Shown here one piece after another: positions 1 through 64,000 of a DNA stretch of 64,000 nt. The notes under the pieces are model-generated. The model did not search any database. It was given only the letters and a program-made list of their open reading frames with translations, and was not told where the DNA came from. Made by a program: the position numbers and the translations under genes. The DNA lies in the NCBI RefSeq assembly GCF_012034175.1, contig NZ_JAATEJ010000009.1:62001-126000 (forward strand). The letters are read 5' to 3'. How positions within the stretch are numbered: the first letter of the stretch is position 1; every line of letters starts with the position of its first letter. The stretch is from Actinacidiphila epipremni (GTDB taxonomy: Bacteria > Actinomycetota > Actinomycetes > Streptomycetales > Streptomycetaceae).

Positions 1-243
1 TGGGCGCCCCACCCCTCCGAGGGCGACAAGCTCCTCTTCGTCTTCGACGGCGGCACCCTCGGGAAGAACGGCCAGACAGCGATCCGCCCGGACGGCGTGG
101 AGATCGACGCCTACGCCTTCCACGCTCAGGACGAACTCGACACAGTGCTGATCCCTCGCCTCGCCCGCCGCATCCACGCCGCGTTCGCCGCGCGGGCAAG
201 CGGCGAGACGCAGTACCTCGAACACGGCACGGCCGGTGCGTAA
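1..243 (+). CDS. NUDIX hydrolase, C-terminal part (5' end outside window)
   Basis: The frame is open from the first base and ends at TAA 241-243, giving the last 80 residues of a protein. The segment LLFVFDGG followed by an acidic strand (EIDAYAFHAQDELD) and a closing helix (LARRIHAAF) resembles the C-terminal half of the small actinomycete NUDIX hydrolases, which cleave nucleoside-diphosphate-linked substrates. The NUDIX box itself lies upstream of the window, so the assignment rests on the tail alone. The substrate cannot be inferred. Confidence 0.6.
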   Translation, partial: WAPHPSEGDKLLFVFDGGTLGKNGQTAIRPDGVEIDAYAFHAQDELDTVLIPRLARRIHAAFAARASGETQYLEHGTAGA

Positions 244-352
244 CGGCTGTCGCAGCCGCAGACTGTTCCCATAAGGTCGGGCATCCTGCTCTACGGGCCG
301 CCGGCGGCGGACCTTGGAGGGGCCGCGTCCTTGAGGAGCGTGGGGAGGGCCG

Positions 353-1609
353 TCAGGGTTTACCCTCCTCGCTGTCCCCGCGGAGGCGGCGCACTCGTTC
401 GCTGATCCCGTTGGAGAGGCTCTCCGCCACCAAACCGGCCCGGTTCAGAGTTTGGTCGCGGAGGGCACGGGCGGCGTCGGCCCCCTGCGAGGTCTTCTCG
501 ATCGCCTTGTCCCGGACCTCCGCGACCGCTTCTCCCCAGAGTCGTGCCTCCAGTTCCCGCCTGCCGCGCTCGATACCGAGGCACTGGTGGAAATCCACGA
601 CCCTGGTCTCAACGTAGTTGCTCGATCGCACCACGACCGGCGAGGCGCTCGGGTGTAGCAGCACCTTCGCATTGGCCGTTTCGGCAGCCGCCTTCATACG
701 GGTCACCAGACGCTCGGTGCCCCGGGATATGAGCTCCAGCCGGTTCTGCCGGGCGGCCCGGAGGCCGAGGCGATGCCGATCGAGCTCGTCCGGAGTGGAG
801 TTCAGTACTCGGTCGAGTTCCAGTACAGCGAGCGCGTCCTGCAGTTGGAAGCAGCGGGCGAGTACGGCCAGCCACTCCTGGGCCCTGGCCTCGATGTCCT
901 TCGCGACCTTGGCGAGGTCACCGATCTTTGCGCTGCGCTCCATCTTCTCAGCAAGGGCGTCGAGTTGACGTAGCGCGTAGGCCTGCGTCGATGCGATTGT
1001 TGCCGGCGCGGCCTGCACTTTCGACCAGGTGACCGCCGAGACCCGATCCACCGCTCCCCGGACGGCCATCGCTTCCTCGATCATCAGATCCACGCCGATC
1101 ATTTGCGCCAGTGCGGCGTCCTTCTGAGCGCGGATCACATCGTCGATCTTCGCGTTGATGGTGGCCAGATAGTCGGTGATATCGTCCATGACCTGCTCCA
1201 TCGCGAGCTGTGCCATGATCCCGGCGGCGCCGGACAGGAGCCCTGGGTTGGTGAAACCCGTGCCCGGTCCCTTCGCGAACTCTACGAAGTCCCTGATCTG
1301 CCCCTTCTTCCCCTTCACCACACCTGTCAGGACGCCCGTCTTGGCGTTCTTCCGTAGTCCGTACTTGTCGATGAGCTCGGCAGAGTCCTTCGTCAGCTTC
1401 ACCCATCGCCCCGATTCAGCGGAGAGTTCGGAAGCCAGCTTCGCTGCTTCGGCCGCGCCACCGAGCGCCGAGCGCAGCCGCGGCAGCCCGAGGTCCTTGG
1501 ACGACGTAAGCCCTTCGGAGACGAGGAAACGTTCGACCGCCGTCGGATCCCCGATAACCGCCAGTCCGTCGCCGTCGCTGATCAGCTGTATCTCGTTGTC
1601 CACACTCAT
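353..1609 (-). CDS. Unrecognised helical protein, 418 aa
   Basis: The start is ATG 1609, preceded by GAGGAG about 1-6 bases upstream (gacttgaggag). The protein is mostly predicted helix. Residues about 115-145 form a glycine- and alanine-rich hydrophobic stretch (NPGLLSGAAGIMAQLAMEQVM), followed by long charged helices (about 150-300) that could be coiled coil. I see no signal peptide, nucleotide-binding motif or catalytic motif. The single hydrophobic patch in a helical soluble-looking protein could be a membrane-inserting hairpin, but that is a guess. It stands alone between the NUDIX tail and a small lipoprotein-like ORF, at the edge of the defence gene cluster. Function unknown. Confidence 0.7.
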   Translation of the reverse strand: MSVDNEIQLISDGDGLAVIGDPTAVERFLVSEGLTSSKDLGLPRLRSALGGAAEAAKLASELSAESGRWVKLTKDSAELIDKYGLRKNAKTGVLTGVVKGKKGQIRDFVEFAKGPGTGFTNPGLLSGAAGIMAQLAMEQVMDDITDYLATINAKIDDVIRAQKDAALAQMIGVDLMIEEAMAVRGAVDRVSAVTWSKVQAAPATIASTQAYALRQLDALAEKMERSAKIGDLAKVAKDIEARAQEWLAVLARCFQLQDALAVLELDRVLNSTPDELDRHRLGLRAARQNRLELISRGTERLVTRMKAAAETANAKVLLHPSASPVVVRSSNYVETRVVDFHQCLGIERGRRELEARLWGEAVAEVRDKAIEKTSQGADAARALRDQTLNRAGLVAESLSNGISERVRRLRGDSEEGKP

Positions 1610-1745
1610 CTCCTCAAGTCACCCGTCCTGCGAATGAAATAGCAGATGCGGACCGCTGCAGACTGATCGTCTGCGAAAAGGCCCCCCCCCGCGACGACCT
1701 TGGCGCGGTTCGGCGCAGGGTCTGCAGGAGACATCGCGGCCGGAT

Positions 1746-2042
1746 CTACTGCACGCTGCCAGCGAAGATCGCCGTGCGGTACCAGCCGTCGCCTGAGGTC
1801 TCCATCGGGGTCAACTCGATCTGGACGCTCTTGGCCGCCTTGGCGAACACGCACGCCTCCTTCCAGCTCTGCGACTTGCCCGCCCGGTGTTCTTCGACGC
1901 GCTGACGGTGCCAGCCGGCGGGGCGGCGGGGGCGTCCTTGGGCCCCGTGGGTGCCGTCGTGGGTTTCGCAGGCACTCAGCGCGCAGGCGGCGGACAGTGT
2001 GGCGGCAGCGAGGACGAGAGTATGGGTACCCATGATGGTCAT
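1746..2042 (-). pseudogene. Small lipoprotein, probably frameshifted
   Basis: The start ATG 2042 follows GGAGG with 7-base spacing (cggaggtccagcc). The first 25 residues form a lipoprotein signal: a hydrophobic core (LVLAAATLSAACA) and lipobox LSAC, so Cys25 would be lipidated. After about residue 35 the reading frame turns into an Arg/His-rich run (GRPRRPAGWHRQRVEEHR). The neighbouring frame across the same DNA reads as an ordinary Ala/Pro/Thr/Ser linker (TPAAPPAGTVSASKNTG). That pattern suggests one indel near 1,930 and perhaps a second near 1,880, after which the given frame again looks protein-like (SWKEACVFAKAAKSVQIEL). If no frameshift exists it is simply a 98-residue unknown lipoprotein. 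Confidence 0.45.
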
Positions 2043-2150
2043 GGCTGGACCTCCGAGTCTTCGGGTGCCGGGCCTGCCGGCGGTGTGGTGCCGAGGGGAA
2101 GCGTGGCCCGCGTCAGGCCTGCAACAGCAACGCGGAATCGGTAGGCCGGG

Positions 2151-2531
2151 TTATTGGCCTCCTGCGAATGGCCCGCACAACAGGGCGATAACAGCGGTGA
2201 CTTCGGCCTGCCAGGCCCGCACTTCCTCACGTGTGGGTCCCAAGTCGTACTGGTGGTAGTGGCAGCCGAGGCAGAGCAGCACCCACACCGCCCTGGCACG
2301 GCGGGCGGTCTCCGCGTCCGTCGAGCCGCGCAAGCACAGGAGTTTGACGCGGGTGGGGGTACGCGGGGCGAGAGCGTGGGGCGAGGCATCCAGGGCGGTG
2401 TCGACGGCGCTCTCCAGGGCGGCGCGCAGAGCGAAGGCGGCGCCACGGTGGCGGAAGGACGTCGTAGTGGGCGGCCCGGCGGTGATGAGCTGGTCAGCGG
2501 TGGCGAGGAATTGGGCGATGTGGGCGTTCAC
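2151..2531 (-). CDS. Small helical protein coupled to the zinc-hook ATPase
   Basis: I start this at GTG 2531 because it overlaps the stop of the ATPase gene as GTGA (stop 2530-2528), the usual signature of translational coupling; the longer frame would run back into the ATPase gene. The product has 126 residues and is all-helical. The last third contains CHYHQYDLGPTREEVRAW, a His-x-x-Tyr/PTxxE/W arrangement reminiscent of small HEPN-like or nucleic-acid-associated helical partners; that resemblance is weak and by eye only. Its invariant linkage to the ATPase suggests it is the effector or regulator of that ATPase. Confidence 0.65.
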   Translation of the reverse strand: MNAHIAQFLATADQLITAGPPTTTSFRHRGAAFALRAALESAVDTALDASPHALAPRTPTRVKLLCLRGSTDAETARRARAVWVLLCLGCHYHQYDLGPTREEVRAWQAEVTAVIALLCGPFAGGQ

Positions 2532-4978
2532 CGCTGCGTCCCCTCCTCCGGAGTGCGTACGACCAGGGCGATCGCCTCGACGGCCCTGATGAAGCCCTTC
2601 GGGTCGGGCATGGTGGTACCGCCAGGGTGGGACCCCGCCTGGCACTTGCTGAGGACCTCCACGGCCCGCCCGCCCCCGCAGCGCCGCCGCACCTCCATGT
2701 AGACGTCATCGGTACGGGAGGCGTCCCCGAACAGGCCCAGCGCGGCGATGGCCCTCAATCCCGTGGCGCCGCGTACCGCCTGCTCGGCCTCGGGCTCCGG
2801 AGTCCCGGCGCGATGCAGCCGCACCCAGGCGGCCTCGGTGAACGCCCGCTCCAGCACGGTGCGGCAGATGCCGGGGAGCACGTGGGTCATGGCGGCCGGC
2901 GGGAGGCCGGGCGTGCAGGCCAGGGCCCGTGCATCGTTCAGCGCCTGGTGGATCGGGTCGGTCACCGGCTCGACCCGTACAGCGGACCGCGCAGCCCGCT
3001 CGACCGCGAGGACGGTCACCGGGAGTTCCTGGTCGGTGAAAGCCTGCTGGAGCCGGGTGTCATGCGTGAAGACCACCACCTGCCGGATCTTGCCCAGACT
3101 GTGGAGGACCTTGGCGAGCCCATGGACCTTCGCCGGGTCCATCGACTGCACAGGGTCGTCGATGACGACGAAGCCGAACGGGCTCTCGGCGGCTGCCGCC
3201 CGTGGCAGGAACAGGGCCAGGGCGAGGGAGTGCAGCTCCCCCTGGCTCATCACGCCGAGCGCGGACGCCGGTTCGCCGTCGACGGTGACGTCCATGACGA
3301 GCTTCCGCACGGACGCCTTGTCGCTGCCGGTGAGGCGTACGTCGCCCAACTCGACGTCGCTCTGCTGCCGGAGCTCCTCCCAGATCCGCTGGGAGTGGTC
3401 GGCGAAAGGCCGCAGCCGCTCCTGTCGCAGCTCACCTGCTGCCGCCCTTAGCCACTTGATCGCAGCCCTGATCTCCCGCAGCCGCGGCTCAGCGGCGGCC
3501 GCGTCCCGGGCGTGGCCGAGCCAGCCTGCAAGGCGGACCACGCAGCCACGCCAGGCCTCATCCAGCGCCGCCAGCTCGCGCGCCGCCTCCTTCCGTACGG
3601 CGTCGCAGGCGTCCGCGAGGACGACGGCGGCGTCTTCGGCCGCGGCCGCGAGCTGTTCGGCACCGGTGATACGGCGGCAGGCCGCCCACCGTGCCCACGG
3701 GTCGGCCAGCGCGGCTGGCAGCTGCTCGGGGGCGGGCGCGATGAGGTCGCGTACGGCGTGCTCGGCGTCCCGCAGGCCCTGCCGCGCTTTCTCGGCGGCG
3801 GATGCCTCGTGCCGGAGGGCGTCGATCCGGGCGGCGGCCTGCTCGGCCCACTCGTCGTCGAGCGGCCGGTCGGACCCGCAGACGGGGCAGGTCGGGTCGT
3901 CGCGGTGGCGGCGGGCGTGGTCCAGCGCCTTGGCCAGCAACTCCGCCTGTTGGTGGGCGTCTTCGGCGCCCGTCGCCCGTACGTCGTCCAGTACGGCCAG
4001 CGCCTCGCGGAGGCGGTCCACCGCGGTGCCGACGCGTGCCAGGTCGGGGCCGTTGAGCGCGGCGGCGGTACGCAGCCGGCGCAGGTGGGCGTCGTCGGCT
4101 GCGGGCAGGCCGTCCACGAGCGCGGTCAGCGCCTCCAGGTCAGGGGCGCCGGGGCCGGTGAGGGCGGCCAGTGCGGTGGTCGCACGCGGGTCGCCGGAGT
4201 CGTCCAACGCGGCGACCAGGCTCGGGAGTTCATCGGCTGCGGCCTTGCCGGGGGCGGCCAGCGCCTTCTCCTGCGCCTTGAGGAGGTCGGCGGCGGCGGT
4301 GAGCCTGCCGAGGCCGAGGATGCGGGCGACCGTGTCGTACATCTCGCTGGGCTTGCCGCTGATCATCCGGTCGAGGTCGGAGTACGGCAGGAAGGGCCGG
4401 TAGTCGGCCAGCGGGCGCTCCCAGCCGACGGCGGCAATGCTGCCGGTGCCGTGGCCGGGGCGCTTGAACGTTGTCTCAGGCTTCGACACGTCGTCGGAGG
4501 GCCAGGCGCAGGTGATGGTGCTCGGCCGGTCGTCGCCGGCCACGCGCACCTTGGCCTCGACGCGTGGGTCTCCGTCGTGGTGCAGGTTGCGCCAGTTGTC
4601 CCGCCATACAGCGCTGCGGCCGTCCCACCGGGCGCTCGTCCCGGTGAGCGCGGTCTCGATCCCGTCGGCAAAGCTGGACTTGCCCGAGCCGTTGCGCCCG
4701 ACGACGAGTGTCACTCCCGGCTTGGGCGCGAGAGGGAGCTTGGCCCTGCGGCCGATGCCGCGAAAGCCGGTGACGGCGACGGATTCGAGGTAGACGCGCT
4801 CGGCAGGGGTGCTCGAGGGGGCGTCATCGGAGGGTTCCGGGGCGCCGAGGACGTCGAGCAGCAAGGTCTTGACCGGCGCGGCGAGGGTGGAGGCAGCCAG
4901 GCGGTCTCGGACGAGGCGGGAGAGCGTCGGCGGGTCGTCGGGAGCAGGGGGCTCGGGAACTTCGGGGTTCTTCGTCAT
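2528..4978 (-). CDS. Zinc-hook ABC/SMC-type ATPase (RecF/Rad50-like)
   Basis: About 816 residues from ATG 4978. Walker A GRNGSGKSS lies at about 94-102, a central helical region carries CPVC at 364-367 (a zinc-hook motif as in Rad50 and RloC), the ABC signature SQGEL is at about 578, Walker B FVVIDDPVQSMD at about 602, and the H-loop FTHD at about 637. This order is that of DNA-binding SMC-like ATPases that dimerise around DNA and join by a zinc hook. A helical tail of about 170 residues follows, with no nuclease motif visible. The start is uncertain: ATG 5020, TTG 5023 and ATG 4990 are in frame and none has a clear ribosome site. Its position beside a type I restriction operon and Wadjet genes points to anti-phage or anti-plasmid defence. 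Confidence 0.8.
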   Translation of the reverse strand: MTKNPEVPEPPAPDDPPTLSRLVRDRLAASTLAAPVKTLLLDVLGAPEPSDDAPSSTPAERVYLESVAVTGFRGIGRRAKLPLAPKPGVTLVVGRNGSGKSSFADGIETALTGTSARWDGRSAVWRDNWRNLHHDGDPRVEAKVRVAGDDRPSTITCAWPSDDVSKPETTFKRPGHGTGSIAAVGWERPLADYRPFLPYSDLDRMISGKPSEMYDTVARILGLGRLTAAADLLKAQEKALAAPGKAAADELPSLVAALDDSGDPRATTALAALTGPGAPDLEALTALVDGLPAADDAHLRRLRTAAALNGPDLARVGTAVDRLREALAVLDDVRATGAEDAHQQAELLAKALDHARRHRDDPTCPVCGSDRPLDDEWAEQAAARIDALRHEASAAEKARQGLRDAEHAVRDLIAPAPEQLPAALADPWARWAACRRITGAEQLAAAAEDAAVVLADACDAVRKEAARELAALDEAWRGCVVRLAGWLGHARDAAAAEPRLREIRAAIKWLRAAAGELRQERLRPFADHSQRIWEELRQQSDVELGDVRLTGSDKASVRKLVMDVTVDGEPASALGVMSQGELHSLALALFLPRAAAAESPFGFVVIDDPVQSMDPAKVHGLAKVLHSLGKIRQVVVFTHDTRLQQAFTDQELPVTVLAVERAARSAVRVEPVTDPIHQALNDARALACTPGLPPAAMTHVLPGICRTVLERAFTEAAWVRLHRAGTPEPEAEQAVRGATGLRAIAALGLFGDASRTDDVYMEVRRRCGGGRAVEVLSKCQAGSHPGGTTMPDPKGFIRAVEAIALVVRTPEEGTQR

Positions 4979-5025
4979 GGCCGGAACCATAGGGAGAAGT
5001 GACCCGAGCACACCTTTCATCAAGT

Positions 5026-5041
5026 GATAACTGGGGTTATC
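5026..5041. promoter_or_regulatory. Palindromic operator candidate upstream of the ATPase gene
   Basis: GATAAC-tggg-GTTATC is a perfect 6-bp inverted repeat with a 4-base spacer just upstream of the ATPase gene starts. On the minus strand it lies immediately downstream of a TATGAT hexamer (5052-5047), so a bound protein would cover the expected transcription start. This is an inference from position; no regulator gene is adjacent. Confidence 0.35.
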
Positions 5042-5046
5042 AACAG

Positions 5047-5052
5047 ATCATA
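5047..5052 (-). promoter_or_regulatory. Candidate -10 element for the ATPase/partner pair
   Basis: TATGAT on the minus strand fits the TAnnnT -10 consensus closely and lies about 25 bases before the earliest start codon. No good -35 hexamer is seen at 16-18 bases upstream. It sits between the hsdR hairpin and the ATPase gene, suggesting the ATPase pair is transcribed separately from hsdMSR. Confidence 0.3.
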
Positions 5053-5064
5053 GTCAGCAGAGCG

Positions 5065-5101
5065 GGCCGTACGACCGGTCGTCTGCCCCGGTCGTACGGC
5101 C
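5065..5101 (-). terminator. Hairpin terminator after hsdR
   Basis: GGCCGTACGACC and its exact complement GGTCGTACGGCC form a perfect 12-bp stem with a 13-base loop, beginning 3 bases past the hsdR stop. There is no T-tract, which is common for Streptomyces terminators. Confidence 0.7.
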
Positions 5102-5104
5102 TGT

Positions 5105-8100
5105 TCAGGCCCCTTTCGCGCCCGGCGCCCACTGGGCCGCGAAGGTCTCCATCTGCTTGAGGACCAGGTCGACGGCCTCGCGCTCCTCCTCCGGCGGGTA
5201 GTCGAACATCGCGAGCACCCGCCGGATACGGGTGCGGAGCTTGGCCCGGACCGGCTCGCGGGACAGCCAGTCCACCGACAGGTTCTTGCGGATGTCGGCG
5301 ACCAGTGCGCGGGCGATCGCGGCCAGCGTCTCGTCGCCGCCCGCCATCAGCTCGGCCATGTCGCGGTGAGCGACCGCGTCGTAGAAGGCCAGCTCCGCGT
5401 GGTTCAGTGGCGGGTCGAAGCGCTCGCCGCGGCGGGCCTCCTCGGACACCTCCCGTGCCATCGCGGCGAGTTCGGCGATGACCTGGGCGCTGGTGAGCTG
5501 CTGGAGCATATAGCGCTTCATGAGGGCGTCGAGGCGCTCGGAGAAGCTCTCGTGGCGGACGACGTTGTGCTTGGTCACCTCGCGCATCTTCTGCTCGATG
5601 AGCCGGCGGAGCGCTTCCGCGACGAGGTGCGGGGTCTCGGAGTTCTCCAGCTTGTGCAGGGCGGCGTCGTTGAGGCGGGTGATGTCCAGCCGGCCGATGC
5701 CGGCCTCTTCGTAGAGGTCGGTGATGTCGTCGGCGTCGACGACGGAGGCAGCGAGCGCTTCGAGGTAGCGGCGGACCTCGGCCGTCAGCGGCTGACCGGC
5801 CGCTTCGCGGTCGGCGGCGTCCTTCTTCACCATCCAGGCGCGCACCTCGCTGAAGAAGGCGACGTCGGCCCGCCAGTCCTCCAGGTCCTCGCAGCGCTCG
5901 GCGATCTCCTTGCTCATCGCGCAGACGCGGTAGAAGCGGTCCAGGCGGGCTGCACGGTCCTTGAAACGGGTGGACAGCGGAACTTCGCCGGGCTCGACCC
6001 TGTTGCCGGGGGTGTGCGGGCTGCGCAGGTACTCGGTCGCGAGGCCGAGGGCACGGAGGCGGGGGCGGGGGTGCGAGGTGTCCGCGAGTGCTTCCCGCCA
6101 CGGGACGCCGGCCAGCATGCCGCGCAGGGCCGCGAGTTCGTTCTTGACCTCGGTGATCGCCCGGTCGATGTCGGCGCCGAGGGTCTTGTCCTCCCGGTCC
6201 TGGTCGGAGTAGTCGTGCAGCGCCTTCTTGAGGTTGTCCGTGAGGGGGGCGTAGCCGACGAGCAGGCCGTCCTGCTTGGCGCGGAAGCGGCGGTTGACGC
6301 GGGCGAGTGCCTGCATCAGGTTGGCGCCCTGCATGGGGCGGTCCATGTAGAGGGTGTGGATGGGCGGGGCGTCATAGCCGGTGAGCAGCATCGAGTGCAC
6401 GATGAGCAGTTCGAGTGGATCGTCGGGGTTCCTCGCCCGCCCCTGGACCGTCTTCTGCTCGGACTTGCGCAGGGCGTGCTTGCGCAGGTGCTCGGGGTCG
6501 GTGCGCTCGCCGTGGAAGACGATCTTCATGACGCCCTCGTCGACCTTGTCGCTCGCCCAGTCCGGCCGCCGCTCGGCCAGCGCGTCGAAGACCTTGACGC
6601 AGATCTCCCGAGTGGCGCACACGACCATCGCCTTGCCGTGGCAGCCGATGTCCGGCTCCATCAGCGCGCGGCGCTGCTCCCAGTGGGCGATCAGGTCGTC
6701 CGCGAGTGTCGCTATCCGGTCGGGTGCGCCGTAGACGGTGTTCATGGTGGCGGCGTACTGCACCGCCCGGCGGCGCTCGGCGTCGTCCATGCCCTCGGTG
6801 AGCGCATTGGCCTGCTCGTCGATCGTGTCCGGGTCGACGCCCGGGGGCAGTGACACGTCTATGACGCGCGGTTCGTGGAAAACGCGAACGGTCGCCTCGT
6901 CGTCCACGGCCCGTTTCAGGTCGTAGACGTCGATGTATTCGCCGAACACCGCGCGGGTGTCGGCGTCCGCCCGGGAGATCGGGGTGCCGGTGAAGGCGAT
7001 GAGCGTGGCGTACGGGAGCGCGTCGCGCAGATGGCGGGCGTAGCCGTCGAGGCTGTCATAGTGCGAGCGGTGCGCCTCGTCGACGATGACCAGGATGTTG
7101 CGGCGGTCGGACAGCAGTGGGTGCGCGGTCCCGGCCTGCTTCTCCTCCTGGCTGAGGCCGAACTTCTGGAGCGTGGTGAAGACGATCCCGCCGACCGTGC
7201 GGGCGCTCAACTCGCTGCGGAGCTGCTCGCGGGTGGTGACCTGGAGGGGGTCCTGGCCGAGGAGGATACGGCTGTCCTGGAAGGTGTCGTAGAGCTGGTC
7301 GTCCAGGTCGTTGCGGTCGGTGACGACGACGATGGTGGGGTTGTTCAGGGCGGGGTGGCGGGAGACCAGGGACGAAGTCTCCACCATCTCCTCGGACTTG
7401 CCCGCGCCCTGCGTGTGCCAGACCACGCCGGCCTGCCCGTTGCTACGGGAGGCCTCGACGATCTTCTCAACGGCCTTCGTGACGGCGAAGTACTGGTGCG
7501 GCTTGGCGATGCGCTTCCCGGAGAGCGGTTCGCCGGGCTTGGGCGGGGTGAAGTTGACGAAGTTGCGAGTGAGGGAGAGGAAGCGCGGCTGGTTGAACAG
7601 CCCGTGCACGGCGATGCTCAGGGCTTCCAGGCCATCGTACTCGGGCGCGTCGGTGTCGACGCGGACTCCGTCGTCGTCGACGTTCCAGGGCGCGTAGTGC
7701 TCGTACGACGTGAAGATGGTGCCGTACTTGGCGGTGATCCCGTCCGAGAGCAGGCACAGGACGTTGTAGCGGAAGGCCAGCGGGAACTCGGCAAGGTACG
7801 TCTGGAGCTGGGCGTGCGCGTCCTTGAGCGTTGCCTTCTCGTCGGCGGCGCTTTTCAACTCCGCGACGGCGAGAGGCAGTCCGTTGACGTACAGGACGAG
7901 GTCGAACCGGCGGTGCCGGCCCTCGCTGTCCCGCAGGGTGACCTGGTTGGCAGCGAGGTAGGTGTTGGCGATCGGGTTGTTGAAGTCGACGAGCCGCACG
8001 GTGGGCGTCTGCTCGGCCCCGAACTCGTCGGTGTACGCGAGCCGGATTCCGGTGGTGAGGTGCGCGTGCGCCTGGCGGTTCTCCGCATAGGCATCGCCGG

Positions 8101-8422
8101 AGGCGGGGTCGGTGGCGATCCGCAGCGCCTCGTCTATGGCGGAGGACGTGAGGTCCGGGTTGAGCCGGGCGACGGCCACGGCGAGTTCGTCGTGGAGGAC
8201 GAGGTCGTGCCAGGCCGTACGGTGGCCGTGGCGCTCCACGCCGGGGGCGATGTCCTTGCCGGAGACGGTGTCCCAGGCGAGCTCCGCGAGGTCTTCGAGG
8301 GCGTACCCCTCCCAGGCGGCTTCCGTGAGCTTGCCGTCTGTTTTGGGGGCGGGCGGGGTCTTTGCCTGGTGCCCGACTCGGGGGGCGTCGCCTTCGCCCT
8401 TGCCGGGCGGGCTGGTCGTCAT
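5105..8422 (-). CDS. hsdR: Type I restriction enzyme, R (motor/nuclease) subunit
   Basis: 1105 residues. The N-terminal nuclease has the PD-(D/E)xK pattern: D174 in RRFDLVLYVNG and E188-x-K190 in VAELK. The SF2 translocase follows, with Walker A TQGAGKS at about 337-343 and the DEAH box (VIVDEAHRSHYD) at about 448, plus helicase motif III-like TGTPISRAD and motif V/VI-like region LTGYDAPPIHTLYMDRP. HsdR binds the M2S methylase and, on unmethylated sites, pumps DNA and cuts at a distance. The gene starts at ATG 8422, overlapping the hsdS stop by ATGA, so S and R are translationally coupled. It is full length and shows no disruption, so the system is probably active. Confidence 0.95.
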   Translation of the reverse strand: MTTSPPGKGEGDAPRVGHQAKTPPAPKTDGKLTEAAWEGYALEDLAELAWDTVSGKDIAPGVERHGHRTAWHDLVLHDELAVAVARLNPDLTSSAIDEALRIATDPASGDAYAENRQAHAHLTTGIRLAYTDEFGAEQTPTVRLVDFNNPIANTYLAANQVTLRDSEGRHRRFDLVLYVNGLPLAVAELKSAADEKATLKDAHAQLQTYLAEFPLAFRYNVLCLLSDGITAKYGTIFTSYEHYAPWNVDDDGVRVDTDAPEYDGLEALSIAVHGLFNQPRFLSLTRNFVNFTPPKPGEPLSGKRIAKPHQYFAVTKAVEKIVEASRSNGQAGVVWHTQGAGKSEEMVETSSLVSRHPALNNPTIVVVTDRNDLDDQLYDTFQDSRILLGQDPLQVTTREQLRSELSARTVGGIVFTTLQKFGLSQEEKQAGTAHPLLSDRRNILVIVDEAHRSHYDSLDGYARHLRDALPYATLIAFTGTPISRADADTRAVFGEYIDVYDLKRAVDDEATVRVFHEPRVIDVSLPPGVDPDTIDEQANALTEGMDDAERRRAVQYAATMNTVYGAPDRIATLADDLIAHWEQRRALMEPDIGCHGKAMVVCATREICVKVFDALAERRPDWASDKVDEGVMKIVFHGERTDPEHLRKHALRKSEQKTVQGRARNPDDPLELLIVHSMLLTGYDAPPIHTLYMDRPMQGANLMQALARVNRRFRAKQDGLLVGYAPLTDNLKKALHDYSDQDREDKTLGADIDRAITEVKNELAALRGMLAGVPWREALADTSHPRPRLRALGLATEYLRSPHTPGNRVEPGEVPLSTRFKDRAARLDRFYRVCAMSKEIAERCEDLEDWRADVAFFSEVRAWMVKKDAADREAAGQPLTAEVRRYLEALAASVVDADDITDLYEEAGIGRLDITRLNDAALHKLENSETPHLVAEALRRLIEQKMREVTKHNVVRHESFSERLDALMKRYMLQQLTSAQVIAELAAMAREVSEEARRGERFDPPLNHAELAFYDAVAHRDMAELMAGGDETLAAIARALVADIRKNLSVDWLSREPVRAKLRTRIRRVLAMFDYPPEEEREAVDLVLKQMETFAAQWAPGAKGA

Positions 8423-9705
8423 ACCGCGTCCTCCACGATGCGCTCGGCGTCCCGGACGCGGAGCTTGCCGGACATGAGTTGGGGGAGGAGGGTGTCCCGA
8501 AGGGCGGCGAGGGTGCGGGATTCCCTCAGGCTGTGGCCGATCAGCTCAAACAGTGGAGAAGCCTCGGAAGCCCAGGCGTTGAGTCGTTCGGGCGTCGGTG
8601 TTGCAACTTCTAGGTGTGCCACAACTCGCCTGTTGATGTGCTGCTGCGCCCCACCAGTACCGTGCTTCGTCAGATCCGTAGCACGACTTCGGACCTCGCA
8701 GAAAAGCCAGTCGTTGAGTTCTCTGGATTCGGCCCAGACACCTGCGACATTCTGACTGCCACCCGCAGGAATCTCGAGCCGAGAGATGCGACCCATGGTT
8801 GCCCCGGTGATGCCGATAATCACAGTATGCGGCGGCATGACTTTCACGGAGCTACCTTTTAGTCCAAGTTCAGCGATGCGCTCACTCGGCTCAATAATCC
8901 GGATTTCGTTCGCTTTCCCCGAGTTGATCCAATTGATTGTTCCAGCCTCCCAAAACTCGGGCTTTCCCCTGCTGGGGGTCCCCCCCACCACCACGCTCGC
9001 AAGTTGATCAAGGCGGCAACTACTCACCAAACCACGTGCAACTTCTTGCCGATGCAGAGAGCGCAGGAGTTCGTCGGCACCCGAAGAAATGCGCTCGTTG
9101 ACCGCGATCTTGTCGTCCAGCGCCCCGAGGACGCCCACGATAGCGTCCTGCTCTTCACGCTCAGGGACGCAAACGTGAAATGCCTTCGCTTCAGGGAAGT
9201 AAACGGTCTGGTGGGTCGTCCCGTGCGCAAAACGCCGCACCGAATCCTGCTCCGAGAGGAGAATGTAGTTCAGGTACCTGGAAGAAATTTCGTCGCCGCA
9301 CACCCAGTTGACGAAATCCTGGCTCGTCGCCATGGGCACGCCCATCGTGACCACGTAGCCAACGGAAGCGGTCCGGGAAAGGCAGACCGTTCCCTCCGGA
9401 AGCACGCGCGCGGAGGAATTGGCAATACCTTCGTCAGTTACGTACTGAAATGTCGATGTGAGCGTGCGCCCGTGGTTCGCCGTTGCATCCTTGATACCGA
9501 GCCACGGAACGTCCCCGCCCCAATATTCCGGCTTCCTGCGACTCGGCGTATGCCCGCTCTCCAGCCTTGCGAGGTCTGACAGCTTGACCCATCGAAACCC
9601 GGGCGCCGTGGGCGTCTTTGGGTCTCCAACGCTGAGAGCCCAGCGCCCGGGAATGACGCCGGTGGTGGCCTCTCGACCACCTGTGGTTGTGATAGTCCTA
9701 GCCAT
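8419..9705 (-). CDS. hsdS: Type I restriction enzyme, S (specificity) subunit
   Basis: 428 residues with two target-recognition domains. The first starts around WVKLSDLARLESGHTPSR (about 40-60) and the second around LDQLASVVVGGTPSRGKPEFW (about 230-250), each followed by a helical spacer; the repeat of the G-x-T-P-S-R motif marks the domain duplication typical of HsdS. It dictates the bipartite sequence methylated and cut. The start ATG 9705 overlaps the hsdM stop by 8 bases. The DNA between about 8,620 and 9,450 is visibly less GC-rich than its surroundings, in keeping with frequent exchange of recognition domains. Confidence 0.93.
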   Translation of the reverse strand: MARTITTTGGREATTGVIPGRWALSVGDPKTPTAPGFRWVKLSDLARLESGHTPSRRKPEYWGGDVPWLGIKDATANHGRTLTSTFQYVTDEGIANSSARVLPEGTVCLSRTASVGYVVTMGVPMATSQDFVNWVCGDEISSRYLNYILLSEQDSVRRFAHGTTHQTVYFPEAKAFHVCVPEREEQDAIVGVLGALDDKIAVNERISSGADELLRSLHRQEVARGLVSSCRLDQLASVVVGGTPSRGKPEFWEAGTINWINSGKANEIRIIEPSERIAELGLKGSSVKVMPPHTVIIGITGATMGRISRLEIPAGGSQNVAGVWAESRELNDWLFCEVRSRATDLTKHGTGGAQQHINRRVVAHLEVATPTPERLNAWASEASPLFELIGHSLRESRTLAALRDTLLPQLMSGKLRVRDAERIVEDAV

Positions 9706-11332
9706 CGACCCTCCCCAACTGCTCCCGTACCACCGCGTCCAGCCGGGCGGACTCGTCCAACTGCGCGAAAAGTTCCTTCGTCAGCCGGGCGATACGCTCA
9801 CCCACCGGCTCCGCGTCCGGGTCCTCCTCCTCGACCGCCGCGCCCACGTACCGGCCCGGCGTCAGGACGAAGTCGTGCTTCGCGATTTCCTCCAGCGTCG
9901 CGCTGTAGCAGAAACCGGGCACGTCCTCGTACGAAAGGCCCTTCTCACGCGCCGACTTCGTGCCACGCCACGCGTGATACGTGTCGGCGACTTTCGCCAG
10001 GTCCTCCTCCGTCAGGACGCGCTCCGTACGATCAACCATCGTGCCCAGCGCCCGCGCGTCGATGAAGAGGACCCGGCTGCGTCGGTCCTCCAACGCCTTC
10101 GCGCCCTGCGGTGATTTGTCCTTCGTCAGGAACCACAGACACGCCGGGATCGCCGTCGTCCGGAAGAGGTTGCCCGGCAGCGCGACCATGCACGCCACCA
10201 AGTCCGCCTCGACCATCGCCGCCCGGATCTCGCCCTCACCGCTCTGCTTCGAGGACATGGAGCCGTTCGAGAGCACGACGCCGGCGCTCCCCCGGTCCCC
10301 GAGCTTGCTCACGATGTGCTGGAGCCATGCATAGTTCGCGTTGGACTGCGGCGGCACCCCGTATCGCCACCGCCGGTCGTCGGACTTTCTCGCCCAGTCC
10401 GACATGTTGAACGGCGGATTCGCCATCACGAAGTCGGCCTGCAGGTCGGGCAGCTTGTCGTCCGCGAAGGTGTCGGCCCATCGGTCGCCGACGCCCTTGG
10501 GGTCCATCCCGTGGATGGCCAGGTTCATCTTCGCCAGCCGCCACGTGCGCTCGTTGGCCTCCTGGCCGTAGATCGCGAGGTCGTGCGTGTGGTCCTGGCC
10601 GCGGCGGCGGGCGACGAACTTGCCGCTCTGGACGAACATGCCGCCCGAGCCGCACGCGGGGTCGTAGACGCGGCCCTCGTACGGCTCCAGGACCTCCACG
10701 ATGAGGCGGACGACGCTCGCCGGGGTGTAGAACTCGCCGGCGCGCTTGCCCTCGGCGCGGGCGAAGCGCTCAAGGAAGTACTCGTAGACCTCGCCCAGCA
10801 CATCCTGGGCGGGGCGGTCGCCGTGGCCGGTGAAGCGGGCGTCACTGATGAGGTCGACCAGTTCCTTGAGGCGCTGCTGGTCGACGTTGTCGCGGTTGAA
10901 GATCTTCGGGAGGACGCCGGTGAGGGCCTTGTTGGCCTTCATCACCTCGTCCATCGCCGTGTCCAGGAGGCTGCCGACGCCGCCTTCCGCGCTGGCCGCG
11001 TTGCCGGCAATGTGGTCCCAGCGGGCCGTCGCGGGCACCCAGAAGACGTTCTTCTCGGTGTACTCGTCCTTGTCCTCAAGGAAGGCCGCCCGGCGATGCT
11101 CGGGGATCTGAGCGAGCTCCGGGTCGGCGGCCAGCTCCTCCCGGCGTTCGGCGAAGGCGTCCGAGACGTACTTCAGGAAGACCAGGCCGAGTACGAACTC
11201 CTTGTACTGAGCGGCGTCCATCGAACCGCGGAGCTTGTCCGCGGCTTTCCACAGGATGTCCTGGATCTCCTTGGTGCTGGAGACGCCGGGCAGTTCGCCC
11301 TGTCCGGCGGCGGCGCGCTTGCGCGGGGGCAT
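9698..11332 (-). CDS. hsdM: Type I restriction enzyme, M (methylase) subunit
   Basis: 544 residues, normal length for HsdM. An N-terminal helical HsdM_N domain (about 20-170) precedes the Rossmann methyltransferase fold with the S-adenosylmethionine loop DPACGSGG at 224-231 and catalytic NPPF at 305-308. It methylates adenine N6 in the site chosen by HsdS. It is followed directly by overlapping hsdS, and preceded 40 bases upstream by the 720-residue pseudo-methylase on the same strand, so all four genes may form one transcript. Confidence 0.95.
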   Translation of the reverse strand: MPPRKRAAAGQGELPGVSSTKEIQDILWKAADKLRGSMDAAQYKEFVLGLVFLKYVSDAFAERREELAADPELAQIPEHRRAAFLEDKDEYTEKNVFWVPATARWDHIAGNAASAEGGVGSLLDTAMDEVMKANKALTGVLPKIFNRDNVDQQRLKELVDLISDARFTGHGDRPAQDVLGEVYEYFLERFARAEGKRAGEFYTPASVVRLIVEVLEPYEGRVYDPACGSGGMFVQSGKFVARRRGQDHTHDLAIYGQEANERTWRLAKMNLAIHGMDPKGVGDRWADTFADDKLPDLQADFVMANPPFNMSDWARKSDDRRWRYGVPPQSNANYAWLQHIVSKLGDRGSAGVVLSNGSMSSKQSGEGEIRAAMVEADLVACMVALPGNLFRTTAIPACLWFLTKDKSPQGAKALEDRRSRVLFIDARALGTMVDRTERVLTEEDLAKVADTYHAWRGTKSAREKGLSYEDVPGFCYSATLEEIAKHDFVLTPGRYVGAAVEEEDPDAEPVGERIARLTKELFAQLDESARLDAVVREQLGRVDG

Positions 11333-11372
11333 CGTTCCTTCTTCCGAGTTCGGTTCCGAGTCAGTGATCGCG

Positions 11373-13535
11373 TTACGTAGTCACGTGGGTGGGGGCCGAG
11401 CCGACGGTCAAGGTGCCGTCGGCCAAGCCCGCTATCGTCAGCCGGCGGGCCTCCGCCAGCGCGTCGGCCTGTGCGCGCAGCAACTGTTCCCGGCGCTCGG
11501 CCTCGGCCAGCAGCGCGTCGAAGCGCAGCACTTCGTCCGGATCGAGGTCGGGGAGCTGATAGTCCTCAATGCGCCGGGCTGCGCGTACGGCGCCGGGGCT
11601 GCGGGCGGTGCCACGGGCAGCGCCGAGCAGGGCGGCCAGCACCCGGGGGGTGAGCGGGCGGGCGGTTTCGCGGTTGAGGCGGAGGATGCGGGCGGGGAAG
11701 GCGACGACGGAGAAGCCGTCGTGGTCGACGTACAGCCCGAGGCGAGGGGCGAGGGTGTACACGATGTCACCCGGCTCGGTGAGCGCCGCTCGCTCGTACT
11801 CCGTGGCCAGCACCAGGCGGTCGATGCGGCGGCCCCCGACGGGCCGCTCGCCGGTGACCTCCCCGGGGCCGAGGACGGTGTGGTGGCCGTCGGGGACGAG
11901 GTGGGCGGGGTCGACGCGGTGGCCGGGGAGCCGGGTCACCCTGTGGGCCGCGATGAGTCTGCCGAGAGTGGTGCGCGGTGGAAGAGCGTCGCCCCGGCGC
12001 AGGACGGGGCCGCGGTAGGGGCCGCGCTGCTTCTCGTACGCGCGGGCCTCGGCGGTCGCGCGCTCCAGGCGTGCCTCGGCCTCGGCGATGAGGGCGGGGC
12101 GTTCGGCGACCTCCGTGGACCAGAAGACGGGCAGCGGCGGCGCGGGCGGGGTGAGCGGGCCGCGGAAGGCCCGATCCAAGTCGGCGACGGGGACGACGCG
12201 GCCGTACCTGGGGTCGTGGCCGTCGCGGCGCAGTCCCTCGGCACGCCAGAGGAGTACGTCCTCGGCGAGCCGCGTGCTGACATGAGGAGTGAGCGGCTCG
12301 GCGCGGATGTCGGCGAGGAGAACCTTGCCGACCGCCTGATGGACGGGGCCGCGGGTGAGCGTCCACAGAGCGGGTCGGTAGCCGGGGCGGAACGGCAGGA
12401 CGCCGCCGGGGAGCGCGATGACCGACTCGACGATGTTCTCCCGCAGCAGAGCGGTGCGCAGTTGTGCGGCCTCGGTGCTCTTCAGCTCGTCGACGAGCGC
12501 GTCGGCCGGCCCGAGGACGACGGCCGTGCAGCCGGGCCGCAGGAGGTACGCGACCCGCTCCAGCTCGGTCAGGGCGGCGATCACCGAGCGGTCCTCACCG
12601 GGGCGGTAGGGGAGCTGGGTGACGACGAGGTCCGGGTCGGCGAAGCGCTCCTCCAGATCGGTGCCGGTCTGCACGTCGAGGTTGAGTTCTTCGACGCCCG
12701 CCAGCAGCAGACGCCGGCGGGTGATGCGAGTGAGCCGGTCGTCGGGGTCTGCCGCGAGGACGGTGAGGAGGTCGCGTTCCTCGGAATCGGCGATGACGGC
12801 GGCGAGCAGGTCGCCGGCACGGGCGTTCGGGTCGGCGAGGGTGACACGCGCGCCTTCCCCGAGGCGAGCGCGCAGGTCGGTGAGCCGGCCGAGGAGGTTC
12901 CGAAGTTCCGGGGTGACCGAGTCGGCGGTGAGGATGTCGAGCCCGAGCCGGGAACGGGCGGCGAGCAGCCACTCGTACGCGCCGTGCTCGCTGTAGGCGG
13001 CCTCGACCAGTTCCTCGGCGAGGTGGGCGAGAGCAGCGCCATCGGCGGGAGTCGCCTCGGCGTTGATGGTCCGCAGCTCGCGGAGGACGTACTCGTCCTC
13101 GACGTCGATACGTTCGGCCCGGCGGAGGACGCCGGCCCAGAGGTCCGCGTCGCCCGCTTCGGTCTCGGGGTCAATGAGCGGCCGGTCGTCGAGACGGCGC
13201 AGGCACAGCAGGCTGCCGACCGTCTCGACGAGCTGCCACGCCGTGAAGCGCTCGCGCAGGGCGATGATGCCGAAGAGGGCCAGCTCTGACCGGAGCTCCG
13301 CCGGGGCTGCGTTGCCGAGACCGGAGGCGATCAGCCACTCGGCCACCTGGGCGCCGTCGAACAGCGGCCGCCCCGAGCTCTCGGACACGGCGGCGGGGAA
13401 GTCCGGATGGCGCCGGCGCCAGGTGGACACGACCGGGCGCTTCACATGGGCGAAAGCGGCGATGTCGGTCATCGAGACCAGGAGTGGCAGAGGCGGCGTG
13501 GGACGGAGCGACGGCTCCGGCAGCTCAGTGACCAT
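11373..13535 (-). CDS. HTH protein with degenerate N6-adenine methyltransferase domain
   Basis: 720 residues from ATG 13535, with AAGGAGG 7 bases upstream. Residues about 20-70 form a helix-turn-helix (MTDIAAFAHVKRPVVSTWRR) as in standalone actinomycete N-6 DNA methylases. The following domain has the layout of such an enzyme but key residues are lost: where DPxxGSG should bind cofactor there is DPNARAGD (235-242), and the catalytic NPPY is replaced by QLPY (307-310). The C-terminal half resembles HsdM/HsdS-type helical and recognition regions and ends with a coiled segment. It is therefore probably unable to methylate and may serve in DNA recognition or regulation for the adjacent hsdMSR. 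The frame is intact and long, so this is not a simple pseudogene. Confidence 0.75.
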   Translation of the reverse strand: MVTELPEPSLRPTPPLPLLVSMTDIAAFAHVKRPVVSTWRRRHPDFPAAVSESSGRPLFDGAQVAEWLIASGLGNAAPAELRSELALFGIIALRERFTAWQLVETVGSLLCLRRLDDRPLIDPETEAGDADLWAGVLRRAERIDVEDEYVLRELRTINAEATPADGAALAHLAEELVEAAYSEHGAYEWLLAARSRLGLDILTADSVTPELRNLLGRLTDLRARLGEGARVTLADPNARAGDLLAAVIADSEERDLLTVLAADPDDRLTRITRRRLLLAGVEELNLDVQTGTDLEERFADPDLVVTQLPYRPGEDRSVIAALTELERVAYLLRPGCTAVVLGPADALVDELKSTEAAQLRTALLRENIVESVIALPGGVLPFRPGYRPALWTLTRGPVHQAVGKVLLADIRAEPLTPHVSTRLAEDVLLWRAEGLRRDGHDPRYGRVVPVADLDRAFRGPLTPPAPPLPVFWSTEVAERPALIAEAEARLERATAEARAYEKQRGPYRGPVLRRGDALPPRTTLGRLIAAHRVTRLPGHRVDPAHLVPDGHHTVLGPGEVTGERPVGGRRIDRLVLATEYERAALTEPGDIVYTLAPRLGLYVDHDGFSVVAFPARILRLNRETARPLTPRVLAALLGAARGTARSPGAVRAARRIEDYQLPDLDPDEVLRFDALLAEAERREQLLRAQADALAEARRLTIAGLADGTLTVGSAPTHVTT

Positions 13536-13831
13536 GGCGCGCCCTCCTTCGCTCTACCTCTTCGCCTCAGCCGCCGGCGACAGTCGCCCTACCCTTGTCG
13601 CACGCAGGCCGCCTCCAGCAGTCTCCCGCCGACCCGCAAGACGATACGCCAATCTCGAGCGCGGGGTTCGGCCGTTGCTTGATAAGGGGGGTTACCACAC
13701 TCACCGAACCCCCAGCCAACTCATCTCGGCCGCATGAATCGCGTCCGAAACGACCCAACTCCCCGTGCAGATGTACCAAAATGACGGCCTGGTGACCCGG
13801 AGATGGCGTTGGGCGGGGTGGTGCGGCGTAA
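13536..13831. other. Divergent intergenic region, 296 bp
   Basis: This separates the minus-strand restriction operon from the plus-strand PLD-pair genes, so it should hold two promoters. An inverted repeat GGGGGTT (about 13,687-13,693) / AACCCCC (about 13,708-13,714) with a 14-base loop is visible. I find no convincing -35/-10 pair and no small gene. Confidence 0.4.
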
Positions 13832-15364
13832 ATGGATGAAGGCACGGTCTCCGTCATCGGGGACGGCCATGCCCCGGGGCTGGTGGACGGTCCGGAGTGG
13901 AGCCTTCCGGGACTGGACGTAGCCGCCGGCCGGTATCCGCTTTCGGTGGAGCGGCATGTAATGGCCATGGCCGATCACCTGGTCCCCGGGGTGACCACGG
14001 TGACACCGCACGGGCGCTACTACGCGCTGCACGGACTGATCGCGGCACAAGCCGACGCCGAGGACCTGACGGTCCCCGAGGCCCAGTCGTTGCTGCGCCG
14101 CGCCGAAGTGGCATTGGCCGCCGTATCGTTCGCGCACCATCCGCAGACTCTGGAATGGCTGCCGCGGGCTCACGGGACGGACGCCCTGGCTCGGCGGCTG
14201 CACGCCGGGACGCTCACCATGTCCGAGGCCGAGGCCCCCGGCAAGGACGGTTACGTCGGTAGCCGGTGGGGGTTCTGGGGACCGTACAACGGCTCCGAGA
14301 TCGCACTCGGCATCCTCGCTCCCGGGCCCATGCCAGCTCCCGGACCGCGGCTGGAAACGGCCGCGGTACGTACGGGGCTGGACGGGCTGCTGGAGTTGGC
14401 CCGCGCGGACACGCTGCCGGTGGACAGCCTGACGTCTTTCGGCGACCGGCTGTGCGTATGCGCGGGCGGTGAGCGTGCTGACGGTGAGTGGCTCGCGAAG
14501 GTGATGTGCGAGCCCGCTGAGCCGGCGGAAACGGGCTCCCGCTCGACGACGCGACGGCAGACGATCCAGCTTCTGGCTCGAGTGGTCACCGAACATCCCG
14601 AGCGGATCCGGCGTTTCACCCGTGACATCGGACCTGTGCTCGCCTTCGGTGACTTCCTCACTTCGGATTCCGTGACGAGCGGCATCGACACGGCCGCCGC
14701 CTGGCGAGGAGTGGTGCTGCGCAACTACTCGGTCGGCGCGTGGCGCCGCCTGTGGTCCTGGCTCGTCGCGCAGGTCGACGGACTGCTGCCGATCGAGGAA
14801 GTGGCTGACCGCTTCGCTGCGGAACTACCGGACACCACGGTGGACGCCTTCCTGTCCGCACTCCCCGCAACGCAGAGCATGACCGGTGCCCCGCTGCCCG
14901 CCGAGGACGAACTGCGGAAAACCAAAGACAGTCCCTTGCCCCTCACCGAACTACGAGTGCTCGCCGTCGGTGCACGCCGGGTCGACGAACTCTCCGGCAG
15001 GGTCCGTGACGCGTTCCTCGGCCGGCGCGGAGTCGAACTCGGACCGGAGTGGACGCAGCGGAGGCTTGACGAAGCCCGGCCCATGAAGCTGCACGACTTT
15101 GCCCGCCGGATCACCCATGACCTGGTGGCGCGGTCGCAGCGGATCGCGCGCGCCAAAGCCCGCCGGCGCCCCGACGGCACCTTGTGGCTGCCGACCCGAC
15201 TGCACGAGCGCGGCGGGCTGCTGTACAGGACGAGCCAGGAGGGGCGCGGCGACGTCGGCCTGCGGCTGGACCAGCTCGGAACCGTTCTGGCCACCTGCGG
15301 TGTACTGCGCTACGACGGCGGTAGTTGGTCGGTAACTGACAGGGGGAGGGCTCTCCTTGGCTGA
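13832..15364 (+). CDS. Unrecognised 510-aa protein coupled to PLD-like protein
   Basis: The start ATG 13832 has no clear ribosome site. I do not recognise the family. The protein looks soluble and multidomain: an N-terminal half (about 1-210) with a conserved-looking RWGFWGPYNGSE segment, a middle helical region, and a C-terminal winged-helix-like end (GLRLDQLGTVLATCGVLRYDGGSWSVTDRGRALL) that could bind nucleic acid. Its stop overlaps the next gene by 8 bases (15,357-15,364), so the two products are very likely made together and act together. The position between a type I restriction operon and Wadjet makes a defence role plausible. Confidence 0.7.
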   Translation: MDEGTVSVIGDGHAPGLVDGPEWSLPGLDVAAGRYPLSVERHVMAMADHLVPGVTTVTPHGRYYALHGLIAAQADAEDLTVPEAQSLLRRAEVALAAVSFAHHPQTLEWLPRAHGTDALARRLHAGTLTMSEAEAPGKDGYVGSRWGFWGPYNGSEIALGILAPGPMPAPGPRLETAAVRTGLDGLLELARADTLPVDSLTSFGDRLCVCAGGERADGEWLAKVMCEPAEPAETGSRSTTRRQTIQLLARVVTEHPERIRRFTRDIGPVLAFGDFLTSDSVTSGIDTAAAWRGVVLRNYSVGAWRRLWSWLVAQVDGLLPIEEVADRFAAELPDTTVDAFLSALPATQSMTGAPLPAEDELRKTKDSPLPLTELRVLAVGARRVDELSGRVRDAFLGRRGVELGPEWTQRRLDEARPMKLHDFARRITHDLVARSQRIARAKARRRPDGTLWLPTRLHERGGLLYRTSQEGRGDVGLRLDQLGTVLATCGVLRYDGGSWSVTDRGRALLG

Positions 15365-18068
15365 GAACGTTCCAACACCGAAATCAGTGAGGGGACCGAA
15401 CGCCTTCGCCTCACCGCTGACGCTCATCCTTGAGAAAGAGCAGGAGGGCGGACAACCCCTGCGAGAAGCCCTCTTCCTGAGTTTCACAGCCGATCTCGGA
15501 TTCTTCGAGGATGTCGCCCTCGGCGTCACCCAGGCAACCGGCGCGCTCGTGACGGTGGTGGGAGACGTCCCCATGGCTCGCGCAGACGCCCGGTCCGTCC
15601 GGCGGGCCGGCCGCAGCTACCTCCCCGGTCATGCATACGCTCACGGTGCCGCCTTCCACCCCAAGTTGATGGTCCTCGCCGGACCGGATCACGCCACCGT
15701 CGCTCTCGGCTCGGGTAACACCACGCTGGCCGGCTGGCAGGCCAACTCCGAGCTGTGGACCGTTCTGCGGGTGGACGGCGAACAGAGCCCCGCCGCGGTG
15801 CCGGACCTGGCGGCATGGCTTCGTGGCCTGCCGGAGAGAGTACGGTTCTCCGCCGGCGTGCCGGACGCGCTGGGACGGGTGGCAGCGCTGTTGGACCGAC
15901 TCCATCGCGACAGGGAACCTGCGGAACCCCAGGTCCGCCTGGTCAGCAGTCTTCGCACACCCATCGTCGATCAGCTGCCGCACGGGCCCGTTGACGAACT
16001 GGCCGTCTTCGCGCCCTTCCACGACCGGCGGTCAAAGGCGCTCCGGAGATTGCTAAAGCGCTTTCGTCCCGGCCGGTTCACCCTTGCCTACCAGCCCGGG
16101 CTCACCGATCTCGACGGACCGTCGATCGCCGACCTGGTGAAGGAGTACGACGGCCACATCATCAGCGACAACGGCGAGCGGTACCGGCACGGAAAGCTCA
16201 TCGAGTGGACCTCCGGCGGGCAGCGGTGGGCCCTGACCGGCAGCCCGAACATCTCCGCCGCCGCCCTGCTCCTCTCCCAGGCCGAGGGCGGCAACTGCGA
16301 ACTCGGCCTCATCAGCCCGGTCCCCACCACGCTCCTTCCGGACGGCACCGACGAGCCCGTCTCCCGGCTGCGCTCGGCCGCACGGCTCCCCCGTCCCCCG
16401 GTCCGCACCGTTCCGCTGCTGCTGGGTGCCCTGCGCGTACCGGACGGCCTGGAGATCAGCCTGGCCCGTCCCCTCCTCGACGCCGCACACCTGGAGATTT
16501 CCCCGGTCGCCGCGCCGCCGGAGACCTGGGAGCGCATCACCGAAATCCCACCAGGCCAGGACACACTGACAGTGACCGCTGCAGCGGACGCGGGCAGCCG
16601 TGTGCGCCTGGTCGTCGTCGACGGCGGGGGCGTACCGACGTTCGGCAACATCGTGTTCGTCGTCGACCCCGAAGCAGTGCTGCACCGAGTGGCCTCCAGG
16701 CGGCCGCACGCCCCCACAACGCAGCCCCTGGAGCTGTTCACGGACCCGCTGCTCGCTGAGCGGTTCCTCAGTGACTTGGAAGCGCTCCGTGCGGTGCTGG
16801 GGCCGGGTCCGGCAGCAGCCTCGGCGAGCAGCCGTAGTGGCGCGCCTGTGACATCGTCGCTGAGCAGCGCCGGGGACGGCTGGGAGCGCTATCTGGACGA
16901 ATGCGCCGGACGCGTCGGGAACGCGCTCCTGCGCTTCGCCGTAGGACTGCCCCCGGATGTCGGCGCTCCCCTCCAGGACCTCCTGTCCGTCTCCTGGGAC
17001 GATGAGGCCACGAACGACATCGAAGCCGCCCTCGAAGGAGACGACGCGGAGAGCGTGGCAGCGGATCACGACCCGGTGATGGCCGACGCCGAGGTGACCG
17101 CCACCACGCTGCCCGATCTCCGGAAGGCCGACGAGGAGGTACGCCGCAGGTACCGGCGCGTAGTGGAACGCATGGTGCCTCCCGCTCCCCAGTGGAGCCG
17201 TGAGAAGGAAAGCACCGTAGCCCCCGGCCCCAGGCGGGGCCCGGTGGACAGCCTGCTCGTCGTCCGGCTGACGCTGTGGATCATCGCGGCGGGCGCCTGG
17301 CCTCCCCGGCACACGGGCTGGGTCCCCCTGCTCTCCCGCGCTGTCCTTGCGCTGGCCCCGTCCGATCACCAGGCCGGTGTCCCGGAGACGTTCGAACCCC
17401 AGGTCGGCAGCCTCGCAGCGGTCGCCCTCGCCGTGCTCAGAAGCCATGCCCCACGCTACGAGACCACCCCTGAGACCGCGGCCTTCAACGAAGCCTCACG
17501 TGCCCTACGCCATCTGCTTTCCGCTATGGATGGCGCGTACGTCGCGGAATACACGAGGCTGCTCGACAGAGGCTCCGGCCCGTCCGTCACCGAGGCGGCC
17601 GTACTCGACGTCGCGTCGGACATCGTCCAGGACGATCCGCTCGCCGACGCGATGTGGTCCCTCACCGAGAAGGGCCGCGAGGCCCACCGTGACGGGCCGC
17701 TTCTGCTTCACATCCCCGGCAGCTTCACAAACCCGGCGCTGGTCGCACTCCAGGCAGTCGGCGCTGCCGAAGACGCTCCCCTGGTCGGAGCCTGGGCCGG
17801 CTCCACCGGCAGCGCTTGGGCTCTGGTCGTCTGGCGACGGCCCGACCTCATCGTGGTCGATGCCAAGGGGACCTCACCCCTCTGGAAGCACCACCGTCTC
17901 ACCGGCTTGGTCGGCCCCAAGGCCCTCGCCTCACAGCCAAATCCCGGCTCGGCCCCCTCCGTCTCCCACGGCCCCCGCAACCGGCCCTTCGAACTGGCCC
18001 AGCAAGTCCTGCTGGAGCTTGGGCTGAGCGGGCCCCTCCCACCGCGGTGTGAGTCTCATCCGTGGTGA
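15357..18068 (+). CDS. Phospholipase-D-superfamily protein, 903 aa
   Basis: Two HKD-type half-sites are visible: FHPKLMVL followed by GSGNTTLAGW (His about 100), and RHGKLIEW followed by TGSPNISAAAL (His about 278). Paired HxK/N motifs of this spacing are the active site of PLD-family nucleases and phosphodiesterases. The remaining 600 residues include a beta-rich middle (about 340-470) and a helical C-terminal region ending with a conserved-looking VVDAKGTSPLWKHHRL; I do not recognise them. The gene overlaps the upstream 510-aa gene by 8 bases. PLD nucleases occur in defence systems such as DISARM (DrmC), but no DISARM helicase is present here, so this pair is something else. Confidence 0.75.
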   Translation: MAENVPTPKSVRGPNAFASPLTLILEKEQEGGQPLREALFLSFTADLGFFEDVALGVTQATGALVTVVGDVPMARADARSVRRAGRSYLPGHAYAHGAAFHPKLMVLAGPDHATVALGSGNTTLAGWQANSELWTVLRVDGEQSPAAVPDLAAWLRGLPERVRFSAGVPDALGRVAALLDRLHRDREPAEPQVRLVSSLRTPIVDQLPHGPVDELAVFAPFHDRRSKALRRLLKRFRPGRFTLAYQPGLTDLDGPSIADLVKEYDGHIISDNGERYRHGKLIEWTSGGQRWALTGSPNISAAALLLSQAEGGNCELGLISPVPTTLLPDGTDEPVSRLRSAARLPRPPVRTVPLLLGALRVPDGLEISLARPLLDAAHLEISPVAAPPETWERITEIPPGQDTLTVTAAADAGSRVRLVVVDGGGVPTFGNIVFVVDPEAVLHRVASRRPHAPTTQPLELFTDPLLAERFLSDLEALRAVLGPGPAAASASSRSGAPVTSSLSSAGDGWERYLDECAGRVGNALLRFAVGLPPDVGAPLQDLLSVSWDDEATNDIEAALEGDDAESVAADHDPVMADAEVTATTLPDLRKADEEVRRRYRRVVERMVPPAPQWSREKESTVAPGPRRGPVDSLLVVRLTLWIIAAGAWPPRHTGWVPLLSRAVLALAPSDHQAGVPETFEPQVGSLAAVALAVLRSHAPRYETTPETAAFNEASRALRHLLSAMDGAYVAEYTRLLDRGSGPSVTEAAVLDVASDIVQDDPLADAMWSLTEKGREAHRDGPLLLHIPGSFTNPALVALQAVGAAEDAPLVGAWAGSTGSAWALVVWRRPDLIVVDAKGTSPLWKHHRLTGLVGPKALASQPNPGSAPSVSHGPRNRPFELAQQVLLELGLSGPLPPRCESHPW

Positions 18069-18369
18069 CGTGACGACCTCGATGAGCCTCGTCGACGCCG
18101 ACCACGCCGAGGTCCACCGCCCGACATGGCGTCGGGCACTCTCGCGGTCGCACGTGGAACGCGTGACCGAGCAGATCGCCGACGCCGCCATTGACCTTCT
18201 CAATTGGTCAGGGCGCAGCCGAAGACATCCAGCGGAGGGAAGACTGCCGCTGGGCCGACGGGCCGCGGAGCGGAGACGCCTGGGCAACCCCCCGTCGCAC
18301 GAGCAGGAAGCGCGGGGATTTCGGTCGAAGCGCCTGCCCGTGTCACTGGTGGTGCGTAGCCTCGTCCGC
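18069..18369. other. Gap before jetA, 301 bp
   Basis: An open frame continues through this stretch into jetA (from 18,049), but its sequence is Arg-rich and unlike JetA, so I do not count it as coding. A TAGCCT hexamer ends 7 bases before the chosen jetA ATG, the spacing expected for a leaderless transcript, and no ribosome site precedes that ATG. No matching -35 is evident. Confidence 0.35.
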
Positions 18370-20007
18370 ATGGAGGAACCGTCACAAGAGGCCCCTACGG
18401 TACGAGCCGAACGCGACGGGGTGTGGCAGCGGTTGACGGCGTACGCCTATCTGAGCGCGCCCGAGCGGCTTGAGTACATGGCGATCATGCGGGTCTTCTG
18501 CGGGACCCTGCTGGCCGACCTGGCCGTACCGGACGTACGGGAGAGGCTCGCCGCTGCCGACGGGCCAGGGGCGGCGCTGGACGCCGACACGCTCGCCACA
18601 CGGCTGGATCAGCTGGTCAGGTGGGGCAATCTCCTTCCGAGTACGCACACGGTCAAAGCGTCCAGCATCACCGAGTACCAGCGGGCGCGGTCCCGCTACC
18701 AGCTCTCGAAGCTGGGCGAGCGCATCCAGCGGGACGCCGACGAGGTTCTCGCCAGTGCGGACGCGGCGCGTGAGGTCAGCAGCGAACTGCTGGCGCTCGT
18801 CGAACGCGGGCTGCGGGATCTCGTCGAGTCAGTGGTCCGGCCGGGCGGCGCAGAGCCGCAGGACGCGCTGGAACGCGTCAGCACCCTTTTCGTACAGTTC
18901 GCGGAGTTCGCCGACTCCATAAGGGACTTCTACGCCTACCTGGGCCAGGTGCTGGCCCGGTACGACCTGGACACCGCCGAATACCAGGGCTTCAAGGAGC
19001 TGCTGCTCGACTACGTCGAGGCCATCACCGAGGACGTGTCCTTCCGTGCGCCACGGATCGCGGCGGCGCTGGACCGGCTGTGGCCGCACCTTCCCGGCCT
19101 GCTGAAGCAGCTCGACGCCCACAGCCAGGGGCTCTCGGGCGTCCCGGCCGGCGCGGGCGGGGAGTCCGCGACCCGAGTCCAGCGCAGCCGCGGCCGTGAG
19201 ACGGCGGACTGGGAGGGACTGCGGGGCTGGTTCACCGACATGGAGGGGCGAGGGAGCCAGGTCGATCAGCTCCGCGACGCCACGTTGCGTGCGCTGCAGT
19301 CGTTGCTCGCCAATGCCAAGCGGATGCTGCGCTCCGCCTCGGGCGAGATGTCGCGGCGGAAGGACCTGTTGCGGCTGGCCCGCTGGTTCGACGAAGCTGC
19401 TCCGGAGGACGCGCACGACATCGCGGTCGCCGCCTTCGGTCTGTACGGTGCCCGGCACCTGGGGATCCCGCCGACGGCCGACGAGGGGGTGCCCGCGTAC
19501 ACGAGCTGGTGGACGGGCCCGGTCGTCGAGGTGCCGGTGGCCCTCCGGGAGCGGGGGTCGCGCGCGCAGCGGGGCAGGGCCTCGGCGGTGGAGGACCACT
19601 CGGCGCAGAAGCAGAGGCTGGCGGAGGCCGCCCGCTCCCAAGCAGAGGCCAGACGTGCCGCCGCGGAGGAGTTGCGGAGTGCTTCCGGTCGCTTCGCACA
19701 GCTGCGGCTGACCTCGGCCGCTCTGTCGCTGCTGCTGGAGCTGCTGGCCACGGCCCTGGGCAACGCCCGGATACGCCGGGCCGGGAACAGCGCCGCGGAG
19801 GGCCCGGGACAGGACCGCGGCTTCGCGGTGGACGGCGCCAGCAGCGAGGACGCGGAGCTGGGGATCCGTCTCACCGTTCGCCGGGTGGACGGCTTCGACA
19901 CCCTGCTGCACTCGGCCGACGGCGACCTCACACTCGACGGCCTGGAGTTGTCGGTGGTGGGCGTCGCCGACGGTGCTTCCGTCGAGACGCGGGCAAGCGC
20001 CTCATGA
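18370..20007 (+). CDS. jetA: Wadjet type II protein JetA (kleisin-like, DUF2397/TIGR02677)
   Basis: About 545 residues from ATG 18370, chosen because family members begin shortly before the motif LTAYAYLSAPERLEYMAIMRVF seen here at about 20-40. The N-terminal winged-helix region is followed by long helices and a coiled-coil-rich C-terminal third, as expected for the MukF/kleisin-like subunit that bridges the JetC ATPase heads. It opens a four-gene operon in which each stop overlaps the next start (ATGA at 20,004). Wadjet is an SMC complex that extrudes DNA and cleaves small circular DNA such as plasmids. The family call comes from sequence recognition together with the unmistakable operon order. 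Confidence 0.9.
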   Translation: MEEPSQEAPTVRAERDGVWQRLTAYAYLSAPERLEYMAIMRVFCGTLLADLAVPDVRERLAAADGPGAALDADTLATRLDQLVRWGNLLPSTHTVKASSITEYQRARSRYQLSKLGERIQRDADEVLASADAAREVSSELLALVERGLRDLVESVVRPGGAEPQDALERVSTLFVQFAEFADSIRDFYAYLGQVLARYDLDTAEYQGFKELLLDYVEAITEDVSFRAPRIAAALDRLWPHLPGLLKQLDAHSQGLSGVPAGAGGESATRVQRSRGRETADWEGLRGWFTDMEGRGSQVDQLRDATLRALQSLLANAKRMLRSASGEMSRRKDLLRLARWFDEAAPEDAHDIAVAAFGLYGARHLGIPPTADEGVPAYTSWWTGPVVEVPVALRERGSRAQRGRASAVEDHSAQKQRLAEAARSQAEARRAAAEELRSASGRFAQLRLTSAALSLLLELLATALGNARIRRAGNSAAEGPGQDRGFAVDGASSEDAELGIRLTVRRVDGFDTLLHSADGDLTLDGLELSVVGVADGASVETRASAS

Positions 20008-21329
20008 CCCTCCCCTCAGCTCACGATGTGGCCCTCGCGGCCGAGCGCCGCAGCGCGGGACGGCTGTTGCTCGCCCATCCGCTGGTGACCGCGGACGGTC
20101 CCCACGCCGACCTCTTCCCCCTCATCCGCCGCCACGCCGACTGGCTCGCACAGCGTTTCCAGCAAGTGCTCGGGTACTGGCTGCTCGTCGACACCTCCTA
20201 CGCCCGGCTGTTCAAGGCGGGCCTGGGGCGGGGTGCGGGGCACCGGTTGCAGCGGTCCAGCGGCGTTCCCTTCACCCCGCGCACCTACGCCTGCCTGGCC
20301 CTCGCCCTGTCGGTGCTGGTGACGGCACCCGAGCAGATGCTGCTGTCCCAGCTCGTCGCCGATATCAAGGCGGCGGCGGCCGACGCCGGCATGGAGTGGG
20401 AGGACGCCGGCAGGGCCACCGGCAAACGTACGTTGAGCGCAGCCCTCCGGCAGTTGGTCGTCTGGGGAGTGCTCGCTGAGACGGAGGGGAGCGTCGGGGC
20501 CGTCGAGCAGGAGGACGGCGGCGAGGCATTGATCTCGGTCGACCGGGAGAGGGCCCGAGCGGTGGTCGCCGGCCCGCTCACGCAGAGCGCGAGCGGGGCC
20601 GACCTCGTACGACGGGCGGCCGACCCGGGCTTCGGCGGGCCGCGCACGTACGTGCGGCGCATGCTCGTGGAGACCCCCGTCGTCCATCTCGACGAGCTGA
20701 CCGACGCCGAACGCGACTGGCTGCGTACCCGGCAGCGCCGTGAGGCCCAGGCGTTCTCCGAACTGCTGGGCTTGGAGACGGAGATCCGGGCCGAGGGCGC
20801 CGCCCTGGTGGACCCGGAGGACGAACTGTCGGACCTGGACTTCCCCGGGAGCGGAACGGTCGCGCAGGCCGCCCTGCTCGCGCTGGGTGAACTCGTCGAG
20901 AGGCTGCGTCCCGACCGGCCCGGTCATCCCGCGACCGGTGGCCGCCTCGTCATCGGCGTAGCGATCCCCGACGGGCTGATCGACGAGATCCTGGTGGAAG
21001 TCGTCGCTTCGTACGGGCGGCGCAGCAACTGGAAACGCGAACTCGTGGACGACCCGCAGGCCCTGGGTGCGGCGGTGGTGGACCTGCTCGTCCGGATGCG
21101 GCTCCTGGCTCGTGACGGCGTGCTGCGGTCCCAAGGCGCCGGCCTCCCCGACGGCTACGACGATGCCGTGCCCGAGGGCCGGCCGGTGACCGACGTGTCC
21201 GGTGCGCGGGCTTCCGGCAGCGGCCTGGTGCTCCTGGCCGCCGCCGCCAGGTACGCCGCCCAGGTCACCCTGCGGCCCGCCCAGCGAGCGGCAGCCGCCA
21301 CCGACGAACGGCAGGAGCCTCTTTCATGA
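20004..21329 (+). CDS. jetB: Wadjet type II protein JetB (MukE-like, DUF2398/TIGR02678)
   Basis: 441 residues from ATG 20004, which overlaps the jetA stop (ATGA); the frame is open further upstream but only inside jetA. The start region (ERRSAGRLLLAHPLVTADGPHADLFPLIRRH) and the FKAGLGR segment near residue 70 match the DUF2398 family. It carries winged-helix-like regions and corresponds to the MukE-like accessory subunit that binds JetA. The stop TGA 21327-21329 overlaps the jetC ATG. Confidence 0.9.
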   Translation: MTLPSAHDVALAAERRSAGRLLLAHPLVTADGPHADLFPLIRRHADWLAQRFQQVLGYWLLVDTSYARLFKAGLGRGAGHRLQRSSGVPFTPRTYACLALALSVLVTAPEQMLLSQLVADIKAAAADAGMEWEDAGRATGKRTLSAALRQLVVWGVLAETEGSVGAVEQEDGGEALISVDRERARAVVAGPLTQSASGADLVRRAADPGFGGPRTYVRRMLVETPVVHLDELTDAERDWLRTRQRREAQAFSELLGLETEIRAEGAALVDPEDELSDLDFPGSGTVAQAALLALGELVERLRPDRPGHPATGGRLVIGVAIPDGLIDEILVEVVASYGRRSNWKRELVDDPQALGAAVVDLLVRMRLLARDGVLRSQGAGLPDGYDDAVPEGRPVTDVSGARASGSGLVLLAAAARYAAQVTLRPAQRAAAATDERQEPLS

Positions 21330-24300
21330 CCGCCGACCTCCCCACGGTCCCCGCCCCGCGCCGGGCTCCGGCGACCGCCGCACGCCGGTTCCGGCTGCAC
21401 CGGGCCGGCATCCGCAACGTGTGGCAGTACGACGAGCAGGATTTCGCCTTCGGCGACGGCAGGTTGCTGCTGCGCGGCAAGAACGGCGCGGGCAAGTCCA
21501 AGGCACTGGAGATGCTGCTGCCCTACCTGCTCGACGGCGACGCCCGTGCGCTCGACGCGACCGGCACGGGCCGCACCACGCTCGTCTGGCTGATGCTGGA
21601 CGGCGTCGAGCAGACCAACCGCATGGGGTACCTCTGGGTCGAGTTCCGCAGGCCGGCGGACGAGACCGGAGGTGAGGAGGAGTTCCTGACCCTGGGTGCG
21701 GCGATCCGGGCATCGAAGTCCACCGGCAAGGCCGTCCCGGCCTTCTTCGTCACGCCGCTCCGGGTGGGCGAGAACCTGCATCTGGTGGAAGCGGGCCGGC
21801 CCTTGCCGCTGGAGAAGCTGAAGGAGTACGTCGGCACCGGGAATGTGACGGAACGGGCGGTCGAGCACCGTGCCCGGGTCGCCCGCGACCTGTTCGGGAT
21901 CACCGATACGACCCGCTTCCGCAACCTCACCCAGCTCCTCCACCGGCTGCGCCGGCCGACTGTGGGCGACCGCATCGAATCCGGCGGACTCGTCACCCTG
22001 CTGAGCGAGACACTGCCCGGGTTGGACGACGAGGTCGTGGAGAAGGTCGCCCGCAACCTGCATGACCTCGACGCCGTCCGGAGCGAGCTGGGCAGGCTCG
22101 AAAGGACGGACGCGGCGCTGCGCACCTTCCTCGACGACTACCGCGGATATCTGTCCGGCGTCCTGCGCAGGGCCTCCCAAAGGGTGCTCGGCGAGCTGGA
22201 CGTGCTCGCGGAATGGCGCAGAAAGGCCGGGGACGCGGCCAAGGAGGTCAGCGCGCTGCGGGAGGCGGAAAGGCTGGCCGTGCAACAGGTGACGGGCATC
22301 TCGGAGGAACAGGAGGCTGCCCAGGACGAGCTCGCCGCGTTGCAGAGCAGCGACGGCTACCGCAGCGTGCAGGAGCTGTCGGAGCGCCGCACGACCGTCC
22401 GGGCACTGCACACCGCGGCCGTGACGTCGTACTCGGCCCTGGTGTCAACCCACCGGGCCGAACAGGGCGCCGCGGAGCGACTGGCCGGCGAGCTCCGGCA
22501 GTCGGCGGACCGTCTGAAGGACATCGCCTCCGACCACCGGGAACTGCTGTCGGACGCCGAGAAGGCCGGACTGCCCGCCGCCCACCTCGGTGAGGCCGTC
22601 TCACCGCGGCAGACCGAGCTCGACGGACCGCGCACCGTCGAGGTGACCGACCCCGACGGCGGGCACCACTCCATGCGCCACGCACGTGTCGCCGCCATCG
22701 ACACCGTCGCGACGGCGGCTGCGCTGGACGCATGGCACCAGCAGCTGGAGGCGGGCAGGATCGTCGCCGCCCACCGCTCGCGCGCGGTCGCCGAGGTCCA
22801 GCGGCTCTTCGCCGAGGCCCGCAAGGCACGCACCGAAGCAGCCGGCGCGGACGCGGAGCGGGAGCGCCACGAGCAGGACCTCCAGGAGACCGCTGCACGG
22901 CAGGAGGCGGCCCGCACGCACGTGGAGGCGGAGAGCAGCACATACCGGGAGGAGGTCGCGGGGTGGGCGGAGCGGCTGGGCACCGCACTCGGACCCGACT
23001 GCCCCGCCCTGGACGAGATCCTGGCCCTGACCGCGCTCGACCCGGATCCCGACGCCGCATTCGCGGATCGGACCTTGCCTGCGGAGATCGACGCCCAGGC
23101 CGCCGAGGCCGCCCACACAACCCTCACCCCGTACGCCGGCCGGCTTTCCGGTGAGCGCGACCGCCTCGCCGTCGAGGCTCGGCAATCGCGCGCCACGCTC
23201 AACAACCTGGCCGAGCAGCGGCGCCAATGGGAACGGCTGCCCGACCCCACTCCCCCGCCCCCACCGCATCGCCGCGCCGCGCGGCAGGAGGGGACGGGGG
23301 CGCCCTTCTACCGGCTGGTCGACTTCGCGGACGGGCTCTCCGACACCCAGCAGGCCCACCTCGAAGCCGCACTCCAGGCGAGCGGGCTGCTGGACGCGTG
23401 GGTCACCGCGGACGGGGCCGTTTTCGACGCCCGCACGCTGGACACCCTCCTCGAACCCCACGCTGCGGCGGTCGAGGGCCCGAGCCTCGCGACAGTCCTG
23501 CGTCCGGTGGACGCGAGCGGCACCGGCGTCGCCGTCGAGCGGATCGCGCGCGTGCTGTCGTCGGTCTCCCTGGCACCCGGCAATGACTCTCGTGCCGGAA
23601 GCGCCGTGCACTGGGACGGCAGTTGGCGTCTGGGTGTGCTCAGCGGACGCAGCGAAAAGCCTGCCGCCGAGTTCGTGGGGGCGGCCGTGCGTGCCGAGAC
23701 GCGGCGGCGGCAGCTCGCCGAGCTGGACGCCCGGATTGCCGAGGTGAGCGGCCGGCTTTCCGACGTCCAGGAACAACTGGAGGGTGTCGACCGCCGCCGC
23801 GCGGCCCTCGACCGCGCCCTGCGGCGCTTCCCGCCATCCCGGCGGCTCTACGACGCGTGGGCGGAGGCCGCCGCAAAGGACGCCGCGGCACGGGAGTTGA
23901 CCGGAAAGGTGTCGGCGGCTGCACGCAAGGCGGACGACGCGCGCACCGCCGCGGTGAGAGCCCGTACGGTGGCCGAGGCCGCGGCCACCGCGAACGACCT
24001 GCCGACCGACACCGAGGCCCTGGCCCGTACCGCCACCGCCCTCACCGTGGTGCTCAGCGCGCTCGGACGGCTGGCCAGGACCGTCCACCGTGCGTCCGCG
24101 TCGCTCGGCGAGGGGCAGACCGCCCGGGCGACCTACAGCAGCGCGCGTGAGGACCGCCTCGGCGCCGAGGCGGACTACCGGTCCCGGATGGACGAACTGC
24201 GTCCCGCCCGTGCCCGCCTGGCGACGCTGGAGGAGACGGTCGGCGCGTCCGAGAGCGAGATCCTGGCCCGCGAGGAAGCCGTCACGTCGCGGATCAAGGC

Positions 24301-25564
24301 GGCTTCCCGGGCCCTGCCCGCCGCACAGGACGCCGCAGAGCGCGCGCGGGATGTGCGGGTGCGGGCGGAGGAGAACGAGAAGCGGCTCCGGGACGACCTG
24401 GCGCGCCAGGAGTTGGCAGTTGTCACTGCGGGGAGCGCGTTGCGCGGAGCGCTCGGGCGCGCTGAAGTGACGAGGGGGGCCGGACTGGAGGCCACCGCGC
24501 TCCCACTCGGAGAAACCGACCTGCCCGAAACGGACGTACGGGCCAGGGTCCGGCTGCTGAGGCAACTCGCGGAGGCCGTGAGCGCAGGGCTGGCGCGGCG
24601 CACCCGGGACGTGTCGGACAGCATCCTCATGAACCGCTACACCACCCTGCGCGACGCGCTGGCCGGCGGCTTCGACGCGCAACTGCTCGAAAAGGACGGC
24701 ATCAAGGTCTGCCGGCTCCTCGACGACCACGGCTCGCACGACGTCGCCGTCGTCGGGCTGCGGATCGGCGAGCAGGCAGCCGAGGCCCGCGGCCGGCTGA
24801 CCGAGCGCGAAAGCGAGGTGTTCCAGCGTTTCCTCACCGGCGAACTCGGCGACCACCTGTCCGCGCAGGTCATCGCGGCCGCCGGTCTCGTCGCCGCCCT
24901 CAACGACACGCTCAGGACGGTCCGGACATCGCACGGTCTCGGAGTCGAGCTGCAGTGGAAGCTGCACGAGGACGTGGATGCCGATGTGCGCGCCGCCGTG
25001 GAGTTGCTGCGCAGCCCCTCGGGCCTGCGCACCCGCGAGCAGACGGAACAGCTGCGGGAGGTGCTACAACGCCGGATCGAGGAGGCCCGCAGGGCCGACC
25101 CGGCAGCCGGCTACGCCGCACATCTGCGGACCGCGCTCGACTACCGGGGCTGGTTCCGCTTCCACGCCTTCGTCGTCGAGGACGCCCGCCCGGGCCGCAG
25201 GCGCCCGCTGACCGGCCGTACCGGCCTGAGCCAGGGAGAGCAGCGGGTGCTCTCCTACCTCGTCCTGTTCGCCGCGGCCGCCTCGCACTTCACCACCCTC
25301 GGCGAATCCGCCCCGCACGCGCCGCGGCTGATCCTGCTCGACGACGCCTTCGCCAAGGTGGACGAGCCGACCCACGCACGGCTGGGACGCATCCTCGTCG
25401 ACCTCGACCTGGACTTCGTCCTGACCAGCGAACGCCTCATGGGCAACTGGGCCGACGTCCCCTCCCTGCACATTTACGAGTGCCTGCGCGACCCCCACGT
25501 CCGCGGTGTGGCCACGCTCCACTACACGTGGAACGGGCGGAACCGGCGGCTGGTGTCGGTATGA
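21326..25564 (+). CDS. jetC: Wadjet type II protein JetC (MukB/SMC-like ATPase, TIGR02680)
   Basis: 1412 residues, the motor of the complex. Walker A GKNGAGKS lies at 51-58 in the N-terminal head, about 1,000 residues of coiled coil follow, and the C-terminal head carries the signature GLSQGEQRV (about 1,300) and Walker B LILLDDAFAKVDE (about 1,333). This head-coil-head layout is that of SMC/MukB proteins. All ATPase motifs are intact, so loop extrusion should be functional. It is coupled to jetB and jetD by ATGA overlaps at both ends. Confidence 0.95.
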   Translation: MTADLPTVPAPRRAPATAARRFRLHRAGIRNVWQYDEQDFAFGDGRLLLRGKNGAGKSKALEMLLPYLLDGDARALDATGTGRTTLVWLMLDGVEQTNRMGYLWVEFRRPADETGGEEEFLTLGAAIRASKSTGKAVPAFFVTPLRVGENLHLVEAGRPLPLEKLKEYVGTGNVTERAVEHRARVARDLFGITDTTRFRNLTQLLHRLRRPTVGDRIESGGLVTLLSETLPGLDDEVVEKVARNLHDLDAVRSELGRLERTDAALRTFLDDYRGYLSGVLRRASQRVLGELDVLAEWRRKAGDAAKEVSALREAERLAVQQVTGISEEQEAAQDELAALQSSDGYRSVQELSERRTTVRALHTAAVTSYSALVSTHRAEQGAAERLAGELRQSADRLKDIASDHRELLSDAEKAGLPAAHLGEAVSPRQTELDGPRTVEVTDPDGGHHSMRHARVAAIDTVATAAALDAWHQQLEAGRIVAAHRSRAVAEVQRLFAEARKARTEAAGADAERERHEQDLQETAARQEAARTHVEAESSTYREEVAGWAERLGTALGPDCPALDEILALTALDPDPDAAFADRTLPAEIDAQAAEAAHTTLTPYAGRLSGERDRLAVEARQSRATLNNLAEQRRQWERLPDPTPPPPPHRRAARQEGTGAPFYRLVDFADGLSDTQQAHLEAALQASGLLDAWVTADGAVFDARTLDTLLEPHAAAVEGPSLATVLRPVDASGTGVAVERIARVLSSVSLAPGNDSRAGSAVHWDGSWRLGVLSGRSEKPAAEFVGAAVRAETRRRQLAELDARIAEVSGRLSDVQEQLEGVDRRRAALDRALRRFPPSRRLYDAWAEAAAKDAAARELTGKVSAAARKADDARTAAVRARTVAEAAATANDLPTDTEALARTATALTVVLSALGRLARTVHRASASLGEGQTARATYSSAREDRLGAEADYRSRMDELRPARARLATLEETVGASESEILAREEAVTSRIKAASRALPAAQDAAERARDVRVRAEENEKRLRDDLARQELAVVTAGSALRGALGRAEVTRGAGLEATALPLGETDLPETDVRARVRLLRQLAEAVSAGLARRTRDVSDSILMNRYTTLRDALAGGFDAQLLEKDGIKVCRLLDDHGSHDVAVVGLRIGEQAAEARGRLTERESEVFQRFLTGELGDHLSAQVIAAAGLVAALNDTLRTVRTSHGLGVELQWKLHEDVDADVRAAVELLRSPSGLRTREQTEQLREVLQRRIEEARRADPAAGYAAHLRTALDYRGWFRFHAFVVEDARPGRRRPLTGRTGLSQGEQRVLSYLVLFAAAASHFTTLGESAPHAPRLILLDDAFAKVDEPTHARLGRILVDLDLDFVLTSERLMGNWADVPSLHIYECLRDPHVRGVATLHYTWNGRNRRLVSV

Positions 25565-26823
25565 ACACGATGCCCGCCGAGACGCGTGCCTGGCTCACCG
25601 GGCCAGGTCTCCAGCGGCTGTGGACCGCCCTGCGCGCCCGCCTGGAGCGCAACGGCCTTCAGGCGACCGGCACGCTCAGGCTGACCGGTCTCGATGTCCC
25701 CGAGCGGACGGCCCTGTCGCAGCTCCTGGGCAGGACCCTCACCGGCGCGGAGGCCACCATACGGCTCGCCGAGCTCGACACCCGCCTTCGCGCTTCGGCC
25801 GCCGGAGCCGGCCTGGTGGCCGTCGTCCAAGCTCTCGGACCGCCCCTGACCGACCGGCGGGCGGCGCGTGCGGACGCCGACGCACGCCGCGATCAGGTCT
25901 GGTCTGCCCTGTCCGACGCGCTGAGCGCTTCGCCGCTGGCCGGCGAGGCGTGGGCGCACCAGTGGTACGACGGGCTCCGGCGGGCGGGCGTACCGCGCGG
26001 AGTGAGTCCCGACACCGCGATCCGCAGCCTCCACCAGGCTCTCCACGTCCTCGTCCTGCTTCTCGGCCCGGGGAGAGGAGCCGTACGCGGCAGGGGCGAG
26101 GTCGCGACCGAGGCGACGGGGTCGGCGCACGGACTGGACGACGGTACCTGGCTCTCCCGGCTCGTCCAGCGTGGTGTGGCGCTCGCCCACGGCACCGAAC
26201 TCCCCGCGGACGCTGCGGGCCGGCGAGCCCTCTGGCGGTTGGCCGGCGTCACACCGGACGAGATCTCCAGCACCGTCATCGTCTACGGACTGCGCCCCAA
26301 AGGCACCGGCTGGCGCGAGCACGCCCTACGGGACCGGGCGGACCACCACACCGAGACGCACCTGACACTCCGCGACCTGCACTCCATGGAGTTGGCCATG
26401 CCGCCCGGCACACTCATCCGTATCTGCGAGAACCCCAGAGTGCTGGAAGCAGCCGCGGACGCGGCGTGCACGCAGCCTCTCGTCTGCACCTCGGGAAGCG
26501 CCTCCACGGCCGTCACCACGCTGCTCGACGCCCTCACCGCCACAGGTTGCCGCTTCGCCTACCACGGCGACTTCGACTGGCCCGGCATCGCCCTCGCCAA
26601 CCGCGTCATCCACCGTTACGACGCGGCCCCGTGGCGCTTCCAGGCCGAGGACTACGAGCGGCTCGCCGCGCGCGCCCAAGCGATGGGCATCCCGCAGCTC
26701 CCGCTCTCGGACCTGCCCGTCGACGCGCACTGGGATTCCTCCCTCGGACCCACCATGGAGGCGCTGGGCATCGCCCTCCACGAAGAGGCCACCCTCGACC
26801 TACTGGTGGAAGACCTGCGCTGA
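25561..26823 (+). CDS. jetD: Wadjet type II protein JetD (toprim nuclease, DUF2399/TIGR02679)
   Basis: 420 residues from ATG 25561, overlapping the jetC stop (ATGA); the longer open frame lies inside jetC and is discarded. The C-terminal toprim-like domain shows the acidic motif HGDFDWPGIALANRV (about 334-348), whose D-x-D should hold the metal used for DNA cleavage, as in topoisomerase VI-related nucleases. The N-terminal part is helical and winged-helix-like. JetD is the subunit that cuts the DNA trapped by JetABC. Its intact acidic motif suggests a working system. Confidence 0.92.
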   Translation: MNTMPAETRAWLTGPGLQRLWTALRARLERNGLQATGTLRLTGLDVPERTALSQLLGRTLTGAEATIRLAELDTRLRASAAGAGLVAVVQALGPPLTDRRAARADADARRDQVWSALSDALSASPLAGEAWAHQWYDGLRRAGVPRGVSPDTAIRSLHQALHVLVLLLGPGRGAVRGRGEVATEATGSAHGLDDGTWLSRLVQRGVALAHGTELPADAAGRRALWRLAGVTPDEISSTVIVYGLRPKGTGWREHALRDRADHHTETHLTLRDLHSMELAMPPGTLIRICENPRVLEAAADAACTQPLVCTSGSASTAVTTLLDALTATGCRFAYHGDFDWPGIALANRVIHRYDAAPWRFQAEDYERLAARAQAMGIPQLPLSDLPVDAHWDSSLGPTMEALGIALHEEATLDLLVEDLR

Positions 26824-26864
26824 GGAGCTGGACCCGATCCGCACGAAGCTTTGATGCCGGACGC

Positions 26865-26933
26865 CCGATACCGACGAGGAGGCGCGCACGCACAACTTCT
26901 TGGGTGCTGCGGCAACGGATCCGATACCGACGA
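26865..26933 (+). repeat. 13-bp direct repeat in jetD to AlbA_2 intergenic space
   Basis: CCGATACCGACGA occurs at 26,865-26,877 and again at 26,921-26,933, 56 bp apart, just upstream of the AlbA_2/ParA pair. The spacing is a little over five helical turns, so the copies could be paired operator sites. Confidence 0.4.
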
Positions 26934-26949
26934 CGAGCCATGATGAAGA

Positions 26950-28155
26950 ATGAACACCGTGAGCACCCAAGATCTGGCCCAATCCCTGGGTACCCGCGAG
27001 ACACCGTGGCTCGAGTTCAAAAGCACGGCGAAGCGCGCCGGCAAACGCGGTGACGCGATCGGCAACGCGGTGTGCGCCATGGCCAACGACCTCGCGGGAC
27101 ATGGGGGCGGCGACATCCTCGTCGGTGTCGACGACAAGGGCGAGCCTGTCGAAGGTGTCGACATCAGTGACCAGGCGCTCCTCGCACTGACCGACCTCCG
27201 GGACGACGGCCGGATCCTCGACCGTCCCTCGTTCACCGTTCAGGCGGCCGTCTACCGGGGCAAGCCCGTGGTGCACATCCGGGTGGAGGCGTCGGGAACG
27301 CCGCCTGTTCGCTTCGAGGGCGTGGTCTGGGTGCGTCCAGGCCCCACGACACGACGGGCGACGCGAGACGACGAACGGGTGCTGACCGAACGCAGACGAG
27401 CGGCGGACGGCCCCTACGACACCCGGCTGGTGCCTGCGAGCACCCTCGACGACCTCGACCTGGAGGTCTTCCGCAGCACCTACCTCCCATCCGTGGTCGA
27501 CCCGGACGTCATCGAGGAGAACGGGCGGCCGCTGCCCCAGCAATTGGCCTCGCTCCACCTGACCCGTTCGGTGGATCGCCCGGTTCCGACCGTTCTCGGG
27601 CTCCTGGTCGCGGGTTTCGACCCCAGCGCCTTCATCCCAGGAGCGTACGTGCAATTCGTTCGCTACCAGGGCATCGACCTGGACGCACCTATCGCCGACG
27701 ACCAGGAACTGCGGCAGAACATCATCGATACCGCCGCACGGCTGGAGCCCGTCCTGCGCGGGCATCTCCGGACCCGACTGGTGGAGAAGGGGTTCCGCGA
27801 GGAGCAACATCCCGAGTATCCGTTCGAGGCACTACGGGAGGTCTGCATGAACGCGCTCATGCACCGCAACTACGAAACCTCCTACGCGCCGGCCCGCATC
27901 GCATGGTTCGACGACAGGATCGAGGTCACCAACCCGGGCGGGCCCTACGGGCAGGTGCGAAGCGACAATTTCGACCGGGTCAACGACTACCGGAACCCGT
28001 CCCTGGCCGCCGCCATGAAGTCACTCGGCTACGTCAACCGGTTCGGCCGGGGCATCGGTCGGGTCCGGGCCGCGCTGGAACGCAACGGAAACCCCCCACC
28101 TGAATTCCAGGTCGACGAATCCTCGTGGTCCGTCACCCTGCGGGTGGCGACATGA
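26950..28155 (+). CDS. AlbA_2 (Schlafen-type) / RecG-like ATP-binding protein
   Basis: 401 residues from ATG 26950. The N-terminal AlbA_2 domain (about 15-130) begins with WLEFKST and includes GGGDILVGVDDKG, the fold shared with Schlafen proteins. The C-terminal part has an HATPase_c_4-like region: EALREVCMNALMHRNYE (about 296-312, an N-box) and IEVTNPGGP (about 325), as in COG2865 RecG-related regulators. There is no helicase domain. It overlaps the ParA-like gene by ATGA (28,152-28,155). AlbA_2 proteins act as transcription regulators or as nucleic-acid-targeting defence proteins; the coupling to a P-loop ATPase just inside the island end favours a two-gene mobile or defence module. Confidence 0.8.
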   Translation: MNTVSTQDLAQSLGTRETPWLEFKSTAKRAGKRGDAIGNAVCAMANDLAGHGGGDILVGVDDKGEPVEGVDISDQALLALTDLRDDGRILDRPSFTVQAAVYRGKPVVHIRVEASGTPPVRFEGVVWVRPGPTTRRATRDDERVLTERRRAADGPYDTRLVPASTLDDLDLEVFRSTYLPSVVDPDVIEENGRPLPQQLASLHLTRSVDRPVPTVLGLLVAGFDPSAFIPGAYVQFVRYQGIDLDAPIADDQELRQNIIDTAARLEPVLRGHLRTRLVEKGFREEQHPEYPFEALREVCMNALMHRNYETSYAPARIAWFDDRIEVTNPGGPYGQVRSDNFDRVNDYRNPSLAAAMKSLGYVNRFGRGIGRVRAALERNGNPPPEFQVDESSWSVTLRVAT

Positions 28156-29198
28156 CATCCATCGCGCTCTTCAACAACAAGGGCGGCGTCGGCAAGACCA
28201 CCCTGGCATACCACCTTGCTCACATGTTCCAGCGGCTCGGCCTTCGCGTGCTCGCAGTGGACCTCGACCCCCAGTCGAATCTCACGGCCATGTGCCTCGA
28301 CGAAACCGAACTCGAGGAACTGTGGGAGGACTCCTCCGAACTCATCGAGCAGGGGGTCAAACACCGCGCGCTGCCAGCCACCGGACGAGTAGGACCGGGC
28401 CAGACCATCGCCGACGCCGTCCGCCCGATCCTGGAGGGCACCGGAGACATCCGGCCCGTCCACCCCGCCGCCGTGGCACCGGGGCTCTGGCTGCTCCCGG
28501 GCAGCCTCGAACTCAGCCGCTTCGAGGACAAACTCTCCAACGAGTGGTTCAAGACCTACGCCGGCGACCTCGCAGCCATCCGGACGACGACCGCCTTCCA
28601 CCGCATCATCCAGAGCGCTGCCGGAGAGGTGGACGCCGACATCGTCCTCATCGACATCGGGCCCAACCTCGGGGCGATCAACCGCGCGTCACTGCTCGCC
28701 GCGGACGCAGTGCTCATGCCGCTGGCCGCCGACCTCTTCTCGCTCAAGGGTCTGCGCAACCTCGGCCCGACCCTGCGGAACTGGCGGCGGGACTGGCAGC
28801 AACTCATCCTGCCTCGCGTCCCGGACAACATCTCCGCGCCCAACGCCGTGATGCGGCCCCTCGGCTACGTGATCATGCAGCCCGAGATGCGCCTCGACCG
28901 CCCCGTCAAGGCCTATGCACGCTGGCTGGAACGCATCCCCTGGGTCTTCGGCACGGCTGTACTGGGCCAGGAGACGGCCTCGTCCAGCGACCGCACGTAC
29001 GAGATCGCGACGTTGCGGAACTACCGGAGCCTCATGCCACTGGCCCACGACGCCCGCAAGCCCATGTTCGACCTCAGGCCGGCAGACGGAGCCTTGGGAA
29101 GTACGCAGAAATACGTCCAGACCTGCTTCCGGGAGTTCCGCTTCCTGGCCGAGGCCGTCCTCGCACGCGTGGACGGCCGCGAGACTCCGATGAGCTGA
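28152..29198 (+). CDS. ParA/MinD-type P-loop ATPase
   Basis: 348 residues from ATG 28152. The deviant Walker A is KGGVGKTT (about 10-17) in FNNKGGVGKTTLAYHLA, followed by Walker A' VDLDPQSNLTAM (about 37) and a Walker B-like IDIGPNLGAINRAS (about 170). Compared with partition ParA proteins it has a long insert (about 55-130) and an extended C-terminal half with no ParB or origin-like iterons nearby. It is translationally coupled to the AlbA_2 protein. It could stabilise an integrated element or serve as the sensor ATPase of a defence pair; sequence alone does not decide. Confidence 0.8.
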   Translation: MTSIALFNNKGGVGKTTLAYHLAHMFQRLGLRVLAVDLDPQSNLTAMCLDETELEELWEDSSELIEQGVKHRALPATGRVGPGQTIADAVRPILEGTGDIRPVHPAAVAPGLWLLPGSLELSRFEDKLSNEWFKTYAGDLAAIRTTTAFHRIIQSAAGEVDADIVLIDIGPNLGAINRASLLAADAVLMPLAADLFSLKGLRNLGPTLRNWRRDWQQLILPRVPDNISAPNAVMRPLGYVIMQPEMRLDRPVKAYARWLERIPWVFGTAVLGQETASSSDRTYEIATLRNYRSLMPLAHDARKPMFDLRPADGALGSTQKYVQTCFREFRFLAEAVLARVDGRETPMS

Positions 29199-29248
29199 GC
29201 AACCGAAGCCAACGGTCCCCCAACCACCCAGATCAGAACCCGGATCTC

Positions 29249-29279
29249 TGGGAGCCATATGGGAGCCGAACGGCTCCCC
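29249..29279. repeat. TGGGAGCC repeats / hairpin near the island end
   Basis: TGGGAGCC occurs at 29,249-29,256 and 29,260-29,267 (11 bp apart, one helical turn), and GGCTCCC at 29,272-29,278 is an inverted copy. The second and third copies form GGGAGCCG-AA-CGGCTCCC, which may terminate the parA-like gene. Such phased repeats next to an att core are typical arm-type integrase or excisionase sites, but no integrase is in the window to confirm it. Confidence 0.45.
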
Positions 29280-29370
29280 GAGCCCCCGCGATACCACCCC
29301 AGGCCCACCCGGCCCAACCCTCTGACCTGCGGTAATGCCAAACGCCCAGGCAGCGACCCGGGTTCGTCGG

Positions 29371-29415
29371 CGTTCGGGACGAAGAGGCCGTGGGTTCAAA
29401 TCCCGCCACCCCGAC
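29371..29415 (+). other. tRNA-Pro(CGG) 3' fragment, probable attachment site (attR)
   Basis: These 45 bp read as the anticodon loop (TTCGGGA, anticodon CGG), 3' anticodon strand, variable loop, T-arm (GTGGG-TTCAAAT-CCCGC) and acceptor 3' strand (CACCCCG-A) of an actinomycete tRNA-Pro. The 5' half is missing: bases before 29,371 do not complete the anticodon stem or supply D-arm and acceptor. A 3'-only tRNA copy is what remains at the far end of an element integrated into a tRNA gene, so the island should lie to the left with the intact tRNA beyond position 1. Confidence 0.7.
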
Positions 29416-29977
29416 TGGTGAACACGCAGGTGAGGGACGGCCTTCCGATTCGGAAGCCCGCCCCTCGTGGCGTTTGCGGAGACCTCGGGAGAATCTTGGG
29501 CGGGGCCTTCCTCCTCCAGCTTCGCACTGGTCTTTCTCTGCTCTGAGCAGCGCGGCGACAAGCGAGCCCGGGCTCATCCGGCAGCGGGCTTCGAGCGCGT
29601 CCTCCCGTGGGACGGTCTCGGGCCGGTTGGTGGAGCCGTGCCGTGAGAGCTGCCCGGGCAGGACGTCCGACGTGTCCATCGCCCGATACGAATCCTCTCG
29701 GGCGGGCAGCGAGGGAACTCGTCCGAAAGCGCAGCACCTCGCCGTTGCCGCCAGCGAGGGTGCGGTACTGGCCGTGCATGCCCGCGAGGGGCGCAGCGGG
29801 CCAGTCGGTGCGCTGCCCGCGCTGAGGGCAAGGTGCCGGCGTCGGGCGGCTCCGCTCCTGTTCCGCTCGCGAGGGGGACGAGAGCGACGTCACGGGAGTG
29901 CGGGAGCGTCAGAAGCACACCCTCGTGCCCGGCAGCCATGGTGGCAATGCCGGGGGCCGCCAGGCAGGATGCACGCC
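29416..29977. other. Gene-free stretch after the attachment site, 562 bp
   Basis: A short inverted repeat CTTCCGA-T-TCGGAAG at 29,442-29,456 may be the old tRNA terminator. The rest contains only Arg/Pro/Ser-rich open frames on both strands with no ribosome sites or recognisable motifs. It may be decayed DNA. Confidence 0.4.
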
Positions 29978-31201
29978 ATGAGTGCCCCCCTGCACGTCGC
30001 CCTGCCTGGCCAGGGGTGGAATGTCATGGCTGATGACCCGGCCGGCCTGCTCTTCGCCGTCAGTTACGGATCGAACCCTCTGGAGACCGTCCTCACCGCC
30101 GTCGACCGGACCGGACGTGTGGAGTGGCAGCGCTCGTTCGCTGGAACCGGTCACCCCTGGGCGCGGGCGACCGGCCGCGGAACCGTCTGGGTGTCCCGCC
30201 CTGAGGCCGGCTGGAGCGTTCTGGAAGAAGTCGACGCGAACGGCCGCACCGTCAACTCCGTGGTCCCGCCCAGCCGGCCCGGGGAGGACATCGGCACCTT
30301 CGCCCTCGTGCCCGACGGCTTCTGCATCCTGTGGACCGCCGCAAGCCGGCTTCTGTGTGGGAACGGGCCGAGGCGTGAACCACGAGTCTCCCGCCACCGT
30401 GAAGACGGCACCCCTGTGTGGTCGACACCGATCCACCTCGGTGACCTCTCCTATCCCGGGATAGGAGAGGTCACGGAGGGCTCTGGCCGGCAGGTACGGC
30501 AGAAACCGGCGTGGACGCCGGGGGAGGTCACGGTCGCATACAACGAGCCGCTGATGATCAGCGGTAGCTCTGTGGCCGCTTCGTTCATGGACCGCGGAAG
30601 TGGGCTCGCCCGGACGTTCCTTCTCGATCTACGTACGGGAAAGATATCGGCCGCGACGCCATGGGCGCCCGACGGGCACAAGGCGATCGACCGGGACCGC
30701 TGCTTCCTCATCGGTGTCCAGGGCTACGGAGCCTTCGAGACAGCCCGGCTGACCCCCGAGGGCCGCCGTGTCGCCGACTGGCCGAGCCACGGAGCACTCA
30801 CGGTCGGCACCGACGGTGCGACCTCCATCGTCGAGATGGAGAACCGGCTGCCCTCTCGCTCGAAATTCCGGCGACTGGAACCGGACGGCACCCTGACCAG
30901 CGGCCCGGACCTGCCCGGCTACTACACCGCACCCGCCGCAGTGGACCGGGAAGGCACCACCGTCTACTGGCGCAACGACCAACTGACAGCCGTCGACGCC
31001 GACCTGAACGTCCACCGACTCGCAAAACTCCCCGGCACCGGCATCACCAGCCGCGTCCTTATCCTCGCCCACGGCATGGTCGCCCTCACCCTCGACAAGG
31101 AACTCCACCTCGTCCGGACGCCGCTCGCCCCACTCGCCGCCGGCACATGGCCCTGCGCCGACCACAACATCCAGGGCAACCCCGTCGCCCGAGCCGTCTG
31201 A
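29978..31201 (+). CDS. PQQ-like beta-propeller protein
   Basis: About 407 residues from ATG 29978, with AGG 9 bases upstream; ATG 29969 in the same frame is an alternative. The sequence repeats short units of the kind DRTGRVEWQRSF, REDGTPVWSTPIHL and DLRTGKISAATPW, which are blades of a PQQ- or WD-type beta-propeller. I see no signal peptide, transmembrane helix or catalytic motif, so it is probably a cytoplasmic scaffold or sensor of unknown partner. It stands alone between the attachment site and the S1 protein. Confidence 0.65.
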   Translation: MSAPLHVALPGQGWNVMADDPAGLLFAVSYGSNPLETVLTAVDRTGRVEWQRSFAGTGHPWARATGRGTVWVSRPEAGWSVLEEVDANGRTVNSVVPPSRPGEDIGTFALVPDGFCILWTAASRLLCGNGPRREPRVSRHREDGTPVWSTPIHLGDLSYPGIGEVTEGSGRQVRQKPAWTPGEVTVAYNEPLMISGSSVAASFMDRGSGLARTFLLDLRTGKISAATPWAPDGHKAIDRDRCFLIGVQGYGAFETARLTPEGRRVADWPSHGALTVGTDGATSIVEMENRLPSRSKFRRLEPDGTLTSGPDLPGYYTAPAAVDREGTTVYWRNDQLTAVDADLNVHRLAKLPGTGITSRVLILAHGMVALTLDKELHLVRTPLAPLAAGTWPCADHNIQGNPVARAV

Positions 31202-31486
31202 ACGAGGCAGCCGCCCTCCTCGCACCGGGCTGCTGCGCCGATCTCGTAGACCCGGCCCCCGGATTGGGCCCTGGCTTCGTCGACCAACTCCGGCGGAAAC
31301 CCCCGCCGGCCGGCCCCGGTCCCGCCGAACAGCCCCATGCCCCGCGCCTCCCCGGCGCCCAGGAGCGTATGCACACCCGCTCGCCCGCTCGAAACAGCCC
31401 GGGCCCGTCGCCCCCCCGTAAACTGCGGGCCAGGACAGCAGCCTTCCGTACGGGAGAGGTCGGCGTGAAGCTGAAGGACGAGCCGC

Positions 31487-32059
31487 ATGGACGGAATACC
31501 TGAGCACCCGGAACTGCGGGCCTTCCTCGCATCGCTGACCCCCGGCGAGACGCTGTCCGGCACCGTTGCGGCGATCGAGCCGTTCGGAGTCTTCGTGGCC
31601 CTGGACGAGGGCCCGGCACACCCGCTCTTCCCCGGCGTCGGCTTCCTCACCTACCCCGAACTCTCCTGGCAGCGCTTCGACAAGGCATCCGACGTCGTCC
31701 AGGTCGGGCAGCGGGTGAGGTGCGAGTTCCTCCAGCCCGACACGTGGAACCTGGAGGCCAGACTCTCCCTGCGGGCGATGCAGCCCGACCCCTTCCAGGA
31801 GTTCGCCGACAGCGTCACGGTGGGGCAGGTACTGCGCGGCAAGGTGACCAAGCTGGTCCCGTTCGGCGCCTTCGTCCGCCTCTCGGCCGGGATCGAGGGC
31901 CTGGTCCACCGGCAAGACCTCGCATCGCCTCCTCCGAAAGCGGTGTCGGACGTCGTGCGGACCGGCGCCGACATCACGGTCGTGGTCACCGAGATCAACC
32001 GGACCCGCCGCTGGCTCTTGCTCGCCCGACAACAGGAGCCCTCGGACGACTCGCGCTGA
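31487..32059 (+). CDS. Protein with two S1 RNA-binding domains
   Basis: 190 residues from ATG 31487. The first S1 domain (about 16-95) has GETLSGTVAAIEPFGVFVAL and the second (about 108-180) has GQVLRGKVTKLVPFGAFVRL...IEGLVHRQDL, both matching the S1 OB-fold pattern of ribosomal protein S1 and polynucleotide phosphorylase. Such short two-domain proteins bind single-stranded RNA and may act on ribosomes. No operon partner is evident. Confidence 0.85.
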   Translation: MDGIPEHPELRAFLASLTPGETLSGTVAAIEPFGVFVALDEGPAHPLFPGVGFLTYPELSWQRFDKASDVVQVGQRVRCEFLQPDTWNLEARLSLRAMQPDPFQEFADSVTVGQVLRGKVTKLVPFGAFVRLSAGIEGLVHRQDLASPPPKAVSDVVRTGADITVVVTEINRTRRWLLLARQQEPSDDSR

Positions 32060-32077
32060 GGCATCGCCCGTCCGCGG

Positions 32078-32161
32078 TCACCCTTCCGCCTCCCGGCGAA
32101 CCATCGGCGGCCGGTCGAGTACCTCGACGTACATGATCCGCCCGCGCACGACCGTCCAGAT
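32078..32161 (-). pseudogene. Possible C-terminal gene remnant
   Basis: A short minus-strand frame reads IWTVVRGRIMYVEVLDRPPMVRR then Glu-Ala-Glu-Gly and a stop, and is closed upstream by another stop. The text looks like the last strand of a small SnoaL/NTF2-like or similar domain rather than random translation. It lacks a start and any upstream body, so it is at most a leftover. Confidence 0.25.
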
Positions 32162-32193
32162 TCAGCATGCCGCGGTCCGGCTGGAGCGCCACA

Positions 32194-32214
32194 GTACGGT
32201 GACCCTCACCGTAC
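32194..32214. promoter_or_regulatory. 9-bp inverted repeat, operator or hairpin
   Basis: GTACGGTGA-CCC-TCACCGTAC is a perfect 9-bp inverted repeat with a 3-base spacer, downstream of the oxidoreductase gene and after the S1 gene. It could be a terminator for the oxidoreductase gene on the minus strand or a lost MerR-like operator. Confidence 0.35.
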
Positions 32215-32339
32215 GGCTGCCCCTTCGGGGAATCAGCTGTGCGGATGCTCTGGCAGAAGCCGTCCTGGCATCCGCACTCGCCGAAGTACCGCAGGTCCCA
32301 GGCGCAGGTGGCGCAGACGCGTCGGGCCCGTCGTGCGGC

Positions 32340-33350
32340 TCAAGTGTCCATCGTCACAAGGATCTTCCCCGTTGTGTGCTCGCGCGCGAAGGCCACGCAG
32401 GCGAGGGCCGCGTCGGTCAGGCGGAAGCGGCGGCTGATCGTGGCCCTCAGGGTGCCGGCGACCGCGTCGGCTGCCAGCTCCGGCATGCCGCCGTAGCGGC
32501 CCTCCACGTCCAGCACCATGCTGCCCGTCACGTCCGAGCGTCCCAGGGACTCGGCGTCCGGTGGCGGGGGTGTGATGGTCAGCAGCCGGCCGCCGGGGCG
32601 CAACGCGGCGGCGAGGGCGGGGAGTTCGGTGCCGGGCAGGGACAGGTTCAGGACCGCGTCGACGCCTCCGGGGTGCCGCCGAAGCGTCTGTGCGGTGACG
32701 TCCTGGGTGCGGTAGTCGACCACCTCGGCCGCGCCCAGTTGCCGTACGAGGGTGGCGTCGGCCGCCGTCGCCGTGGCGGTCACCCGCGTGCCCGCGGCGG
32801 CCAGCAGCGGCAGCACGGTGGTGCCCACCCCGCCCGTCGCCCCGACCACCAGCACCGTCTCGTCCGCGCCGAACGCCCCGGTCGCCATCAGCGCACGGGC
32901 CGTCGTCCCGACGACGGGCAGCGCCGCCGCCTGGTCGACCGGCAGCGCGGCCGGTCGGTGGGCGACGAGCGGCGTGTCGGCCTCGACGACCACGTACTCC
33001 GCGAGTGCCCCCGTCCCCAGTGACGGTCGCGCCGCACCCGCCATGGGGCGCAGCACCCGCGGCAGCGCGAACCCGAAGACCTCGTCCCCGGCGGTGTAGC
33101 CGGACACGTCCGGGCCGACGTCGGTCACCGTGCCGGCGAAGTCGTTCCCGGGGACGTGCGGGAAGTCCACCTCGACCATCGCGCGGTAGTCGCCGCCGGG
33201 AAGCACCAGGTCAGCGGCGTTCAGCGCAGCCGCCGCCACCTTGATCCGCAGCTGCCCGGGGCCGGGCCGCGGAACCGGCACCTCGGTCACCACGTAGGTT
33301 TCGGGCGGTCCGTAGCCCGGGGCCACCAGGGCCCGCATCGTACGCGTCAT
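32340..33350 (-). CDS. NADP-dependent oxidoreductase (quinone reductase-like MDR family)
   Basis: 336 residues from ATG 33350, GGAGG 8 bases upstream. The N-terminal GroES-like domain starts with MRALVAPGYGPPE and includes HVPGNDFAGTVTDVG; the Rossmann domain carries the nucleotide loop VVGATGGVGTTVLPL (about 170). The zinc-ligand cysteines of alcohol dehydrogenases are absent, so it belongs to the zinc-independent quinone-reductase branch. It is divergent from a TetR regulator, with two palindromic operators in between, so it is probably the main target of that regulator. The substrate is likely a reactive quinone or enone, but this is not shown by sequence. Confidence 0.88.
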   Translation of the reverse strand: MTRTMRALVAPGYGPPETYVVTEVPVPRPGPGQLRIKVAAAALNAADLVLPGGDYRAMVEVDFPHVPGNDFAGTVTDVGPDVSGYTAGDEVFGFALPRVLRPMAGAARPSLGTGALAEYVVVEADTPLVAHRPAALPVDQAAALPVVGTTARALMATGAFGADETVLVVGATGGVGTTVLPLLAAAGTRVTATATAADATLVRQLGAAEVVDYRTQDVTAQTLRRHPGGVDAVLNLSLPGTELPALAAALRPGGRLLTITPPPPDAESLGRSDVTGSMVLDVEGRYGGMPELAADAVAGTLRATISRRFRLTDAALACVAFAREHTTGKILVTMDT

Positions 33351-33377
33351 GTCGTGTCCTCCCGAAGCACCCGGATT

Positions 33378-33399
33378 AACCCGACCGAGCGGTCAGGTT
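33378..33399. promoter_or_regulatory. TetR-type operator 1
   Basis: GACCG-AG-CGGTC at 33,383-33,394 is an inverted repeat extended by AACC/GGTT outer arms, lying 28 bases upstream of the oxidoreductase start. The size and symmetry are typical of TetR dimer sites. Confidence 0.6.
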
Positions 33400-33427
33400 A
33401 TTCTGGGGGTGGACGGTACGAGAACTC

Positions 33428-33439
33428 GACCGCGCGGTC
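33428..33439. promoter_or_regulatory. TetR-type operator 2
   Basis: GACCGCGCGGTC is a perfect 12-bp palindrome sharing both half-sites GACCG/CGGTC with operator 1; the centres are 45 bp apart. Confidence 0.6.
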
Positions 33440-33577
33440 AACTTACTGCTGCCGGATACCGAGTGGTGAGGCTCGGGCCGCGAGGAGGCGCCGGCGCCGG
33501 GCCGAGAAACCGACGCCGAAGAGCCGGGATTGAAGAGCCAGGACTGAAGAGCCGATACCGAGGAGCGAGCGAACCGC

Positions 33578-34213
33578 ATGACCCCGCCAGAAAGTTCAGG
33601 CCCGCGGCGTCCCCTGCGGGCCGACGCGGCACGCAACCGCGAACTGCTGCTCGCCGCCGCCGCCGCGGAGTTCGCCGAACGCGGCGTCGACGCCTCCATC
33701 GCGGACATCGCCCGGCGCGCGAAGGTGGGGAAGGGGACGGTCTTCAACCACTTCCCCAGCAAGGACCATCTGCTCACCGCGATCGCGGTGGCCCGCCTCG
33801 ACCAGCTCACCGAGTCCGCCGAGTCCCTCCTCGCCGGGTCCGATCCCGGCACGGCACTGCTGGACTTCCTGACCCTGGGTGCCGAACAGCAGCAACAGCT
33901 CGACCTCTCGGCCATGTTCGCCGGCGGCACGGCGGACATCCAGGACCCGGCGGGGGTCGATCAGGCACGTGAGCGGATGGTCCGCGCCGTCGACGCCCTG
34001 GTCACCCGAGCGCGCGAACAGGGCGCCGTACGGCCTGACATCACCGGCGCCGACGTCGTCCTGCTGATGTGCGCGCCCGCGTACGCGGCCGGCCCCCTCC
34101 GCCAGGCGTACCCGGAACTCTGGCGCCGCTACCTGATGGTCGTCTTCGACGGACTGCGCCCCGAGGGCGCCCATCCTCTCCCGCACCCGCCACCGCCGCT
34201 GGGGCACCTGTAG
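33578..34213 (+). CDS. TetR-family transcription regulator
   Basis: 211 residues from ATG 33578. The N-terminal HTH is canonical: RNRELLLAAAAAEFAERGVDASIADIARRAKVGKGTVFNHF split over residues about 15-55, followed by FPSKDHLLTAIA. The C-terminal helical ligand domain (about 80-195) is of the SACE_7040/TetR_C type. It is transcribed away from the oxidoreductase gene and almost certainly represses it, and itself, through the two GACCG(n2)CGGTC palindromes between them. The inducer is unknown. Confidence 0.92.
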   Translation: MTPPESSGPRRPLRADAARNRELLLAAAAAEFAERGVDASIADIARRAKVGKGTVFNHFPSKDHLLTAIAVARLDQLTESAESLLAGSDPGTALLDFLTLGAEQQQQLDLSAMFAGGTADIQDPAGVDQARERMVRAVDALVTRAREQGAVRPDITGADVVLLMCAPAYAAGPLRQAYPELWRRYLMVVFDGLRPEGAHPLPHPPPPLGHL

Positions 34214-34358
34214 GCTGCGGCCGGGCGGGCGGCGGGAACGGCGCGGGTGAGGTGCACGCCGGTCCGCCGCCACCTTCAGGGAGCGCGGGGAGACCCGCTT
34301 CCCGCCGGCCCGGAAGCCGTCGACCGTCTCTCCCGGCGTCCGACTTCGGTAGGCAACA

Positions 34359-34393
34359 GAAGAGGGACCCGCGAACGCTCCAGGTCCCTCTTC
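34359..34393. terminator. Bidirectional terminator between tetR and lysozyme genes
   Basis: GAAGAGGGACC and its exact complement GGTCCCTCTTC form an 11-bp stem with a 13-base loop between two convergent genes. The A-rich left flank and CTTC-ending right arm suit both directions. Confidence 0.75.
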
Positions 34394-34476
34394 CATGTGC
34401 CTCACGTGACTTGCCGCATGGCCGTACCCGCACGGCCGCGGGCCCGCGGGCGGTACGCCGGGCGTCAGGCGGAGGC

Positions 34477-35337
34477 TCAGGTGTTGTTGGCGAGGTTCTT
34501 CAGGCCGCTGAGGGGGCCGTTGAACCTGTCCTGGTCGCCGGGGAAGGTGCCGGAGTCGGCGAACTGCCAGAAGGTATAGAAGCCCCAGCCAGCCGGGAGG
34601 GTTCCCACCGTGGAGTTGTAGCGGGCGATGAACAGCGGGTCCTTGCTGGAGTAGGCGGCGGAGTTGCCGGTGCAGGTGGTCCACCAGTCGGTGGTCGTGT
34701 AGATCGTGGCCCACCGACTGGTCTTGGTGTGCACCTCGTTGAGGAAGTTGGTGATCCAAGTACGCATGTCCGCCTGGCTCTTGCCGTAGCACGTGGCGCC
34801 GTACGGGTTGTACTCGATGTCCAGCATGGGCGGCAGCGTCTTGCCGTCCTTGGACCAGCCGCCGCCGTGGGCGACGAAGTAGTCGGCCTGGGCTTTGGCG
34901 GTCGAGGTGTTGGGGGTGGCGAAGTGGTAAGCGCCGCGGATGAAGCCGGCGTTGTAGGAGCCGGTGTAGTTGGCGTTGAAGTTCGGGTCTCGGTAGTCGG
35001 TGCTCTCGGTCGCCTTGATGTAGACGAAGCGGGCGCCCTTGCCGTACTGGGTGGCCCAGTTGATGCCGCCCTGCCAGTGGCTCACGTCGAAGCCCTTGGT
35101 CTGCGTCACGTTGGGCGTGAGGGTGATGGGGTCGCCGGCCGCGGAACGGCCCTCGTGGGCGGCGACGGTGGAGCCCATCCAGTCCTGGTCGGGATGGGTG
35201 ATGCCGCTGCCCGCGCCGGGGGCGGCGGCGTGCGCGGTCGGCGCGGCGGTGAGCAGGGCCGCGGTGGTGAGCAGGCCGCCGGCGACGGCGAGCGTGCGGC
35301 GCGTTAACGGCCGCGGGGGGACGGGCGACTGGACCAC
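34477..35337 (-). CDS. Secreted GH25 lysozyme (muramidase)
   Basis: 286 residues from GTG 35337, with GGAGG 5 bases upstream; the frame is longer but this start gives a proper signal peptide. The signal has twin arginines (LTRRTLAVAGG) and ends near TAHAA, suggesting Tat export. The mature enzyme has the GH25 landmarks GFDVSHWQGGINW (about 78), YIKATES (about 105), and the catalytic PMLDIEYNPYG (about 170), with the WQFADSGTFPGDQDRF end. It cleaves beta-1,4 bonds in peptidoglycan. Codon 11 is TTA (35,307-35,305), so translation should depend on the bldA tRNA, tying secretion to development or stationary phase. Confidence 0.92.
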   Translation of the reverse strand: MVQSPVPPRPLTRRTLAVAGGLLTTAALLTAAPTAHAAAPGAGSGITHPDQDWMGSTVAAHEGRSAAGDPITLTPNVTQTKGFDVSHWQGGINWATQYGKGARFVYIKATESTDYRDPNFNANYTGSYNAGFIRGAYHFATPNTSTAKAQADYFVAHGGGWSKDGKTLPPMLDIEYNPYGATCYGKSQADMRTWITNFLNEVHTKTSRWATIYTTTDWWTTCTGNSAAYSSKDPLFIARYNSTVGTLPAGWGFYTFWQFADSGTFPGDQDRFNGPLSGLKNLANNT

Positions 35338-35658
35338 GAGAACCTCCGGGGTGGCGGGGGCGGGGCGGTTGGTCGGACAACAGCGCGCGCTGACGCACAC
35401 CGGCACCGGACTTGGCGCCGGTGGCAGGTTCATGACTATACGCGCGTAGAGTCCGCGGTGGTGGCTGATCGGGTGAACTCGCGCCGCACGGGACCCGTGC
35501 GTTGCCGGACGCGGCGCCGGGTGCACGCCTTCTCCACAGGGCTGTGGACAACCGCGGCGGCCGGCTCGCCGCTCCGCGAGCCGGCGAGGAGGTGATCCGT
35601 ACGCAGGAGCGAGCACGTGGCGTGCGCCGGCGGAGCCCCGGTTCTCGGCGCGGGCGAG

Positions 35659-35913
35659 ATGAGCTTCTTCCAGCCTGCCGGCCGGTGGGCGATCGCCGAC
35701 GTCAGCAACCAGTCGACCGGCTACTGCCCGGACGCCCGCTCATGGCCGGCCGTCGCCGCGGCCCTCGACCGAGCAGGAATCACGCACCCCGAAGGCTTCA
35801 CCCACGAGGTGGTGTTCCGCCGCTGCCTGGGCTGCATGGAGGTCAACATCGTGCGCGAGGGCGACTTCGTCTGCATCTTCTGCGACTCGCCCCTCCCCCA
35901 CGAGGAATGTGGA
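35659..35913 (+). pseudogene. Truncated small CxxC protein
   Basis: From ATG 35659 the frame reads SFFQPAGRWAIADVSNQ ... HPEGFTHEVVFRRCLGCMEVNIVREGDFVCIFCDSPLP, with two CxxC pairs (CLGC and CIFC) that should form a zinc ribbon. After the second pair the frame runs into the antisense of a kinase gene and its sequence becomes meaningless up to a stop at 36,351. Reading two bases over at about 35,908 gives NVDA, so a 2-base deletion may also have occurred. I take it as a gene that lost its 3' end in a rearrangement. Confidence 0.5.
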
Positions 35914-36323
35914 CGCCAACCGCCCGCACTGCCCTGCGTCGTGGACGGTGCCGAGTCCTTCCGCCGACAGCGCCCCGAGGCTCGCGGTCTCGACGAGCGG
36001 CAGCGGGCCGTGGTCGGCGACGAAGCTGCGCAGGTCCGGCCCGTTGACGTACTCCACGGCGAGCCAGGGCGGGTCCGCGTCCGCATCGGCCCCAACGAAG
36101 GCCGCCACGAACCGCCCGTAAACGGTGCGCAGGCTCTCCACTTCACTCCGGAAGCGCACACAGGTGTCCTCGTCGAGGATCGACGGTTTGATGACCTTCA
36201 CCGCGGCCTGGTGGCCCGCCGGGGATTCACCGAGGAACACCTGGCCCATGCCGCCGTCCCCGATCCGGCACACCAGCGCATCACCACCGATCCCGTCGGA
36301 TCATCGTCTCTCAGTGGTTCCAA
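35914..36323 (-). pseudogene. Ser/Thr protein kinase fragment
   Basis: The sequence reads CRIGDGGMGQVFLGESPAG (glycine-rich loop), AAVKVIKP (the ATP-binding lysine) and LAVEYVNGPDLRSFV, then stops being kinase-like just after GLGTVHDAG, exactly before the HRDLKP catalytic loop expected in this family. Near the start a base seems to be missing at about 36,290-36,297: TTG 36323 followed by EPLRDDDPT is in one frame and IGGDALVCRIGDGG in the next. Frameshift plus 3' truncation make it inactive. It lies tail to tail with the truncated zinc-ribbon gene. Confidence 0.7.
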
Positions 36324-36347
36324 GGCTGCACGCAGTCCAGGGACGAC

Positions 36348-39300
36348 CTAACCCCTCTGCCGTCGCGCGGGCCTCCGGGCCACGTCCTGGGGGAGATCTC
36401 CCTCGGCGGGAGACCGGCGTCCGACGGGTCGTCGTGCATGGTTCGGCACGGGGAGGATTCCGGTCTCCTCCAGTTCCCGCACGGATACGAGCGGGCTGTC
36501 GCCGATGGCGTCGAGAAGCTCTTTCTGCCGAGGCTCCTCCTGCACAAGGAGACCCAGAACGTTCAACAGGTCGAGAAGTCGAGTGGTCCAGCCGGGAGAC
36601 CAACTCCGGGCCACGACACCGTCCAAGTCCAAGCGGCGCTTGCCACCGGGTTTCCGCCGGCGGTAGCTGAACCACTTGTCCAATACGTTCATGCCGGAGA
36701 CTTGGTAGCTCCGAGTCGACTGCGGCACGGGAGCGATGCATCCCGACCCGACCCACAGGCGTTCTGTGTGCTGTTCGTAGCGCAGCACGTCCGGCATGTC
36801 CTCGACGGAGTCGGGGATCTCCTCGATGCACTGAGGGCGGTTCGACCGGAGGCGAGGGGGTCCATCGGCTCGGCCTTCAGCAGGATCCGCGTACCTGGTG
36901 CCGTAGCTGTGGAGCCACAGGACACGGCGACCGATCCGGACCGCCTCCCTCCACAGATCGGCGTCCCCGGTGAGAGGCACTCGGACTCCGGGGTCCCTGA
37001 GATCGTCGAGGAAACGGAGCGTGTAGGCAGGGTGAGAGACCACAGCCGCCACGTAGGCCAGAAAGTCCTCGGCCGTGATCACCATGGCCAGGCGCTGCGA
37101 AAGCAGGTCGAGCAGGCCCGGGGCGAGATTCGGTGTCTCTCCCCGGCTGTCGCGATACAGCGGCCGGACACACCCGCTGCGCCCGTTGAAGTAGTGCATG
37201 TCCGGGATGAAGGCACTGAACACAAGCGCGGGGCCGTTCTCCACCGCGTGGGCATTCTGCTCCACAGTGAAGATCTGGTCCGGACCCCGTACGGCCCACA
37301 GGTCCGGGCGGCCGACCACCATGAGCCTGTGGTCGGGGATGATCCACTGCCGGTCGAACGATCGGTACCCCACCTCGACGGGCTCCGGCTGTTCCCGCTG
37401 CTCTCTCCGCAGCGGAGTCGCGTCGTAGCCGGTCGTCCCGGGGAGAGGCGCCACGACGCTGTCCACCGTGCGGTCCCGTGCCTCGCCCAACAGCGCCTTG
37501 CGTTCGTCGCCGTTGGCTGCGAGGAAGAGGCGCCACCTTTCCCGGAGCGTTGCCTTGTCCGGCGCATACACCCAGACACGACCGGGTGTGACACCGCGGG
37601 AGGACCACGGCATCAGATCCTTGAGTTGCGGGGTGCTCTCCCAGAGGTCGCTGCCCGCAGGCAGGAAGGGATCCGTCGGCCCGGTCGCGCAGTTCTGCCA
37701 CTGCGGATCCTGGAGGGTCACGGTCAGAAGTCGCCGGGTCTTCTCGTCACGGTGACCGTGGACTTGCACATAGTGGACGGTCGCCGAATCCTCGCTGTGG
37801 CCGTCACGGCGACGTACGAAGACAGCGATACACAGTTCCTGGGCGACGTCCGGGAACAGACGGGTCGCAACGTCCGGCCTCTGGCCTTCCGGGGACAGGT
37901 CGATGATCCAACCCTCGTCTGCCGACTGACGCAGATAGCGGCGCATTCCGGCAAATGCCTGCCCCTTGAGCCATGCCTTGGGCGTGATGTACGCCACCAC
38001 ACCGAACGGAGCGTCCTCGTGTGCGTCGAAGACCTTCCACGTTCCCCAACGCCAGAAGTAGACGTAGAGATTGGTCATCTTCGACTCGTAGGTCCCGTTG
38101 CCCGCCAGACGGAACGCATCAAGAGGAGCAGGCTCTCCGACATTGGGATCGCCTGTCTCGATCCACTTGCCGGCGCCGCGGGAGACCGCGTCGTGCGGTG
38201 GATTGCCGATCACCACCATGACGCGCTCGTCCCTCTTGATCTTGTTGGCCTGCCGCCGGGACTCCGCCAACGGCCGATAGGTGTGAGGGATCCAGTTGAA
38301 TTCAGCCCTCGGGTCGTCGAGGGTGTCCGCGACGAGGAGGCGCAGTCCCTCCTTCGGTGCAGCCGACCGGTATTCCTTCAAAAGAGCGTGCATGCGCAGG
38401 TCGGCCACCGCGTACGGGCCGATCTGCCGCTCGAAGCCGATGAGGCGCTGTCCGACCATCTGCCGCAGCTGAGGCCCGACAGCCCCAGGACCTTCTTCCT
38501 CGGAAATCGTCGTGGCGGCCCGTTTCAGCACGGACAGCAGGAAAGTGCCTGTCCCCATGGCCGGATCGACGACGACCACCTCGGGCGACGCGAACCCGGA
38601 GTGGATGCCGAAACACCGGCCCAGGATGACCTCGGTCAGCCGGACCATCGCATCGACGATGCCGTGCGGTGTGTAGTACGAGCCGGTCCGCATACGAAGA
38701 TCACGATCGTAGATCTGCAGAAAATCCTCGTAAAGGAGCAGGTAGGAATCCCCTGATCCGTCGTCGAGCCGACTCCAGTCGACGGCTCCGACGACCCGCA
38801 AAAGGGTGTCGAGCGTGGTGGACAGCCCGGCCGCCACGGACTCCTCCGTGAGGACGTCGAGGGCCTTGCCCATAAGTGAGTGCCTTTTGCCGAGCTTCAG
38901 AGCGATGCCGTGCACCGACTCGCCTTCGAAGACGATGCCCTCGACCCTGGCCAGCAGCAATGCGAACACCACGGTCTGCCCGAACTGCTCGACAAACTCC
39001 TCCTCGGTCGTCTCGGGGAACAAAAGACGGCGCCACTCTTCGGCGATCTCAAGGAAGATGCGACGCCGACGGCCCGCCTTCTCCAGGGCTATGGCTTCCG
39101 CCACCTCGTCGCACAGCAGACGGCAGAGCTTGGCCACCGAGCGGACCAATTGAGCAGTGCTGCGTGGGGGCTGCGGTTGCCAGCAGAGGAAGTCGTGCAG
39201 AAGGCGAGCCAGGGCCCCGTCAGCCGGCGCCAGGCGCGCCCCGGCCGAAAGAACCGAGCCCTTCATCCTCGCTGTTTCGCCGACTGCCCGGCCGCTGCGA

Positions 39301-39689
39301 TACAGCGCGAATTCGTCGCCGTCGCAGTACATGACGTTGGGGAGCAGTTGCAGTTTCTGCCACTGCGCGGCGTTCTCTCCCGTGAAGAGTGCCGGATCCG
39401 CGCCGCAGCCGGGTCGCTTGAGCTCGATGTACCCGACAAGCGCGCCGTCCACCGACACCGCGTAGTCGAGACGGGCCCGCAGATCCACGAGGGGCACCTC
39501 GCCGACCAGGGTGATGCTGAGTCCCAGGCTTTCGCCGGCAGTTCGGATCAGGGTCTCCAAGGGGCCCCGAAGCTGGTCCTCCTTCCACCCATGGCCCTTC
39601 AGCTTCGGTGTCGCCAGGGCGCCGAAGGCTGAGACGGCCGTGCGAACGGCCTCTTCATACGTTCTGCGCTGTCCTGCCCGTGACGCCAT
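36348..39689 (-). CDS. Single-chain restriction-modification enzyme, type ISP-like
   Basis: 1113 residues from ATG 39689 with a G-rich ribosome site. The N-terminal nuclease-like domain shows D75 (LDYAVSVDGA) and E89-L-K91 (YIELKRPG), a PD-(D/E)xK pattern. A helical region leads to the N6-adenine methyltransferase with DPAMGTGTFLL (about 373) and NPPHDA (about 495). The C-terminal half is a type-ISP-like recognition region (RSFDRQWIIPDHRL and PDMHYFNGRSG are typical). Unlike classical type ISP enzymes there is no helicase between nuclease and methylase, so it probably cleaves like a type IIG/IIL enzyme. One polypeptide therefore does recognition, methylation and cutting. It has no partner gene. 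Confidence 0.85.
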   Translation of the reverse strand: MASRAGQRRTYEEAVRTAVSAFGALATPKLKGHGWKEDQLRGPLETLIRTAGESLGLSITLVGEVPLVDLRARLDYAVSVDGALVGYIELKRPGCGADPALFTGENAAQWQKLQLLPNVMYCDGDEFALYRSGRAVGETARMKGSVLSAGARLAPADGALARLLHDFLCWQPQPPRSTAQLVRSVAKLCRLLCDEVAEAIALEKAGRRRRIFLEIAEEWRRLLFPETTEEEFVEQFGQTVVFALLLARVEGIVFEGESVHGIALKLGKRHSLMGKALDVLTEESVAAGLSTTLDTLLRVVGAVDWSRLDDGSGDSYLLLYEDFLQIYDRDLRMRTGSYYTPHGIVDAMVRLTEVILGRCFGIHSGFASPEVVVVDPAMGTGTFLLSVLKRAATTISEEEGPGAVGPQLRQMVGQRLIGFERQIGPYAVADLRMHALLKEYRSAAPKEGLRLLVADTLDDPRAEFNWIPHTYRPLAESRRQANKIKRDERVMVVIGNPPHDAVSRGAGKWIETGDPNVGEPAPLDAFRLAGNGTYESKMTNLYVYFWRWGTWKVFDAHEDAPFGVVAYITPKAWLKGQAFAGMRRYLRQSADEGWIIDLSPEGQRPDVATRLFPDVAQELCIAVFVRRRDGHSEDSATVHYVQVHGHRDEKTRRLLTVTLQDPQWQNCATGPTDPFLPAGSDLWESTPQLKDLMPWSSRGVTPGRVWVYAPDKATLRERWRLFLAANGDERKALLGEARDRTVDSVVAPLPGTTGYDATPLRREQREQPEPVEVGYRSFDRQWIIPDHRLMVVGRPDLWAVRGPDQIFTVEQNAHAVENGPALVFSAFIPDMHYFNGRSGCVRPLYRDSRGETPNLAPGLLDLLSQRLAMVITAEDFLAYVAAVVSHPAYTLRFLDDLRDPGVRVPLTGDADLWREAVRIGRRVLWLHSYGTRYADPAEGRADGPPRLRSNRPQCIEEIPDSVEDMPDVLRYEQHTERLWVGSGCIAPVPQSTRSYQVSGMNVLDKWFSYRRRKPGGKRRLDLDGVVARSWSPGWTTRLLDLLNVLGLLVQEEPRQKELLDAIGDSPLVSVRELEETGILPVPNHARRPVGRRSPAEGDLPQDVARRPARRQRG

Positions 39690-39970
39690 CCCGCCCCCTG
39701 ACGGGCAAGGACGGCCGGAGGCGTTCGTACGGTCCTGTCGGCCGCACCTTGCCTCCGAGGGTGCCGCGGCTCATCCACGACACTCAACCATTACCGAATG
39801 TAAGGTCGCGGCGGCACGACGTGAAGACCGCGTAGCCGGATTCAGCTCGGCAGCCCCTGGTAGCGCTCATGGAGCGCTTTGGCATGCGTACACCAAAACG
39901 GAATCGTTCGCGGCGTGAGAGCGCGCGAGGCGGATCGCCCGGGTGCGGCGGCGTCGCGGGTGGGGCCGGA

Positions 39971-41068
39971 TCAGGAGTGCCAGCGGTTTCGGCCGTCGGA
40001 GCCGGGGCCGCACACCATGCGGGTGCCCCTGTCCGTGAAGCCCGTCGCTCCGTGAGGGGAGCAGTACGCGCCCGGGTGCACGGTGGTGTGGTTGCCCCCG
40101 CCGGAGGAAGAGGAGGACTCACCGGAGTCGCTTGTCGAACGGCCCGGCGGTGGGGAGTTGTCGCCGGAGGCGGCGTGGCCGCGGCCGTGGTCCGGATCGC
40201 CGGCCGGCGACTTGTAAGTTGCGTCCTTTGTCGTCGGGCAGTGGTGAACGGTGTCCGACTTGGTCCACTTTCCGAGGTCGAGGATGACCGGGGTGGTGGA
40301 GGTGATCCTGCTCCCCCGGTCGGGGGACTGGAAGCATACCCGCCACTCGTCACCGTCCTCGGCGGCGCTTTCCGCGCTCGGGGTGTCGATGTCGAGGTAG
40401 ACGTCGTCGAGTGTGACGCGGCCGAGGTCGATACCGCTCTGCTTGAGGTCCTTGACCGCCACGTTGTAGGTGTCGCTCACGACGTCGGGCATGGTCGGCC
40501 ACGGCAGCGGTCCGCCGTCCCTGTCGGGACACGGCTCGTCGGTCTTGACGGCCGCGAAGTCGATGGTCTTCGCAGCCTCGTCGCTCTTCTGGAAGCACAC
40601 CGTCCACCCGGCGCGGGTGAAGATGGAGCGCGCTTCGTCGCTCGCGTCATGGTGCTTGGTGGCGTACCCGGTGGAACGGGCCTGCGTCTCGGCCTTGTCC
40701 AACTGCCCGCCCGTGAAGTCGGCGGCCACGACAGGCTCGGCAGCCGCCGGCGACGCCGCGACGTCGGCGCGCGGGCCGGTCGCGGTGTGCGGCTTGGCGT
40801 CGGCCTTGCTCGCGCCGCCGTCGTCGAGCCGGCCGCCGAGCCCCGCCCCGATCGTCAGGAGTACGAGGGCCCCGAACATCGATCCCAGCCTGGCGAACCA
40901 GCGCCACGGCGGCAGTACCCAGACCAGCACCATGGCCGCGACCATCACGAGGAAGCCGAGGGCCAGGCTGAATGCGCTGAGCAGCGCCACCAGGGCCAAC
41001 ATGCCGAGCGCGGCGGGCGTGGTTTTCCACCAAGGCCGCGACGGGACAGGGGTGCTGTACGGGTTCAC
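39971..41068 (-). CDS. Membrane protein with PASTA-like domains
   Basis: 365 residues from GTG 41068, GGAG 5 bases upstream; the longer frame would cross the divergent gene. Two hydrophobic helices lie at about 16-55 (ALGMLALVALLSAFSLALGF and MVAAMVLVWVLP) and a third at about 60-75. Outside are two related modules, each with a PASTA-like helix-strand pattern and WxVCFQ (GWTVCFQKSDEA; EWRVCFQSPDRG). The C-terminus has a Ser/Gly linker and a YCSPHGATGFTDRGTRMVC cap often seen on Streptomyces surface proteins. It may sense cell-wall fragments. It is divergent from the DUF7691-like gene. Confidence 0.75.
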   Translation of the reverse strand: MNPYSTPVPSRPWWKTTPAALGMLALVALLSAFSLALGFLVMVAAMVLVWVLPPWRWFARLGSMFGALVLLTIGAGLGGRLDDGGASKADAKPHTATGPRADVAASPAAAEPVVAADFTGGQLDKAETQARSTGYATKHHDASDEARSIFTRAGWTVCFQKSDEAAKTIDFAAVKTDEPCPDRDGGPLPWPTMPDVVSDTYNVAVKDLKQSGIDLGRVTLDDVYLDIDTPSAESAAEDGDEWRVCFQSPDRGSRITSTTPVILDLGKWTKSDTVHHCPTTKDATYKSPAGDPDHGRGHAASGDNSPPPGRSTSDSGESSSSSGGGNHTTVHPGAYCSPHGATGFTDRGTRMVCGPGSDGRNRWHS

Positions 41069-41239
41069 TGCTGCTCCGGCTCCTTCACCGCAGACGGGGT
41101 CGGGGCGTGCCGGGCGGGCACGGCAACCGACCAGGACTGCACACTCCTTGCACATGATCCATTGCGCAGCGTACACATCGCATGCCGCGCAGGAGTCGCG
41201 GGGCCAGCGGATCGAGTCGCCGCTGGCAGAATCGTGATC

Positions 41240-41890
41240 ATGAGTCACAACATCGCGTACTCCACCGCGGACAAGGCCCACGTCCTGGCTTATCTCGGCG
41301 GTGCCGGGAATCTCACGGCGGACCAGGAGCGGCGGCTTCGGGGGATACGGGCGGACGCCGAGGCCGATCAGGAGGAGCTCGACCGGGAGGGCGTCGACTG
41401 GGGGCTGTCCATTCCCGACGCGCTCGACCAACTCATCGCCGGGCGGCCCGACTCGGACGCGATGTACGCCGGCAACGCCTACCACACCGCCTTGCAGCAC
41501 ATCATCAACCACAACGCGTCCGACCCGTCGCACCTGGGCACCTACTCGAAGCCGTCGACGTTCTTCGGGCTGGTCGACGACGAGATGCGCCGGCTCGGCG
41601 TGCCGTCCGAACTGCTGCCGCACGGCTACCTCTTCGGCGGCCTGCCCGACGACTTCCCGTTCGTCCCCTACTCCGTGGACGGCTACCCCGCCATCGGCCA
41701 TCTGCCGCTCGCGAAGGCGAAGCCGGCCGCCGACGCCTATCGCGCCGTCCTGGACGACATGGCTCCCGACTTCCGGTACGACATCGGCGAGTTGATCGAG
41801 AAGCTCGACTTCGAGCACGAGGAGTGGGTGGACGCCACGAAGAACGTCGACTGGTACACGCAGGACACGATCTTCTTCAGGCTCGGCTGA
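41240..41890 (+). CDS. DUF7691-like protein
   Basis: 216 residues from ATG 41240. The opening MSHNIAYSTADKAHVLAYLG and the middle motif FFGLVDDEMRRLGVPSELL resemble a family of Streptomyces proteins of unknown function (DUF7691, by memory). It looks soluble, acidic and mixed alpha/beta, without catalytic motif or signal. The only neighbour in reach is the divergent PASTA-like membrane protein. No function can be proposed. Confidence 0.65.
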   Translation: MSHNIAYSTADKAHVLAYLGGAGNLTADQERRLRGIRADAEADQEELDREGVDWGLSIPDALDQLIAGRPDSDAMYAGNAYHTALQHIINHNASDPSHLGTYSKPSTFFGLVDDEMRRLGVPSELLPHGYLFGGLPDDFPFVPYSVDGYPAIGHLPLAKAKPAADAYRAVLDDMAPDFRYDIGELIEKLDFEHEEWVDATKNVDWYTQDTIFFRLG

Positions 41891-42094
41891 CCGTTCCGAA
41901 TCGTCCCGGACCGTTTCGGACGGCTTCCGGGACCGGGACCGCGTACGGCCCTCAGGCAGCGCACAGCAGAGGCATAGGGAAAACCCTAGAGCTCCCGTCG
42001 GGACTTACCGGTGGGGAGTTCGGGCGTTCAGGCTCGGCGGGCGGCCGGGGTTTGGGGTCGGGGTGTGTCTAGGGGTGAGAGGGGCGATGGGTTG

Positions 42095-43981
42095 ATGAGG
42101 AAGCGACTGCTCTCGTTGGTGGCCGGTGTGGGTGTGGCCGGGTTGGTGGGTGCGGTGGGGGTTGGGGTGGCCGGGGCGGCGGGGGCCGTGGGTGGGGTGG
42201 CGGGGGCGGCGTGTGTGCCGGGGCAGGTGGTGGGGAACGGGGGGTTCGAGGACGGGACTTCGCCGTGGGTCGCGTCAAGTGGGGTGATCACGAGCGGGGG
42301 TGGGCAGAGTGCGCACTCCGGGGGCGGGTTCGCGTGGCTGGACGGGTACGGGACGACGCACACCGACACGCTCAGCCAGACGGTGGCGATACCCGCGGGG
42401 TGCTCCGCCGCGTCGTTGACGTTGTGGCTGCACATCGACACCGCCGAGACGACGACCTCCACCGCGTACGACAAGCTCACCGCGAAGCTCGGTGGCAGCA
42501 CGCTGGCGACGTACTCGAACCTCAACGCCGGTGCGGGGTATGTGCAGCGGACGTTCGACGTGTCGGCGTTCATCGGGCAGAGCGTGAGCCTGGCGTTCAG
42601 CGGGAGTGAGGACTCCGGGCTGCAGACCAGCTTCGTCATCGACGACGTCGCCCTCAACACGTCGGGGGGCGGCACCACTCCGCCACCGACGACTCCGCCG
42701 CCCACCACGCCGCCGCCCGCGGACTCCACGCGGACGCCGGCCTCGCCCGCGTACACCGTGAGCCTCAGCAGTGACGCGAGCGGTGCCACCTGGACCGGGC
42801 ACGAGAGCGTGACCTTCACCAACGCCTCGGCCTCGCCGCTCAACGATGTCTACCTGCGGCTGTGGGACAACTACCACGGCTCCTGCCCGAGTACGCCGAT
42901 CACCGTGACCAACGTGACCGGCGGCACCGCGGGCGCGCTGACGGTCGGCTGCACGGCGCTGGACATCGCGCTGCCCGCGCCGCTGGCCCAAGGGCAGTCC
43001 GGCACCGTCGGGTTCGACCTGAAGATCGTGGTGCCGAGCGGAGCCGACCGGTTCGGGCGGGACGGGGCGTTCAGCTTCATCGGCAACGCGCTGCCGCTGC
43101 TGGCGATCCGGGACGTGGCCGGCTGGCACCTGGACCCGTACACCAACAACGGCGAGTCCTTCTACTCGCTGGCCGCCGACTTCCATGTCGTACTGGACCA
43201 TCCCTCGGGCCTCCAAGTGCCCGCCACCGGCACGTCGGTGGACACCCCCGGTGCCTCGGGCCGTACCGTCACCACGGCAACCGCCACCAAGGTGCGGGAC
43301 TTCGCGTGGGCGGCGGGCGCCTTCAGCAAGGTCTCGGGCACCTCGCCGGCCGGGGTGAAGGTCAACGTCTACGCGGTCAGCGGGATCAGCGCGAGCAGCG
43401 CGCAGTCCATGCTCAACACCTCCATCTCGGCGATCGACGCGCACGCCGGGCGGTTCGCGGCCTACCCGTACGGCGAGGTGGACGCCGTGCTGGACAACAA
43501 CTTCTGGTTCGGCGGGATGGAATACCCGGGCTTCGTCCTGGACTTGGTGAGCACCACCGCGCTGACGCACGAGCTGGCGCACCAGTGGTGGTACGGGATC
43601 GTCGGCGACGACGAGTACAACAACCCCTGGCTGGACGAGGCGTTCGCGGACTACTCGACGGATCTCGCGCTCGGCAGCTCGGGGACGAACTGCTGGAACA
43701 GCGTGTCGTGGGCGTCGTCGAGCGAGAAGATCACCAACTCGATGGCGTACTGGGACGCGCACTCGTCGCGCTACTCCACGGTGGTGTACGGGTACGGGAA
43801 GTGCGCGCTGCACGACCTGCGGCGGCTCATCGGGGACAGCGCGATGACGAATTTGCTGCGGACGTACGCGCAGTCGCACTGGTACGGGGTGTCCACGACC
43901 GCGGAGTTCAAGGCCGCGGCGCAGGCGGCGACATCGGTGGACCTCACGTCGTTCTGGAGCACGCACCGTATCGACGGGTAG
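42095..43981 (+). CDS. Secreted M1-family zinc metallopeptidase
   Basis: 628 residues from ATG 42095. A Sec signal (MRKRLLSLVAGVGVAGLVGA, cleavage near residue 40) is followed by a jelly-roll carbohydrate-binding-like domain (about 45-190, GNGGFEDGTSPW...FVIDDVAL), a Thr/Pro linker (about 195-215) and an M1 aminopeptidase-like domain. The zinc site HELAHQWW (about 507) and the downstream glutamate in NPWLDEAFADY (about 527) are intact, and the GGMEYPGF motif (about 473) corresponds to the GAMEN exopeptidase signature. It likely trims peptides outside the cell while held on polysaccharide. Confidence 0.9.
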   Translation: MRKRLLSLVAGVGVAGLVGAVGVGVAGAAGAVGGVAGAACVPGQVVGNGGFEDGTSPWVASSGVITSGGGQSAHSGGGFAWLDGYGTTHTDTLSQTVAIPAGCSAASLTLWLHIDTAETTTSTAYDKLTAKLGGSTLATYSNLNAGAGYVQRTFDVSAFIGQSVSLAFSGSEDSGLQTSFVIDDVALNTSGGGTTPPPTTPPPTTPPPADSTRTPASPAYTVSLSSDASGATWTGHESVTFTNASASPLNDVYLRLWDNYHGSCPSTPITVTNVTGGTAGALTVGCTALDIALPAPLAQGQSGTVGFDLKIVVPSGADRFGRDGAFSFIGNALPLLAIRDVAGWHLDPYTNNGESFYSLAADFHVVLDHPSGLQVPATGTSVDTPGASGRTVTTATATKVRDFAWAAGAFSKVSGTSPAGVKVNVYAVSGISASSAQSMLNTSISAIDAHAGRFAAYPYGEVDAVLDNNFWFGGMEYPGFVLDLVSTTALTHELAHQWWYGIVGDDEYNNPWLDEAFADYSTDLALGSSGTNCWNSVSWASSSEKITNSMAYWDAHSSRYSTVVYGYGKCALHDLRRLIGDSAMTNLLRTYAQSHWYGVSTTAEFKAAAQAATSVDLTSFWSTHRIDG

Positions 43982-44034
43982 TGGGCTGGGGGCAGTTGGG
44001 CGGTGACGGCGGCGGGCGGGCTCCTCTGGCAGGG

Positions 44035-44067
44035 GCTCGCCCGGTGCTCGCCCGGTGCTCGCCCGGT
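44035..44067 (+). repeat. 11-bp tandem repeat, three copies
   Basis: GCTCGCCCGGT repeats exactly three times, followed by a partial copy, between the metallopeptidase and the LAL regulator. Confidence 0.8.
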
Positions 44068-44183
44068 GCTCGTACGCCGCCTGCCCCTCGCTCGCCCGCC
44101 GCTCATCCGTGTGCGGGTGAGGCGGGATTGACCCGGGGGGCGGGGGTTCCGACACTGGAGGCACCTCTAGGTTTGGCAGGTGC

Positions 44184-46985
44184 ATGGCCAGACGGACGGA
44201 ACCGGCCGGTACGGACGCCCCGCTCAGCGGCCGGGGCTTGCTGCTCGCGACCGCCACGGCCGCGCTGGACGCCGGCGAGAGCGTGCTGCTCACCGGCGAG
44301 CCCGGCATCGGCCGCTCCACCCTCGCCGCCGCGTTGGCCGCCGGACGGCCGGGCAGCCTGGTGCTGCGGTGCGCGCCCGCCGAGGGCGAGCGGCACCTGC
44401 CGTTCCTCGGGCTGATCGACCTGCTCTCCGCAGTGGGCGACGACGACTTCGCCGCGCTGTCCGTACGCGAACGGTCCCTGCTGCGTGCGGCGTTGCACCG
44501 CTCCCCGGGCGAGAGCCGGACCGCGTACGGCGACGTCCTCGCGCTGCGGATGGCCGTGCTCAAGACGCTCACCGCGCTGTGCGACCGCTCCCCCGTGCTG
44601 CTCGTCCTCGACGACGTCCAGTGGCTGGACCGCCCGAGCGCGCAGGCGCTGGCGTTCGTGGCCCGGCGCGCGACGCGGCTGCGGCTGTGCGTGATCGCGA
44701 CCTTGCGCACTCCGTACGACCCGGCGGATGGCGGCGGCGAGGCGGTGTGGCCCACGCCGGTACGTGAGTTGGCCGTACCGGCGATGACCGGGCGGGAGCT
44801 CGGCGCGATGCTGGACGGGTACGCGTGGCCGCGACCGGTGCTGGCGCGGTTGCACGCGGCCTGCGGCGGAAACCCTTATGTGGCCGTGGAGTTGGCCCAG
44901 GCGCTCGCCGAGCAGCACCGGGCCTGCGGGCGCGATCCGTCGGGGCCGCTGCCGGTACCGGCCGCGCTGCGACGCCAACTGCTCGCCCGGCTCGACCCGT
45001 TGGGGCCGCGGGCCCGCCGTACGCTGCTGGTCGCGAGTGCCGCGGTACGGCCCACCGTCGCGCTGCTGCGGCGGGCCGGGTGCGACAGCGCGGCGGATGA
45101 TGTCGGTGCGGCCGTCCGGTGGGGGCTCGTCGCCCCCTCGCCGACCGGGGCCGTACGTTTCACGCAGCCGCTCATGCCGCGGGTCGTCTACGAGGACGCC
45201 GACGACCAGGCGCGGCGCGATGCGCATGCCGCGCTCGCGGAAGCCGCCGGCGATCCCGTCGAACGGGCCCATCACCTGGCCTCGTTGGCGCCGGGCCGGG
45301 ACGCGGAGACCGCCGCCGTGCTGACCTCCGCCGCCGCGACGGCCCGGCGGCGCGGCGCGCCCGCGCTCGCCGCCCGGCTCGGCCGACTGGCAGCCGAACG
45401 CACCCCGTTGGAGCACCATGCGGCCGACGCCGACCGGCGGCTGACCGCCGCCGAGGACGCCGTCGCCGCCGGCGACTACCCGCTGGCGCGCGGCCTCGCG
45501 CACGAGGTGCTGGGCGAATCGGTCCGGCCGGCGGACCGGGTGCGCGCGTGGATCGTGCTGCTCGACTCCTGCGGGCAGGCCATGGCCGAGGTCGCGGACG
45601 TCTTCCCGCAGGCGCTGCACGACGCCCGCGGCGAACCGGAGTTGCTGGCCCGGCTGCACTACCGGCTGAGCTGGCGGGCCTGGGTCGTGGAGGGTTCGGC
45701 GGTCGCGGCGCTGACCCATGCGGCACGCTCGGCCGTCCTGGCGCGGCGGGCCGGCGACCGGCGGACCGAACTCCTCGCGCTCACCCAGCAGTCGGCCCTG
45801 GAGTTCTACCTCGGCCGGCCCGGCGCCGAGCGCACCCTGGCCCGGGCGCTGGCCGCGCCGCAGGACCCGCGCGTCCTGTTCGACCACAACGGGCCGGTCT
45901 TCCTCAAGCACCGCCGCCACCTGCTGCACGACCGGCTCGACGACGCCAGGACCGAACTGCGGGCGCTGGCCTACACGGTGCGCTACCGCGGGTCGGCCGA
46001 GAGCCTGTGCCAGTGCCTGTCGGGGCTCGCGCAGGTCGAGATCCTGCGCGGCCGGTGCGAGGCGGCCCTCGACCTCGCCCACCAGGCGCTGCGGGTCACC
46101 GAGCAGGCGGGGCTCAGCCAGGGGCCCGCTTGGTACGCCGTCGCGCTCGCCGAGGCGGCCGGGGGCGGCGCCGACCGGGCGCTGGCGGCGGCGGAACGGG
46201 CGCGGCGGCACAGCGAGGACGACGACGACCAGCTGTTCCTGCCGCGGGCGCTGCACGCGGAGGGCCATGTGCGGCTGCTGCGGGGGGAGTCGGCGGCGGC
46301 CGTGCACGCCTTGCAGCGGGTGCGGCTGCTGGAGACCGGGCAGGGCCAGGGCGATCCCGCGGTACGCCGCTGGCAGCCGGATCTCGCGGAGGCCCTGGTC
46401 GAGGCCGGCTGCGTGGACGAGGCGGCCGAACTCCTCGCGCGGACGCGGGCGATGGCGGCCCGGCTGGGGCGGCGCGGCCTGCTGGCCGTACTGGAGCGGC
46501 CGGCCGCGCTCGTCACCGAGGCGCGCGGTGAGCCGGCCCGGGCGGCGGCTCAACTGGTGGAGGCCGCTGGGCGGTTGGCGGGGCTGCCCTACCGGCTGGA
46601 GGAGGCCCGGACGTATCTCGCCCTGGGGCGGCTGCACTTACGGCGGGGCGACGCGGCGCAGGCCCGGGGCGCCCTGGCGGAGGCGGCTCGGCTCTTCGCG
46701 CGGGCCGGGGCCCGGCCCTGGAGTGCCGCCACCGCCGCCGCGCTGGCCCGCCTCGACCTCCCCGCGCCTGCCGCACCGGCCGGGCTCGACGCGCTGTCGG
46801 TCACGGAGCGGCGGGTGGCACTGCTCGTCGCGCAGGGCGCAAGCAACCGGGAGATCGCCGCGCGGCTCGCGGTCAGCGTCAAGACGGTGGAGGCGGCACT
46901 CACCCGCGCCTACCGCAAGCTCGCCGTGCGCTCCCGGGTGTCGCTGGCGCGGGCGGTCATGGCGGGGGTGGGGGCGGCGCCGTGA
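44184..46985 (+). CDS. LAL-type LuxR regulator (TTA codon, altered Walker A)
   Basis: 933 residues from ATG 44184, AGG 7 bases upstream. The N-terminal STAND-type ATPase has GEPGIGRST (38-46), where the P-loop lysine is replaced by Arg44, and Walker B VLLVLDDVQWLD (about 137). A long TPR-like helical region leads to a C-terminal LuxR HTH (LSVTERRVALLVAQGASNREIAARLAVSVKTVEAALTRAY split over about 872-912). LAL proteins are pathway-specific activators. Codon 819 is TTA (46,638-46,640), so expression should depend on bldA. The 3' end overlaps the convergent AraC gene by 29 bp. No biosynthetic genes lie next to it, so its target is unclear. Confidence 0.9.
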   Translation: MARRTEPAGTDAPLSGRGLLLATATAALDAGESVLLTGEPGIGRSTLAAALAAGRPGSLVLRCAPAEGERHLPFLGLIDLLSAVGDDDFAALSVRERSLLRAALHRSPGESRTAYGDVLALRMAVLKTLTALCDRSPVLLVLDDVQWLDRPSAQALAFVARRATRLRLCVIATLRTPYDPADGGGEAVWPTPVRELAVPAMTGRELGAMLDGYAWPRPVLARLHAACGGNPYVAVELAQALAEQHRACGRDPSGPLPVPAALRRQLLARLDPLGPRARRTLLVASAAVRPTVALLRRAGCDSAADDVGAAVRWGLVAPSPTGAVRFTQPLMPRVVYEDADDQARRDAHAALAEAAGDPVERAHHLASLAPGRDAETAAVLTSAAATARRRGAPALAARLGRLAAERTPLEHHAADADRRLTAAEDAVAAGDYPLARGLAHEVLGESVRPADRVRAWIVLLDSCGQAMAEVADVFPQALHDARGEPELLARLHYRLSWRAWVVEGSAVAALTHAARSAVLARRAGDRRTELLALTQQSALEFYLGRPGAERTLARALAAPQDPRVLFDHNGPVFLKHRRHLLHDRLDDARTELRALAYTVRYRGSAESLCQCLSGLAQVEILRGRCEAALDLAHQALRVTEQAGLSQGPAWYAVALAEAAGGGADRALAAAERARRHSEDDDDQLFLPRALHAEGHVRLLRGESAAAVHALQRVRLLETGQGQGDPAVRRWQPDLAEALVEAGCVDEAAELLARTRAMAARLGRRGLLAVLERPAALVTEARGEPARAAAQLVEAAGRLAGLPYRLEEARTYLALGRLHLRRGDAAQARGALAEAARLFARAGARPWSAATAAALARLDLPAPAAPAGLDALSVTERRVALLVAQGASNREIAARLAVSVKTVEAALTRAYRKLAVRSRVSLARAVMAGVGAAP

Positions 46986-47829
46986 ACTCGCCTTCGGGGC
47001 GCGACCCGTCTGCCGGGTGCGGGGCGAGCAGGCGGCGCAGGGCTGTGGGCGTACGGCCCAGGTACGCGCGCATGGTCCGGGTGAGGTGGGCCTGGTCGGC
47101 GAAGCCGAGGTCCGCGGCGAGGGCGCCGAGGCTCGACTCGCCCTGCTCCAGGCGGTCGAGGGCGCGGCCGATGCGGACGCGGTTGCGGTAGCGGGTCAGC
47201 GGCAGGCCCAACTCGCGGCTGAAGCACCGGCTCAGGCGGTAGGGGGAGACGCCGAGCGCCGCCGCGAGCGGGAGCAGCCCGTCGGCGGCCGGGTGGCCTG
47301 CGGCGATGGCCTGGCGGGCTCGGTCGACAAGTGCCCTGTCCCGGGCGGGGGTTCGGGTGGACGGCGGGAGGGGGCCGGGGACGGCTCGGCGTATGGCGGT
47401 GGCGAGCAGGGCGAGCAGTTCCTCGGTCAGGGCGTAGTCGATGTCGCCGCCGGTGGCGGTGGCCAGGAGCCGGCGGTGGGCGAGGTCGAGGCGGGCGTCG
47501 ACGTACACGCTCGGGGCGGCGGGTGCGCGGGTCGGGTCGCCGGCCAGGGTGCGCCAGAGTGCGGGCGTGAGGCTGAGGGACGTGCATGTGTCGCCGCCGG
47601 CGGGGTGGGCGAACTGCTCCTCCTCGCCGGGCACTCCGACATACGCCAGCGTCCGGTCGACGTCCGCGTCCGCGCCGGCCGCGCGCCTGCGGAAGCGGCC
47701 CCGCCGTACGAGCACCATCCGGTGGTCCGCGCGCGCCTCGGCCGGCGACCAGCGCGGATGCTCGTCCCGGCACGTCACGGCGGTGACGGTGAAGTCGGGG
47801 CGGGCGGCGAGGACGGTGGCCGAGAGCAC
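46957..47829 (-). CDS. AraC-family transcription regulator
   Basis: About 290 residues from GTG 47829, chosen because family members begin just before LSATVLAARPDFTVTAVTC; TTG 47862 (LSDPRRT) is possible. The N-terminal half is a cupin-like sensor (DHRMVLVRRGRFRRR). The C-terminal AraC domain has two HTHs: LAAALGVSPYRLSRCFSRELG (about 205) and LGALAADLGFADQAHLTRTMRAYLG (about 255). It is divergent from the VOC gene, which it may regulate, and its last 29 bp overlap the LAL gene on the other strand. Confidence 0.88.
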   Translation of the reverse strand: MLSATVLAARPDFTVTAVTCRDEHPRWSPAEARADHRMVLVRRGRFRRRAAGADADVDRTLAYVGVPGEEEQFAHPAGGDTCTSLSLTPALWRTLAGDPTRAPAAPSVYVDARLDLAHRRLLATATGGDIDYALTEELLALLATAIRRAVPGPLPPSTRTPARDRALVDRARQAIAAGHPAADGLLPLAAALGVSPYRLSRCFSRELGLPLTRYRNRVRIGRALDRLEQGESSLGALAADLGFADQAHLTRTMRAYLGRTPTALRRLLAPHPADGSRPEGEFTAPPPPPP

Positions 47830-48076
47830 GCCCCGAACGGTACGCCGTGGGTCTGACAATGCCGCTGCCCCGCCCTGTCCTCCACTGCCCTGCCCTACCG
47901 CTGCCCCGCCGCTGCCCGCAAGGATGTTCAAGACGGTGCGGTGGGTCGGGGCGCAGGCTGTTCCCCGTTGCGCCGGACCCGTACGGCGGGTGTTGCCGCC
48001 GGTACGGGCGCGGGCACGTCGTGTGCGCCGAGCCGGCGCGCGCCGCCATCTACTCCTATATGAAGAGGACTTCGCC

Positions 48077-48439
48077 ATGTCCGCCCCTGCGAAATTCAGC
48101 ACCGTCGTCATCGACTGCGCCGAGCCGACGGCGCTCGCCGACTTCTACCGAAAGGTCACCGGCTGGGAAATCACGTACAGCGACCCGGACTTCGCCACCA
48201 TCGGCGACGGCGGCCCGGCGCAGATCTCCTTCCAGCGCGTCACCGGCTACCACCCGCCGGCCTGGCCCGGCGGCCCCGCGCACACGCATCTCGACCTCAC
48301 CGTCGCGGACATCGAGGGCGCCACGAAGGAGCTGCTCGAACTGGGCGCGGCCAAGCCGGAGTTCCAGCCCGGGGAGGGCAAGTGGGTGGTGCTCACCGAT
48401 CCCGAGGGGCACCCGTTCTGCATCGCCGCCGGGGAGTGA
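48077..48439 (+). CDS. VOC (glyoxalase-fold) protein
   Basis: 120 residues from ATG 48077, GAGGA 8 bases upstream. The beta-alpha-beta-beta-beta pattern (FSTVVIDCAEPTALADFYRKVTGW; THLDLTVADIEGA; WVVLTDPEGHPFCI) is that of the glyoxalase/bleomycin-resistance superfamily, specifically the Glyoxalase_6 subgroup. Members bind small molecules or metals; with one VOC module it should work as a dimer. It is divergent from the AraC regulator (247 bp between starts), which suggests induced expression. Confidence 0.88.
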   Translation: MSAPAKFSTVVIDCAEPTALADFYRKVTGWEITYSDPDFATIGDGGPAQISFQRVTGYHPPAWPGGPAHTHLDLTVADIEGATKELLELGAAKPEFQPGEGKWVVLTDPEGHPFCIAAGE

Positions 48440-48463
48440 CCTCCGGCCCGGTGCCGGTGGCCG

Positions 48464-51400
48464 TCAGGGCAGCCAGCGGGCGGCCTGCTCGCGCGTGACG
48501 AGTGCGGCGTCCACATGCCAGAGGGAGTTCCGGCTGTCCCAGCGGGCCTTGAGGGTGCGCTTGGCCTCGTCCTTCTCCGCGAAGGGCACATCGAGGTAGA
48601 GGCGTCCGCCGACGACCGCGCCGGGGCGGACGCCCTCGCCGGCCGGCGGCTGCGGCGCGGCGGCGGTGTTGCGCGGGTTCCAGGCGGCGCGGTCCTTGCG
48701 GGCACGGTCCATGACGCGGCCGACGCGCGCGCAGGACGCGGGGTCGGTGAAGCGCATCATCAGGTCGGTCGGGCCGGAGTTGGCCAGGAGGTTCAGCGAG
48801 CCGTGCCACAGGACCGCAGCGTCGAGGATGAGCACCTTCTCGTGCATGCGCTCGCGGAAGTCCACCTCGCAGCCGGCTGACCGGAGTTCGTCGATGCGCT
48901 GCTGGTGCGCCGCCGCCGCGGCGGTGTCGCGCTGCTCCTCGGGCGGTCGGGTGTGGACGACCACCCGCACGCCCGCGGCGGTACGGGCCGCGAGCCGCGC
49001 GGACCACGTACGTACCGGCCGGGGGTCGAGGAAGGCGCAGTAGATCTCGACGCTGGTGCGGGCGTGGGCGATGTCCCACTCGACGGCGCGGTGGACCTCG
49101 TCGGCCGGGAAGAAGGCGGGGCGGGCCAGCTCCTCGTCGCTCAGGTCGCGGAGTTGGGCGGCGTCGCGGGTGGGGACCAGCTGGTCCGCGGAGAGGGTCT
49201 GGGCGTGTGCCCGCAGGTGGTCGAGCATGCGCCGGGCCTCGCTGTGCGGGGCCAGGTGGCGTCCGAGGTGGTCGACGTCGGCGACGACGACGAGGTGGTC
49301 CTGGGCGCGGCTCAGCGCGACGTTGAGCAGCCGGCAGGTCTGCGAGTCCAGGCCGGTGCCCTGGTAGAAGTAGCCGGGGCTCCGGCCGGCGCCCGCGACG
49401 GTGTCCAGGACGACGACCGGGCGCTGGCTGCCCTGGAAGCGGTGGATGGTGTCGACCAGGAGGTCGTAGTCCTGGCCGAAGCGGTAGCTGAGGCTGCCCT
49501 TGAGCGCGCGGACCTGGTCGCGGTAGGGGGCGATCACGCCGAGGCGGTCGGTGGCGCGCTCGCCGGGCGCGATGTCGTCGGGCGCCCATTTGCGGCCGGG
49601 CAGCACGCCTTCGAACTGCAGTCCGCGCACGATCTCGTGGATGACGGCCTCGTTGACGGTGTTGGTGCGGTGGTCGCGGCCGGGGATGCGCTGCGCGGAG
49701 GTGTCGACGAGCAGGACGGGCGCGTCGATCAGGCCGTTGAAGGGGATGCTGCTGCGGTCGGGCCGGCCGGTGGTGAGGCGGGCGTCGGGGTAGGCGACGG
49801 TGTTGACCAGGTCGCAGATCGGGGCGCGCATGCGGTACTGCGTGTCGAGGGCCACGAGGTGGGCGGCGGGGCGCACTTGACCGGCCGGGTCGACGAGGCC
49901 GGCGGCGTGGAAGGGGTCCTGCGCGGTCCAGCGCCGTGCGTGGGCGCGTTCGGCGTCGGTGGCCGCGGGGTCGGTGTCACCCTTGACGACGGCGGGGAGT
50001 TGGCGGAAGTCGCCGGCGACGACCAGGCGTTTGGCGGCGAGTCCGGCGACCAGCCAGGCGGCGGGGAGGCTGACCATGCCGGCCTCGTCGACGACCACCA
50101 CGTCGACGCGGTCGAGGAGTTTGCGGGACTGGACGGCCTTGGTGACGGTGGCGCCCATGACGCGGCACTTGGCCCGTACGGTGTCCTGGATCTGGCGGCG
50201 CTGCTTGTCGAGGGCGTCGACACGTCCCTGGAGGCGGGTCGCGCGCGCGGCGAGTTCGGGGCGGGGCGGGACGCCGGCGAGCCGGCTCCGGGCGGCGGTG
50301 AGCCGGCGTTTGAGGTCGTCGAGGGTGTCGGCGGACCGGCGGGCGCTCTGCGTGCTGTCAGCGGCGGCTCGGCGGGCGGTGGCTGCGGCGGTGTCGGAGC
50401 GGGCGAGGTCTTCGTGGAGCTGGGCGAGCCGTTCGGCCTTGCGTTTGGCGAACATGCCCTTGGGGGCGCCGAGTTCGTGGATCTTCAAGCGGAGGGCGGC
50501 GGCTTCGGCTTCGGCGCGCACCTGCTCGCTCTCGGCGTCCTTGGCCGCCTGGACGTGCGCGGCGCGGACCGCGCGGGCGTCGGTGAGTTGACGGTCGAGG
50601 GCGGCGGCTTCGTCGTGGTGGGCGACGAGGGTGCGGGTGCGGGACAGGGCGGTTGTCGCGTCGGTGAGGTCGGCGTCCAGCCGGGCCGAGATCCTGGCGG
50701 TGATACGGGCGGTGTCGACGCGGTCGCCGTAGCGCTCGGCGAGGGAGGGCAGTTCGATGTCGCCGGCGCGCTGGACGAGGCCGTCGGCGAAGCCGGGTTC
50801 GGCGTGCAGGAGGTCGCAGACGCGCTCCAGCGCCTGGTCGACGGCGACCTTCGTCGGGGCGAGGAAGAGGACGGTGAGGCCCTGCCGCACGCTGCCCTCG
50901 ACGATGTGGCCGACGACGTCCGTCTTGCCCGTGCCCGGCGGTCCCCACAGGAAGAGCACCTGGCTCGCGAGGGCCTGCTCGATCGCCTGCCTCTGGCGCG
51001 GGTTGAGCCGCAGGCCGGACCAACCGGCCACCCAGCGGCCGGGGTCGGGGTCGCGGGCGGTGCGGGGCACGTCCTTCCCGAGGACCCAGCCGGCACTGGC
51101 CGGCCGTACGGTGCTGCTCCCGGTGCCGACGGCTTCGAGCCGCTGGGCCATGACCGCCCAACTCTCGGCGTCGTCCCTGCGCAGTTGGGCGTTGGTCACC
51201 GCGCCCTCCCACCCGGGCCCCTCGACCAGCAGCCGGACGGTGCCGTCGGGCATGCGGGACGCCTCGGCCGGTGACCAGGGGCCGCGCGACCTCGACGGGC
51301 GGGCCAGGACGGGCGCACCGTCCAGCGCCGGATTCCACGTACGGCACGTGAACACGTACTCCGTGCGCCCGCCGCCGGAGGACACCCGACGCCCGCCGCC

Positions 51401-51511
51401 GAGGGCGACCTTCTCCGCGTCCTTGCCGTCGCCGCGTCGCTCGGCGGCGATCTCGGACCGCACCGCGGCCAGCAACTCCGCCACCGGATAGGGCCGTCCG
51501 GCCTCCGCCAT
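48464..51511 (-). CDS. SF1 helicase fused to PLD-like nuclease and DUF5710
   Basis: About 1015 residues from ATG 51511, GGAG 8 bases upstream. After a beta-rich N-terminal domain comes an SF1 (UPF1/Dna2-type) helicase: Walker A GPPGTGKT at 190-197, a coiled-coil insertion (about 280-430), Walker B VDVVVVDEAGMV (about 470), GDFRQLP (about 500) and the motif VI region NVALSRAQDHL (about 755). The C-terminal part has a PLD-type half-site HEKVLILD with GSLNLLANSG (about 888) and a final DUF5710 module (YLDVPFAEKDEAKRTLKARWD, about 968). A helicase-nuclease in one chain suggests nucleic-acid defence or repair. It lies 132 bp after the HEAT-like gene on the same strand. Confidence 0.85.
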   Translation of the reverse strand: MAEAGRPYPVAELLAAVRSEIAAERRGDGKDAEKVALGGGRRVSSGGGRTEYVFTCRTWNPALDGAPVLARPSRSRGPWSPAEASRMPDGTVRLLVEGPGWEGAVTNAQLRRDDAESWAVMAQRLEAVGTGSSTVRPASAGWVLGKDVPRTARDPDPGRWVAGWSGLRLNPRQRQAIEQALASQVLFLWGPPGTGKTDVVGHIVEGSVRQGLTVLFLAPTKVAVDQALERVCDLLHAEPGFADGLVQRAGDIELPSLAERYGDRVDTARITARISARLDADLTDATTALSRTRTLVAHHDEAAALDRQLTDARAVRAAHVQAAKDAESEQVRAEAEAAALRLKIHELGAPKGMFAKRKAERLAQLHEDLARSDTAAATARRAAADSTQSARRSADTLDDLKRRLTAARSRLAGVPPRPELAARATRLQGRVDALDKQRRQIQDTVRAKCRVMGATVTKAVQSRKLLDRVDVVVVDEAGMVSLPAAWLVAGLAAKRLVVAGDFRQLPAVVKGDTDPAATDAERAHARRWTAQDPFHAAGLVDPAGQVRPAAHLVALDTQYRMRAPICDLVNTVAYPDARLTTGRPDRSSIPFNGLIDAPVLLVDTSAQRIPGRDHRTNTVNEAVIHEIVRGLQFEGVLPGRKWAPDDIAPGERATDRLGVIAPYRDQVRALKGSLSYRFGQDYDLLVDTIHRFQGSQRPVVVLDTVAGAGRSPGYFYQGTGLDSQTCRLLNVALSRAQDHLVVVADVDHLGRHLAPHSEARRMLDHLRAHAQTLSADQLVPTRDAAQLRDLSDEELARPAFFPADEVHRAVEWDIAHARTSVEIYCAFLDPRPVRTWSARLAARTAAGVRVVVHTRPPEEQRDTAAAAAHQQRIDELRSAGCEVDFRERMHEKVLILDAAVLWHGSLNLLANSGPTDLMMRFTDPASCARVGRVMDRARKDRAAWNPRNTAAAPQPPAGEGVRPGAVVGGRLYLDVPFAEKDEAKRTLKARWDSRNSLWHVDAALVTREQAARWLP

Positions 51512-51643
51512 GCGCGTGCTCCCCCCGGGCGTGCCTTCTGTGGCCGACGACTCTATGTGCCGGCCGCGGCGAGGTCGCCGAAATCCGGCCACGGCCGCGG
51601 CGTCTTCTGCCTTCGGGATCCGATGGGACGGGTCAAGGGCCGG

Positions 51644-54600
51644 TTATTCGGGGGCTGTTGCGAGGGTGAGGGCGGCTGCGCGGATGTCGGGGTGGGGGTG
51701 GCGGCGGAGGGTGCGCAGGGGGGTGCGCCATTCGGGGGGCCAGGTGGTGCGGGTGCCGAGGGCTTCGGTGAGGGCGAGGGCGAGGAGGGCGGCGGGGTAG
51801 GTGGGGGTGGCGGTGAGGCGGTCGGTGGCCAGGAGGAGGGTGTGGGGGTCGCCTGGTCGGGCGGCGGTGGACAGGCGGCTGCGCAGGCGGGCCGCGGTGG
51901 TGGCGGCCAGGGCGGGGAGATCGGTGAGGTCGGCCGCCAAGGCGTCGAGGGCGGGGAGGAGTCGGGAGGCGGGGGCGTCCAGGTCGAGGGCGGTGGTGGT
52001 GAGGTGGATCGCCGAGGGGAGGAAGTCCTCGGCGTCGCGGAGGAGTTGGGCGGCGGCGCGGGCCGCGTGCGGGTACGCCTCGCCCTGCCGCATCGTGACG
52101 GCGGTGGAGAGCCGGGACACCAGGTGGTCGACGCGGCGGCGGGCGGGGCGGTCGCGGTCGGCCTCGGCGTCGAGGTGGCGGGCGGTGGATTCCGCTTCGG
52201 CGGCGGTGAGTTGGGCCAGTGCTTGGAGGAGGGGGCCGTCGGTGGTCGCCGCGAGGGCGACGAGGCCGTCGGCGGCTGCCCGCCAGGACGTGCGGTTGGC
52301 GAGGTCGGTCGTGGCGGTCAGGAGCAGGGGGGCGGATTCCCGATACCAGGGGTACCAGCGGGCGAGCAGGGATGTCGCCGCGTCGGCGGTCTCCTTGTCT
52401 GCGCTTTGCGTCACCGCGCCCACCAGGCGGGCGTAGCGCGGGCGTTGGGCGGACGGGAGGTCGTACGGCGTGACGCGCAGGAGTGCGGCCTGGACCACGG
52501 GCGGGCCGTCCGCGGCGCTTTCGAGCAGGCTCCATGCCGCCGGGGCCGGCAGCAGGCCGGCGGCGACGGGGACGCAGGCCGCCTGCACGTCGCGGTGCTG
52601 GCCGGGGACGGCGTACGCCTCGGCGAGGATCTGGGCGGCGGTCGTTACCGGGAGCCGGGCGGCGGTCAGCCGTACCAGTTCCTTGCGGCTGGTGACCTTG
52701 GCGGCCGGGGCGGGTCCGCCGTCCGCCGCGGGCAGCAGTGCCGCGCGCAGGGTCGTCTCCAGGTGGGAGGGCGCGAGGCGGGCGGTCACCCGGCCCGCCG
52801 CGTAGAGGGCGACCCGGGCGCGGTCGTCCGCCGCGTGGGCGAGCAGGAGGGGGAGGGCGTCGGCGGGGCGGTCCGTCCACGCGAGGGCGCCGAGTGCCGC
52901 CTCGGCCAGGACGGTGTGCGGGGAGTCGAGGTGGCGGCGGACCGCGTCGAAGCCGAGTTCCGGGATGGCGGCCATGGCCCTTATGTGCTGGGCGCGTTGG
53001 TGGGTGGGGCGTGCGGGGTCGGCTGCCGCTCGGGACAACAGGCGGGCTGCCGCCTGCTGTTGGCGGGGGAGCCAGTTGCGTACGCCGTCCAGGGGCGGCA
53101 TCCAGCGGGTGCCTTGAGTGCCCCGGGAGAGGAAGCGGCCGTACGGGGGCGGGTCGGCGAGCACCGGGTCGAGGAGGTCCGTGCGGCGGTGGGCCAGGAC
53201 GCGGAGGACGGGATGGAGGACGGCCGCGGAGGGTTCCGACTCCAGGAGGCGGGCGACGCGTTCGTCGCGGGTCGCGGGCGCGTCGAGCCAGAGGTCGACG
53301 GCTTGCCGCACCGTGGTGTCGTTGCCGAACTGCACGGCCTGCCAGAGGAGTTCCTGGAGCTCGGGCATGTGGCGGGCCCGCCGGCCCAGGGCGCGGGCCA
53401 GCGCGAAGGTCAGGGAGTGGTCGACCTTGTCCGCGCCCGCCTCCAGCCACGGGCGCAGCGCCTCGAAGACCTGGAACTCCTGCCCCTTGCGCAGGGTGGT
53501 GCCGAGGGAGCCGAGGTCGGCGCCGCCGGTGTGGCCGGACAGCCGGGTGAGGGTCGTCAACGCCCAGTCGAGGAGGGCGTGTTCGCCGGTGCCGGCGTGC
53601 TCGCGCAGGGTGGCCAGGGCGAGGGTGGACAACGCGCCGCGGGTGCGGGGGGAGCTGTCGCGGGCCTCGATCGCGTCGGTGGTGAGGTGGTGGAGCAGGG
53701 CGGGGGCGGGGGCGGGGACGGGGGCGGGGGCGGGGGCGGGGCTTGTGTCGGTGGGCGCGGTGGGGGCCGTGGACGTCTGCGGGGTGGTGGGCGCGTCGGG
53801 GGCCGGCCGCGGGGCGAGGAGACGGGGCGGGACCTCTGCCAGGGCGGCGAGCGCCGCGGAACGTACCGGGTCCTGCTCATTGCGCAGCCGTTGCAGGTCG
53901 GCGAGCAGGACGGCGACCGCCGCCGGGTCGCCGGACCGGGCCGCGTTGCGCACCAGCAGCGGGTAGGCGAGCGCCCTGTCGTCCGCGGCCGGGCGGCGGA
54001 CGGCCGCGAGGAGGCGCTCGCGCGCCTCGGCCACCGGCAGGTGGGCGACGCTCGACAGCACCATATGCCACGGTTTTCCGGCCTCCGCCGCCTGCGCGGC
54101 CATCCGCCGGGCCTCCGCCTGCGCGCGGCGGCGCGGCAGGGCGTCCAGGATCGCCGGGGCCAGCGCGGTGTGCGCGAGGTCCAGGCCGGCGGTCACGGCG
54201 TCGTAGAAGTCCTCGCGCCGGGACGGCGGCAGCGCGCGCAGCAGCAGGGCGAGCGCGTGCGGGTGGCGGCTCCAGGCCCGGCCGAGGTCGAGGAGTTCGG
54301 GCGGGGCGAGGCGCGCGAGGCGGCCCAGCGCGGTACGGGAGACGGTGGACGCGGGCCGGTAGAAGAGCCGTTCCGGGGCGGTGACCAGGGCGATCGTCCG
54401 GCCAGGGGCCGCTCTCAGGAGGGGGCCGAGGCAGTCGATCACCGGGCCCGGAAGATGCGGCGGGCAGTGCCGCTCCAGCAGGTCGAGGACGCGAGGGGGG
54501 CGCAACTCGGCGGTGGCTTCGAGGATGTCGGCGTTGCGCTGCCACCACGCGGTCCTGGACTGCTCGGGCAGGGCGGCGAGTTGGCGCGCTACCTCGTCGA

Positions 54601-55273
54601 GGACGAGGTCGGGGTGGCGGCGGGCGAGCGCCCGCCAGCGTACGACGGCCGGGAAGAGCGCGGGCAGCAGCCGCTCCACCACGGCGGGGCCGCACCCCGG
54701 GAGCAGGCGGGCGGCCTCCGTGTCGCCCCATTGCGCACGCACGACCGCGATCAGCCGCTCGGCGAGTGCGGTACGGCCGCCGGCCACGACCGTCGCGGCG
54801 ACCTGGCGGCGTACGGCCTCGGGGGCGTCGTCGGCCATGGCCCGTTCGAGGGCGGCGTCGCTGATGGGGAGGTGGAGCGCGGCCTTGAGCGCGTGGGCGC
54901 GGACGGTGGGGTCGGGGTCGGCGAGGCGGGCTTCGAGGTAGCGGGCGTCGCGCGCCACGGACGCCGCGACGGCGGCGAGGCGGCGGCCGTGGAGGCCGCG
55001 CGATGCCAACTCGGGGAGGAGCGCGTCGAGTTCGGGGGCTTCGCTGCCCTGCCCGGCCGGTTGCGCACCGGCCCGGGCCCGGGTCCACGCGGCGAGCGCG
55101 CGCATGCGCTCGGGGTACGCGAGCGGGTCGAGCGCGGCGAGCAGGCCGTCGACGATGGCGGCACGGTCCGCGCCGGTGCGGGGTGCGGTGGGGTCGCCGG
55201 GTGCGGAGGAGCCGCCGGATGGCGCGCCAGGTGCCGTGGAGTCGCCGGGTGCCGTGCCGGGTGCGGTGGACAT
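51644..55273 (-). CDS. Large HEAT-repeat-like protein, about 1209 aa
   Basis: The start is ATG 55273 (ATG 55282 also possible); no good ribosome site. Residues 1-35 are low complexity (Ala/Pro/Gly/Ser/Thr). From about 40 to the end the protein is a string of paired helices of 35-40 residues rich in Ala, Leu and Arg, such as DARYLEARLADPDPTVRAHALKAAL and SPHTVLAEAALGALAWTDRPADALPLLL, the pattern of HEAT or armadillo repeats. A Pro/Ala/Thr linker splits the solenoid near residue 505-545. No catalytic motif is seen. It may scaffold the downstream helicase-nuclease, with which it could be co-transcribed. Confidence 0.75.
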   Translation of the reverse strand: MSTAPGTAPGDSTAPGAPSGGSSAPGDPTAPRTGADRAAIVDGLLAALDPLAYPERMRALAAWTRARAGAQPAGQGSEAPELDALLPELASRGLHGRRLAAVAASVARDARYLEARLADPDPTVRAHALKAALHLPISDAALERAMADDAPEAVRRQVAATVVAGGRTALAERLIAVVRAQWGDTEAARLLPGCGPAVVERLLPALFPAVVRWRALARRHPDLVLDEVARQLAALPEQSRTAWWQRNADILEATAELRPPRVLDLLERHCPPHLPGPVIDCLGPLLRAAPGRTIALVTAPERLFYRPASTVSRTALGRLARLAPPELLDLGRAWSRHPHALALLLRALPPSRREDFYDAVTAGLDLAHTALAPAILDALPRRRAQAEARRMAAQAAEAGKPWHMVLSSVAHLPVAEARERLLAAVRRPAADDRALAYPLLVRNAARSGDPAAVAVLLADLQRLRNEQDPVRSAALAALAEVPPRLLAPRPAPDAPTTPQTSTAPTAPTDTSPAPAPAPVPAPAPALLHHLTTDAIEARDSSPRTRGALSTLALATLREHAGTGEHALLDWALTTLTRLSGHTGGADLGSLGTTLRKGQEFQVFEALRPWLEAGADKVDHSLTFALARALGRRARHMPELQELLWQAVQFGNDTTVRQAVDLWLDAPATRDERVARLLESEPSAAVLHPVLRVLAHRRTDLLDPVLADPPPYGRFLSRGTQGTRWMPPLDGVRNWLPRQQQAAARLLSRAAADPARPTHQRAQHIRAMAAIPELGFDAVRRHLDSPHTVLAEAALGALAWTDRPADALPLLLAHAADDRARVALYAAGRVTARLAPSHLETTLRAALLPAADGGPAPAAKVTSRKELVRLTAARLPVTTAAQILAEAYAVPGQHRDVQAACVPVAAGLLPAPAAWSLLESAADGPPVVQAALLRVTPYDLPSAQRPRYARLVGAVTQSADKETADAATSLLARWYPWYRESAPLLLTATTDLANRTSWRAAADGLVALAATTDGPLLQALAQLTAAEAESTARHLDAEADRDRPARRRVDHLVSRLSTAVTMRQGEAYPHAARAAAQLLRDAEDFLPSAIHLTTTALDLDAPASRLLPALDALAADLTDLPALAATTAARLRSRLSTAARPGDPHTLLLATDRLTATPTYPAALLALALTEALGTRTTWPPEWRTPLRTLRRHPHPDIRAAALTLATAPE

Positions 55274-55710
55274 GCGGGCCATTGTGTCGCCGGGGCGCGG
55301 GCGGGCCGTACGGGTTTTCGCACGGCGCGGGTTACGGCGAGCGGGCCTTGTACGCGCCTGGCCTCGTGGCGGCTGGGTGGGCGGCGCGGTCGGCGAGGTG
55401 GCGGGCCTCGTACGTCCCGGGGGCCCGTGCTCGCGGGCTGGGCTGCGCACTCCCGCGGGCGCCGTACGACCGGGCCGGGTCCGGGGCCGCCGGTCTCGTA
55501 CGCTCCCGGCGCTCGTACGCCCCGGGTCTCGTGCTGGGCCGCCGCCCTATGCGTCGCGCCCTACAACCAGGCCGGCCCCGGCCCCACAGGTGCCGTTCGC
55601 CCCCGGCGCTCGTACGCCCCGGGTCTCGTACGTACGGGGCCGGGCCCGTGCGCCCCGGGGTGCGTGGAAACTCGGAGGTCGTTGTCAGTGGGTGGGGCTA
55701 ACGTGGCGGT
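55274..55710. repeat. Intergenic region with CTCGTACG-type repeats
   Basis: Between the divergent HEAT-like and macrodomain genes there are at least five copies of a 14-bp word CTCGTACGYYCCGG or close variants, at 55,407, 55,495, 55,512, 55,609 and 55,625. A 28-bp block is exactly duplicated at 55,505-55,532 and 55,602-55,629. Nothing coding is evident. The symmetric CGTACG core could bind a dimeric regulator, or the block may simply be a local amplification. Confidence 0.55.
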
Positions 55711-56187
55711 ATGGGGGAGATCGAGTACGTACGTGGGGACGCGACGACGCCGCTGGGCAAAGGCCCGAAGGTGATCGCGCACGTCTGCAATGACCGGGGC
55801 GGGTGGGGCAAGGGCTTTGTGCTTGCGCTCTCGCGGCGGTGGCCCGAGCCGGAGGCGGCGTTTCGCCGGTGGTATCGGGGGCGGGCGGGGAACGACTTCG
55901 GGCTGGGGGCCGTGCAGGTCGTCCGGGTGGGTGAGCGGTTGTGGGTCGCCAACATGGTCGGCCAGCGCGGCATACGTACCGGCAGCAAGGGCGTGCCCGT
56001 GCGCTATGACGCGATCGACACCGCCCTGGGCACGGTCGCCGCGCGGGCGGCGGAGCTGGGGGCGTCCGTCCACATGCCGCGCATCGGCTGCGGGCTGGCC
56101 GGCGGGAAGTGGGGGCGGGTCGAGCCCCTGATCGCCGGGCGGCTCGTCGCGGCGGGGGTGGCCGTGACCGTCTACGACCACGGCTGA
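55711..56187 (+). CDS. Macrodomain protein (TARG1/ALC1-like)
   Basis: 158 residues from ATG 55711, forming one complete macrodomain: IEYVRGDATTPLGKGPKVIAH at the N-terminus, HVCNDRGGWGKGFVLALSRRWPE for the ADP-ribose-binding loop 1, and HMPRIGCGLAGGKWGRVEPLI for loop 2. Such proteins bind ADP-ribose and many remove it from proteins or nucleic acids; the bacterial DarG antitoxin is related. No DarT-like toxin gene is adjacent, so an antitoxin role is not supported here. Confidence 0.9.
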   Translation: MGEIEYVRGDATTPLGKGPKVIAHVCNDRGGWGKGFVLALSRRWPEPEAAFRRWYRGRAGNDFGLGAVQVVRVGERLWVANMVGQRGIRTGSKGVPVRYDAIDTALGTVAARAAELGASVHMPRIGCGLAGGKWGRVEPLIAGRLVAAGVAVTVYDHG

Positions 56188-56250
56188 GGGCTGCCCACGG
56201 GTTCGTGTTCGGCAGGCGCACCGCTCCGGTCCGGGGGCGGACTCCACGCC

Positions 56251-56373
56251 GGGCCCGGGCCCGGGTCCGGGCGCGGGTCCGGGTCCGGGCGCGGGTCCGG
56301 GTCCGGGCGCGGGTCCGGGTCCGGGCGCGGGTCCGGGTCCGGGCGCGGGTCCGGGTCCGGGCGCGGGTCCGGG
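56251..56373 (+). repeat. Array of 21 GGG tracts at 6-bp period (18-bp tandem unit)
   Basis: The plus strand reads GGG-NNN without interruption from 56,251 to 56,373; the dominant 18-bp unit is GGGTCCGGGTCCGGGCGC. Every GGG is followed by exactly three bases, so up to five adjacent three-tier G-quadruplexes are possible. It lies between the 3' ends of the convergent macrodomain and flavoprotein genes and is not part of either. Confidence 0.9.
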
Positions 56374-56480
56374 TCCGGAGTCAGGTGCGGGTGCGGCGGG
56401 CCGCACGGACGGCCCGTCCTCCGGCGAGCCCACGCCGGACAGCCCGTCCACGGGCCCGTCCCCCGGCGCCCGGCGCCCCG

Positions 56481-57143
56481 TCACGCAAGCCCCTGTCCCC
56501 CCGGCGACCCCGTGCCGGGTGCCCCGGCCTCCGCCAGCTCGCCGCCGAGCAGCGCGTCCTCCGGCGCCGGCGCACCCGCGCCGGGCGCCTCCTCCTCGCC
56601 CAGAATCGCTTCGAGCCACCCCACGATCACCTCCGCCGCCTCGTCCGGTGGCGCCAGTTTCAGGCCCATCGCGTTCTCCCGCCGCCACAGCTCGAAGACC
56701 GGGCCCTCCCTGGGCTCGACCACGGTGTGGCCGTCCTCGCGCAGGGTGGCGACGTGGCGGCGGATGGGCGGCTTGCGCCACATCACCTGGTTCATGCTCG
56801 GGAAGAAGAGGACCGGCCGCGGGCAGGCCAGGATCGCGGTCTGGGCGGGGGTGGAGGCCAGGCCCAGGGCCGCCGCGGCGAGGGTGTGGGCGGTGGCGGG
56901 CAGGACGACGACGCCGAGGGAACGGCGGGCGAATTCGGTCGGGTTGAGGTCCGCCGCGTCGCTCGCGTAGACCTCGTCGGCGTACCAGGCGACGGCCTCG
57001 CGCCGTACGAACCGCTCGGCGCTGTGCGTGAGCAGCACCCGTAGCGGCAGGTCGATCTCCTGGCGGAGCCACGAGAGGTATCCGGTGGTGGCCATCGCCG
57101 CGCTCGATCCGCTGACGATGACGGAAAGCGCGTCATCTCTCAT
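56481..57143 (-). CDS. HFCD-type flavoprotein (putative cysteine decarboxylase)
   Basis: 220 residues from ATG 57143. The flavodoxin-like fold shows GSSAAMATTGYL (11-22), PATAHTL (82-88, equivalent to PASANT) and PSMNQVMW (115-122, the PXMNxxMW motif). These are hallmarks of flavoproteins such as EpiD and MrsD that decarboxylate a C-terminal cysteine of a peptide. The usual catalytic histidine about 14 residues before PASANT is not seen (NPTEF there), so activity may differ. The Gly/Ala/Pro-rich tail (about 180-220) is an extension. It is divergent from the small Cys-ending precursor-like ORF, which fits a peptide-modifying role. Confidence 0.8.
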   Translation of the reverse strand: MRDDALSVIVSGSSAAMATTGYLSWLRQEIDLPLRVLLTHSAERFVRREAVAWYADEVYASDAADLNPTEFARRSLGVVVLPATAHTLAAAALGLASTPAQTAILACPRPVLFFPSMNQVMWRKPPIRRHVATLREDGHTVVEPREGPVFELWRRENAMGLKLAPPDEAAEVIVGWLEAILGEEEAPGAGAPAPEDALLGGELAEAGAPGTGSPGGQGLA

Positions 57144-57305
57144 GGCGGGCAGGATGCCAAGCCGGCGGCGCCCGGCGACATGGGGGCGCGGCCCCAGTTG
57201 GGGCGCGGCGGGCGCGGCCGAGTATGGGGGCGGAACACCCATGACTCCCGCCCCCGCCGGCTGCCACTTTTGCGGTCAGCCGGCATCTGCCGACCCGCCG
57301 GCGCG

Positions 57306-57313
57306 AGGAGGTG
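57306..57313 (+). promoter_or_regulatory. Perfect ribosome-binding site of the precursor ORF
   Basis: AGGAGGTG matches the 16S anti-Shine-Dalgarno fully and lies 6 bases before ATG 57320. It is the strongest ribosome site I see in the window and is the main reason to accept the tiny ORF as a real gene. Confidence 0.8.
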
Positions 57314-57319
57314 AAGGTC

Positions 57320-57400
57320 ATGAAGAAGATCACCGTGCGCAAGTCGGGCTCCATCAAGCTCACCTCGTCCGCCCCGCTGTACTGCACCGACTGCTGCTGA
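57320..57400 (+). CDS. 26-aa Cys-rich peptide, candidate RiPP precursor
   Basis: The ORF begins MKKITVRKSGSIKL and ends APLYCTDCC, with three cysteines in the last five residues and a C-terminal Cys. The basic N-terminal half resembles a leader, and the Thr-Ser-Ser-Ala-Pro stretch may precede the core. Support comes from a perfect AGGAGGTG ribosome site, a strong hairpin starting 7 bases after the stop, and neighbours typical of peptide maturation: a flavoprotein that could act on a C-terminal Cys, and a PqqD-like/M50 fusion. No lanthipeptide dehydratase, YcaO or radical-SAM gene is nearby, so it does not fit a class I know. Confidence 0.75.
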   Translation: MKKITVRKSGSIKLTSSAPLYCTDCC

Positions 57401-57407
57401 GTCGCAG

Positions 57408-57442
57408 GGGCCGCCCCTGCGCACCCGGCGCAGGGGCGGCCC
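57408..57442 (+). terminator. Strong hairpin between precursor and biosynthetic genes
   Basis: GGGCCGCCCCTGCG and its exact complement CGCAGGGGCGGCCC form a 14-bp stem with a 7-base loop. It should terminate most transcripts, or protect the precursor mRNA, giving much more peptide message than enzyme message, as is common in RiPP operons. Confidence 0.8.
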
Positions 57443-57491
57443 GCCCCCGGGGCGCCCGCCCCCCGACCCGAGCCCGTACGGACGGAGGCCC

Positions 57492-58763
57492 ATGTCCCCC
57501 GCGTCCCCCACCTCCCCTGCCTCTCCCGCCTCCCCCGTTCCCCCCGCCTCCAGTGCCCGCGTCCGCTTCCACCCCCTGACCTTCGTCGAGGAGCGCGACG
57601 GCATCACCGTCGGCCGCGCCGACATCGAGTCGTACGCGCTGCTGCCCGAGGACGGTGTGGCCCTGCTGCGCCGGCTCGCGGACGGGGCGACGGCGGACGA
57701 GGCGGCGGCCTGGTACGCGCGCACCTTCGGGGAGCCGGTGGACGTCGCGGACTTCCTCGACACGCTGCGCGAGCTGGGGTTCGTGCGGGAGGCCGGGGAG
57801 GCGGCGGCCGAGCCGCCGAAGGTCCGCCTGCAGCGGCTCGGGCGGATCGCGTTCTCGCCCGTCCTGTGGCTGCTGTACGCGGCGCTGATCGCCGCCGCGG
57901 GCGTGGAGATGGTCCGGCACGCCGAGCTGCGCCCGCACGCCCACAACGTCTTCTTCACCTCCTCGCTGATCGCCGTCCAGGTCGGGGTGGCGCTGTTCCA
58001 GTCGCCGGCCGTGCTGTGGCACGAGTGGTTCCATCTGCTGGCCGCCCGCCGGCTGGGGCTCGCGTCCCGGATGAGCCTCGGGCGGCGCTTCTACTACGTC
58101 GTGGTGGAGACCCAGCTGGACGGGCTGCGCGGGGTGCCGCCGCGGCGCCGCTACCTGCCGATGCTCTCCGGCATGCTCGCCGATCTGCTGCTCTTCTCCG
58201 CCCTCGTGCTCGTCGCCGCCGCCGGCCTGCCCGGCGGTCTCGCGCTGCCGGGGCGCCTCGCGCTGGCCGTGGCGTACACCGTGCTGCTGCGGCTCGCCTG
58301 GCAGTTCTACGTGTTCCTGCGCACCGACCTGTATTACGTGATCACGAACGCGCTCGGCTGCACCGATCCGCACGCCGCGACCCGCGCCTACCTGCGCGAG
58401 CGGTTCCGGCGGCTGCCGTGGGTGGGGCCGTCGGACTGGCGCACCGGGGACTGGGCGCCCAGGGACCGGGCGGTGGCGCCGTGGTTCGCGCTGGTCACGG
58501 TCGGCGGGGTGACCGCGATGCTGGTGACCGTCTCGCTGTGGACCGCGCCGCTGATCTGGCAGTTCGCCCGGCATGTGGGCTCGGGGCTGGCCGGCGGGGG
58601 GACGGGGGACGCGCACTTCTGGGACTCGGTCGGCTCGCTGCTGCTGCTGAGCCTGGAGATCGTCGTACTGCCGCTCTACGCGGGCCGTAAGCGCAAGCGC
58701 GCCGCCGCCGGCACCGCGCCCCTGACCACCACCACCGCATCACCCGTGGAGGAGTCCCAATGA
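57492..58763 (+). CDS. PqqD/RRE-M50 metalloprotease fusion (membrane)
   Basis: 423 residues from ATG 57492, GGAGG 3 bases upstream. Residues about 30-102 match the PqqD-like RiPP recognition fold (ALLPEDGVALLRRLADGATADEAAAWYARTFGEPVDVADFL split across it). Then come six or so transmembrane helices from about 120, with the zinc motif HEWFH at 177-181 in LWHEWFHLLAARRLG and the later RTDLYYVITN (about 278) that supplies the aspartate seen in peptide zinc metalloproteases of the YydH type. It could bind the leader peptide with its RRE and cut it in the membrane. The next gene starts within its stop (ATGA 58,760-58,763). Confidence 0.8.
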   Translation: MSPASPTSPASPASPVPPASSARVRFHPLTFVEERDGITVGRADIESYALLPEDGVALLRRLADGATADEAAAWYARTFGEPVDVADFLDTLRELGFVREAGEAAAEPPKVRLQRLGRIAFSPVLWLLYAALIAAAGVEMVRHAELRPHAHNVFFTSSLIAVQVGVALFQSPAVLWHEWFHLLAARRLGLASRMSLGRRFYYVVVETQLDGLRGVPPRRRYLPMLSGMLADLLLFSALVLVAAAGLPGGLALPGRLALAVAYTVLLRLAWQFYVFLRTDLYYVITNALGCTDPHAATRAYLRERFRRLPWVGPSDWRTGDWAPRDRAVAPWFALVTVGGVTAMLVTVSLWTAPLIWQFARHVGSGLAGGGTGDAHFWDSVGSLLLLSLEIVVLPLYAGRKRKRAAAGTAPLTTTTASPVEESQ

Positions 58764-60934
58764 CCGCACACGAGTGGCGGACCGGTACGACTCCGGCCGC
58801 CGAACAGCAGCGCGAGCCCGCCGAGTCGGCCGGGGCAGCCGGGGCAGCCGGGGCGAACGGAGCGACCGGGTCCGCGGACCGCGCCGCCTTCGTCGTGGAC
58901 TGCCACCGCGGGCTGCGCGGCCCCTACACCGGGCTGGGCAGCCTGCTGCGCGAGGTGGTTCCGCTCGCCATCAAGGCGCAGCCCGGCATCACCGACCGGC
59001 ACGTCACCGAAATCCTGTCCGTCGCACCGGAGTTGCGGCCGGCCATCGGGGTCGGGCCGGAGACGCTGACGTCGCTGGCGGCCCCGGAGGAGCGGACCCG
59101 GATCTATCCGGCCAACCGCACCCGCAGGTTGGCGCACGGAGCCGTCGAACTCCTCGCGGAATACGCCGCGGTGGCCGGTGGTGGGCCGCTGCGGCTGGTC
59201 TTCGAGCGCGTGGAGCACGCCGACTACACCGACCAGGAGTTCCTGGCCATCCTGCTGCGCCGGGCCCGTCCCGACCGGATACGCGTCACGGTCGCGACCG
59301 GTGGTGGCGGGGGCCTCGTCGACGAACTCGCCGCCGCGCTGGGCCGGTACGCCCGCCGTACGCCGCCCGCCGCGGGTACGGACGCCGGCGGTACGGACGC
59401 CGCGGGTACGGACGCCGGCGGGCGCACCCAGGAGGAGCTGCTGCACGCCTTCGTCGCCGCCGACGGTACGTCCCAGGACCCGGCGGAGACCGCCGCGTAC
59501 GAGCAGGCCGACCCGGCGCTGCGCGCCACCCTGCACGACCGGCGCGCAGCCGAACTGCTCGCCCGGGACGAACTGACGCTGGGCCTGGGCGCGATCCCCT
59601 ACCACCTGGAGCGGGGCAGCGACCCGGCCGGTGCGGGCGCGGACGCGCTCTACGAGGCGGCGCGGCACTGCGGCGCCATGGGCTTCTACCACTCGGTCAT
59701 CGACTTCGGCACCCGCGGCCGGGACCTGACCGACCCCGAGACGCAGATGGAGCGCTTCTGGCACCTGAGCACCAGGGCGAGTTCGGCGATGGTGGTGCTC
59801 GGGCAGACCGTGGAGGCCGAGCCCACCTACATCGACCTGCGGGCCCGCTACGACCTCCCGGAGCTCCAGCTGTCCACCGGGTACGCGCTCGCCATGCTCT
59901 ACACCCGTTTCCACCCGGCGGAGTTGCGCGACCACCACCTGGCGCGCGCGTACATCAACAACTCCATCGCCATCGCCTCGCTGCTGACCGACCCCGAACA
60001 GCGGGCCTTCCACTCGGTCTTCCAGAAGAACGGGCTCGCGCTCATCGAGATGCGCACCGGGCGGATCGAGCGGGCGCTCCGCCTGGTCAGCGACGGCATC
60101 GCCTACCTGGACCGCGAACTGCCGGGCGAGAAGCACCGGTTGCACCGGTCGGTGCTCGTGCACAACCGCGGCAAGGTCTACCTGGCGATGGGCCGGCTGG
60201 AGGAAGCGCTCGCCGATCTCAGCAAGGTGATCGAGCTCGACCCGAACTACGCCGACTACTACTTCGACCGCGCCGACGTCCGGCGGCGGCTGGGCGATCT
60301 GGCCGGTGCGGTGGCCGACTGCGACACCGCGATCAGCCTGTCGCCGCCGTTCTACGAACTCCACTACAACCGGGGGGACATCAAGGCCGAGGCCGGCGAC
60401 GTCGAGGGAGCGCTCGCGGACTTCGGCTACGTGGTGGAGCTGGAGCCCGACCAACTCGACGCCCGCGTCAACCTGGTGGGCCTGCTCATGGAGGGCGGTG
60501 ACCCGGCGGCGGCCGAGCCGCACGTCGAGGAGGGCCTGGTCCTGCACCCGGGCGACCCGCGGCTGCTGCACCTGCGGGGCGAACTCGCCCTGGAGCGCGG
60601 GGATATGGGCGCCGCCCGGCAGGACTTCGACGCGGCGCTGCGCGCCGACCCCGGGCTCGTGCCCGCGCTCGCCAGCCGGGCCGCCCTCGCGCACGAGGCG
60701 GGCGACCACGGCGCCGCGCTCGCCGATCTGACCGCCGCGCTGGAGGCCGACCCGGACAACGGCGACCTGCTCTACAACCGCGGCTACGTCCACGAGGCCG
60801 CCGGGCGCTGGGCCGAGGCCGTGGAGGACTACACGCGGGCCCTCGAACTCGCCGGCGACGACGACCGGGACGAGCTCCTGAACCGGCGGGCGGTGGCGCG
60901 CTCGGCCCTGATGGGTACGGCGGGTGCGCAGTGA
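58760..60934 (+). CDS. TPR protein of the peptide cluster
   Basis: 724 residues from ATG 58760 with GGAGGA 6-11 bases upstream, overlapping the preceding stop. An N-terminal domain (about 40-180, VDCHRGLRGPYTGLGSLLREVVPLAI onward) resembles the STAND-like front modules of actinomycete TPR proteins but has no P-loop. A low-complexity Gly/Thr/Asp/Ala run (about 202-222) follows, then helices and at least six TPR units from about 465 (HNRGKVYLAMGRLEEALADL; YNRGDIKAEAGDVEGALADF; YNRGYVHEAAGRWAEAVEDY). It is probably a scaffold for the modifying enzymes. It is coupled to the M50 and flavin reductase genes. Confidence 0.8.
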   Translation: MTAHEWRTGTTPAAEQQREPAESAGAAGAAGANGATGSADRAAFVVDCHRGLRGPYTGLGSLLREVVPLAIKAQPGITDRHVTEILSVAPELRPAIGVGPETLTSLAAPEERTRIYPANRTRRLAHGAVELLAEYAAVAGGGPLRLVFERVEHADYTDQEFLAILLRRARPDRIRVTVATGGGGGLVDELAAALGRYARRTPPAAGTDAGGTDAAGTDAGGRTQEELLHAFVAADGTSQDPAETAAYEQADPALRATLHDRRAAELLARDELTLGLGAIPYHLERGSDPAGAGADALYEAARHCGAMGFYHSVIDFGTRGRDLTDPETQMERFWHLSTRASSAMVVLGQTVEAEPTYIDLRARYDLPELQLSTGYALAMLYTRFHPAELRDHHLARAYINNSIAIASLLTDPEQRAFHSVFQKNGLALIEMRTGRIERALRLVSDGIAYLDRELPGEKHRLHRSVLVHNRGKVYLAMGRLEEALADLSKVIELDPNYADYYFDRADVRRRLGDLAGAVADCDTAISLSPPFYELHYNRGDIKAEAGDVEGALADFGYVVELEPDQLDARVNLVGLLMEGGDPAAAEPHVEEGLVLHPGDPRLLHLRGELALERGDMGAARQDFDAALRADPGLVPALASRAALAHEAGDHGAALADLTAALEADPDNGDLLYNRGYVHEAAGRWAEAVEDYTRALELAGDDDRDELLNRRAVARSALMGTAGAQ

Positions 60935-61446
60935 CCGCACTCGCCCCGGGGGCCGCGGAGGTCCCCGGGGCGGTGGGCGGGCAGGAGTTGCGGCAGCTCA
61001 TGCGGCGGTGGGCCACGGGGGCGGCGGTCGTGACCGGCGGCAGCCCGGCCGAGCCGGTCGGCTGCACGGTCAACGCCCTCACCTCCGTCTCCCTCGACCC
61101 GCCGCTGCTGCTGATCTCGCTCGCGTCGAGCAGCAACACCCTTGCCGGCGTGCTGCGTCACGGCAGCTTCGCCGTCAACGTCCTGGCGTGGCGGCAGCGG
61201 TGGCTCGCGAGCCGCTTCGCCGCCGTCGGCGACCGCTTCGCCGGCGTCGACTACCGGCTCGTGCACGGCGTGCCCGTGCTCACCGGTACGGTCGCCGCCG
61301 CGGTGTGCCGCGTGGTGCGGACCGTCACCGTCGCCGACCACGTCCTCGTCCTCGGCTCGCCGCACTGGTCGCGCCGGGCCGAGGACGCGGCGCCGGTGGT
61401 CCTGCTGGACGGGGAGTACGGGACGGCGGGTCCCGGCCGCGCGTGA
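60931..61446 (+). CDS. Flavin reductase-like protein
   Basis: 171 residues from GTG 60931, overlapping the TPR stop (GTGA). The split-barrel FMN-binding fold is evident: LRQLMRRWATGAAVVTGG, NALTSVSLDPPLLLISLA (flavin phosphate contact) and GSFAVNVLAWRQRWLASRFA. Such proteins use NAD(P)H to reduce flavin for a partner enzyme. In this operon the obvious flavin user is the divergent HFCD-type flavoprotein, though those enzymes normally do not need external reduction, so an unseen oxygenase or a direct reductive step is possible. Confidence 0.88.
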   Translation: MTALAPGAAEVPGAVGGQELRQLMRRWATGAAVVTGGSPAEPVGCTVNALTSVSLDPPLLLISLASSSNTLAGVLRHGSFAVNVLAWRQRWLASRFAAVGDRFAGVDYRLVHGVPVLTGTVAAAVCRVVRTVTVADHVLVLGSPHWSRRAEDAAPVVLLDGEYGTAGPGRA

Positions 61447-61561
61447 GGGGCACGGACCCCGCCGGGCACACGACCGCGGGGTGCCTCACGCCGGTGCCGT
61501 ACGCCCCGTGGACCCGCGCCGTGGATCCGCGCCGGGGGGCGCCGGCGGTACGGGCGGGCCG

Positions 61562-64000
61562 TCAGTCCGCCGCGCCGCCCTCGACGACGTACGCGCGCAG
61601 CGCCGTGCGGTCCGGCTGGCCGGTCTTGGCGATGAGGCTGGCCACGTGCTTCTCCACCGTGCGGGGGGAGATGAACAACTGCGCCGCGATGCTGCGGTTG
61701 TCGGGGCGGTCGGTGAGCAGTTGCAGCACCTCGAACTCCCGCTCCGTGACGCCGAGTACGCGCAGGGCGCGCGGGATGTGGGCGACGTTGCGGCGGTGCG
61801 GCACGACGACGCCGCTGCCGCGCAGCATCGTCCGGCAGGCACCGGCCGGCGCCGGCACCCCGCCGAGGCGGAAGAACTCCTCGGCCCTGCGGAGCCAGTT
61901 GACCGGATCGCCCCAGTGGTCGGCGCGGGCCGCCTCGGCCACCAGGCGGAGTCCCAGGTGGAGGGCGAGCGGATACGGCTCCGCGAGCCGGCCGGCCTCG
62001 GCGACGGCGCTCGCGGCCTGTTCCCCGCGGCCCTGGCGTCCCCACGCGACCGCGCGGGCGAGCGTGTCGAAGGAGGCGTTCCACCGCAGCCGGAACGCCC
62101 CGGTGCGCAGGTGCGGCGGTACCCGCCCGCCGGCGGTCGCCGGGAGCGGCCGGCCCGCGGGGTCGGTCCGCGCGCCGGCCGGGGGCGCGGTGGGGGCGCC
62201 GGCCGAGGCGCCGGGGGCGGAGTCGCGGTCGGAGCCGCGGTCGAGGTGGCGGCCGGAGTCGCGGGCGAAGTCGCGGCCGGAGCCCCGGTCCAGGTCGCGG
62301 TCAGGGTCGCGGTCAGGGTCGCGGTCAGGGTCACGCTCAGGGTGGCGGTCCAGGTCCCGGGCGGAGTCCCGGGCGGGGTGGCCGTCCGGGTGGCGGTGCG
62401 GATCGTGGGCGGGGGTGTCGTCGAGCGCGGTGAGCAGCCGGAACAGGCCGTACTGCCCCACCAGCGCGTGCGGCGCGGACGTGCCGGCGTCGAGGCGGAC
62501 CGCCTCGGTCATCAGGGCGGCGGCGCGGTCGCGGTCCTCCTCCAGCAGGGCGCACACCACCTCCGCCAGGCCCAGCACGAAGGAGCGGGTGAGCGCGGAT
62601 TCACCCGGACATCGAAGCAACTCCTTTTTCAGCCGGTCGAGTTCGGCCCGCCGCCCCTGGTGGCCCGCGCACACCGCCCGTACCGCGAGCAGATAGCACC
62701 CGCTCTCTCCCAGCCCCAGCCGCTCCGCCTCCGCCGCCCCGTCCCGGGCGAGGCGGTCGGCGGCCGGGTATTCGCCGCGCAGGGCGTGGTCCAAGGCGAG
62801 CCGGCTGCGCACCAGATGGCCGACGAAGGCCGCGCCGAGCCCGTCGGCCTGGCGGCCGACGTCGAGCAGCGCGCTGCGCTCACCGCCGGCCAGCCACTCG
62901 TCCTCGGCCAGCAAGTACGTTGCCTCCAGCAGGCGTTGGGGAAGGCGGTGGGCGAGCGCCGCGGTCCGGGCGCGGACCAGCCAGTAGGACGCCTCGGCCG
63001 AGCCGCGGCGCAGCGCGACCGCGCCGCGTACCGTCAGCGCACGGCAGCGTATGTCGGGCGGGGCCGTACGCCCCGCGCGGGCGACGGCGCGGGTGGCGTG
63101 CGACTCCGCCGCGCGGGCGGAGTCCGCGAGCACCCAGGCGGCGACGGCGTCCACGGCCGCCGCGTCCTGGTCGGCGACGCCGGGTCCGAGCGCCATCTGC
63201 GCCAGCCGCACCTGGCGGCGCCCCTCGGCGCGGCGCCCCGCGGCTGCCGCGAGCCGGGCGAGCCGTACGTGCAGACCGGCGACCCGGCCGGGGCCGGCCT
63301 CCGCGCCGTGGAAGGTCTGCGGGACGTCGGTGAACTCCAGGCCGCGGCCGGCCCGGCCGGCCTCGGCGAGCGCGGTGAGCAGCGCGTCCAGCAGGTCCGC
63401 GCGCAGCGTGGGGTCGGCGGCGGTGCCGGTGGGCGTACCGGCCCGCTCCAGCAGGGTCCAGGCGCGTTCCAGCAGGTCCACCGCGGCGCCGGCGTGCCCG
63501 GCGCCCAGGGCCCGGCGGCCGGCCCTGCCGTACAGGGCGGCGGCGCTCAGCGGCTCCTCGGCGGCGGCCCGTAGTCCGGCGGCGAACTCGCACCAGGCGT
63601 CGGGCAGTCCGGGGTGCAGCTGCGCCACCGCGTCGGCGGCCCGCCGGGCAAGGGCCGTGCGGTGCGCGGGGGCGAGCTGGCTGAGCTGCGCGGTGCGGGT
63701 GATGGGGTCGCGGAAGCCGTACCAGTCGGCGGTCGGGCCGCGTCCCTCCAGCAGTTCGGCCGCCAGGGCCGCGCGCAACCGGTCGAGCAGCTTGCGCTGG
63801 TTGACGCCGAGCACGCGTTGCAGCACCGACAGCGGGAAGCGCTCGCCGATCACCGCGGCGGTGCGCAGCATCTGGTCGATCTCGGGCCCGAGTTGGCGTA
63901 CGTGCCGGGTGATCCGGTGCCCCACGGCGAAGGGGATCTCCAGGCTCGGGCCGGGGTCAAAGCGGCAGCCGCCGGGCTCGACGACGAGGACGCCGGCGCC
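61562..64000 (-). CDS. LAL-type LuxR regulator, C-terminal part (5' end outside window)
   Basis: The frame is open to the last base of the window, so at least 812 residues are present and the start and ATPase P-loop lie beyond 64,000. The visible part includes the winged-helix region after the ATPase (LGPEIDQMLRTAAVIGERF), a long TPR-like solenoid, a charged low-complexity insert of repeated Asp-Arg-Asp-Pro units (about 62,225-62,400, with a 12-bp DNA repeat at 62,297-62,332), and the C-terminal LuxR HTH (VTEREFEVLQLLTDRPDNRSIAAQLFISPRTVEKHV split). It is convergent with the peptide operon and is its likely activator. Confidence 0.88.
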   Translation of the reverse strand, partial: GAGVLVVEPGGCRFDPGPSLEIPFAVGHRITRHVRQLGPEIDQMLRTAAVIGERFPLSVLQRVLGVNQRKLLDRLRAALAAELLEGRGPTADWYGFRDPITRTAQLSQLAPAHRTALARRAADAVAQLHPGLPDAWCEFAAGLRAAAEEPLSAAALYGRAGRRALGAGHAGAAVDLLERAWTLLERAGTPTGTAADPTLRADLLDALLTALAEAGRAGRGLEFTDVPQTFHGAEAGPGRVAGLHVRLARLAAAAGRRAEGRRQVRLAQMALGPGVADQDAAAVDAVAAWVLADSARAAESHATRAVARAGRTAPPDIRCRALTVRGAVALRRGSAEASYWLVRARTAALAHRLPQRLLEATYLLAEDEWLAGGERSALLDVGRQADGLGAAFVGHLVRSRLALDHALRGEYPAADRLARDGAAEAERLGLGESGCYLLAVRAVCAGHQGRRAELDRLKKELLRCPGESALTRSFVLGLAEVVCALLEEDRDRAAALMTEAVRLDAGTSAPHALVGQYGLFRLLTALDDTPAHDPHRHPDGHPARDSARDLDRHPERDPDRDPDRDPDRDLDRGSGRDFARDSGRHLDRGSDRDSAPGASAGAPTAPPAGARTDPAGRPLPATAGGRVPPHLRTGAFRLRWNASFDTLARAVAWGRQGRGEQAASAVAEAGRLAEPYPLALHLGLRLVAEAARADHWGDPVNWLRRAEEFFRLGGVPAPAGACRTMLRGSGVVVPHRRNVAHIPRALRVLGVTEREFEVLQLLTDRPDNRSIAAQLFISPRTVEKHVASLIAKTGQPDRTALRAYVVEGGAAD

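Follow-up and report, generated by a model that had tools for sequence, protein, structure and literature searches.

The A-B gene pair in the stretch of Actinacidiphila epipremni DNA analysed here (the window, 64,000 nucleotides) is probably a self-contained two-gene defence module directed against phages or mobile DNA. It would be distantly related to the ZacA and ZacB part of Azaca, a system reportedly composed of ZacA-ZacB-ZacC (Millman 2022), and would lack the helicase. Defence activity is presumed for A-B.

Gene A (13832-15364, forward strand) encodes a ZacA-like protein of 510 amino acids, helical with winged-helix elements, which is a putative DNA-recognition partner. Gene B (15357-18068, forward strand) encodes a ZacB-like PLD-superfamily phosphodiesterase of 903 amino acids and begins with a TTG codon, immediately upstream of which lies a GGGAGG stretch. 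The two genes overlap by 8 bp (15357-15364, forward strand), a segment containing the TTG start of B and the TGA stop of A. The two lengths and the 8-bp coupling are as the first-pass annotation gave them, and the identical overlap is found in 4 annotated Streptomyces plasmid relatives. Compared with the Actinacidiphila bryophytorum copy, dN/dS is 0.20 for A (94% identical) and 0.27 for B (92% identical), and purifying selection acts on both genes. Among 60 loci, which are not independent of each other, A or a remnant of A adjoins B in 57, while the remaining 3 begin inside B and have no upstream DNA. Because of these dN/dS values and this adjacency, the pair is not a product of chance.

The two genes also travel together when the search begins from A, which is found in 5 of 296 genomes (own included) with B adjacent in all five. 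The distances of A and of B are correlated with r 0.98 over 42 pairs (the window and 41 loci; 0 of 2000 permutations). A simple gene caller found no same-strand neighbour within 60 bp on the downstream side of B (53 loci) or on the upstream side of A (54 loci). The gene starts of this caller are unreliable, and in one clade it wrongly puts the start of B 19-22 bp beyond A. Outside the 60 loci, close same-strand genes are found beside the pair in Prevotella, in Mycobacterium and in two further loci, L139 and L140.

Residues 16-347 of B (15402-16397, forward strand) form a predicted bilobal PLD domain, for which the closest solved fold in VIA and Foldseek is tyrosyl-DNA phosphodiesterase 1 (TDP1). 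TDP1 is the best VIA match of the B model (Z 23.4, rmsd 3.3, 302 aligned, residues 17-347), near which are found other bilobal PLDs, including a bacterial PLD (21.0) and PLD3 (20.0), and Foldseek of the PLD domain gives an E of 3e-8. The AF2 model of whole B has a pTM of only 0.55 and also contains all-beta, helical and alpha/beta regions beyond this domain. One of these, at residues 355-436 (16419-16664, forward strand), is an all-beta domain, possibly FN3-like, as suggested by AF2 strands and by weak similarity to NCAM FN3 in Foldseek (E 0.007). At the sequence level, a search of solved structures returned nothing significant for A or B, the best for B being TDP1 (E 0.11), and the PLDc_2 match of B lies under Pfam's cut-off. 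PDC-M27B is matched by 18 of 19 B members. PDC-M27 was rejected as the home family: at E 1e-10 it was found in a single genome out of 296, where the match falls inside B of a diverged pair.

Each half of the PLD domain contributes one set of active-site residues. The first (15657-15752, forward strand) contains H101-P-K103, GSGN121 and N130-x-E132, with no Asp at position 108; the second (16188-16301, forward strand) contains H278-G-K280, GSPN298 and N313-x-E315, with no Asp at position 285. The H, K, N and E of both sites are kept in 43-45 of 45 alignment rows per residue. At the position of the HKD Asp, site 1 has A, V, I or L in all 45 rows (D in 0 of 45), and site 2 has D in just one row of 45. 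TDP1 likewise lacks the Asp of HKD. Judged from the alignment, the sites of B are TDP1-like HK-N sites and not intact HKD sites. The earlier reading of two intact HKD-like sites thus holds for H, K, N and E in both halves and fails for the Asp, which is missing from both. The model does bring both HxK...GSxN halves together in the bilobal arrangement expected of the PLD superfamily, and this fold is predicted to form.

The AF2 model of A is confident (pLDDT 89.8, pTM 0.87), helical and furnished with winged-helix elements, and pLDDT is below 50 at residues 1-30, where the true start is uncertain. Residues ~420-510 (15089-15361, forward strand) are modelled as a helix, two strand pairs and further helices. 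The winged-helix-like tail proposed at first is supported by this secondary structure, by an HTH_45 Pfam match in a Prevotella relative (L027, residues 478-510) and by winged-helix chains among the weak structural matches of A. The best of these matches are the BpuJI and FokI recognition domains, at a VIA Z of 6, a level for which the tool itself advises caution. When A was compared with PDB and BFVD by Foldseek, nothing reached E 0.001, an absence that proves nothing, and the top insignificant rows are mostly transporters. No Pfam match to A was found at E<=1. Among its relatives, 5 of 44 A members match Rce1-like, a membrane protease family (best E 0.0016).

The kinship with Azaca is clearest for B. 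B matches ZacB across both PLD halves (hhalign E 1.2e-13 over 278 columns; 3e-9 with the actinobacterial alignment). Canonical three-gene Azaca loci were also included for comparison. The PADLOC ZacB model matches B at 3.5e-9 over residues 136-316, leaving the C-terminal half of B unaligned, and is matched by 19 of 19 B members at E 0.01. Many matches of this model are generic PLD proteins, and a search of the own genome with it at E 0.001 did not report B. The PADLOC ZacA model matches A at E 0.0026, and 11 of 18 A members match it at E 0.01. ZacA is the sole PADLOC family matched by A members, and the diverged A of L139 matches none. The stretch common to A and ZacA, as given by the PADLOC range and a weak hhalign alignment, covers residues 45-96 (13964-14119, forward strand) and contains LVPGVTTVTPHGRYYAL, corresponding to the shared motif PG(V/T)(T/S)T..T..RY(Y/F). 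The hhalign comparison of A with ZacA is weak (probability 43% and 22%). DUF6361 (PF19888), which is found in canonical ZacA at 1.1e-54, is absent from A and from all 44 A members at E 0.01. By sequence, B appears to be a distant ZacB and A perhaps a distant ZacA, and for this reason the description of the pair as uncharacterised and new was too strong. No earlier description of A-B was found among the journal papers surveyed; preprints and Millman 2022 lay outside this search, so one is possible.

In the window, the pair lies between two defence systems. On one side, the reverse strand (5105-13535; PADLOC) carries a type I RM system with HsdR (5105-8422), HsdS (8419-9705) and HsdM (9698-11332), together with the gene of a methylase-like protein of 720 aa, which is oriented divergently from A. 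On the other side, a complete type II Wadjet, JetA-JetB-JetC-JetD, occupies 18049-26823 on the forward strand (PADLOC E 8e-220, 1.6e-115, 0 and 5.7e-137). The true start of JetA is probably downstream of 18049, because its profile match begins at residue 119. No DISARM, BREX or CRISPR core protein was the best match of any of the 15 window translations scanned with PADLOC, one of which (25506-27050) is a wrong-frame ORF; the first-pass annotation had likewise seen no such partner. The homologue neighbourhoods vary. In 27 of 60 loci the pair has labelled defence genes beside it, among them type I RM, Wadjet, Gabija and BREX, and DISARM is found in one deeper relative; genes of the HsdR cluster occur in 12 of 60 loci, where 0.04 would be expected. 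The other 33 loci show no labelled defence gene, in a scan that covered a minority of the neighbours. The pair does not appear to be part of the adjacent Wadjet, as Jet genes like those of the window are found in just 2 of 60 loci, a count that could miss diverged Wadjets.

The pair is patchily distributed, occurring in 17 of 293 genomes of the order (own included), in two of these as pieces only, and plasmid-borne copies exist. On this distribution a housekeeping role was rejected, and the genes labelled beside the pair belong to RM, Gabija, Wadjet, BREX and DISARM. A phage-borne origin is disfavoured: a tblastn search of 50,697 phage records with B gave no match, viral contigs contain no relative of B (8 pattern matches, all unrelated), and no PHROG family was found for A, B and four relatives.

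The overlap of A and B means that the proteins are probably made together and would form a complex. In such a complex, A may bind DNA with its winged-helix elements, whose arrangement, on weak structural evidence, loosely resembles that of the BpuJI and FokI recognition domains, and could position or license B, thereby directing this nuclease to foreign DNA. In the predicted fold, the two HxK...GSxN...E halves of B would build one active site, as in TDP1. If B shares the chemistry of its superfamily, DNA cleavage would proceed via a covalent phosphohistidine and would need no metal or ATP. Since the pair has no constant methylase, helicase or third gene at its side, protection of the host would have to come from recognition of a foreign feature or from A holding B inactive.

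It is unlikely that the pair serves the adjacent RM system as an accessory, a second nuclease or regulator for which RM methylation would keep the host safe. In the window, A and the methylase-like gene are divergent, genes of the latter's cluster are found in 9 of 60 loci, HsdR-cluster genes in 12 of 60 and type I methylases in 15 of 60, and on a Mycobacterium plasmid the pair is followed, about 45 bp downstream and in the same orientation, by genes for a methyltransferase and a restriction enzyme. However, the fetched flanks of 48 of 60 loci contain no HsdR-cluster gene, the pair is also found beside Gabija, Wadjet or BREX genes, and Streptomyces plasmid stretches with the pair list no RM gene, in a gene table that is incomplete.

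The resemblance to TDP1 in fold, in best (insignificant) sequence match and in the missing Asp could instead mean that B is a repair or end-processing enzyme, which with A clears protein or other adducts left on DNA 3′ ends by phage, plasmid or host enzymes. This is similarly improbable: the bacterial PLD and PLD3 score almost as high as TDP1, the nucleases NgoAVII, SauUSI and BfiI also match in Foldseek, and a patchy gene often near defence genes is an unlikely repair enzyme. Least probable is abortive infection in which B cleaves phospholipid, nucleotide or RNA after A senses infection. The fold is common to lipid PLDs (7e0m, Z 21.0), but no lipid-PLD family is among the Pfam and NCBIfam matches of B, the best structural rows of A are DNA-binding, if weak, and ZacB, the nearest named relative, is encoded beside a helicase.

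A two-gene defence module remains the preferred reading. According to PMC10482375 and PMC12926258, the mechanism of Azaca is not known. A helicase-free natural version, if functional, would reduce this problem to two proteins and separate recognition from cutting. It would also pose the question of how such a nuclease, with no ATPase or methylase, avoids damage to the host genome, and would reveal a module common to Azaca-like and DISARM loci. It is also possible, though doubtful, that A-B represents an undescribed two-gene defence family spanning Actinomycetota, Pseudomonadota, Bacteroidota and haloarchaea, in which a recognition partner accompanies a TDP1-type (HK-N) PLD nuclease needing neither ATP nor methylation, and that this core module recurs with a helicase in Azaca and, as one inserted block, in a DISARM operon.

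Among known systems, BREX BrxA and SspB are described in PMC12839542 as similar to FokI/BpuJI DNA-binding domains. The same domains are the top structural matches of A, by weak fold scores only, and A has no PADLOC sequence match to BrxA or SspB at E 1. With DISARM, the pair shares a PLD nuclease within a defence locus. In one genome (L139), a diverged A-B pair is located between DrmC and a helicase inside a DrmA-DrmB-DrmC operon; this DrmC is a 242-aa protein encoded separately from B, while the window pair has no adjacent DrmA or DrmB and is flanked by type I RM and Wadjet. TDP1 and the PLD-type nucleases BfiI, NgoAVII and SauUSI resemble B in the PLD fold and in the H, K, N and E residues, and TDP1 also in the absent Asp. 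B differs from all four in its additional regions and its constant partner A, and Foldseek against the three nucleases matched only about 125-140 columns. Compared with Azaca, A is 510 aa long, has no DUF6361 and is remotely similar to ZacA in its N-terminal part only, and B has 903 aa compared to about 617 for ZacB. The ZacC helicase model has 0 matches in the own genome at E 0.001, and no third gene is constant in the 60 loci, while a PbeA-like helicase adjoins the B of the diverged pair in L139. The gene order, A followed by the PLD gene, is that of Azaca.

Gene A (13832–15364, + strand), an open reading frame of 510 aa, encodes the putative DNA-recognition partner of gene B (15357–18068, + strand), a 903-aa open reading frame for the candidate PLD-superfamily phosphodiesterase. 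In the window sequence, B begins with a TTG codon that is preceded by a GGGAGG stretch. The two frames overlap by 8 bp, as the first-pass annotation had described, and the same overlap is found, identical, in four annotated plasmid relatives. The nearest copy among 60 named loci is that of Actinacidiphila bryophytorum (92% identity in B), against which A has a dN/dS of 0.20 and B one of 0.27.

The pair was also said to lie between two defence systems, and PADLOC bears this out. To the left, on the opposite strand, is a type I restriction-modification locus (HsdR, HsdS, HsdM) with a 720-aa methylase-like gene, and to the right is a complete type II Wadjet system. The 720-aa protein (11373–13535, − strand) has an HTH-like N-terminus, and its gene cluster recurs in 9 of the 60 loci. 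In the three copies inspected (the window, L030 and L038), its sequence reads TQLPY at the expected position of NPPY/F, and because of this replacement the protein may be catalytically dead. PADLOC further matches an AAA ATPase-like protein resembling mad3 and LmuB adjoining HsdR (2531–5023, − strand), a type IIG restriction-modification enzyme (36351–39689, − strand; E 1.8e-286), a helicase resembling Mokosh MkoA/MkoC (48467–51592, − strand; top E 5e-55) and, past the Wadjet genes, a 401-aa protein with weak matches to pAgo-related models (26950–28155, + strand). The latter is followed by a ParA-like frame (28152–29198), named by its KGGVGKTT motif.

A and B are inherited together. The 60 loci, taken from a genome scan with flanks of up to 10 kb, are actinobacterial throughout by their titles, a biased sample because the search patterns derive from an actinobacterial alignment. 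A is found in 57 of them, and the other three (L037, L088, L089) begin within B; A is divided between frames in L043, and in L048 it is reduced to a remnant beside a broken B. B is present in 17 of 293 genomes of the order, own genome counted, where one match (G048) spans 39 residues only and another B (G050) is in pieces. The G050 copy (L008, L018, L019) lies in different frames at 58–70% identity and is apparently decaying. When the search starts from A, 5 of the 296 phylum genomes (own counted) prove to contain it, two of them in a form so diverged as to be barely detectable, and B adjoins it in all five. Distances in A and B correlate at 0.98 over 42 pairs, a value reached in 0 of 2000 permutations. 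A simple gene caller places nothing on the same strand in the 60 bp that follow B (53 loci) or in the 60 bp that precede A (54 loci).

In plasmid searches, identical gene order was found in Streptomyces, Miltoncostaea and Mycobacterium, and an A-sized gene precedes the B relative in Cupriavidus, Roseomonas, Prevotella and Halorussus. Compared with the actinobacterial profile, A scores E 3.5e-7 over its full length in Prevotella, E 7e-4 in Roseomonas and E 0.0075 (probability 5%) in Halorussus; Cupriavidus A is matched by the mixed profile A2 (7e-30), but A7, built from actinobacterial sequences alone, misses it at E 0.01. Among these deeper relatives the pair sometimes has close neighbours. 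Prevotella has genes immediately upstream of A and overlapping B, and on a Mycobacterium avium plasmid (L025, 16653–22690) a DNA methyltransferase lies about 45 bp past B on the same strand. A BPTD_3080-type restriction enzyme is also found downstream there, on the strand of the methyltransferase. At L140 (774–14831, + strand), PglX is upstream of A and B and a 1291-aa same-strand frame begins about 42 bp past B; the pair may here belong to a type 2 BREX locus. At L139 (3055–16256, − strand), a diverged pair is embedded in a DISARM operon that runs DrmA, DrmB, DrmC, A, B, PbeA-like helicase, with genes that touch or overlap.

Surroundings of the pair vary between loci, and defence genes are frequent among them. 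Recurrent neighbour clusters, named by PADLOC on representatives, include a type I methylase, a type I restriction enzyme, a DpdE/DrmD-like helicase, a type IIG/DrmMI-like methylase and GajB; recurrent 1266-aa and Hsp70-like neighbours have no PADLOC match. When these labels were carried over by BLAST cluster, with Wadjet (L066, L075) and PglX/PglW (L073) added, the proposed survey of homologue neighbourhoods gave at least one labelled defence gene in 27 of the 60 loci (26 plus L073) but none in 33, the PADLOC scan having covered a minority of neighbours. The HsdR cluster is observed in 12 of 60 loci against 0.04 genes expected for equal flank length, a rough control because the loci share ancestry and partly fall outside the order supplying the density (45 matches in 147 genomes, some being pieces of one gene, at an assumed 8 Mb per genome).

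The predicted structure of B (pLDDT 80.7, pTM 0.55) has poor linkers and a well-predicted N-terminal region, of which residues 17–347 align with TDP1 (Z 23.4, rmsd 3.3, 302 residues); the remaining PLD-fold entries score 16–21 among the best 50 matches listed. Foldseek also matched the restriction nucleases NgoAVII, SauUSI and BfiI. Across 45 aligned rows, H278, K280 and E315 are invariant, whereas H101, K103 and E132 are each present in 44 and N121 and N298 in 43; one row has R in place of H101, and one has A in place of K103. The PLD fold is well predicted, and its catalytic residues are conserved. The description in the first-pass annotation is confirmed except for one detail: its "two intact HKD-like sites" hold for the catalytic H, K, N and E, but the HKD Asp is absent at both, as it is in TDP1.

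For the good model of A (pLDDT 89.8, pTM 0.87), Foldseek gives nothing at E 0.001, and its best insignificant rows are mostly transporters. A second structural search ranks highest two DNA-recognition domains, that of BpuJI (Z 6.0 over 184 aligned residues) and that of FokI (Z 5.5 over 194). Next come chains of ribosomal protein S19e, gyrase and FadR, which we take to be winged helices. Scores of this size fall within the range about which the tool warns. A 2026 paper (PMC12839542) likens BrxA and SspB to the same FokI/BpuJI domains.

In the mechanism we propose, A and B would form a complex directed at DNA, with A as the recognition part and B acting through a phosphohistidine, and the pair would confer a defence phenotype. 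The earlier idea of a defence module made of a PLD nuclease and a DNA-binding-like partner is partly supported, by the PLD fold, the co-inheritance and the defence neighbours, but the pair is probably kin to ZacAB of the three-gene system Azaca.

At E 0.01 in PADLOC, ZacB matches 19 of 19 B members (top 6e-17) and PDC-M27B 18 of 19 (top 4.5e-8), and a few also match PbeA and DrmC; ZacA matches 11 of 18 A members (top 2e-5), with no other family. Because the ZacB model also responds weakly to numerous further PLD proteins, in 57 of 296 genomes, canonical Azaca loci were fetched and profiles compared; in one checked, ZacA belongs to DUF6361 and a helicase is encoded third. B matches ZacB across both PLD halves (probability 98%, E 1.2e-13; 96%, 3e-9 with a purely actinobacterial alignment), and A matches ZacA weakly over the N-terminal motif (no more than 43%, E 2e-4, and 22%, 1e-3). 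Two papers list a PLD-like domain for Azaca (PMC10952713) and ZacC under SF1/SF2 helicase proteins (PMC12278908). Whereas Azaca has this helicase as its third gene, a model search finds no ZacC match in the window's own genome. Because of the profile matches and this missing component, the pair is probably related to ZacAB and similar in function, without itself being an Azaca system. It is best described as a helicase-free variant of an already known kind of defence module.

Follow-up and report, generated by a model that had tools for sequence, protein, structure and literature searches.

Relationship to described systems

Proteases of the M50 family are known to cut the leader or the product in two described groups, the pearlins and the epipeptides (PMC10885120). 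In the epipeptides (EpeX/YydF), the membrane M50 protein EpeP is believed to serve in both product cleavage and export, while in the pearlins (TglA/TglG, TmoA/TmoG) the M50 protease acts at a modified C-terminus of the peptide (PMC10885120). In the AviCys RiPPs thioviridamide and kintamdin, a dehydratase or kinase-like cyclase is the partner enzyme (PMC9415263).

The locus described here resembles each of these systems in part. It shares a short precursor and a membrane M50 protease with the epipeptides (PMC10885120), but differs from them in its RRE-M50 fusion, its TPR partner and its Tyr/Cys-containing cores, and no radical SAM epimerase was found among the adjacent genes examined. The M50 protease is also common to the pearlins; here, however, it is fused to an RRE, the cores suggest a product other than a single amino acid, and no PEARL ligase was found near the locus. 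With the AviCys RiPPs (epidermin, mersacidin, thioviridamide, kintamdin and cacaoidin) it has in common an HFCD-type flavoprotein and a C-terminal Cys. In contrast to the lanthipeptides, linaridins and thioamitides of that group, which have a dehydratase or YcaO together with a cyclase, the genes adjacent to the cassette include no dehydratase, YcaO or (kinase-like) cyclase. The catalytic His and Asn of the flavoprotein are not kept either, and a ring would have to be formed with a partner other than Dha/Dhb.

The RRE fold predicted for the N-terminus of the protease is shared with the lasso-peptide B1 proteins (FusB1, TbiB1), whereas here it is joined to a membrane protease and is not accompanied by an asparagine-synthetase-like cyclase. 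A further group of PqqD-M50 proteins, encoded downstream of a ThiF-like gene (L045, L047, L048 and L172-L178), belongs to the same superfamily, at about 30% identity, but forms a separate branch in which the TPR protein and a precursor of this type were not found. As in RiPP systems, there is a gene-encoded precursor with a conserved leader and a variable core, and a predicted RRE fold is fused to a processing enzyme. A description of the family was not found in the open-access papers searched, and a prior description elsewhere is possible.

Organisation of the locus and its relatives

The window, i.e., the whole stretch of DNA that was analysed, comprises 64,000 nt of Actinacidiphila epipremni (contig NZ_JAATEJ010000009.1 of assembly GCF_012034175.1, positions 62,001-126,000 of the forward strand). 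Its relevant features are as follows.

56481..57143, minus strand, longer start possible at 57242: HFCD-type flavoprotein (PF02441, E 3e-15)
57305..57316, plus strand: ribosome-binding site GAGGAGGTGAAG region, 5' of the precursor (direct sequence)
57320..57400, plus strand: precursor peptide MKKITVRKSGSIKLTSSAPLYCTDCC, 26 aa (conserved leader motif and position in >100 loci)
57408..57442, plus strand: hairpin in the gap between the precursor and protease genes (folding energy against shuffles)
57492..58763, plus strand: predicted RRE-M50 membrane metalloprotease, 423 aa (alignment, structure model, fold matches)
58760..60934, plus strand: TPR superhelix protein, 724 aa (Pfam TPR; model pLDDT 91)
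60931..61446, plus strand: flavin reductase-like protein, 171 aa (PF01613, E 2e-30)
61562..64000, continuing to about 65104 past the window end, minus strand: LAL-type LuxR regulator, 1180 aa (GerE domain; the full gene has a Walker A)

The operon thus runs from the precursor through the RRE-M50 protease and the TPR protein to the flavin reductase, with the divergent flavoprotein alongside and the LAL gene convergent to it. The sequence-only reading had proposed a tiny 26-aa frame with a ribosome site, a neighbouring divergent HFCD-type flavoprotein, a PqqD/RRE-M50 fusion, overlapping M50, TPR and reductase genes and an absence of class-defining enzymes, and all of this is borne out; the last three genes overlap successively by 4 nt. 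It had also said that the idea would fall if the short frame were not conserved or if a larger precursor took its place. The idea withstood this check: a precursor of 20-40 aa lies 5' of the M50-TPR pair in nearly all of the >100 related loci.

These loci, of three to five small genes each, come from 20-odd genera belonging to at least three phyla; the majority are in actinomycetes, with others in Ktedonobacter and Cohnella. The TPR gene adjoins the M50 gene in every one. The wider cassette consists of precursor, M50 and TPR genes, often with a flavin reductase and without an HFCD gene; the flavin reductase is present in every HFCD-type locus and in part of the remaining ones. When neighbouring genes were clustered into families over all loci, only TPR, M50, flavin reductase, regulators and, in one branch, HFCD emerged, and no conserved tailoring enzyme was among them. 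Modification of Tyr or Cys would therefore need the M50 protein, the TPR protein or an unlinked enzyme. A defence or phage function was considered and rejected: PADLOC gave no match for the four proteins tested, and the PHROG match was confined to the TPR region.

The precursor peptide

The precursor is made up of a leader (residues 2-15, KKITVRKSGSIKLT) and the core SSAPLYCTDCC, with YCTDCC at the C-terminus. Its frame is preceded by the Shine-Dalgarno sequence CGAGGAGGTGAA, and AGGAGGTGA-like sequences also lie 5' of homologous precursors. Among 51 short frames with a strong Shine-Dalgarno sequence in the window, it alone ends in CC or Y-x4-C. In the related loci, the leader follows the consensus KKIx[VI]RKxGx[VI][RK]LT and the cores are variable; the 14-residue pattern is found in 114 of 115 leaders. 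PLYCTDCC is identical in the Micromonospora homologue. Two synonymous and no non-synonymous codon differences separate the precursor from its closest homologue, and synonymous changes predominate in the closest precursor pairs. The peptide is under selection. The frame is very short, as a chance reading frame might be, but leader, position and core are conserved in three phyla and the changes are mainly synonymous, which makes that explanation vanishingly improbable, and the homologues rule it out.

Both Tyr and Cys occur in 87 of 89 distinct cores (71 of 72, then 16 of 17 gathered afterwards), where about 3% would be expected from composition. The two cores that break the rule are SQYWQ (locus L122) and the plasmid-borne SAPFSHQPAIVPV (L182). 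This pairing, the strongest shared feature of the cores, had escaped the sequence-only reading. A C-terminal Cys was rejected as a general rule, since the majority of cores end otherwise.

Thiol and phenol groups could also serve as ligands if the product were a small metal- or redox-binding peptide. It would be secreted once the M50 protease has cut it, and the flavin reductase would hold thiols or iron in the reduced state. Cores rich in Cys, for example YCYCNCCC, and the presence of a flavin reductase at many loci would suit such a peptide. However, many cores contain only a single Cys and a single Tyr, the Tyr-Cys spacing is widely variable, and metal-uptake genes do not recur near the loci in the neighbour clustering, which leaves this explanation improbable.

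The RRE-M50 protease

RRE domains are a mark of RiPP enzymes. In the window copy, the PqqD match falls below the Pfam cut-off (16.7 against 23.4 bits), and M50 is absent from the Pfam result. The AlphaFold model (pLDDT 87) nevertheless supports both parts of the fusion, with an RRE fold at residues 22-101 and a site-2-protease fold at residues 111-360. The modelled RRE matches FusB1 (Z 10.7) and TbiB1 (Z 10.3), and the modelled protease region matches RseP and SpoIVFB (Z 9.3). In the alignment, HExxH (HEWFH, residues 177-181) and the distal Asp (D279) are invariant, as in M50 site-2 proteases. The model supports a protease in which an RRE is fused to a site-2-protease fold.

The HFCD-type flavoprotein

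The flavoprotein begins with MRDDALSV, and its homologues share the N-terminus MR[DN]D. It has the fold of the HFCD peptidyl-Cys decarboxylases (EpiD/MrsD), and MrsD is its closest solved relative (E 9e-23). In the sequence alignment, the catalytic His (MrsD HxE, EpiD His67) is replaced by an invariant Pro68. The Asn of the PASANT motif is not kept, being His in the window copy and N, G or A in relatives, while the PxMNxxMW substrate motif is retained as PSMNQVMW.

HFCD genes are restricted to loci with a core ending in Y-x4-C (16 of 16 loci), and all 11 cores of this branch have an invariant Tyr at -6. These loci lie in a single M50 clade, with one origin on the M50 tree. The link therefore represents one gain that was kept, and with all HFCD loci in the same clade the Fisher value of 1e-11 is not taken as a probability. 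The pairing of HFCD and C-terminal Cys in the sequence-only reading thus stands for this branch and fails for the wider family, which does not need a C-terminal Cys; cores of two types, YGTWP[FW]C and YDWWC, have a terminal Cys with no HFCD gene nearby. Absent from most loci, HFCD is ruled out as a basic component of the cassette, contrary to that reading.

The flavoprotein might be a canonical peptidyl-Cys decarboxylase, given its strict linkage to a C-terminal Cys, its relationship to MrsD and the retained substrate motif. With the catalytic His lost and the PASANT Asn variable, canonical decarboxylation is plausible only, and the oxidative processing of the C-terminus suggested in the sequence-only reading stays a hypothesis. 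As the explanation of the branch it is unlikely: the dehydratase or kinase-like cyclase partner known from thioviridamide and kintamdin is missing (PMC9415263), and the invariant Tyr at -6 would be left without a role.

The TPR protein, the regulator and the hairpin

The TPR protein is modelled as a superhelix with an N-terminal alpha/beta region, and Pfam detects no HTH or DNA-binding domain in it. In RRNPP-type peptide signalling, the TPR receptor carries a DNA-binding or effector domain. The matches of the TPR protein include the Rap and PlcR peptide receptors, although TPR matches are generic and dominate the results. Descent from a degenerate STAND ATPase related to the LAL regulator was rejected (hhalign probability 6.5%). 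A LAL homologue is found in 12 of 13 HFCD-type loci, in five genera, and on these gene neighbourhoods the LAL gene is part of the unit of the HFCD-type sub-family.

The hairpin between the precursor and protease genes has an MFE of -45.8 kcal/mol (z -2.06 against dinucleotide shuffles); the homologous intergenic regions have a median z of -3.7 (n=111, mononucleotide shuffles). It is probably an attenuator. Neither the hairpin nor the LAL gene was noticed in the sequence-only reading.

These components could also belong to a signalling system, in which the RRE-M50 protease releases a linear, unmodified pheromone, Tyr and Cys are recognition residues, and the TPR or LAL protein is the receptor. 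The cassette has no universal tailoring enzyme, several divergent cassettes occur per genome, regulators (LAL, SARP) adjoin several sub-families, and the receptor matches, generic as they are, point the same way. However, an RRE is typical of RiPP enzymes, flavin enzymes are present at many loci, HFCD tracks the C-terminal Cys, and the lack of a DNA-binding domain leaves a receptor role for the TPR protein putative. Signalling by an unmodified peptide is a less probable alternative.

A proposed scheme

The reading that we favour, at a probability of about 0.5, is that the locus represents a branch of a RiPP-like family, so far undescribed, in which maturation is directed at Tyr and Cys. The precursor, of 20-40 aa, would be made in excess over the enzymes, helped by the hairpin 3' of its gene. 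We infer that the RRE at the N-terminus of the protease takes up the leader KKITVRKSGSIKLT as a paired strand, and that the core is altered at Tyr and Cys. In the HFCD branch, the divergent flavoprotein would act on the C-terminal Cys, five residues past the invariant Tyr, possibly giving an enethiol through which a small ring is closed at the Tyr or close to it. The M50 site would then remove the leader in the membrane and thereby release the product. The TPR protein may hold the peptide or the complex, the flavin reductase may supply reduced flavin or itself act on the peptide, and the LAL regulator would control the HFCD branch. The product, the chemistry and the order of steps are likewise conjectural.

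A bolder form of this scheme is tentative, and rather doubtful as a whole. It would be a new RiPP class in which a covalent bond between Tyr and Cys of a tiny core is made with no radical SAM, P450, YcaO or dehydratase enzyme. The RRE-M50/TPR pair would be the universal maturation machine, and in the HFCD branch a re-purposed flavoprotein lacking the classical catalytic residues would close a six-residue ring from Tyr to the C-terminal Cys.

Significance

The family would add a widespread group of peptides with a clear chemical clue, the combination of Tyr and Cys. It would provide a defined test case for the role of an RRE-M50 fusion and for the capacity of an HFCD homologue without the catalytic His, in cassettes that are small enough to be expressed whole.

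A short precursor gene and its locus

The sequence-only reading had proposed a compact RiPP-like locus built on a 26-aa Cys-terminated peptide. The genes concerned are the following.

56481-57143/57242, divergent from the precursor operon: flavoprotein gene of the HFCD family (PF02441)
57320-57400: precursor ORF of 26 codons, encoding MKKITVRKSGSIKLTSSAPLYCTDCC, with a strong ribosome-binding site
57492-58763: M50 gene, encoding the RRE-M50 membrane protease (423 aa)
58760-60934: TPR gene (724 aa)
60931-61446: flavin-reductase gene (171 aa)

The last three genes are joined by 4-nt overlaps. Of the short ORFs in the window that follow a strong SD (51 in all), the precursor ORF is the sole case with a C-terminal CC or Y-x4-C. 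Immediately past the flavoprotein gene, at its 3' end, comes a GC-rich tandem repeat of GGGTCCGGGTCCGGGCGC units (56250-56390), and a macro-domain-like ORF occupies 55711-56187 (+); its DarG match is weak (E 1e-5, below the cut-off).

With the M50 protein as query, 23 of 35 same-genus genomes were positive and 80 loci came from bacterial and archaeal genomes at species level; about 390 genomes of the order and about 390 of the class were also searched. Nearly all close-family loci have an ORF of 20-40 aa upstream of M50, with the leader KKIx[VI]RKxGx[VI][RK]LT ahead of a variable core, and a 14-residue leader frame is common to 114 of 115 leaders. Loci with leader-bearing precursors extend to Ktedonobacter (Chloroflexota) and to Cohnella (Bacillota). 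Set against its closest homologue, the window's precursor shows two synonymous differences and no amino-acid change; in Micromonospora PLYCTDCC is identical and three conservative changes all fall ahead of the core. The outcome named as refuting the sequence-only reading, a short ORF without conservation in homologous loci or always replaced by a different, larger precursor, was therefore not observed. By this conservation, the 26-codon ORF is a gene.

The window's own genome has two further family cassettes on contig C19 (44919-46106 and 139879-141141; loci L063 and L032), with cores SAACQCPYSVAA and a tandem pair VAAALYGSCGG... As many as four intact-looking cassettes occur in some related genomes.

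A long GC hairpin (57408-57442) lies between the precursor and M50, at -45.8 kcal/mol and z -2.06 against dinucleotide shuffles. Hairpins at the same place in 111 homologous loci have a median z of -3.7 against mononucleotide shuffles, a weaker control. This is as expected of an attenuator holding precursor mRNA in excess.

The basic cassette

The basic cassette consists of precursor, M50 and TPR, with the flavin reductase present in part of the loci. M50 and TPR co-occur in all family loci. When all neighbouring genes were clustered, only regulators crossed genera beyond the cassette, and HFCD was confined to one branch; the identified neighbours are ordinary and differ from locus to locus. 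A distant PqqD-M50 branch (L045, L047, L048, L172, L174, L176, L178) has neither the TPR protein nor a precursor of this type, and is paired with an upstream-overlapping ThiF-like gene (Pfam ThiF in one case, L047); no peptide substrate was found for it.

Pfam detects only a weak PqqD in the M50 protein. In its AlphaFold model (pLDDT 87), residues 22-101 (three strands, three helices) match FusB1 with leader (Z 10.7, rmsd 1.9, 79 aligned), as well as TbiB1 (Z 10.3) and PqqD (Z 7.6). The C-terminal part matches RseP and SpoIVFB (Z 9.3). Foldseek alone also gave FusB1 as the top match, with no match at E < 0.001. HExxH and one Asp are invariant across 22 aligned M50 sequences. M50 proteases cleave the precursors or products of pearlins and epipeptides (PMC10885120). 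The TPR protein model (pLDDT 91) has an N-terminal alpha/beta part, the C-terminal two thirds being a TPR superhelix; its matches include the peptide receptors Rap and PlcR, although such matches are generic.

Tyr and Cys in the cores

Among 72 distinct cores, Tyr occurs in all and Cys in 71, where local proteome composition predicts the two together in about 3%. Later-collected cores have both in 16 of 17, giving 87 of 89 cores overall and 36 of 38 similarity clusters. One exception is SQYWQ (L122). The other, L182, on a linear Streptomyces plasmid (NZ_CP109482.1), has lost Tyr and Cys (precursor ..SAPFSHQPAIVPV) and is possibly a decayed or divergent copy. The L182 cassette sits between transposases. 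Spacing and order are variable, with Y-x4-C, C-x2-Y and YC frequent. Of the clues to the product, the near-universal presence of Tyr with Cys, absent from the sequence-only reading, is the strongest, as a correlation and no proof of a bond. The main rival to a modified product is an unmodified signal peptide released by M50.

In one family branch (L092, L101, L138, L139, L142, L144, L189), hosted by Nocardia, Lentzea, Dactylosporangium and others, the cores are very rich in Cys, for example YCYCNCCC and CYCYGCCCC.

The flavoprotein branch

By tblastn, the flavoprotein was found in the window, L051, L071-L078, L080, L082 and L088, and then in L161, L163 and L170. These are exactly the loci whose core ends in Y-x4-C; in their 11 distinct cores Tyr -6 and Cys -1 are invariant and the four intervening residues are free. 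They form a single clade on the M50 tree (support 99), and the sister clade, without HFCD, has cores ending in Y-x5-C (YGTWP[FW]C). HFCD therefore represents one gain that was maintained, so the Fisher value for its link with Y-x4-C is not readable as many independent events. A LAL-type LuxR regulator is also present in 12 of the 13 first-found loci; in the window's genome it has 1180 aa and extends beyond the window end. A low-complexity DRDPDRDPDRD insertion (62180-62400, -) is unexpected in this otherwise conserved protein.

The HxE His and the PASANT Asn are essential in EpiD-type enzymes. The nearest solved relative of the flavoprotein is MrsD (E 9e-23), and PxMNxxMW is retained in the flavoprotein and its relatives. 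In an alignment of twelve relatives the MrsD/EpiD HxE His corresponds to an invariant Pro68 (LNPTEF), and the PASANT Asn position is His in the window's protein and Asn, Gly or Ala in relatives. Judged by these residues, the protein departs from the textbook HFCD; it may bind the C-terminal Cys with another outcome, or work through other residues.

Known systems and proposed mechanism

The cassette has the RRE in common with lasso pathways and the M50 with epipeptide and pearlin pathways, and its HFCD branch shares that family with AviCys pathways; the class-defining enzymes of these four were not found beside it. A search of the open-access literature (preprints, supplements and subscription journals lay outside it) found no description of the family. 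The system works like a RiPP pathway, and is filed as RiPP-like rather than RiPP because its modified product is a prediction only.

What is shown is genetic and structural, and all of the chemical steps are inferred. The system would be leader-guided, with the leader sitting on the RRE and the core altered at Tyr and Cys, while the TPR protein would hold the peptide or the complex. M50 would then cut the leader inside the membrane. In the HFCD branch, the flavoprotein would act on the C-terminal Cys, perhaps converting it to an enethiol, which would join the Tyr side or stack on it.
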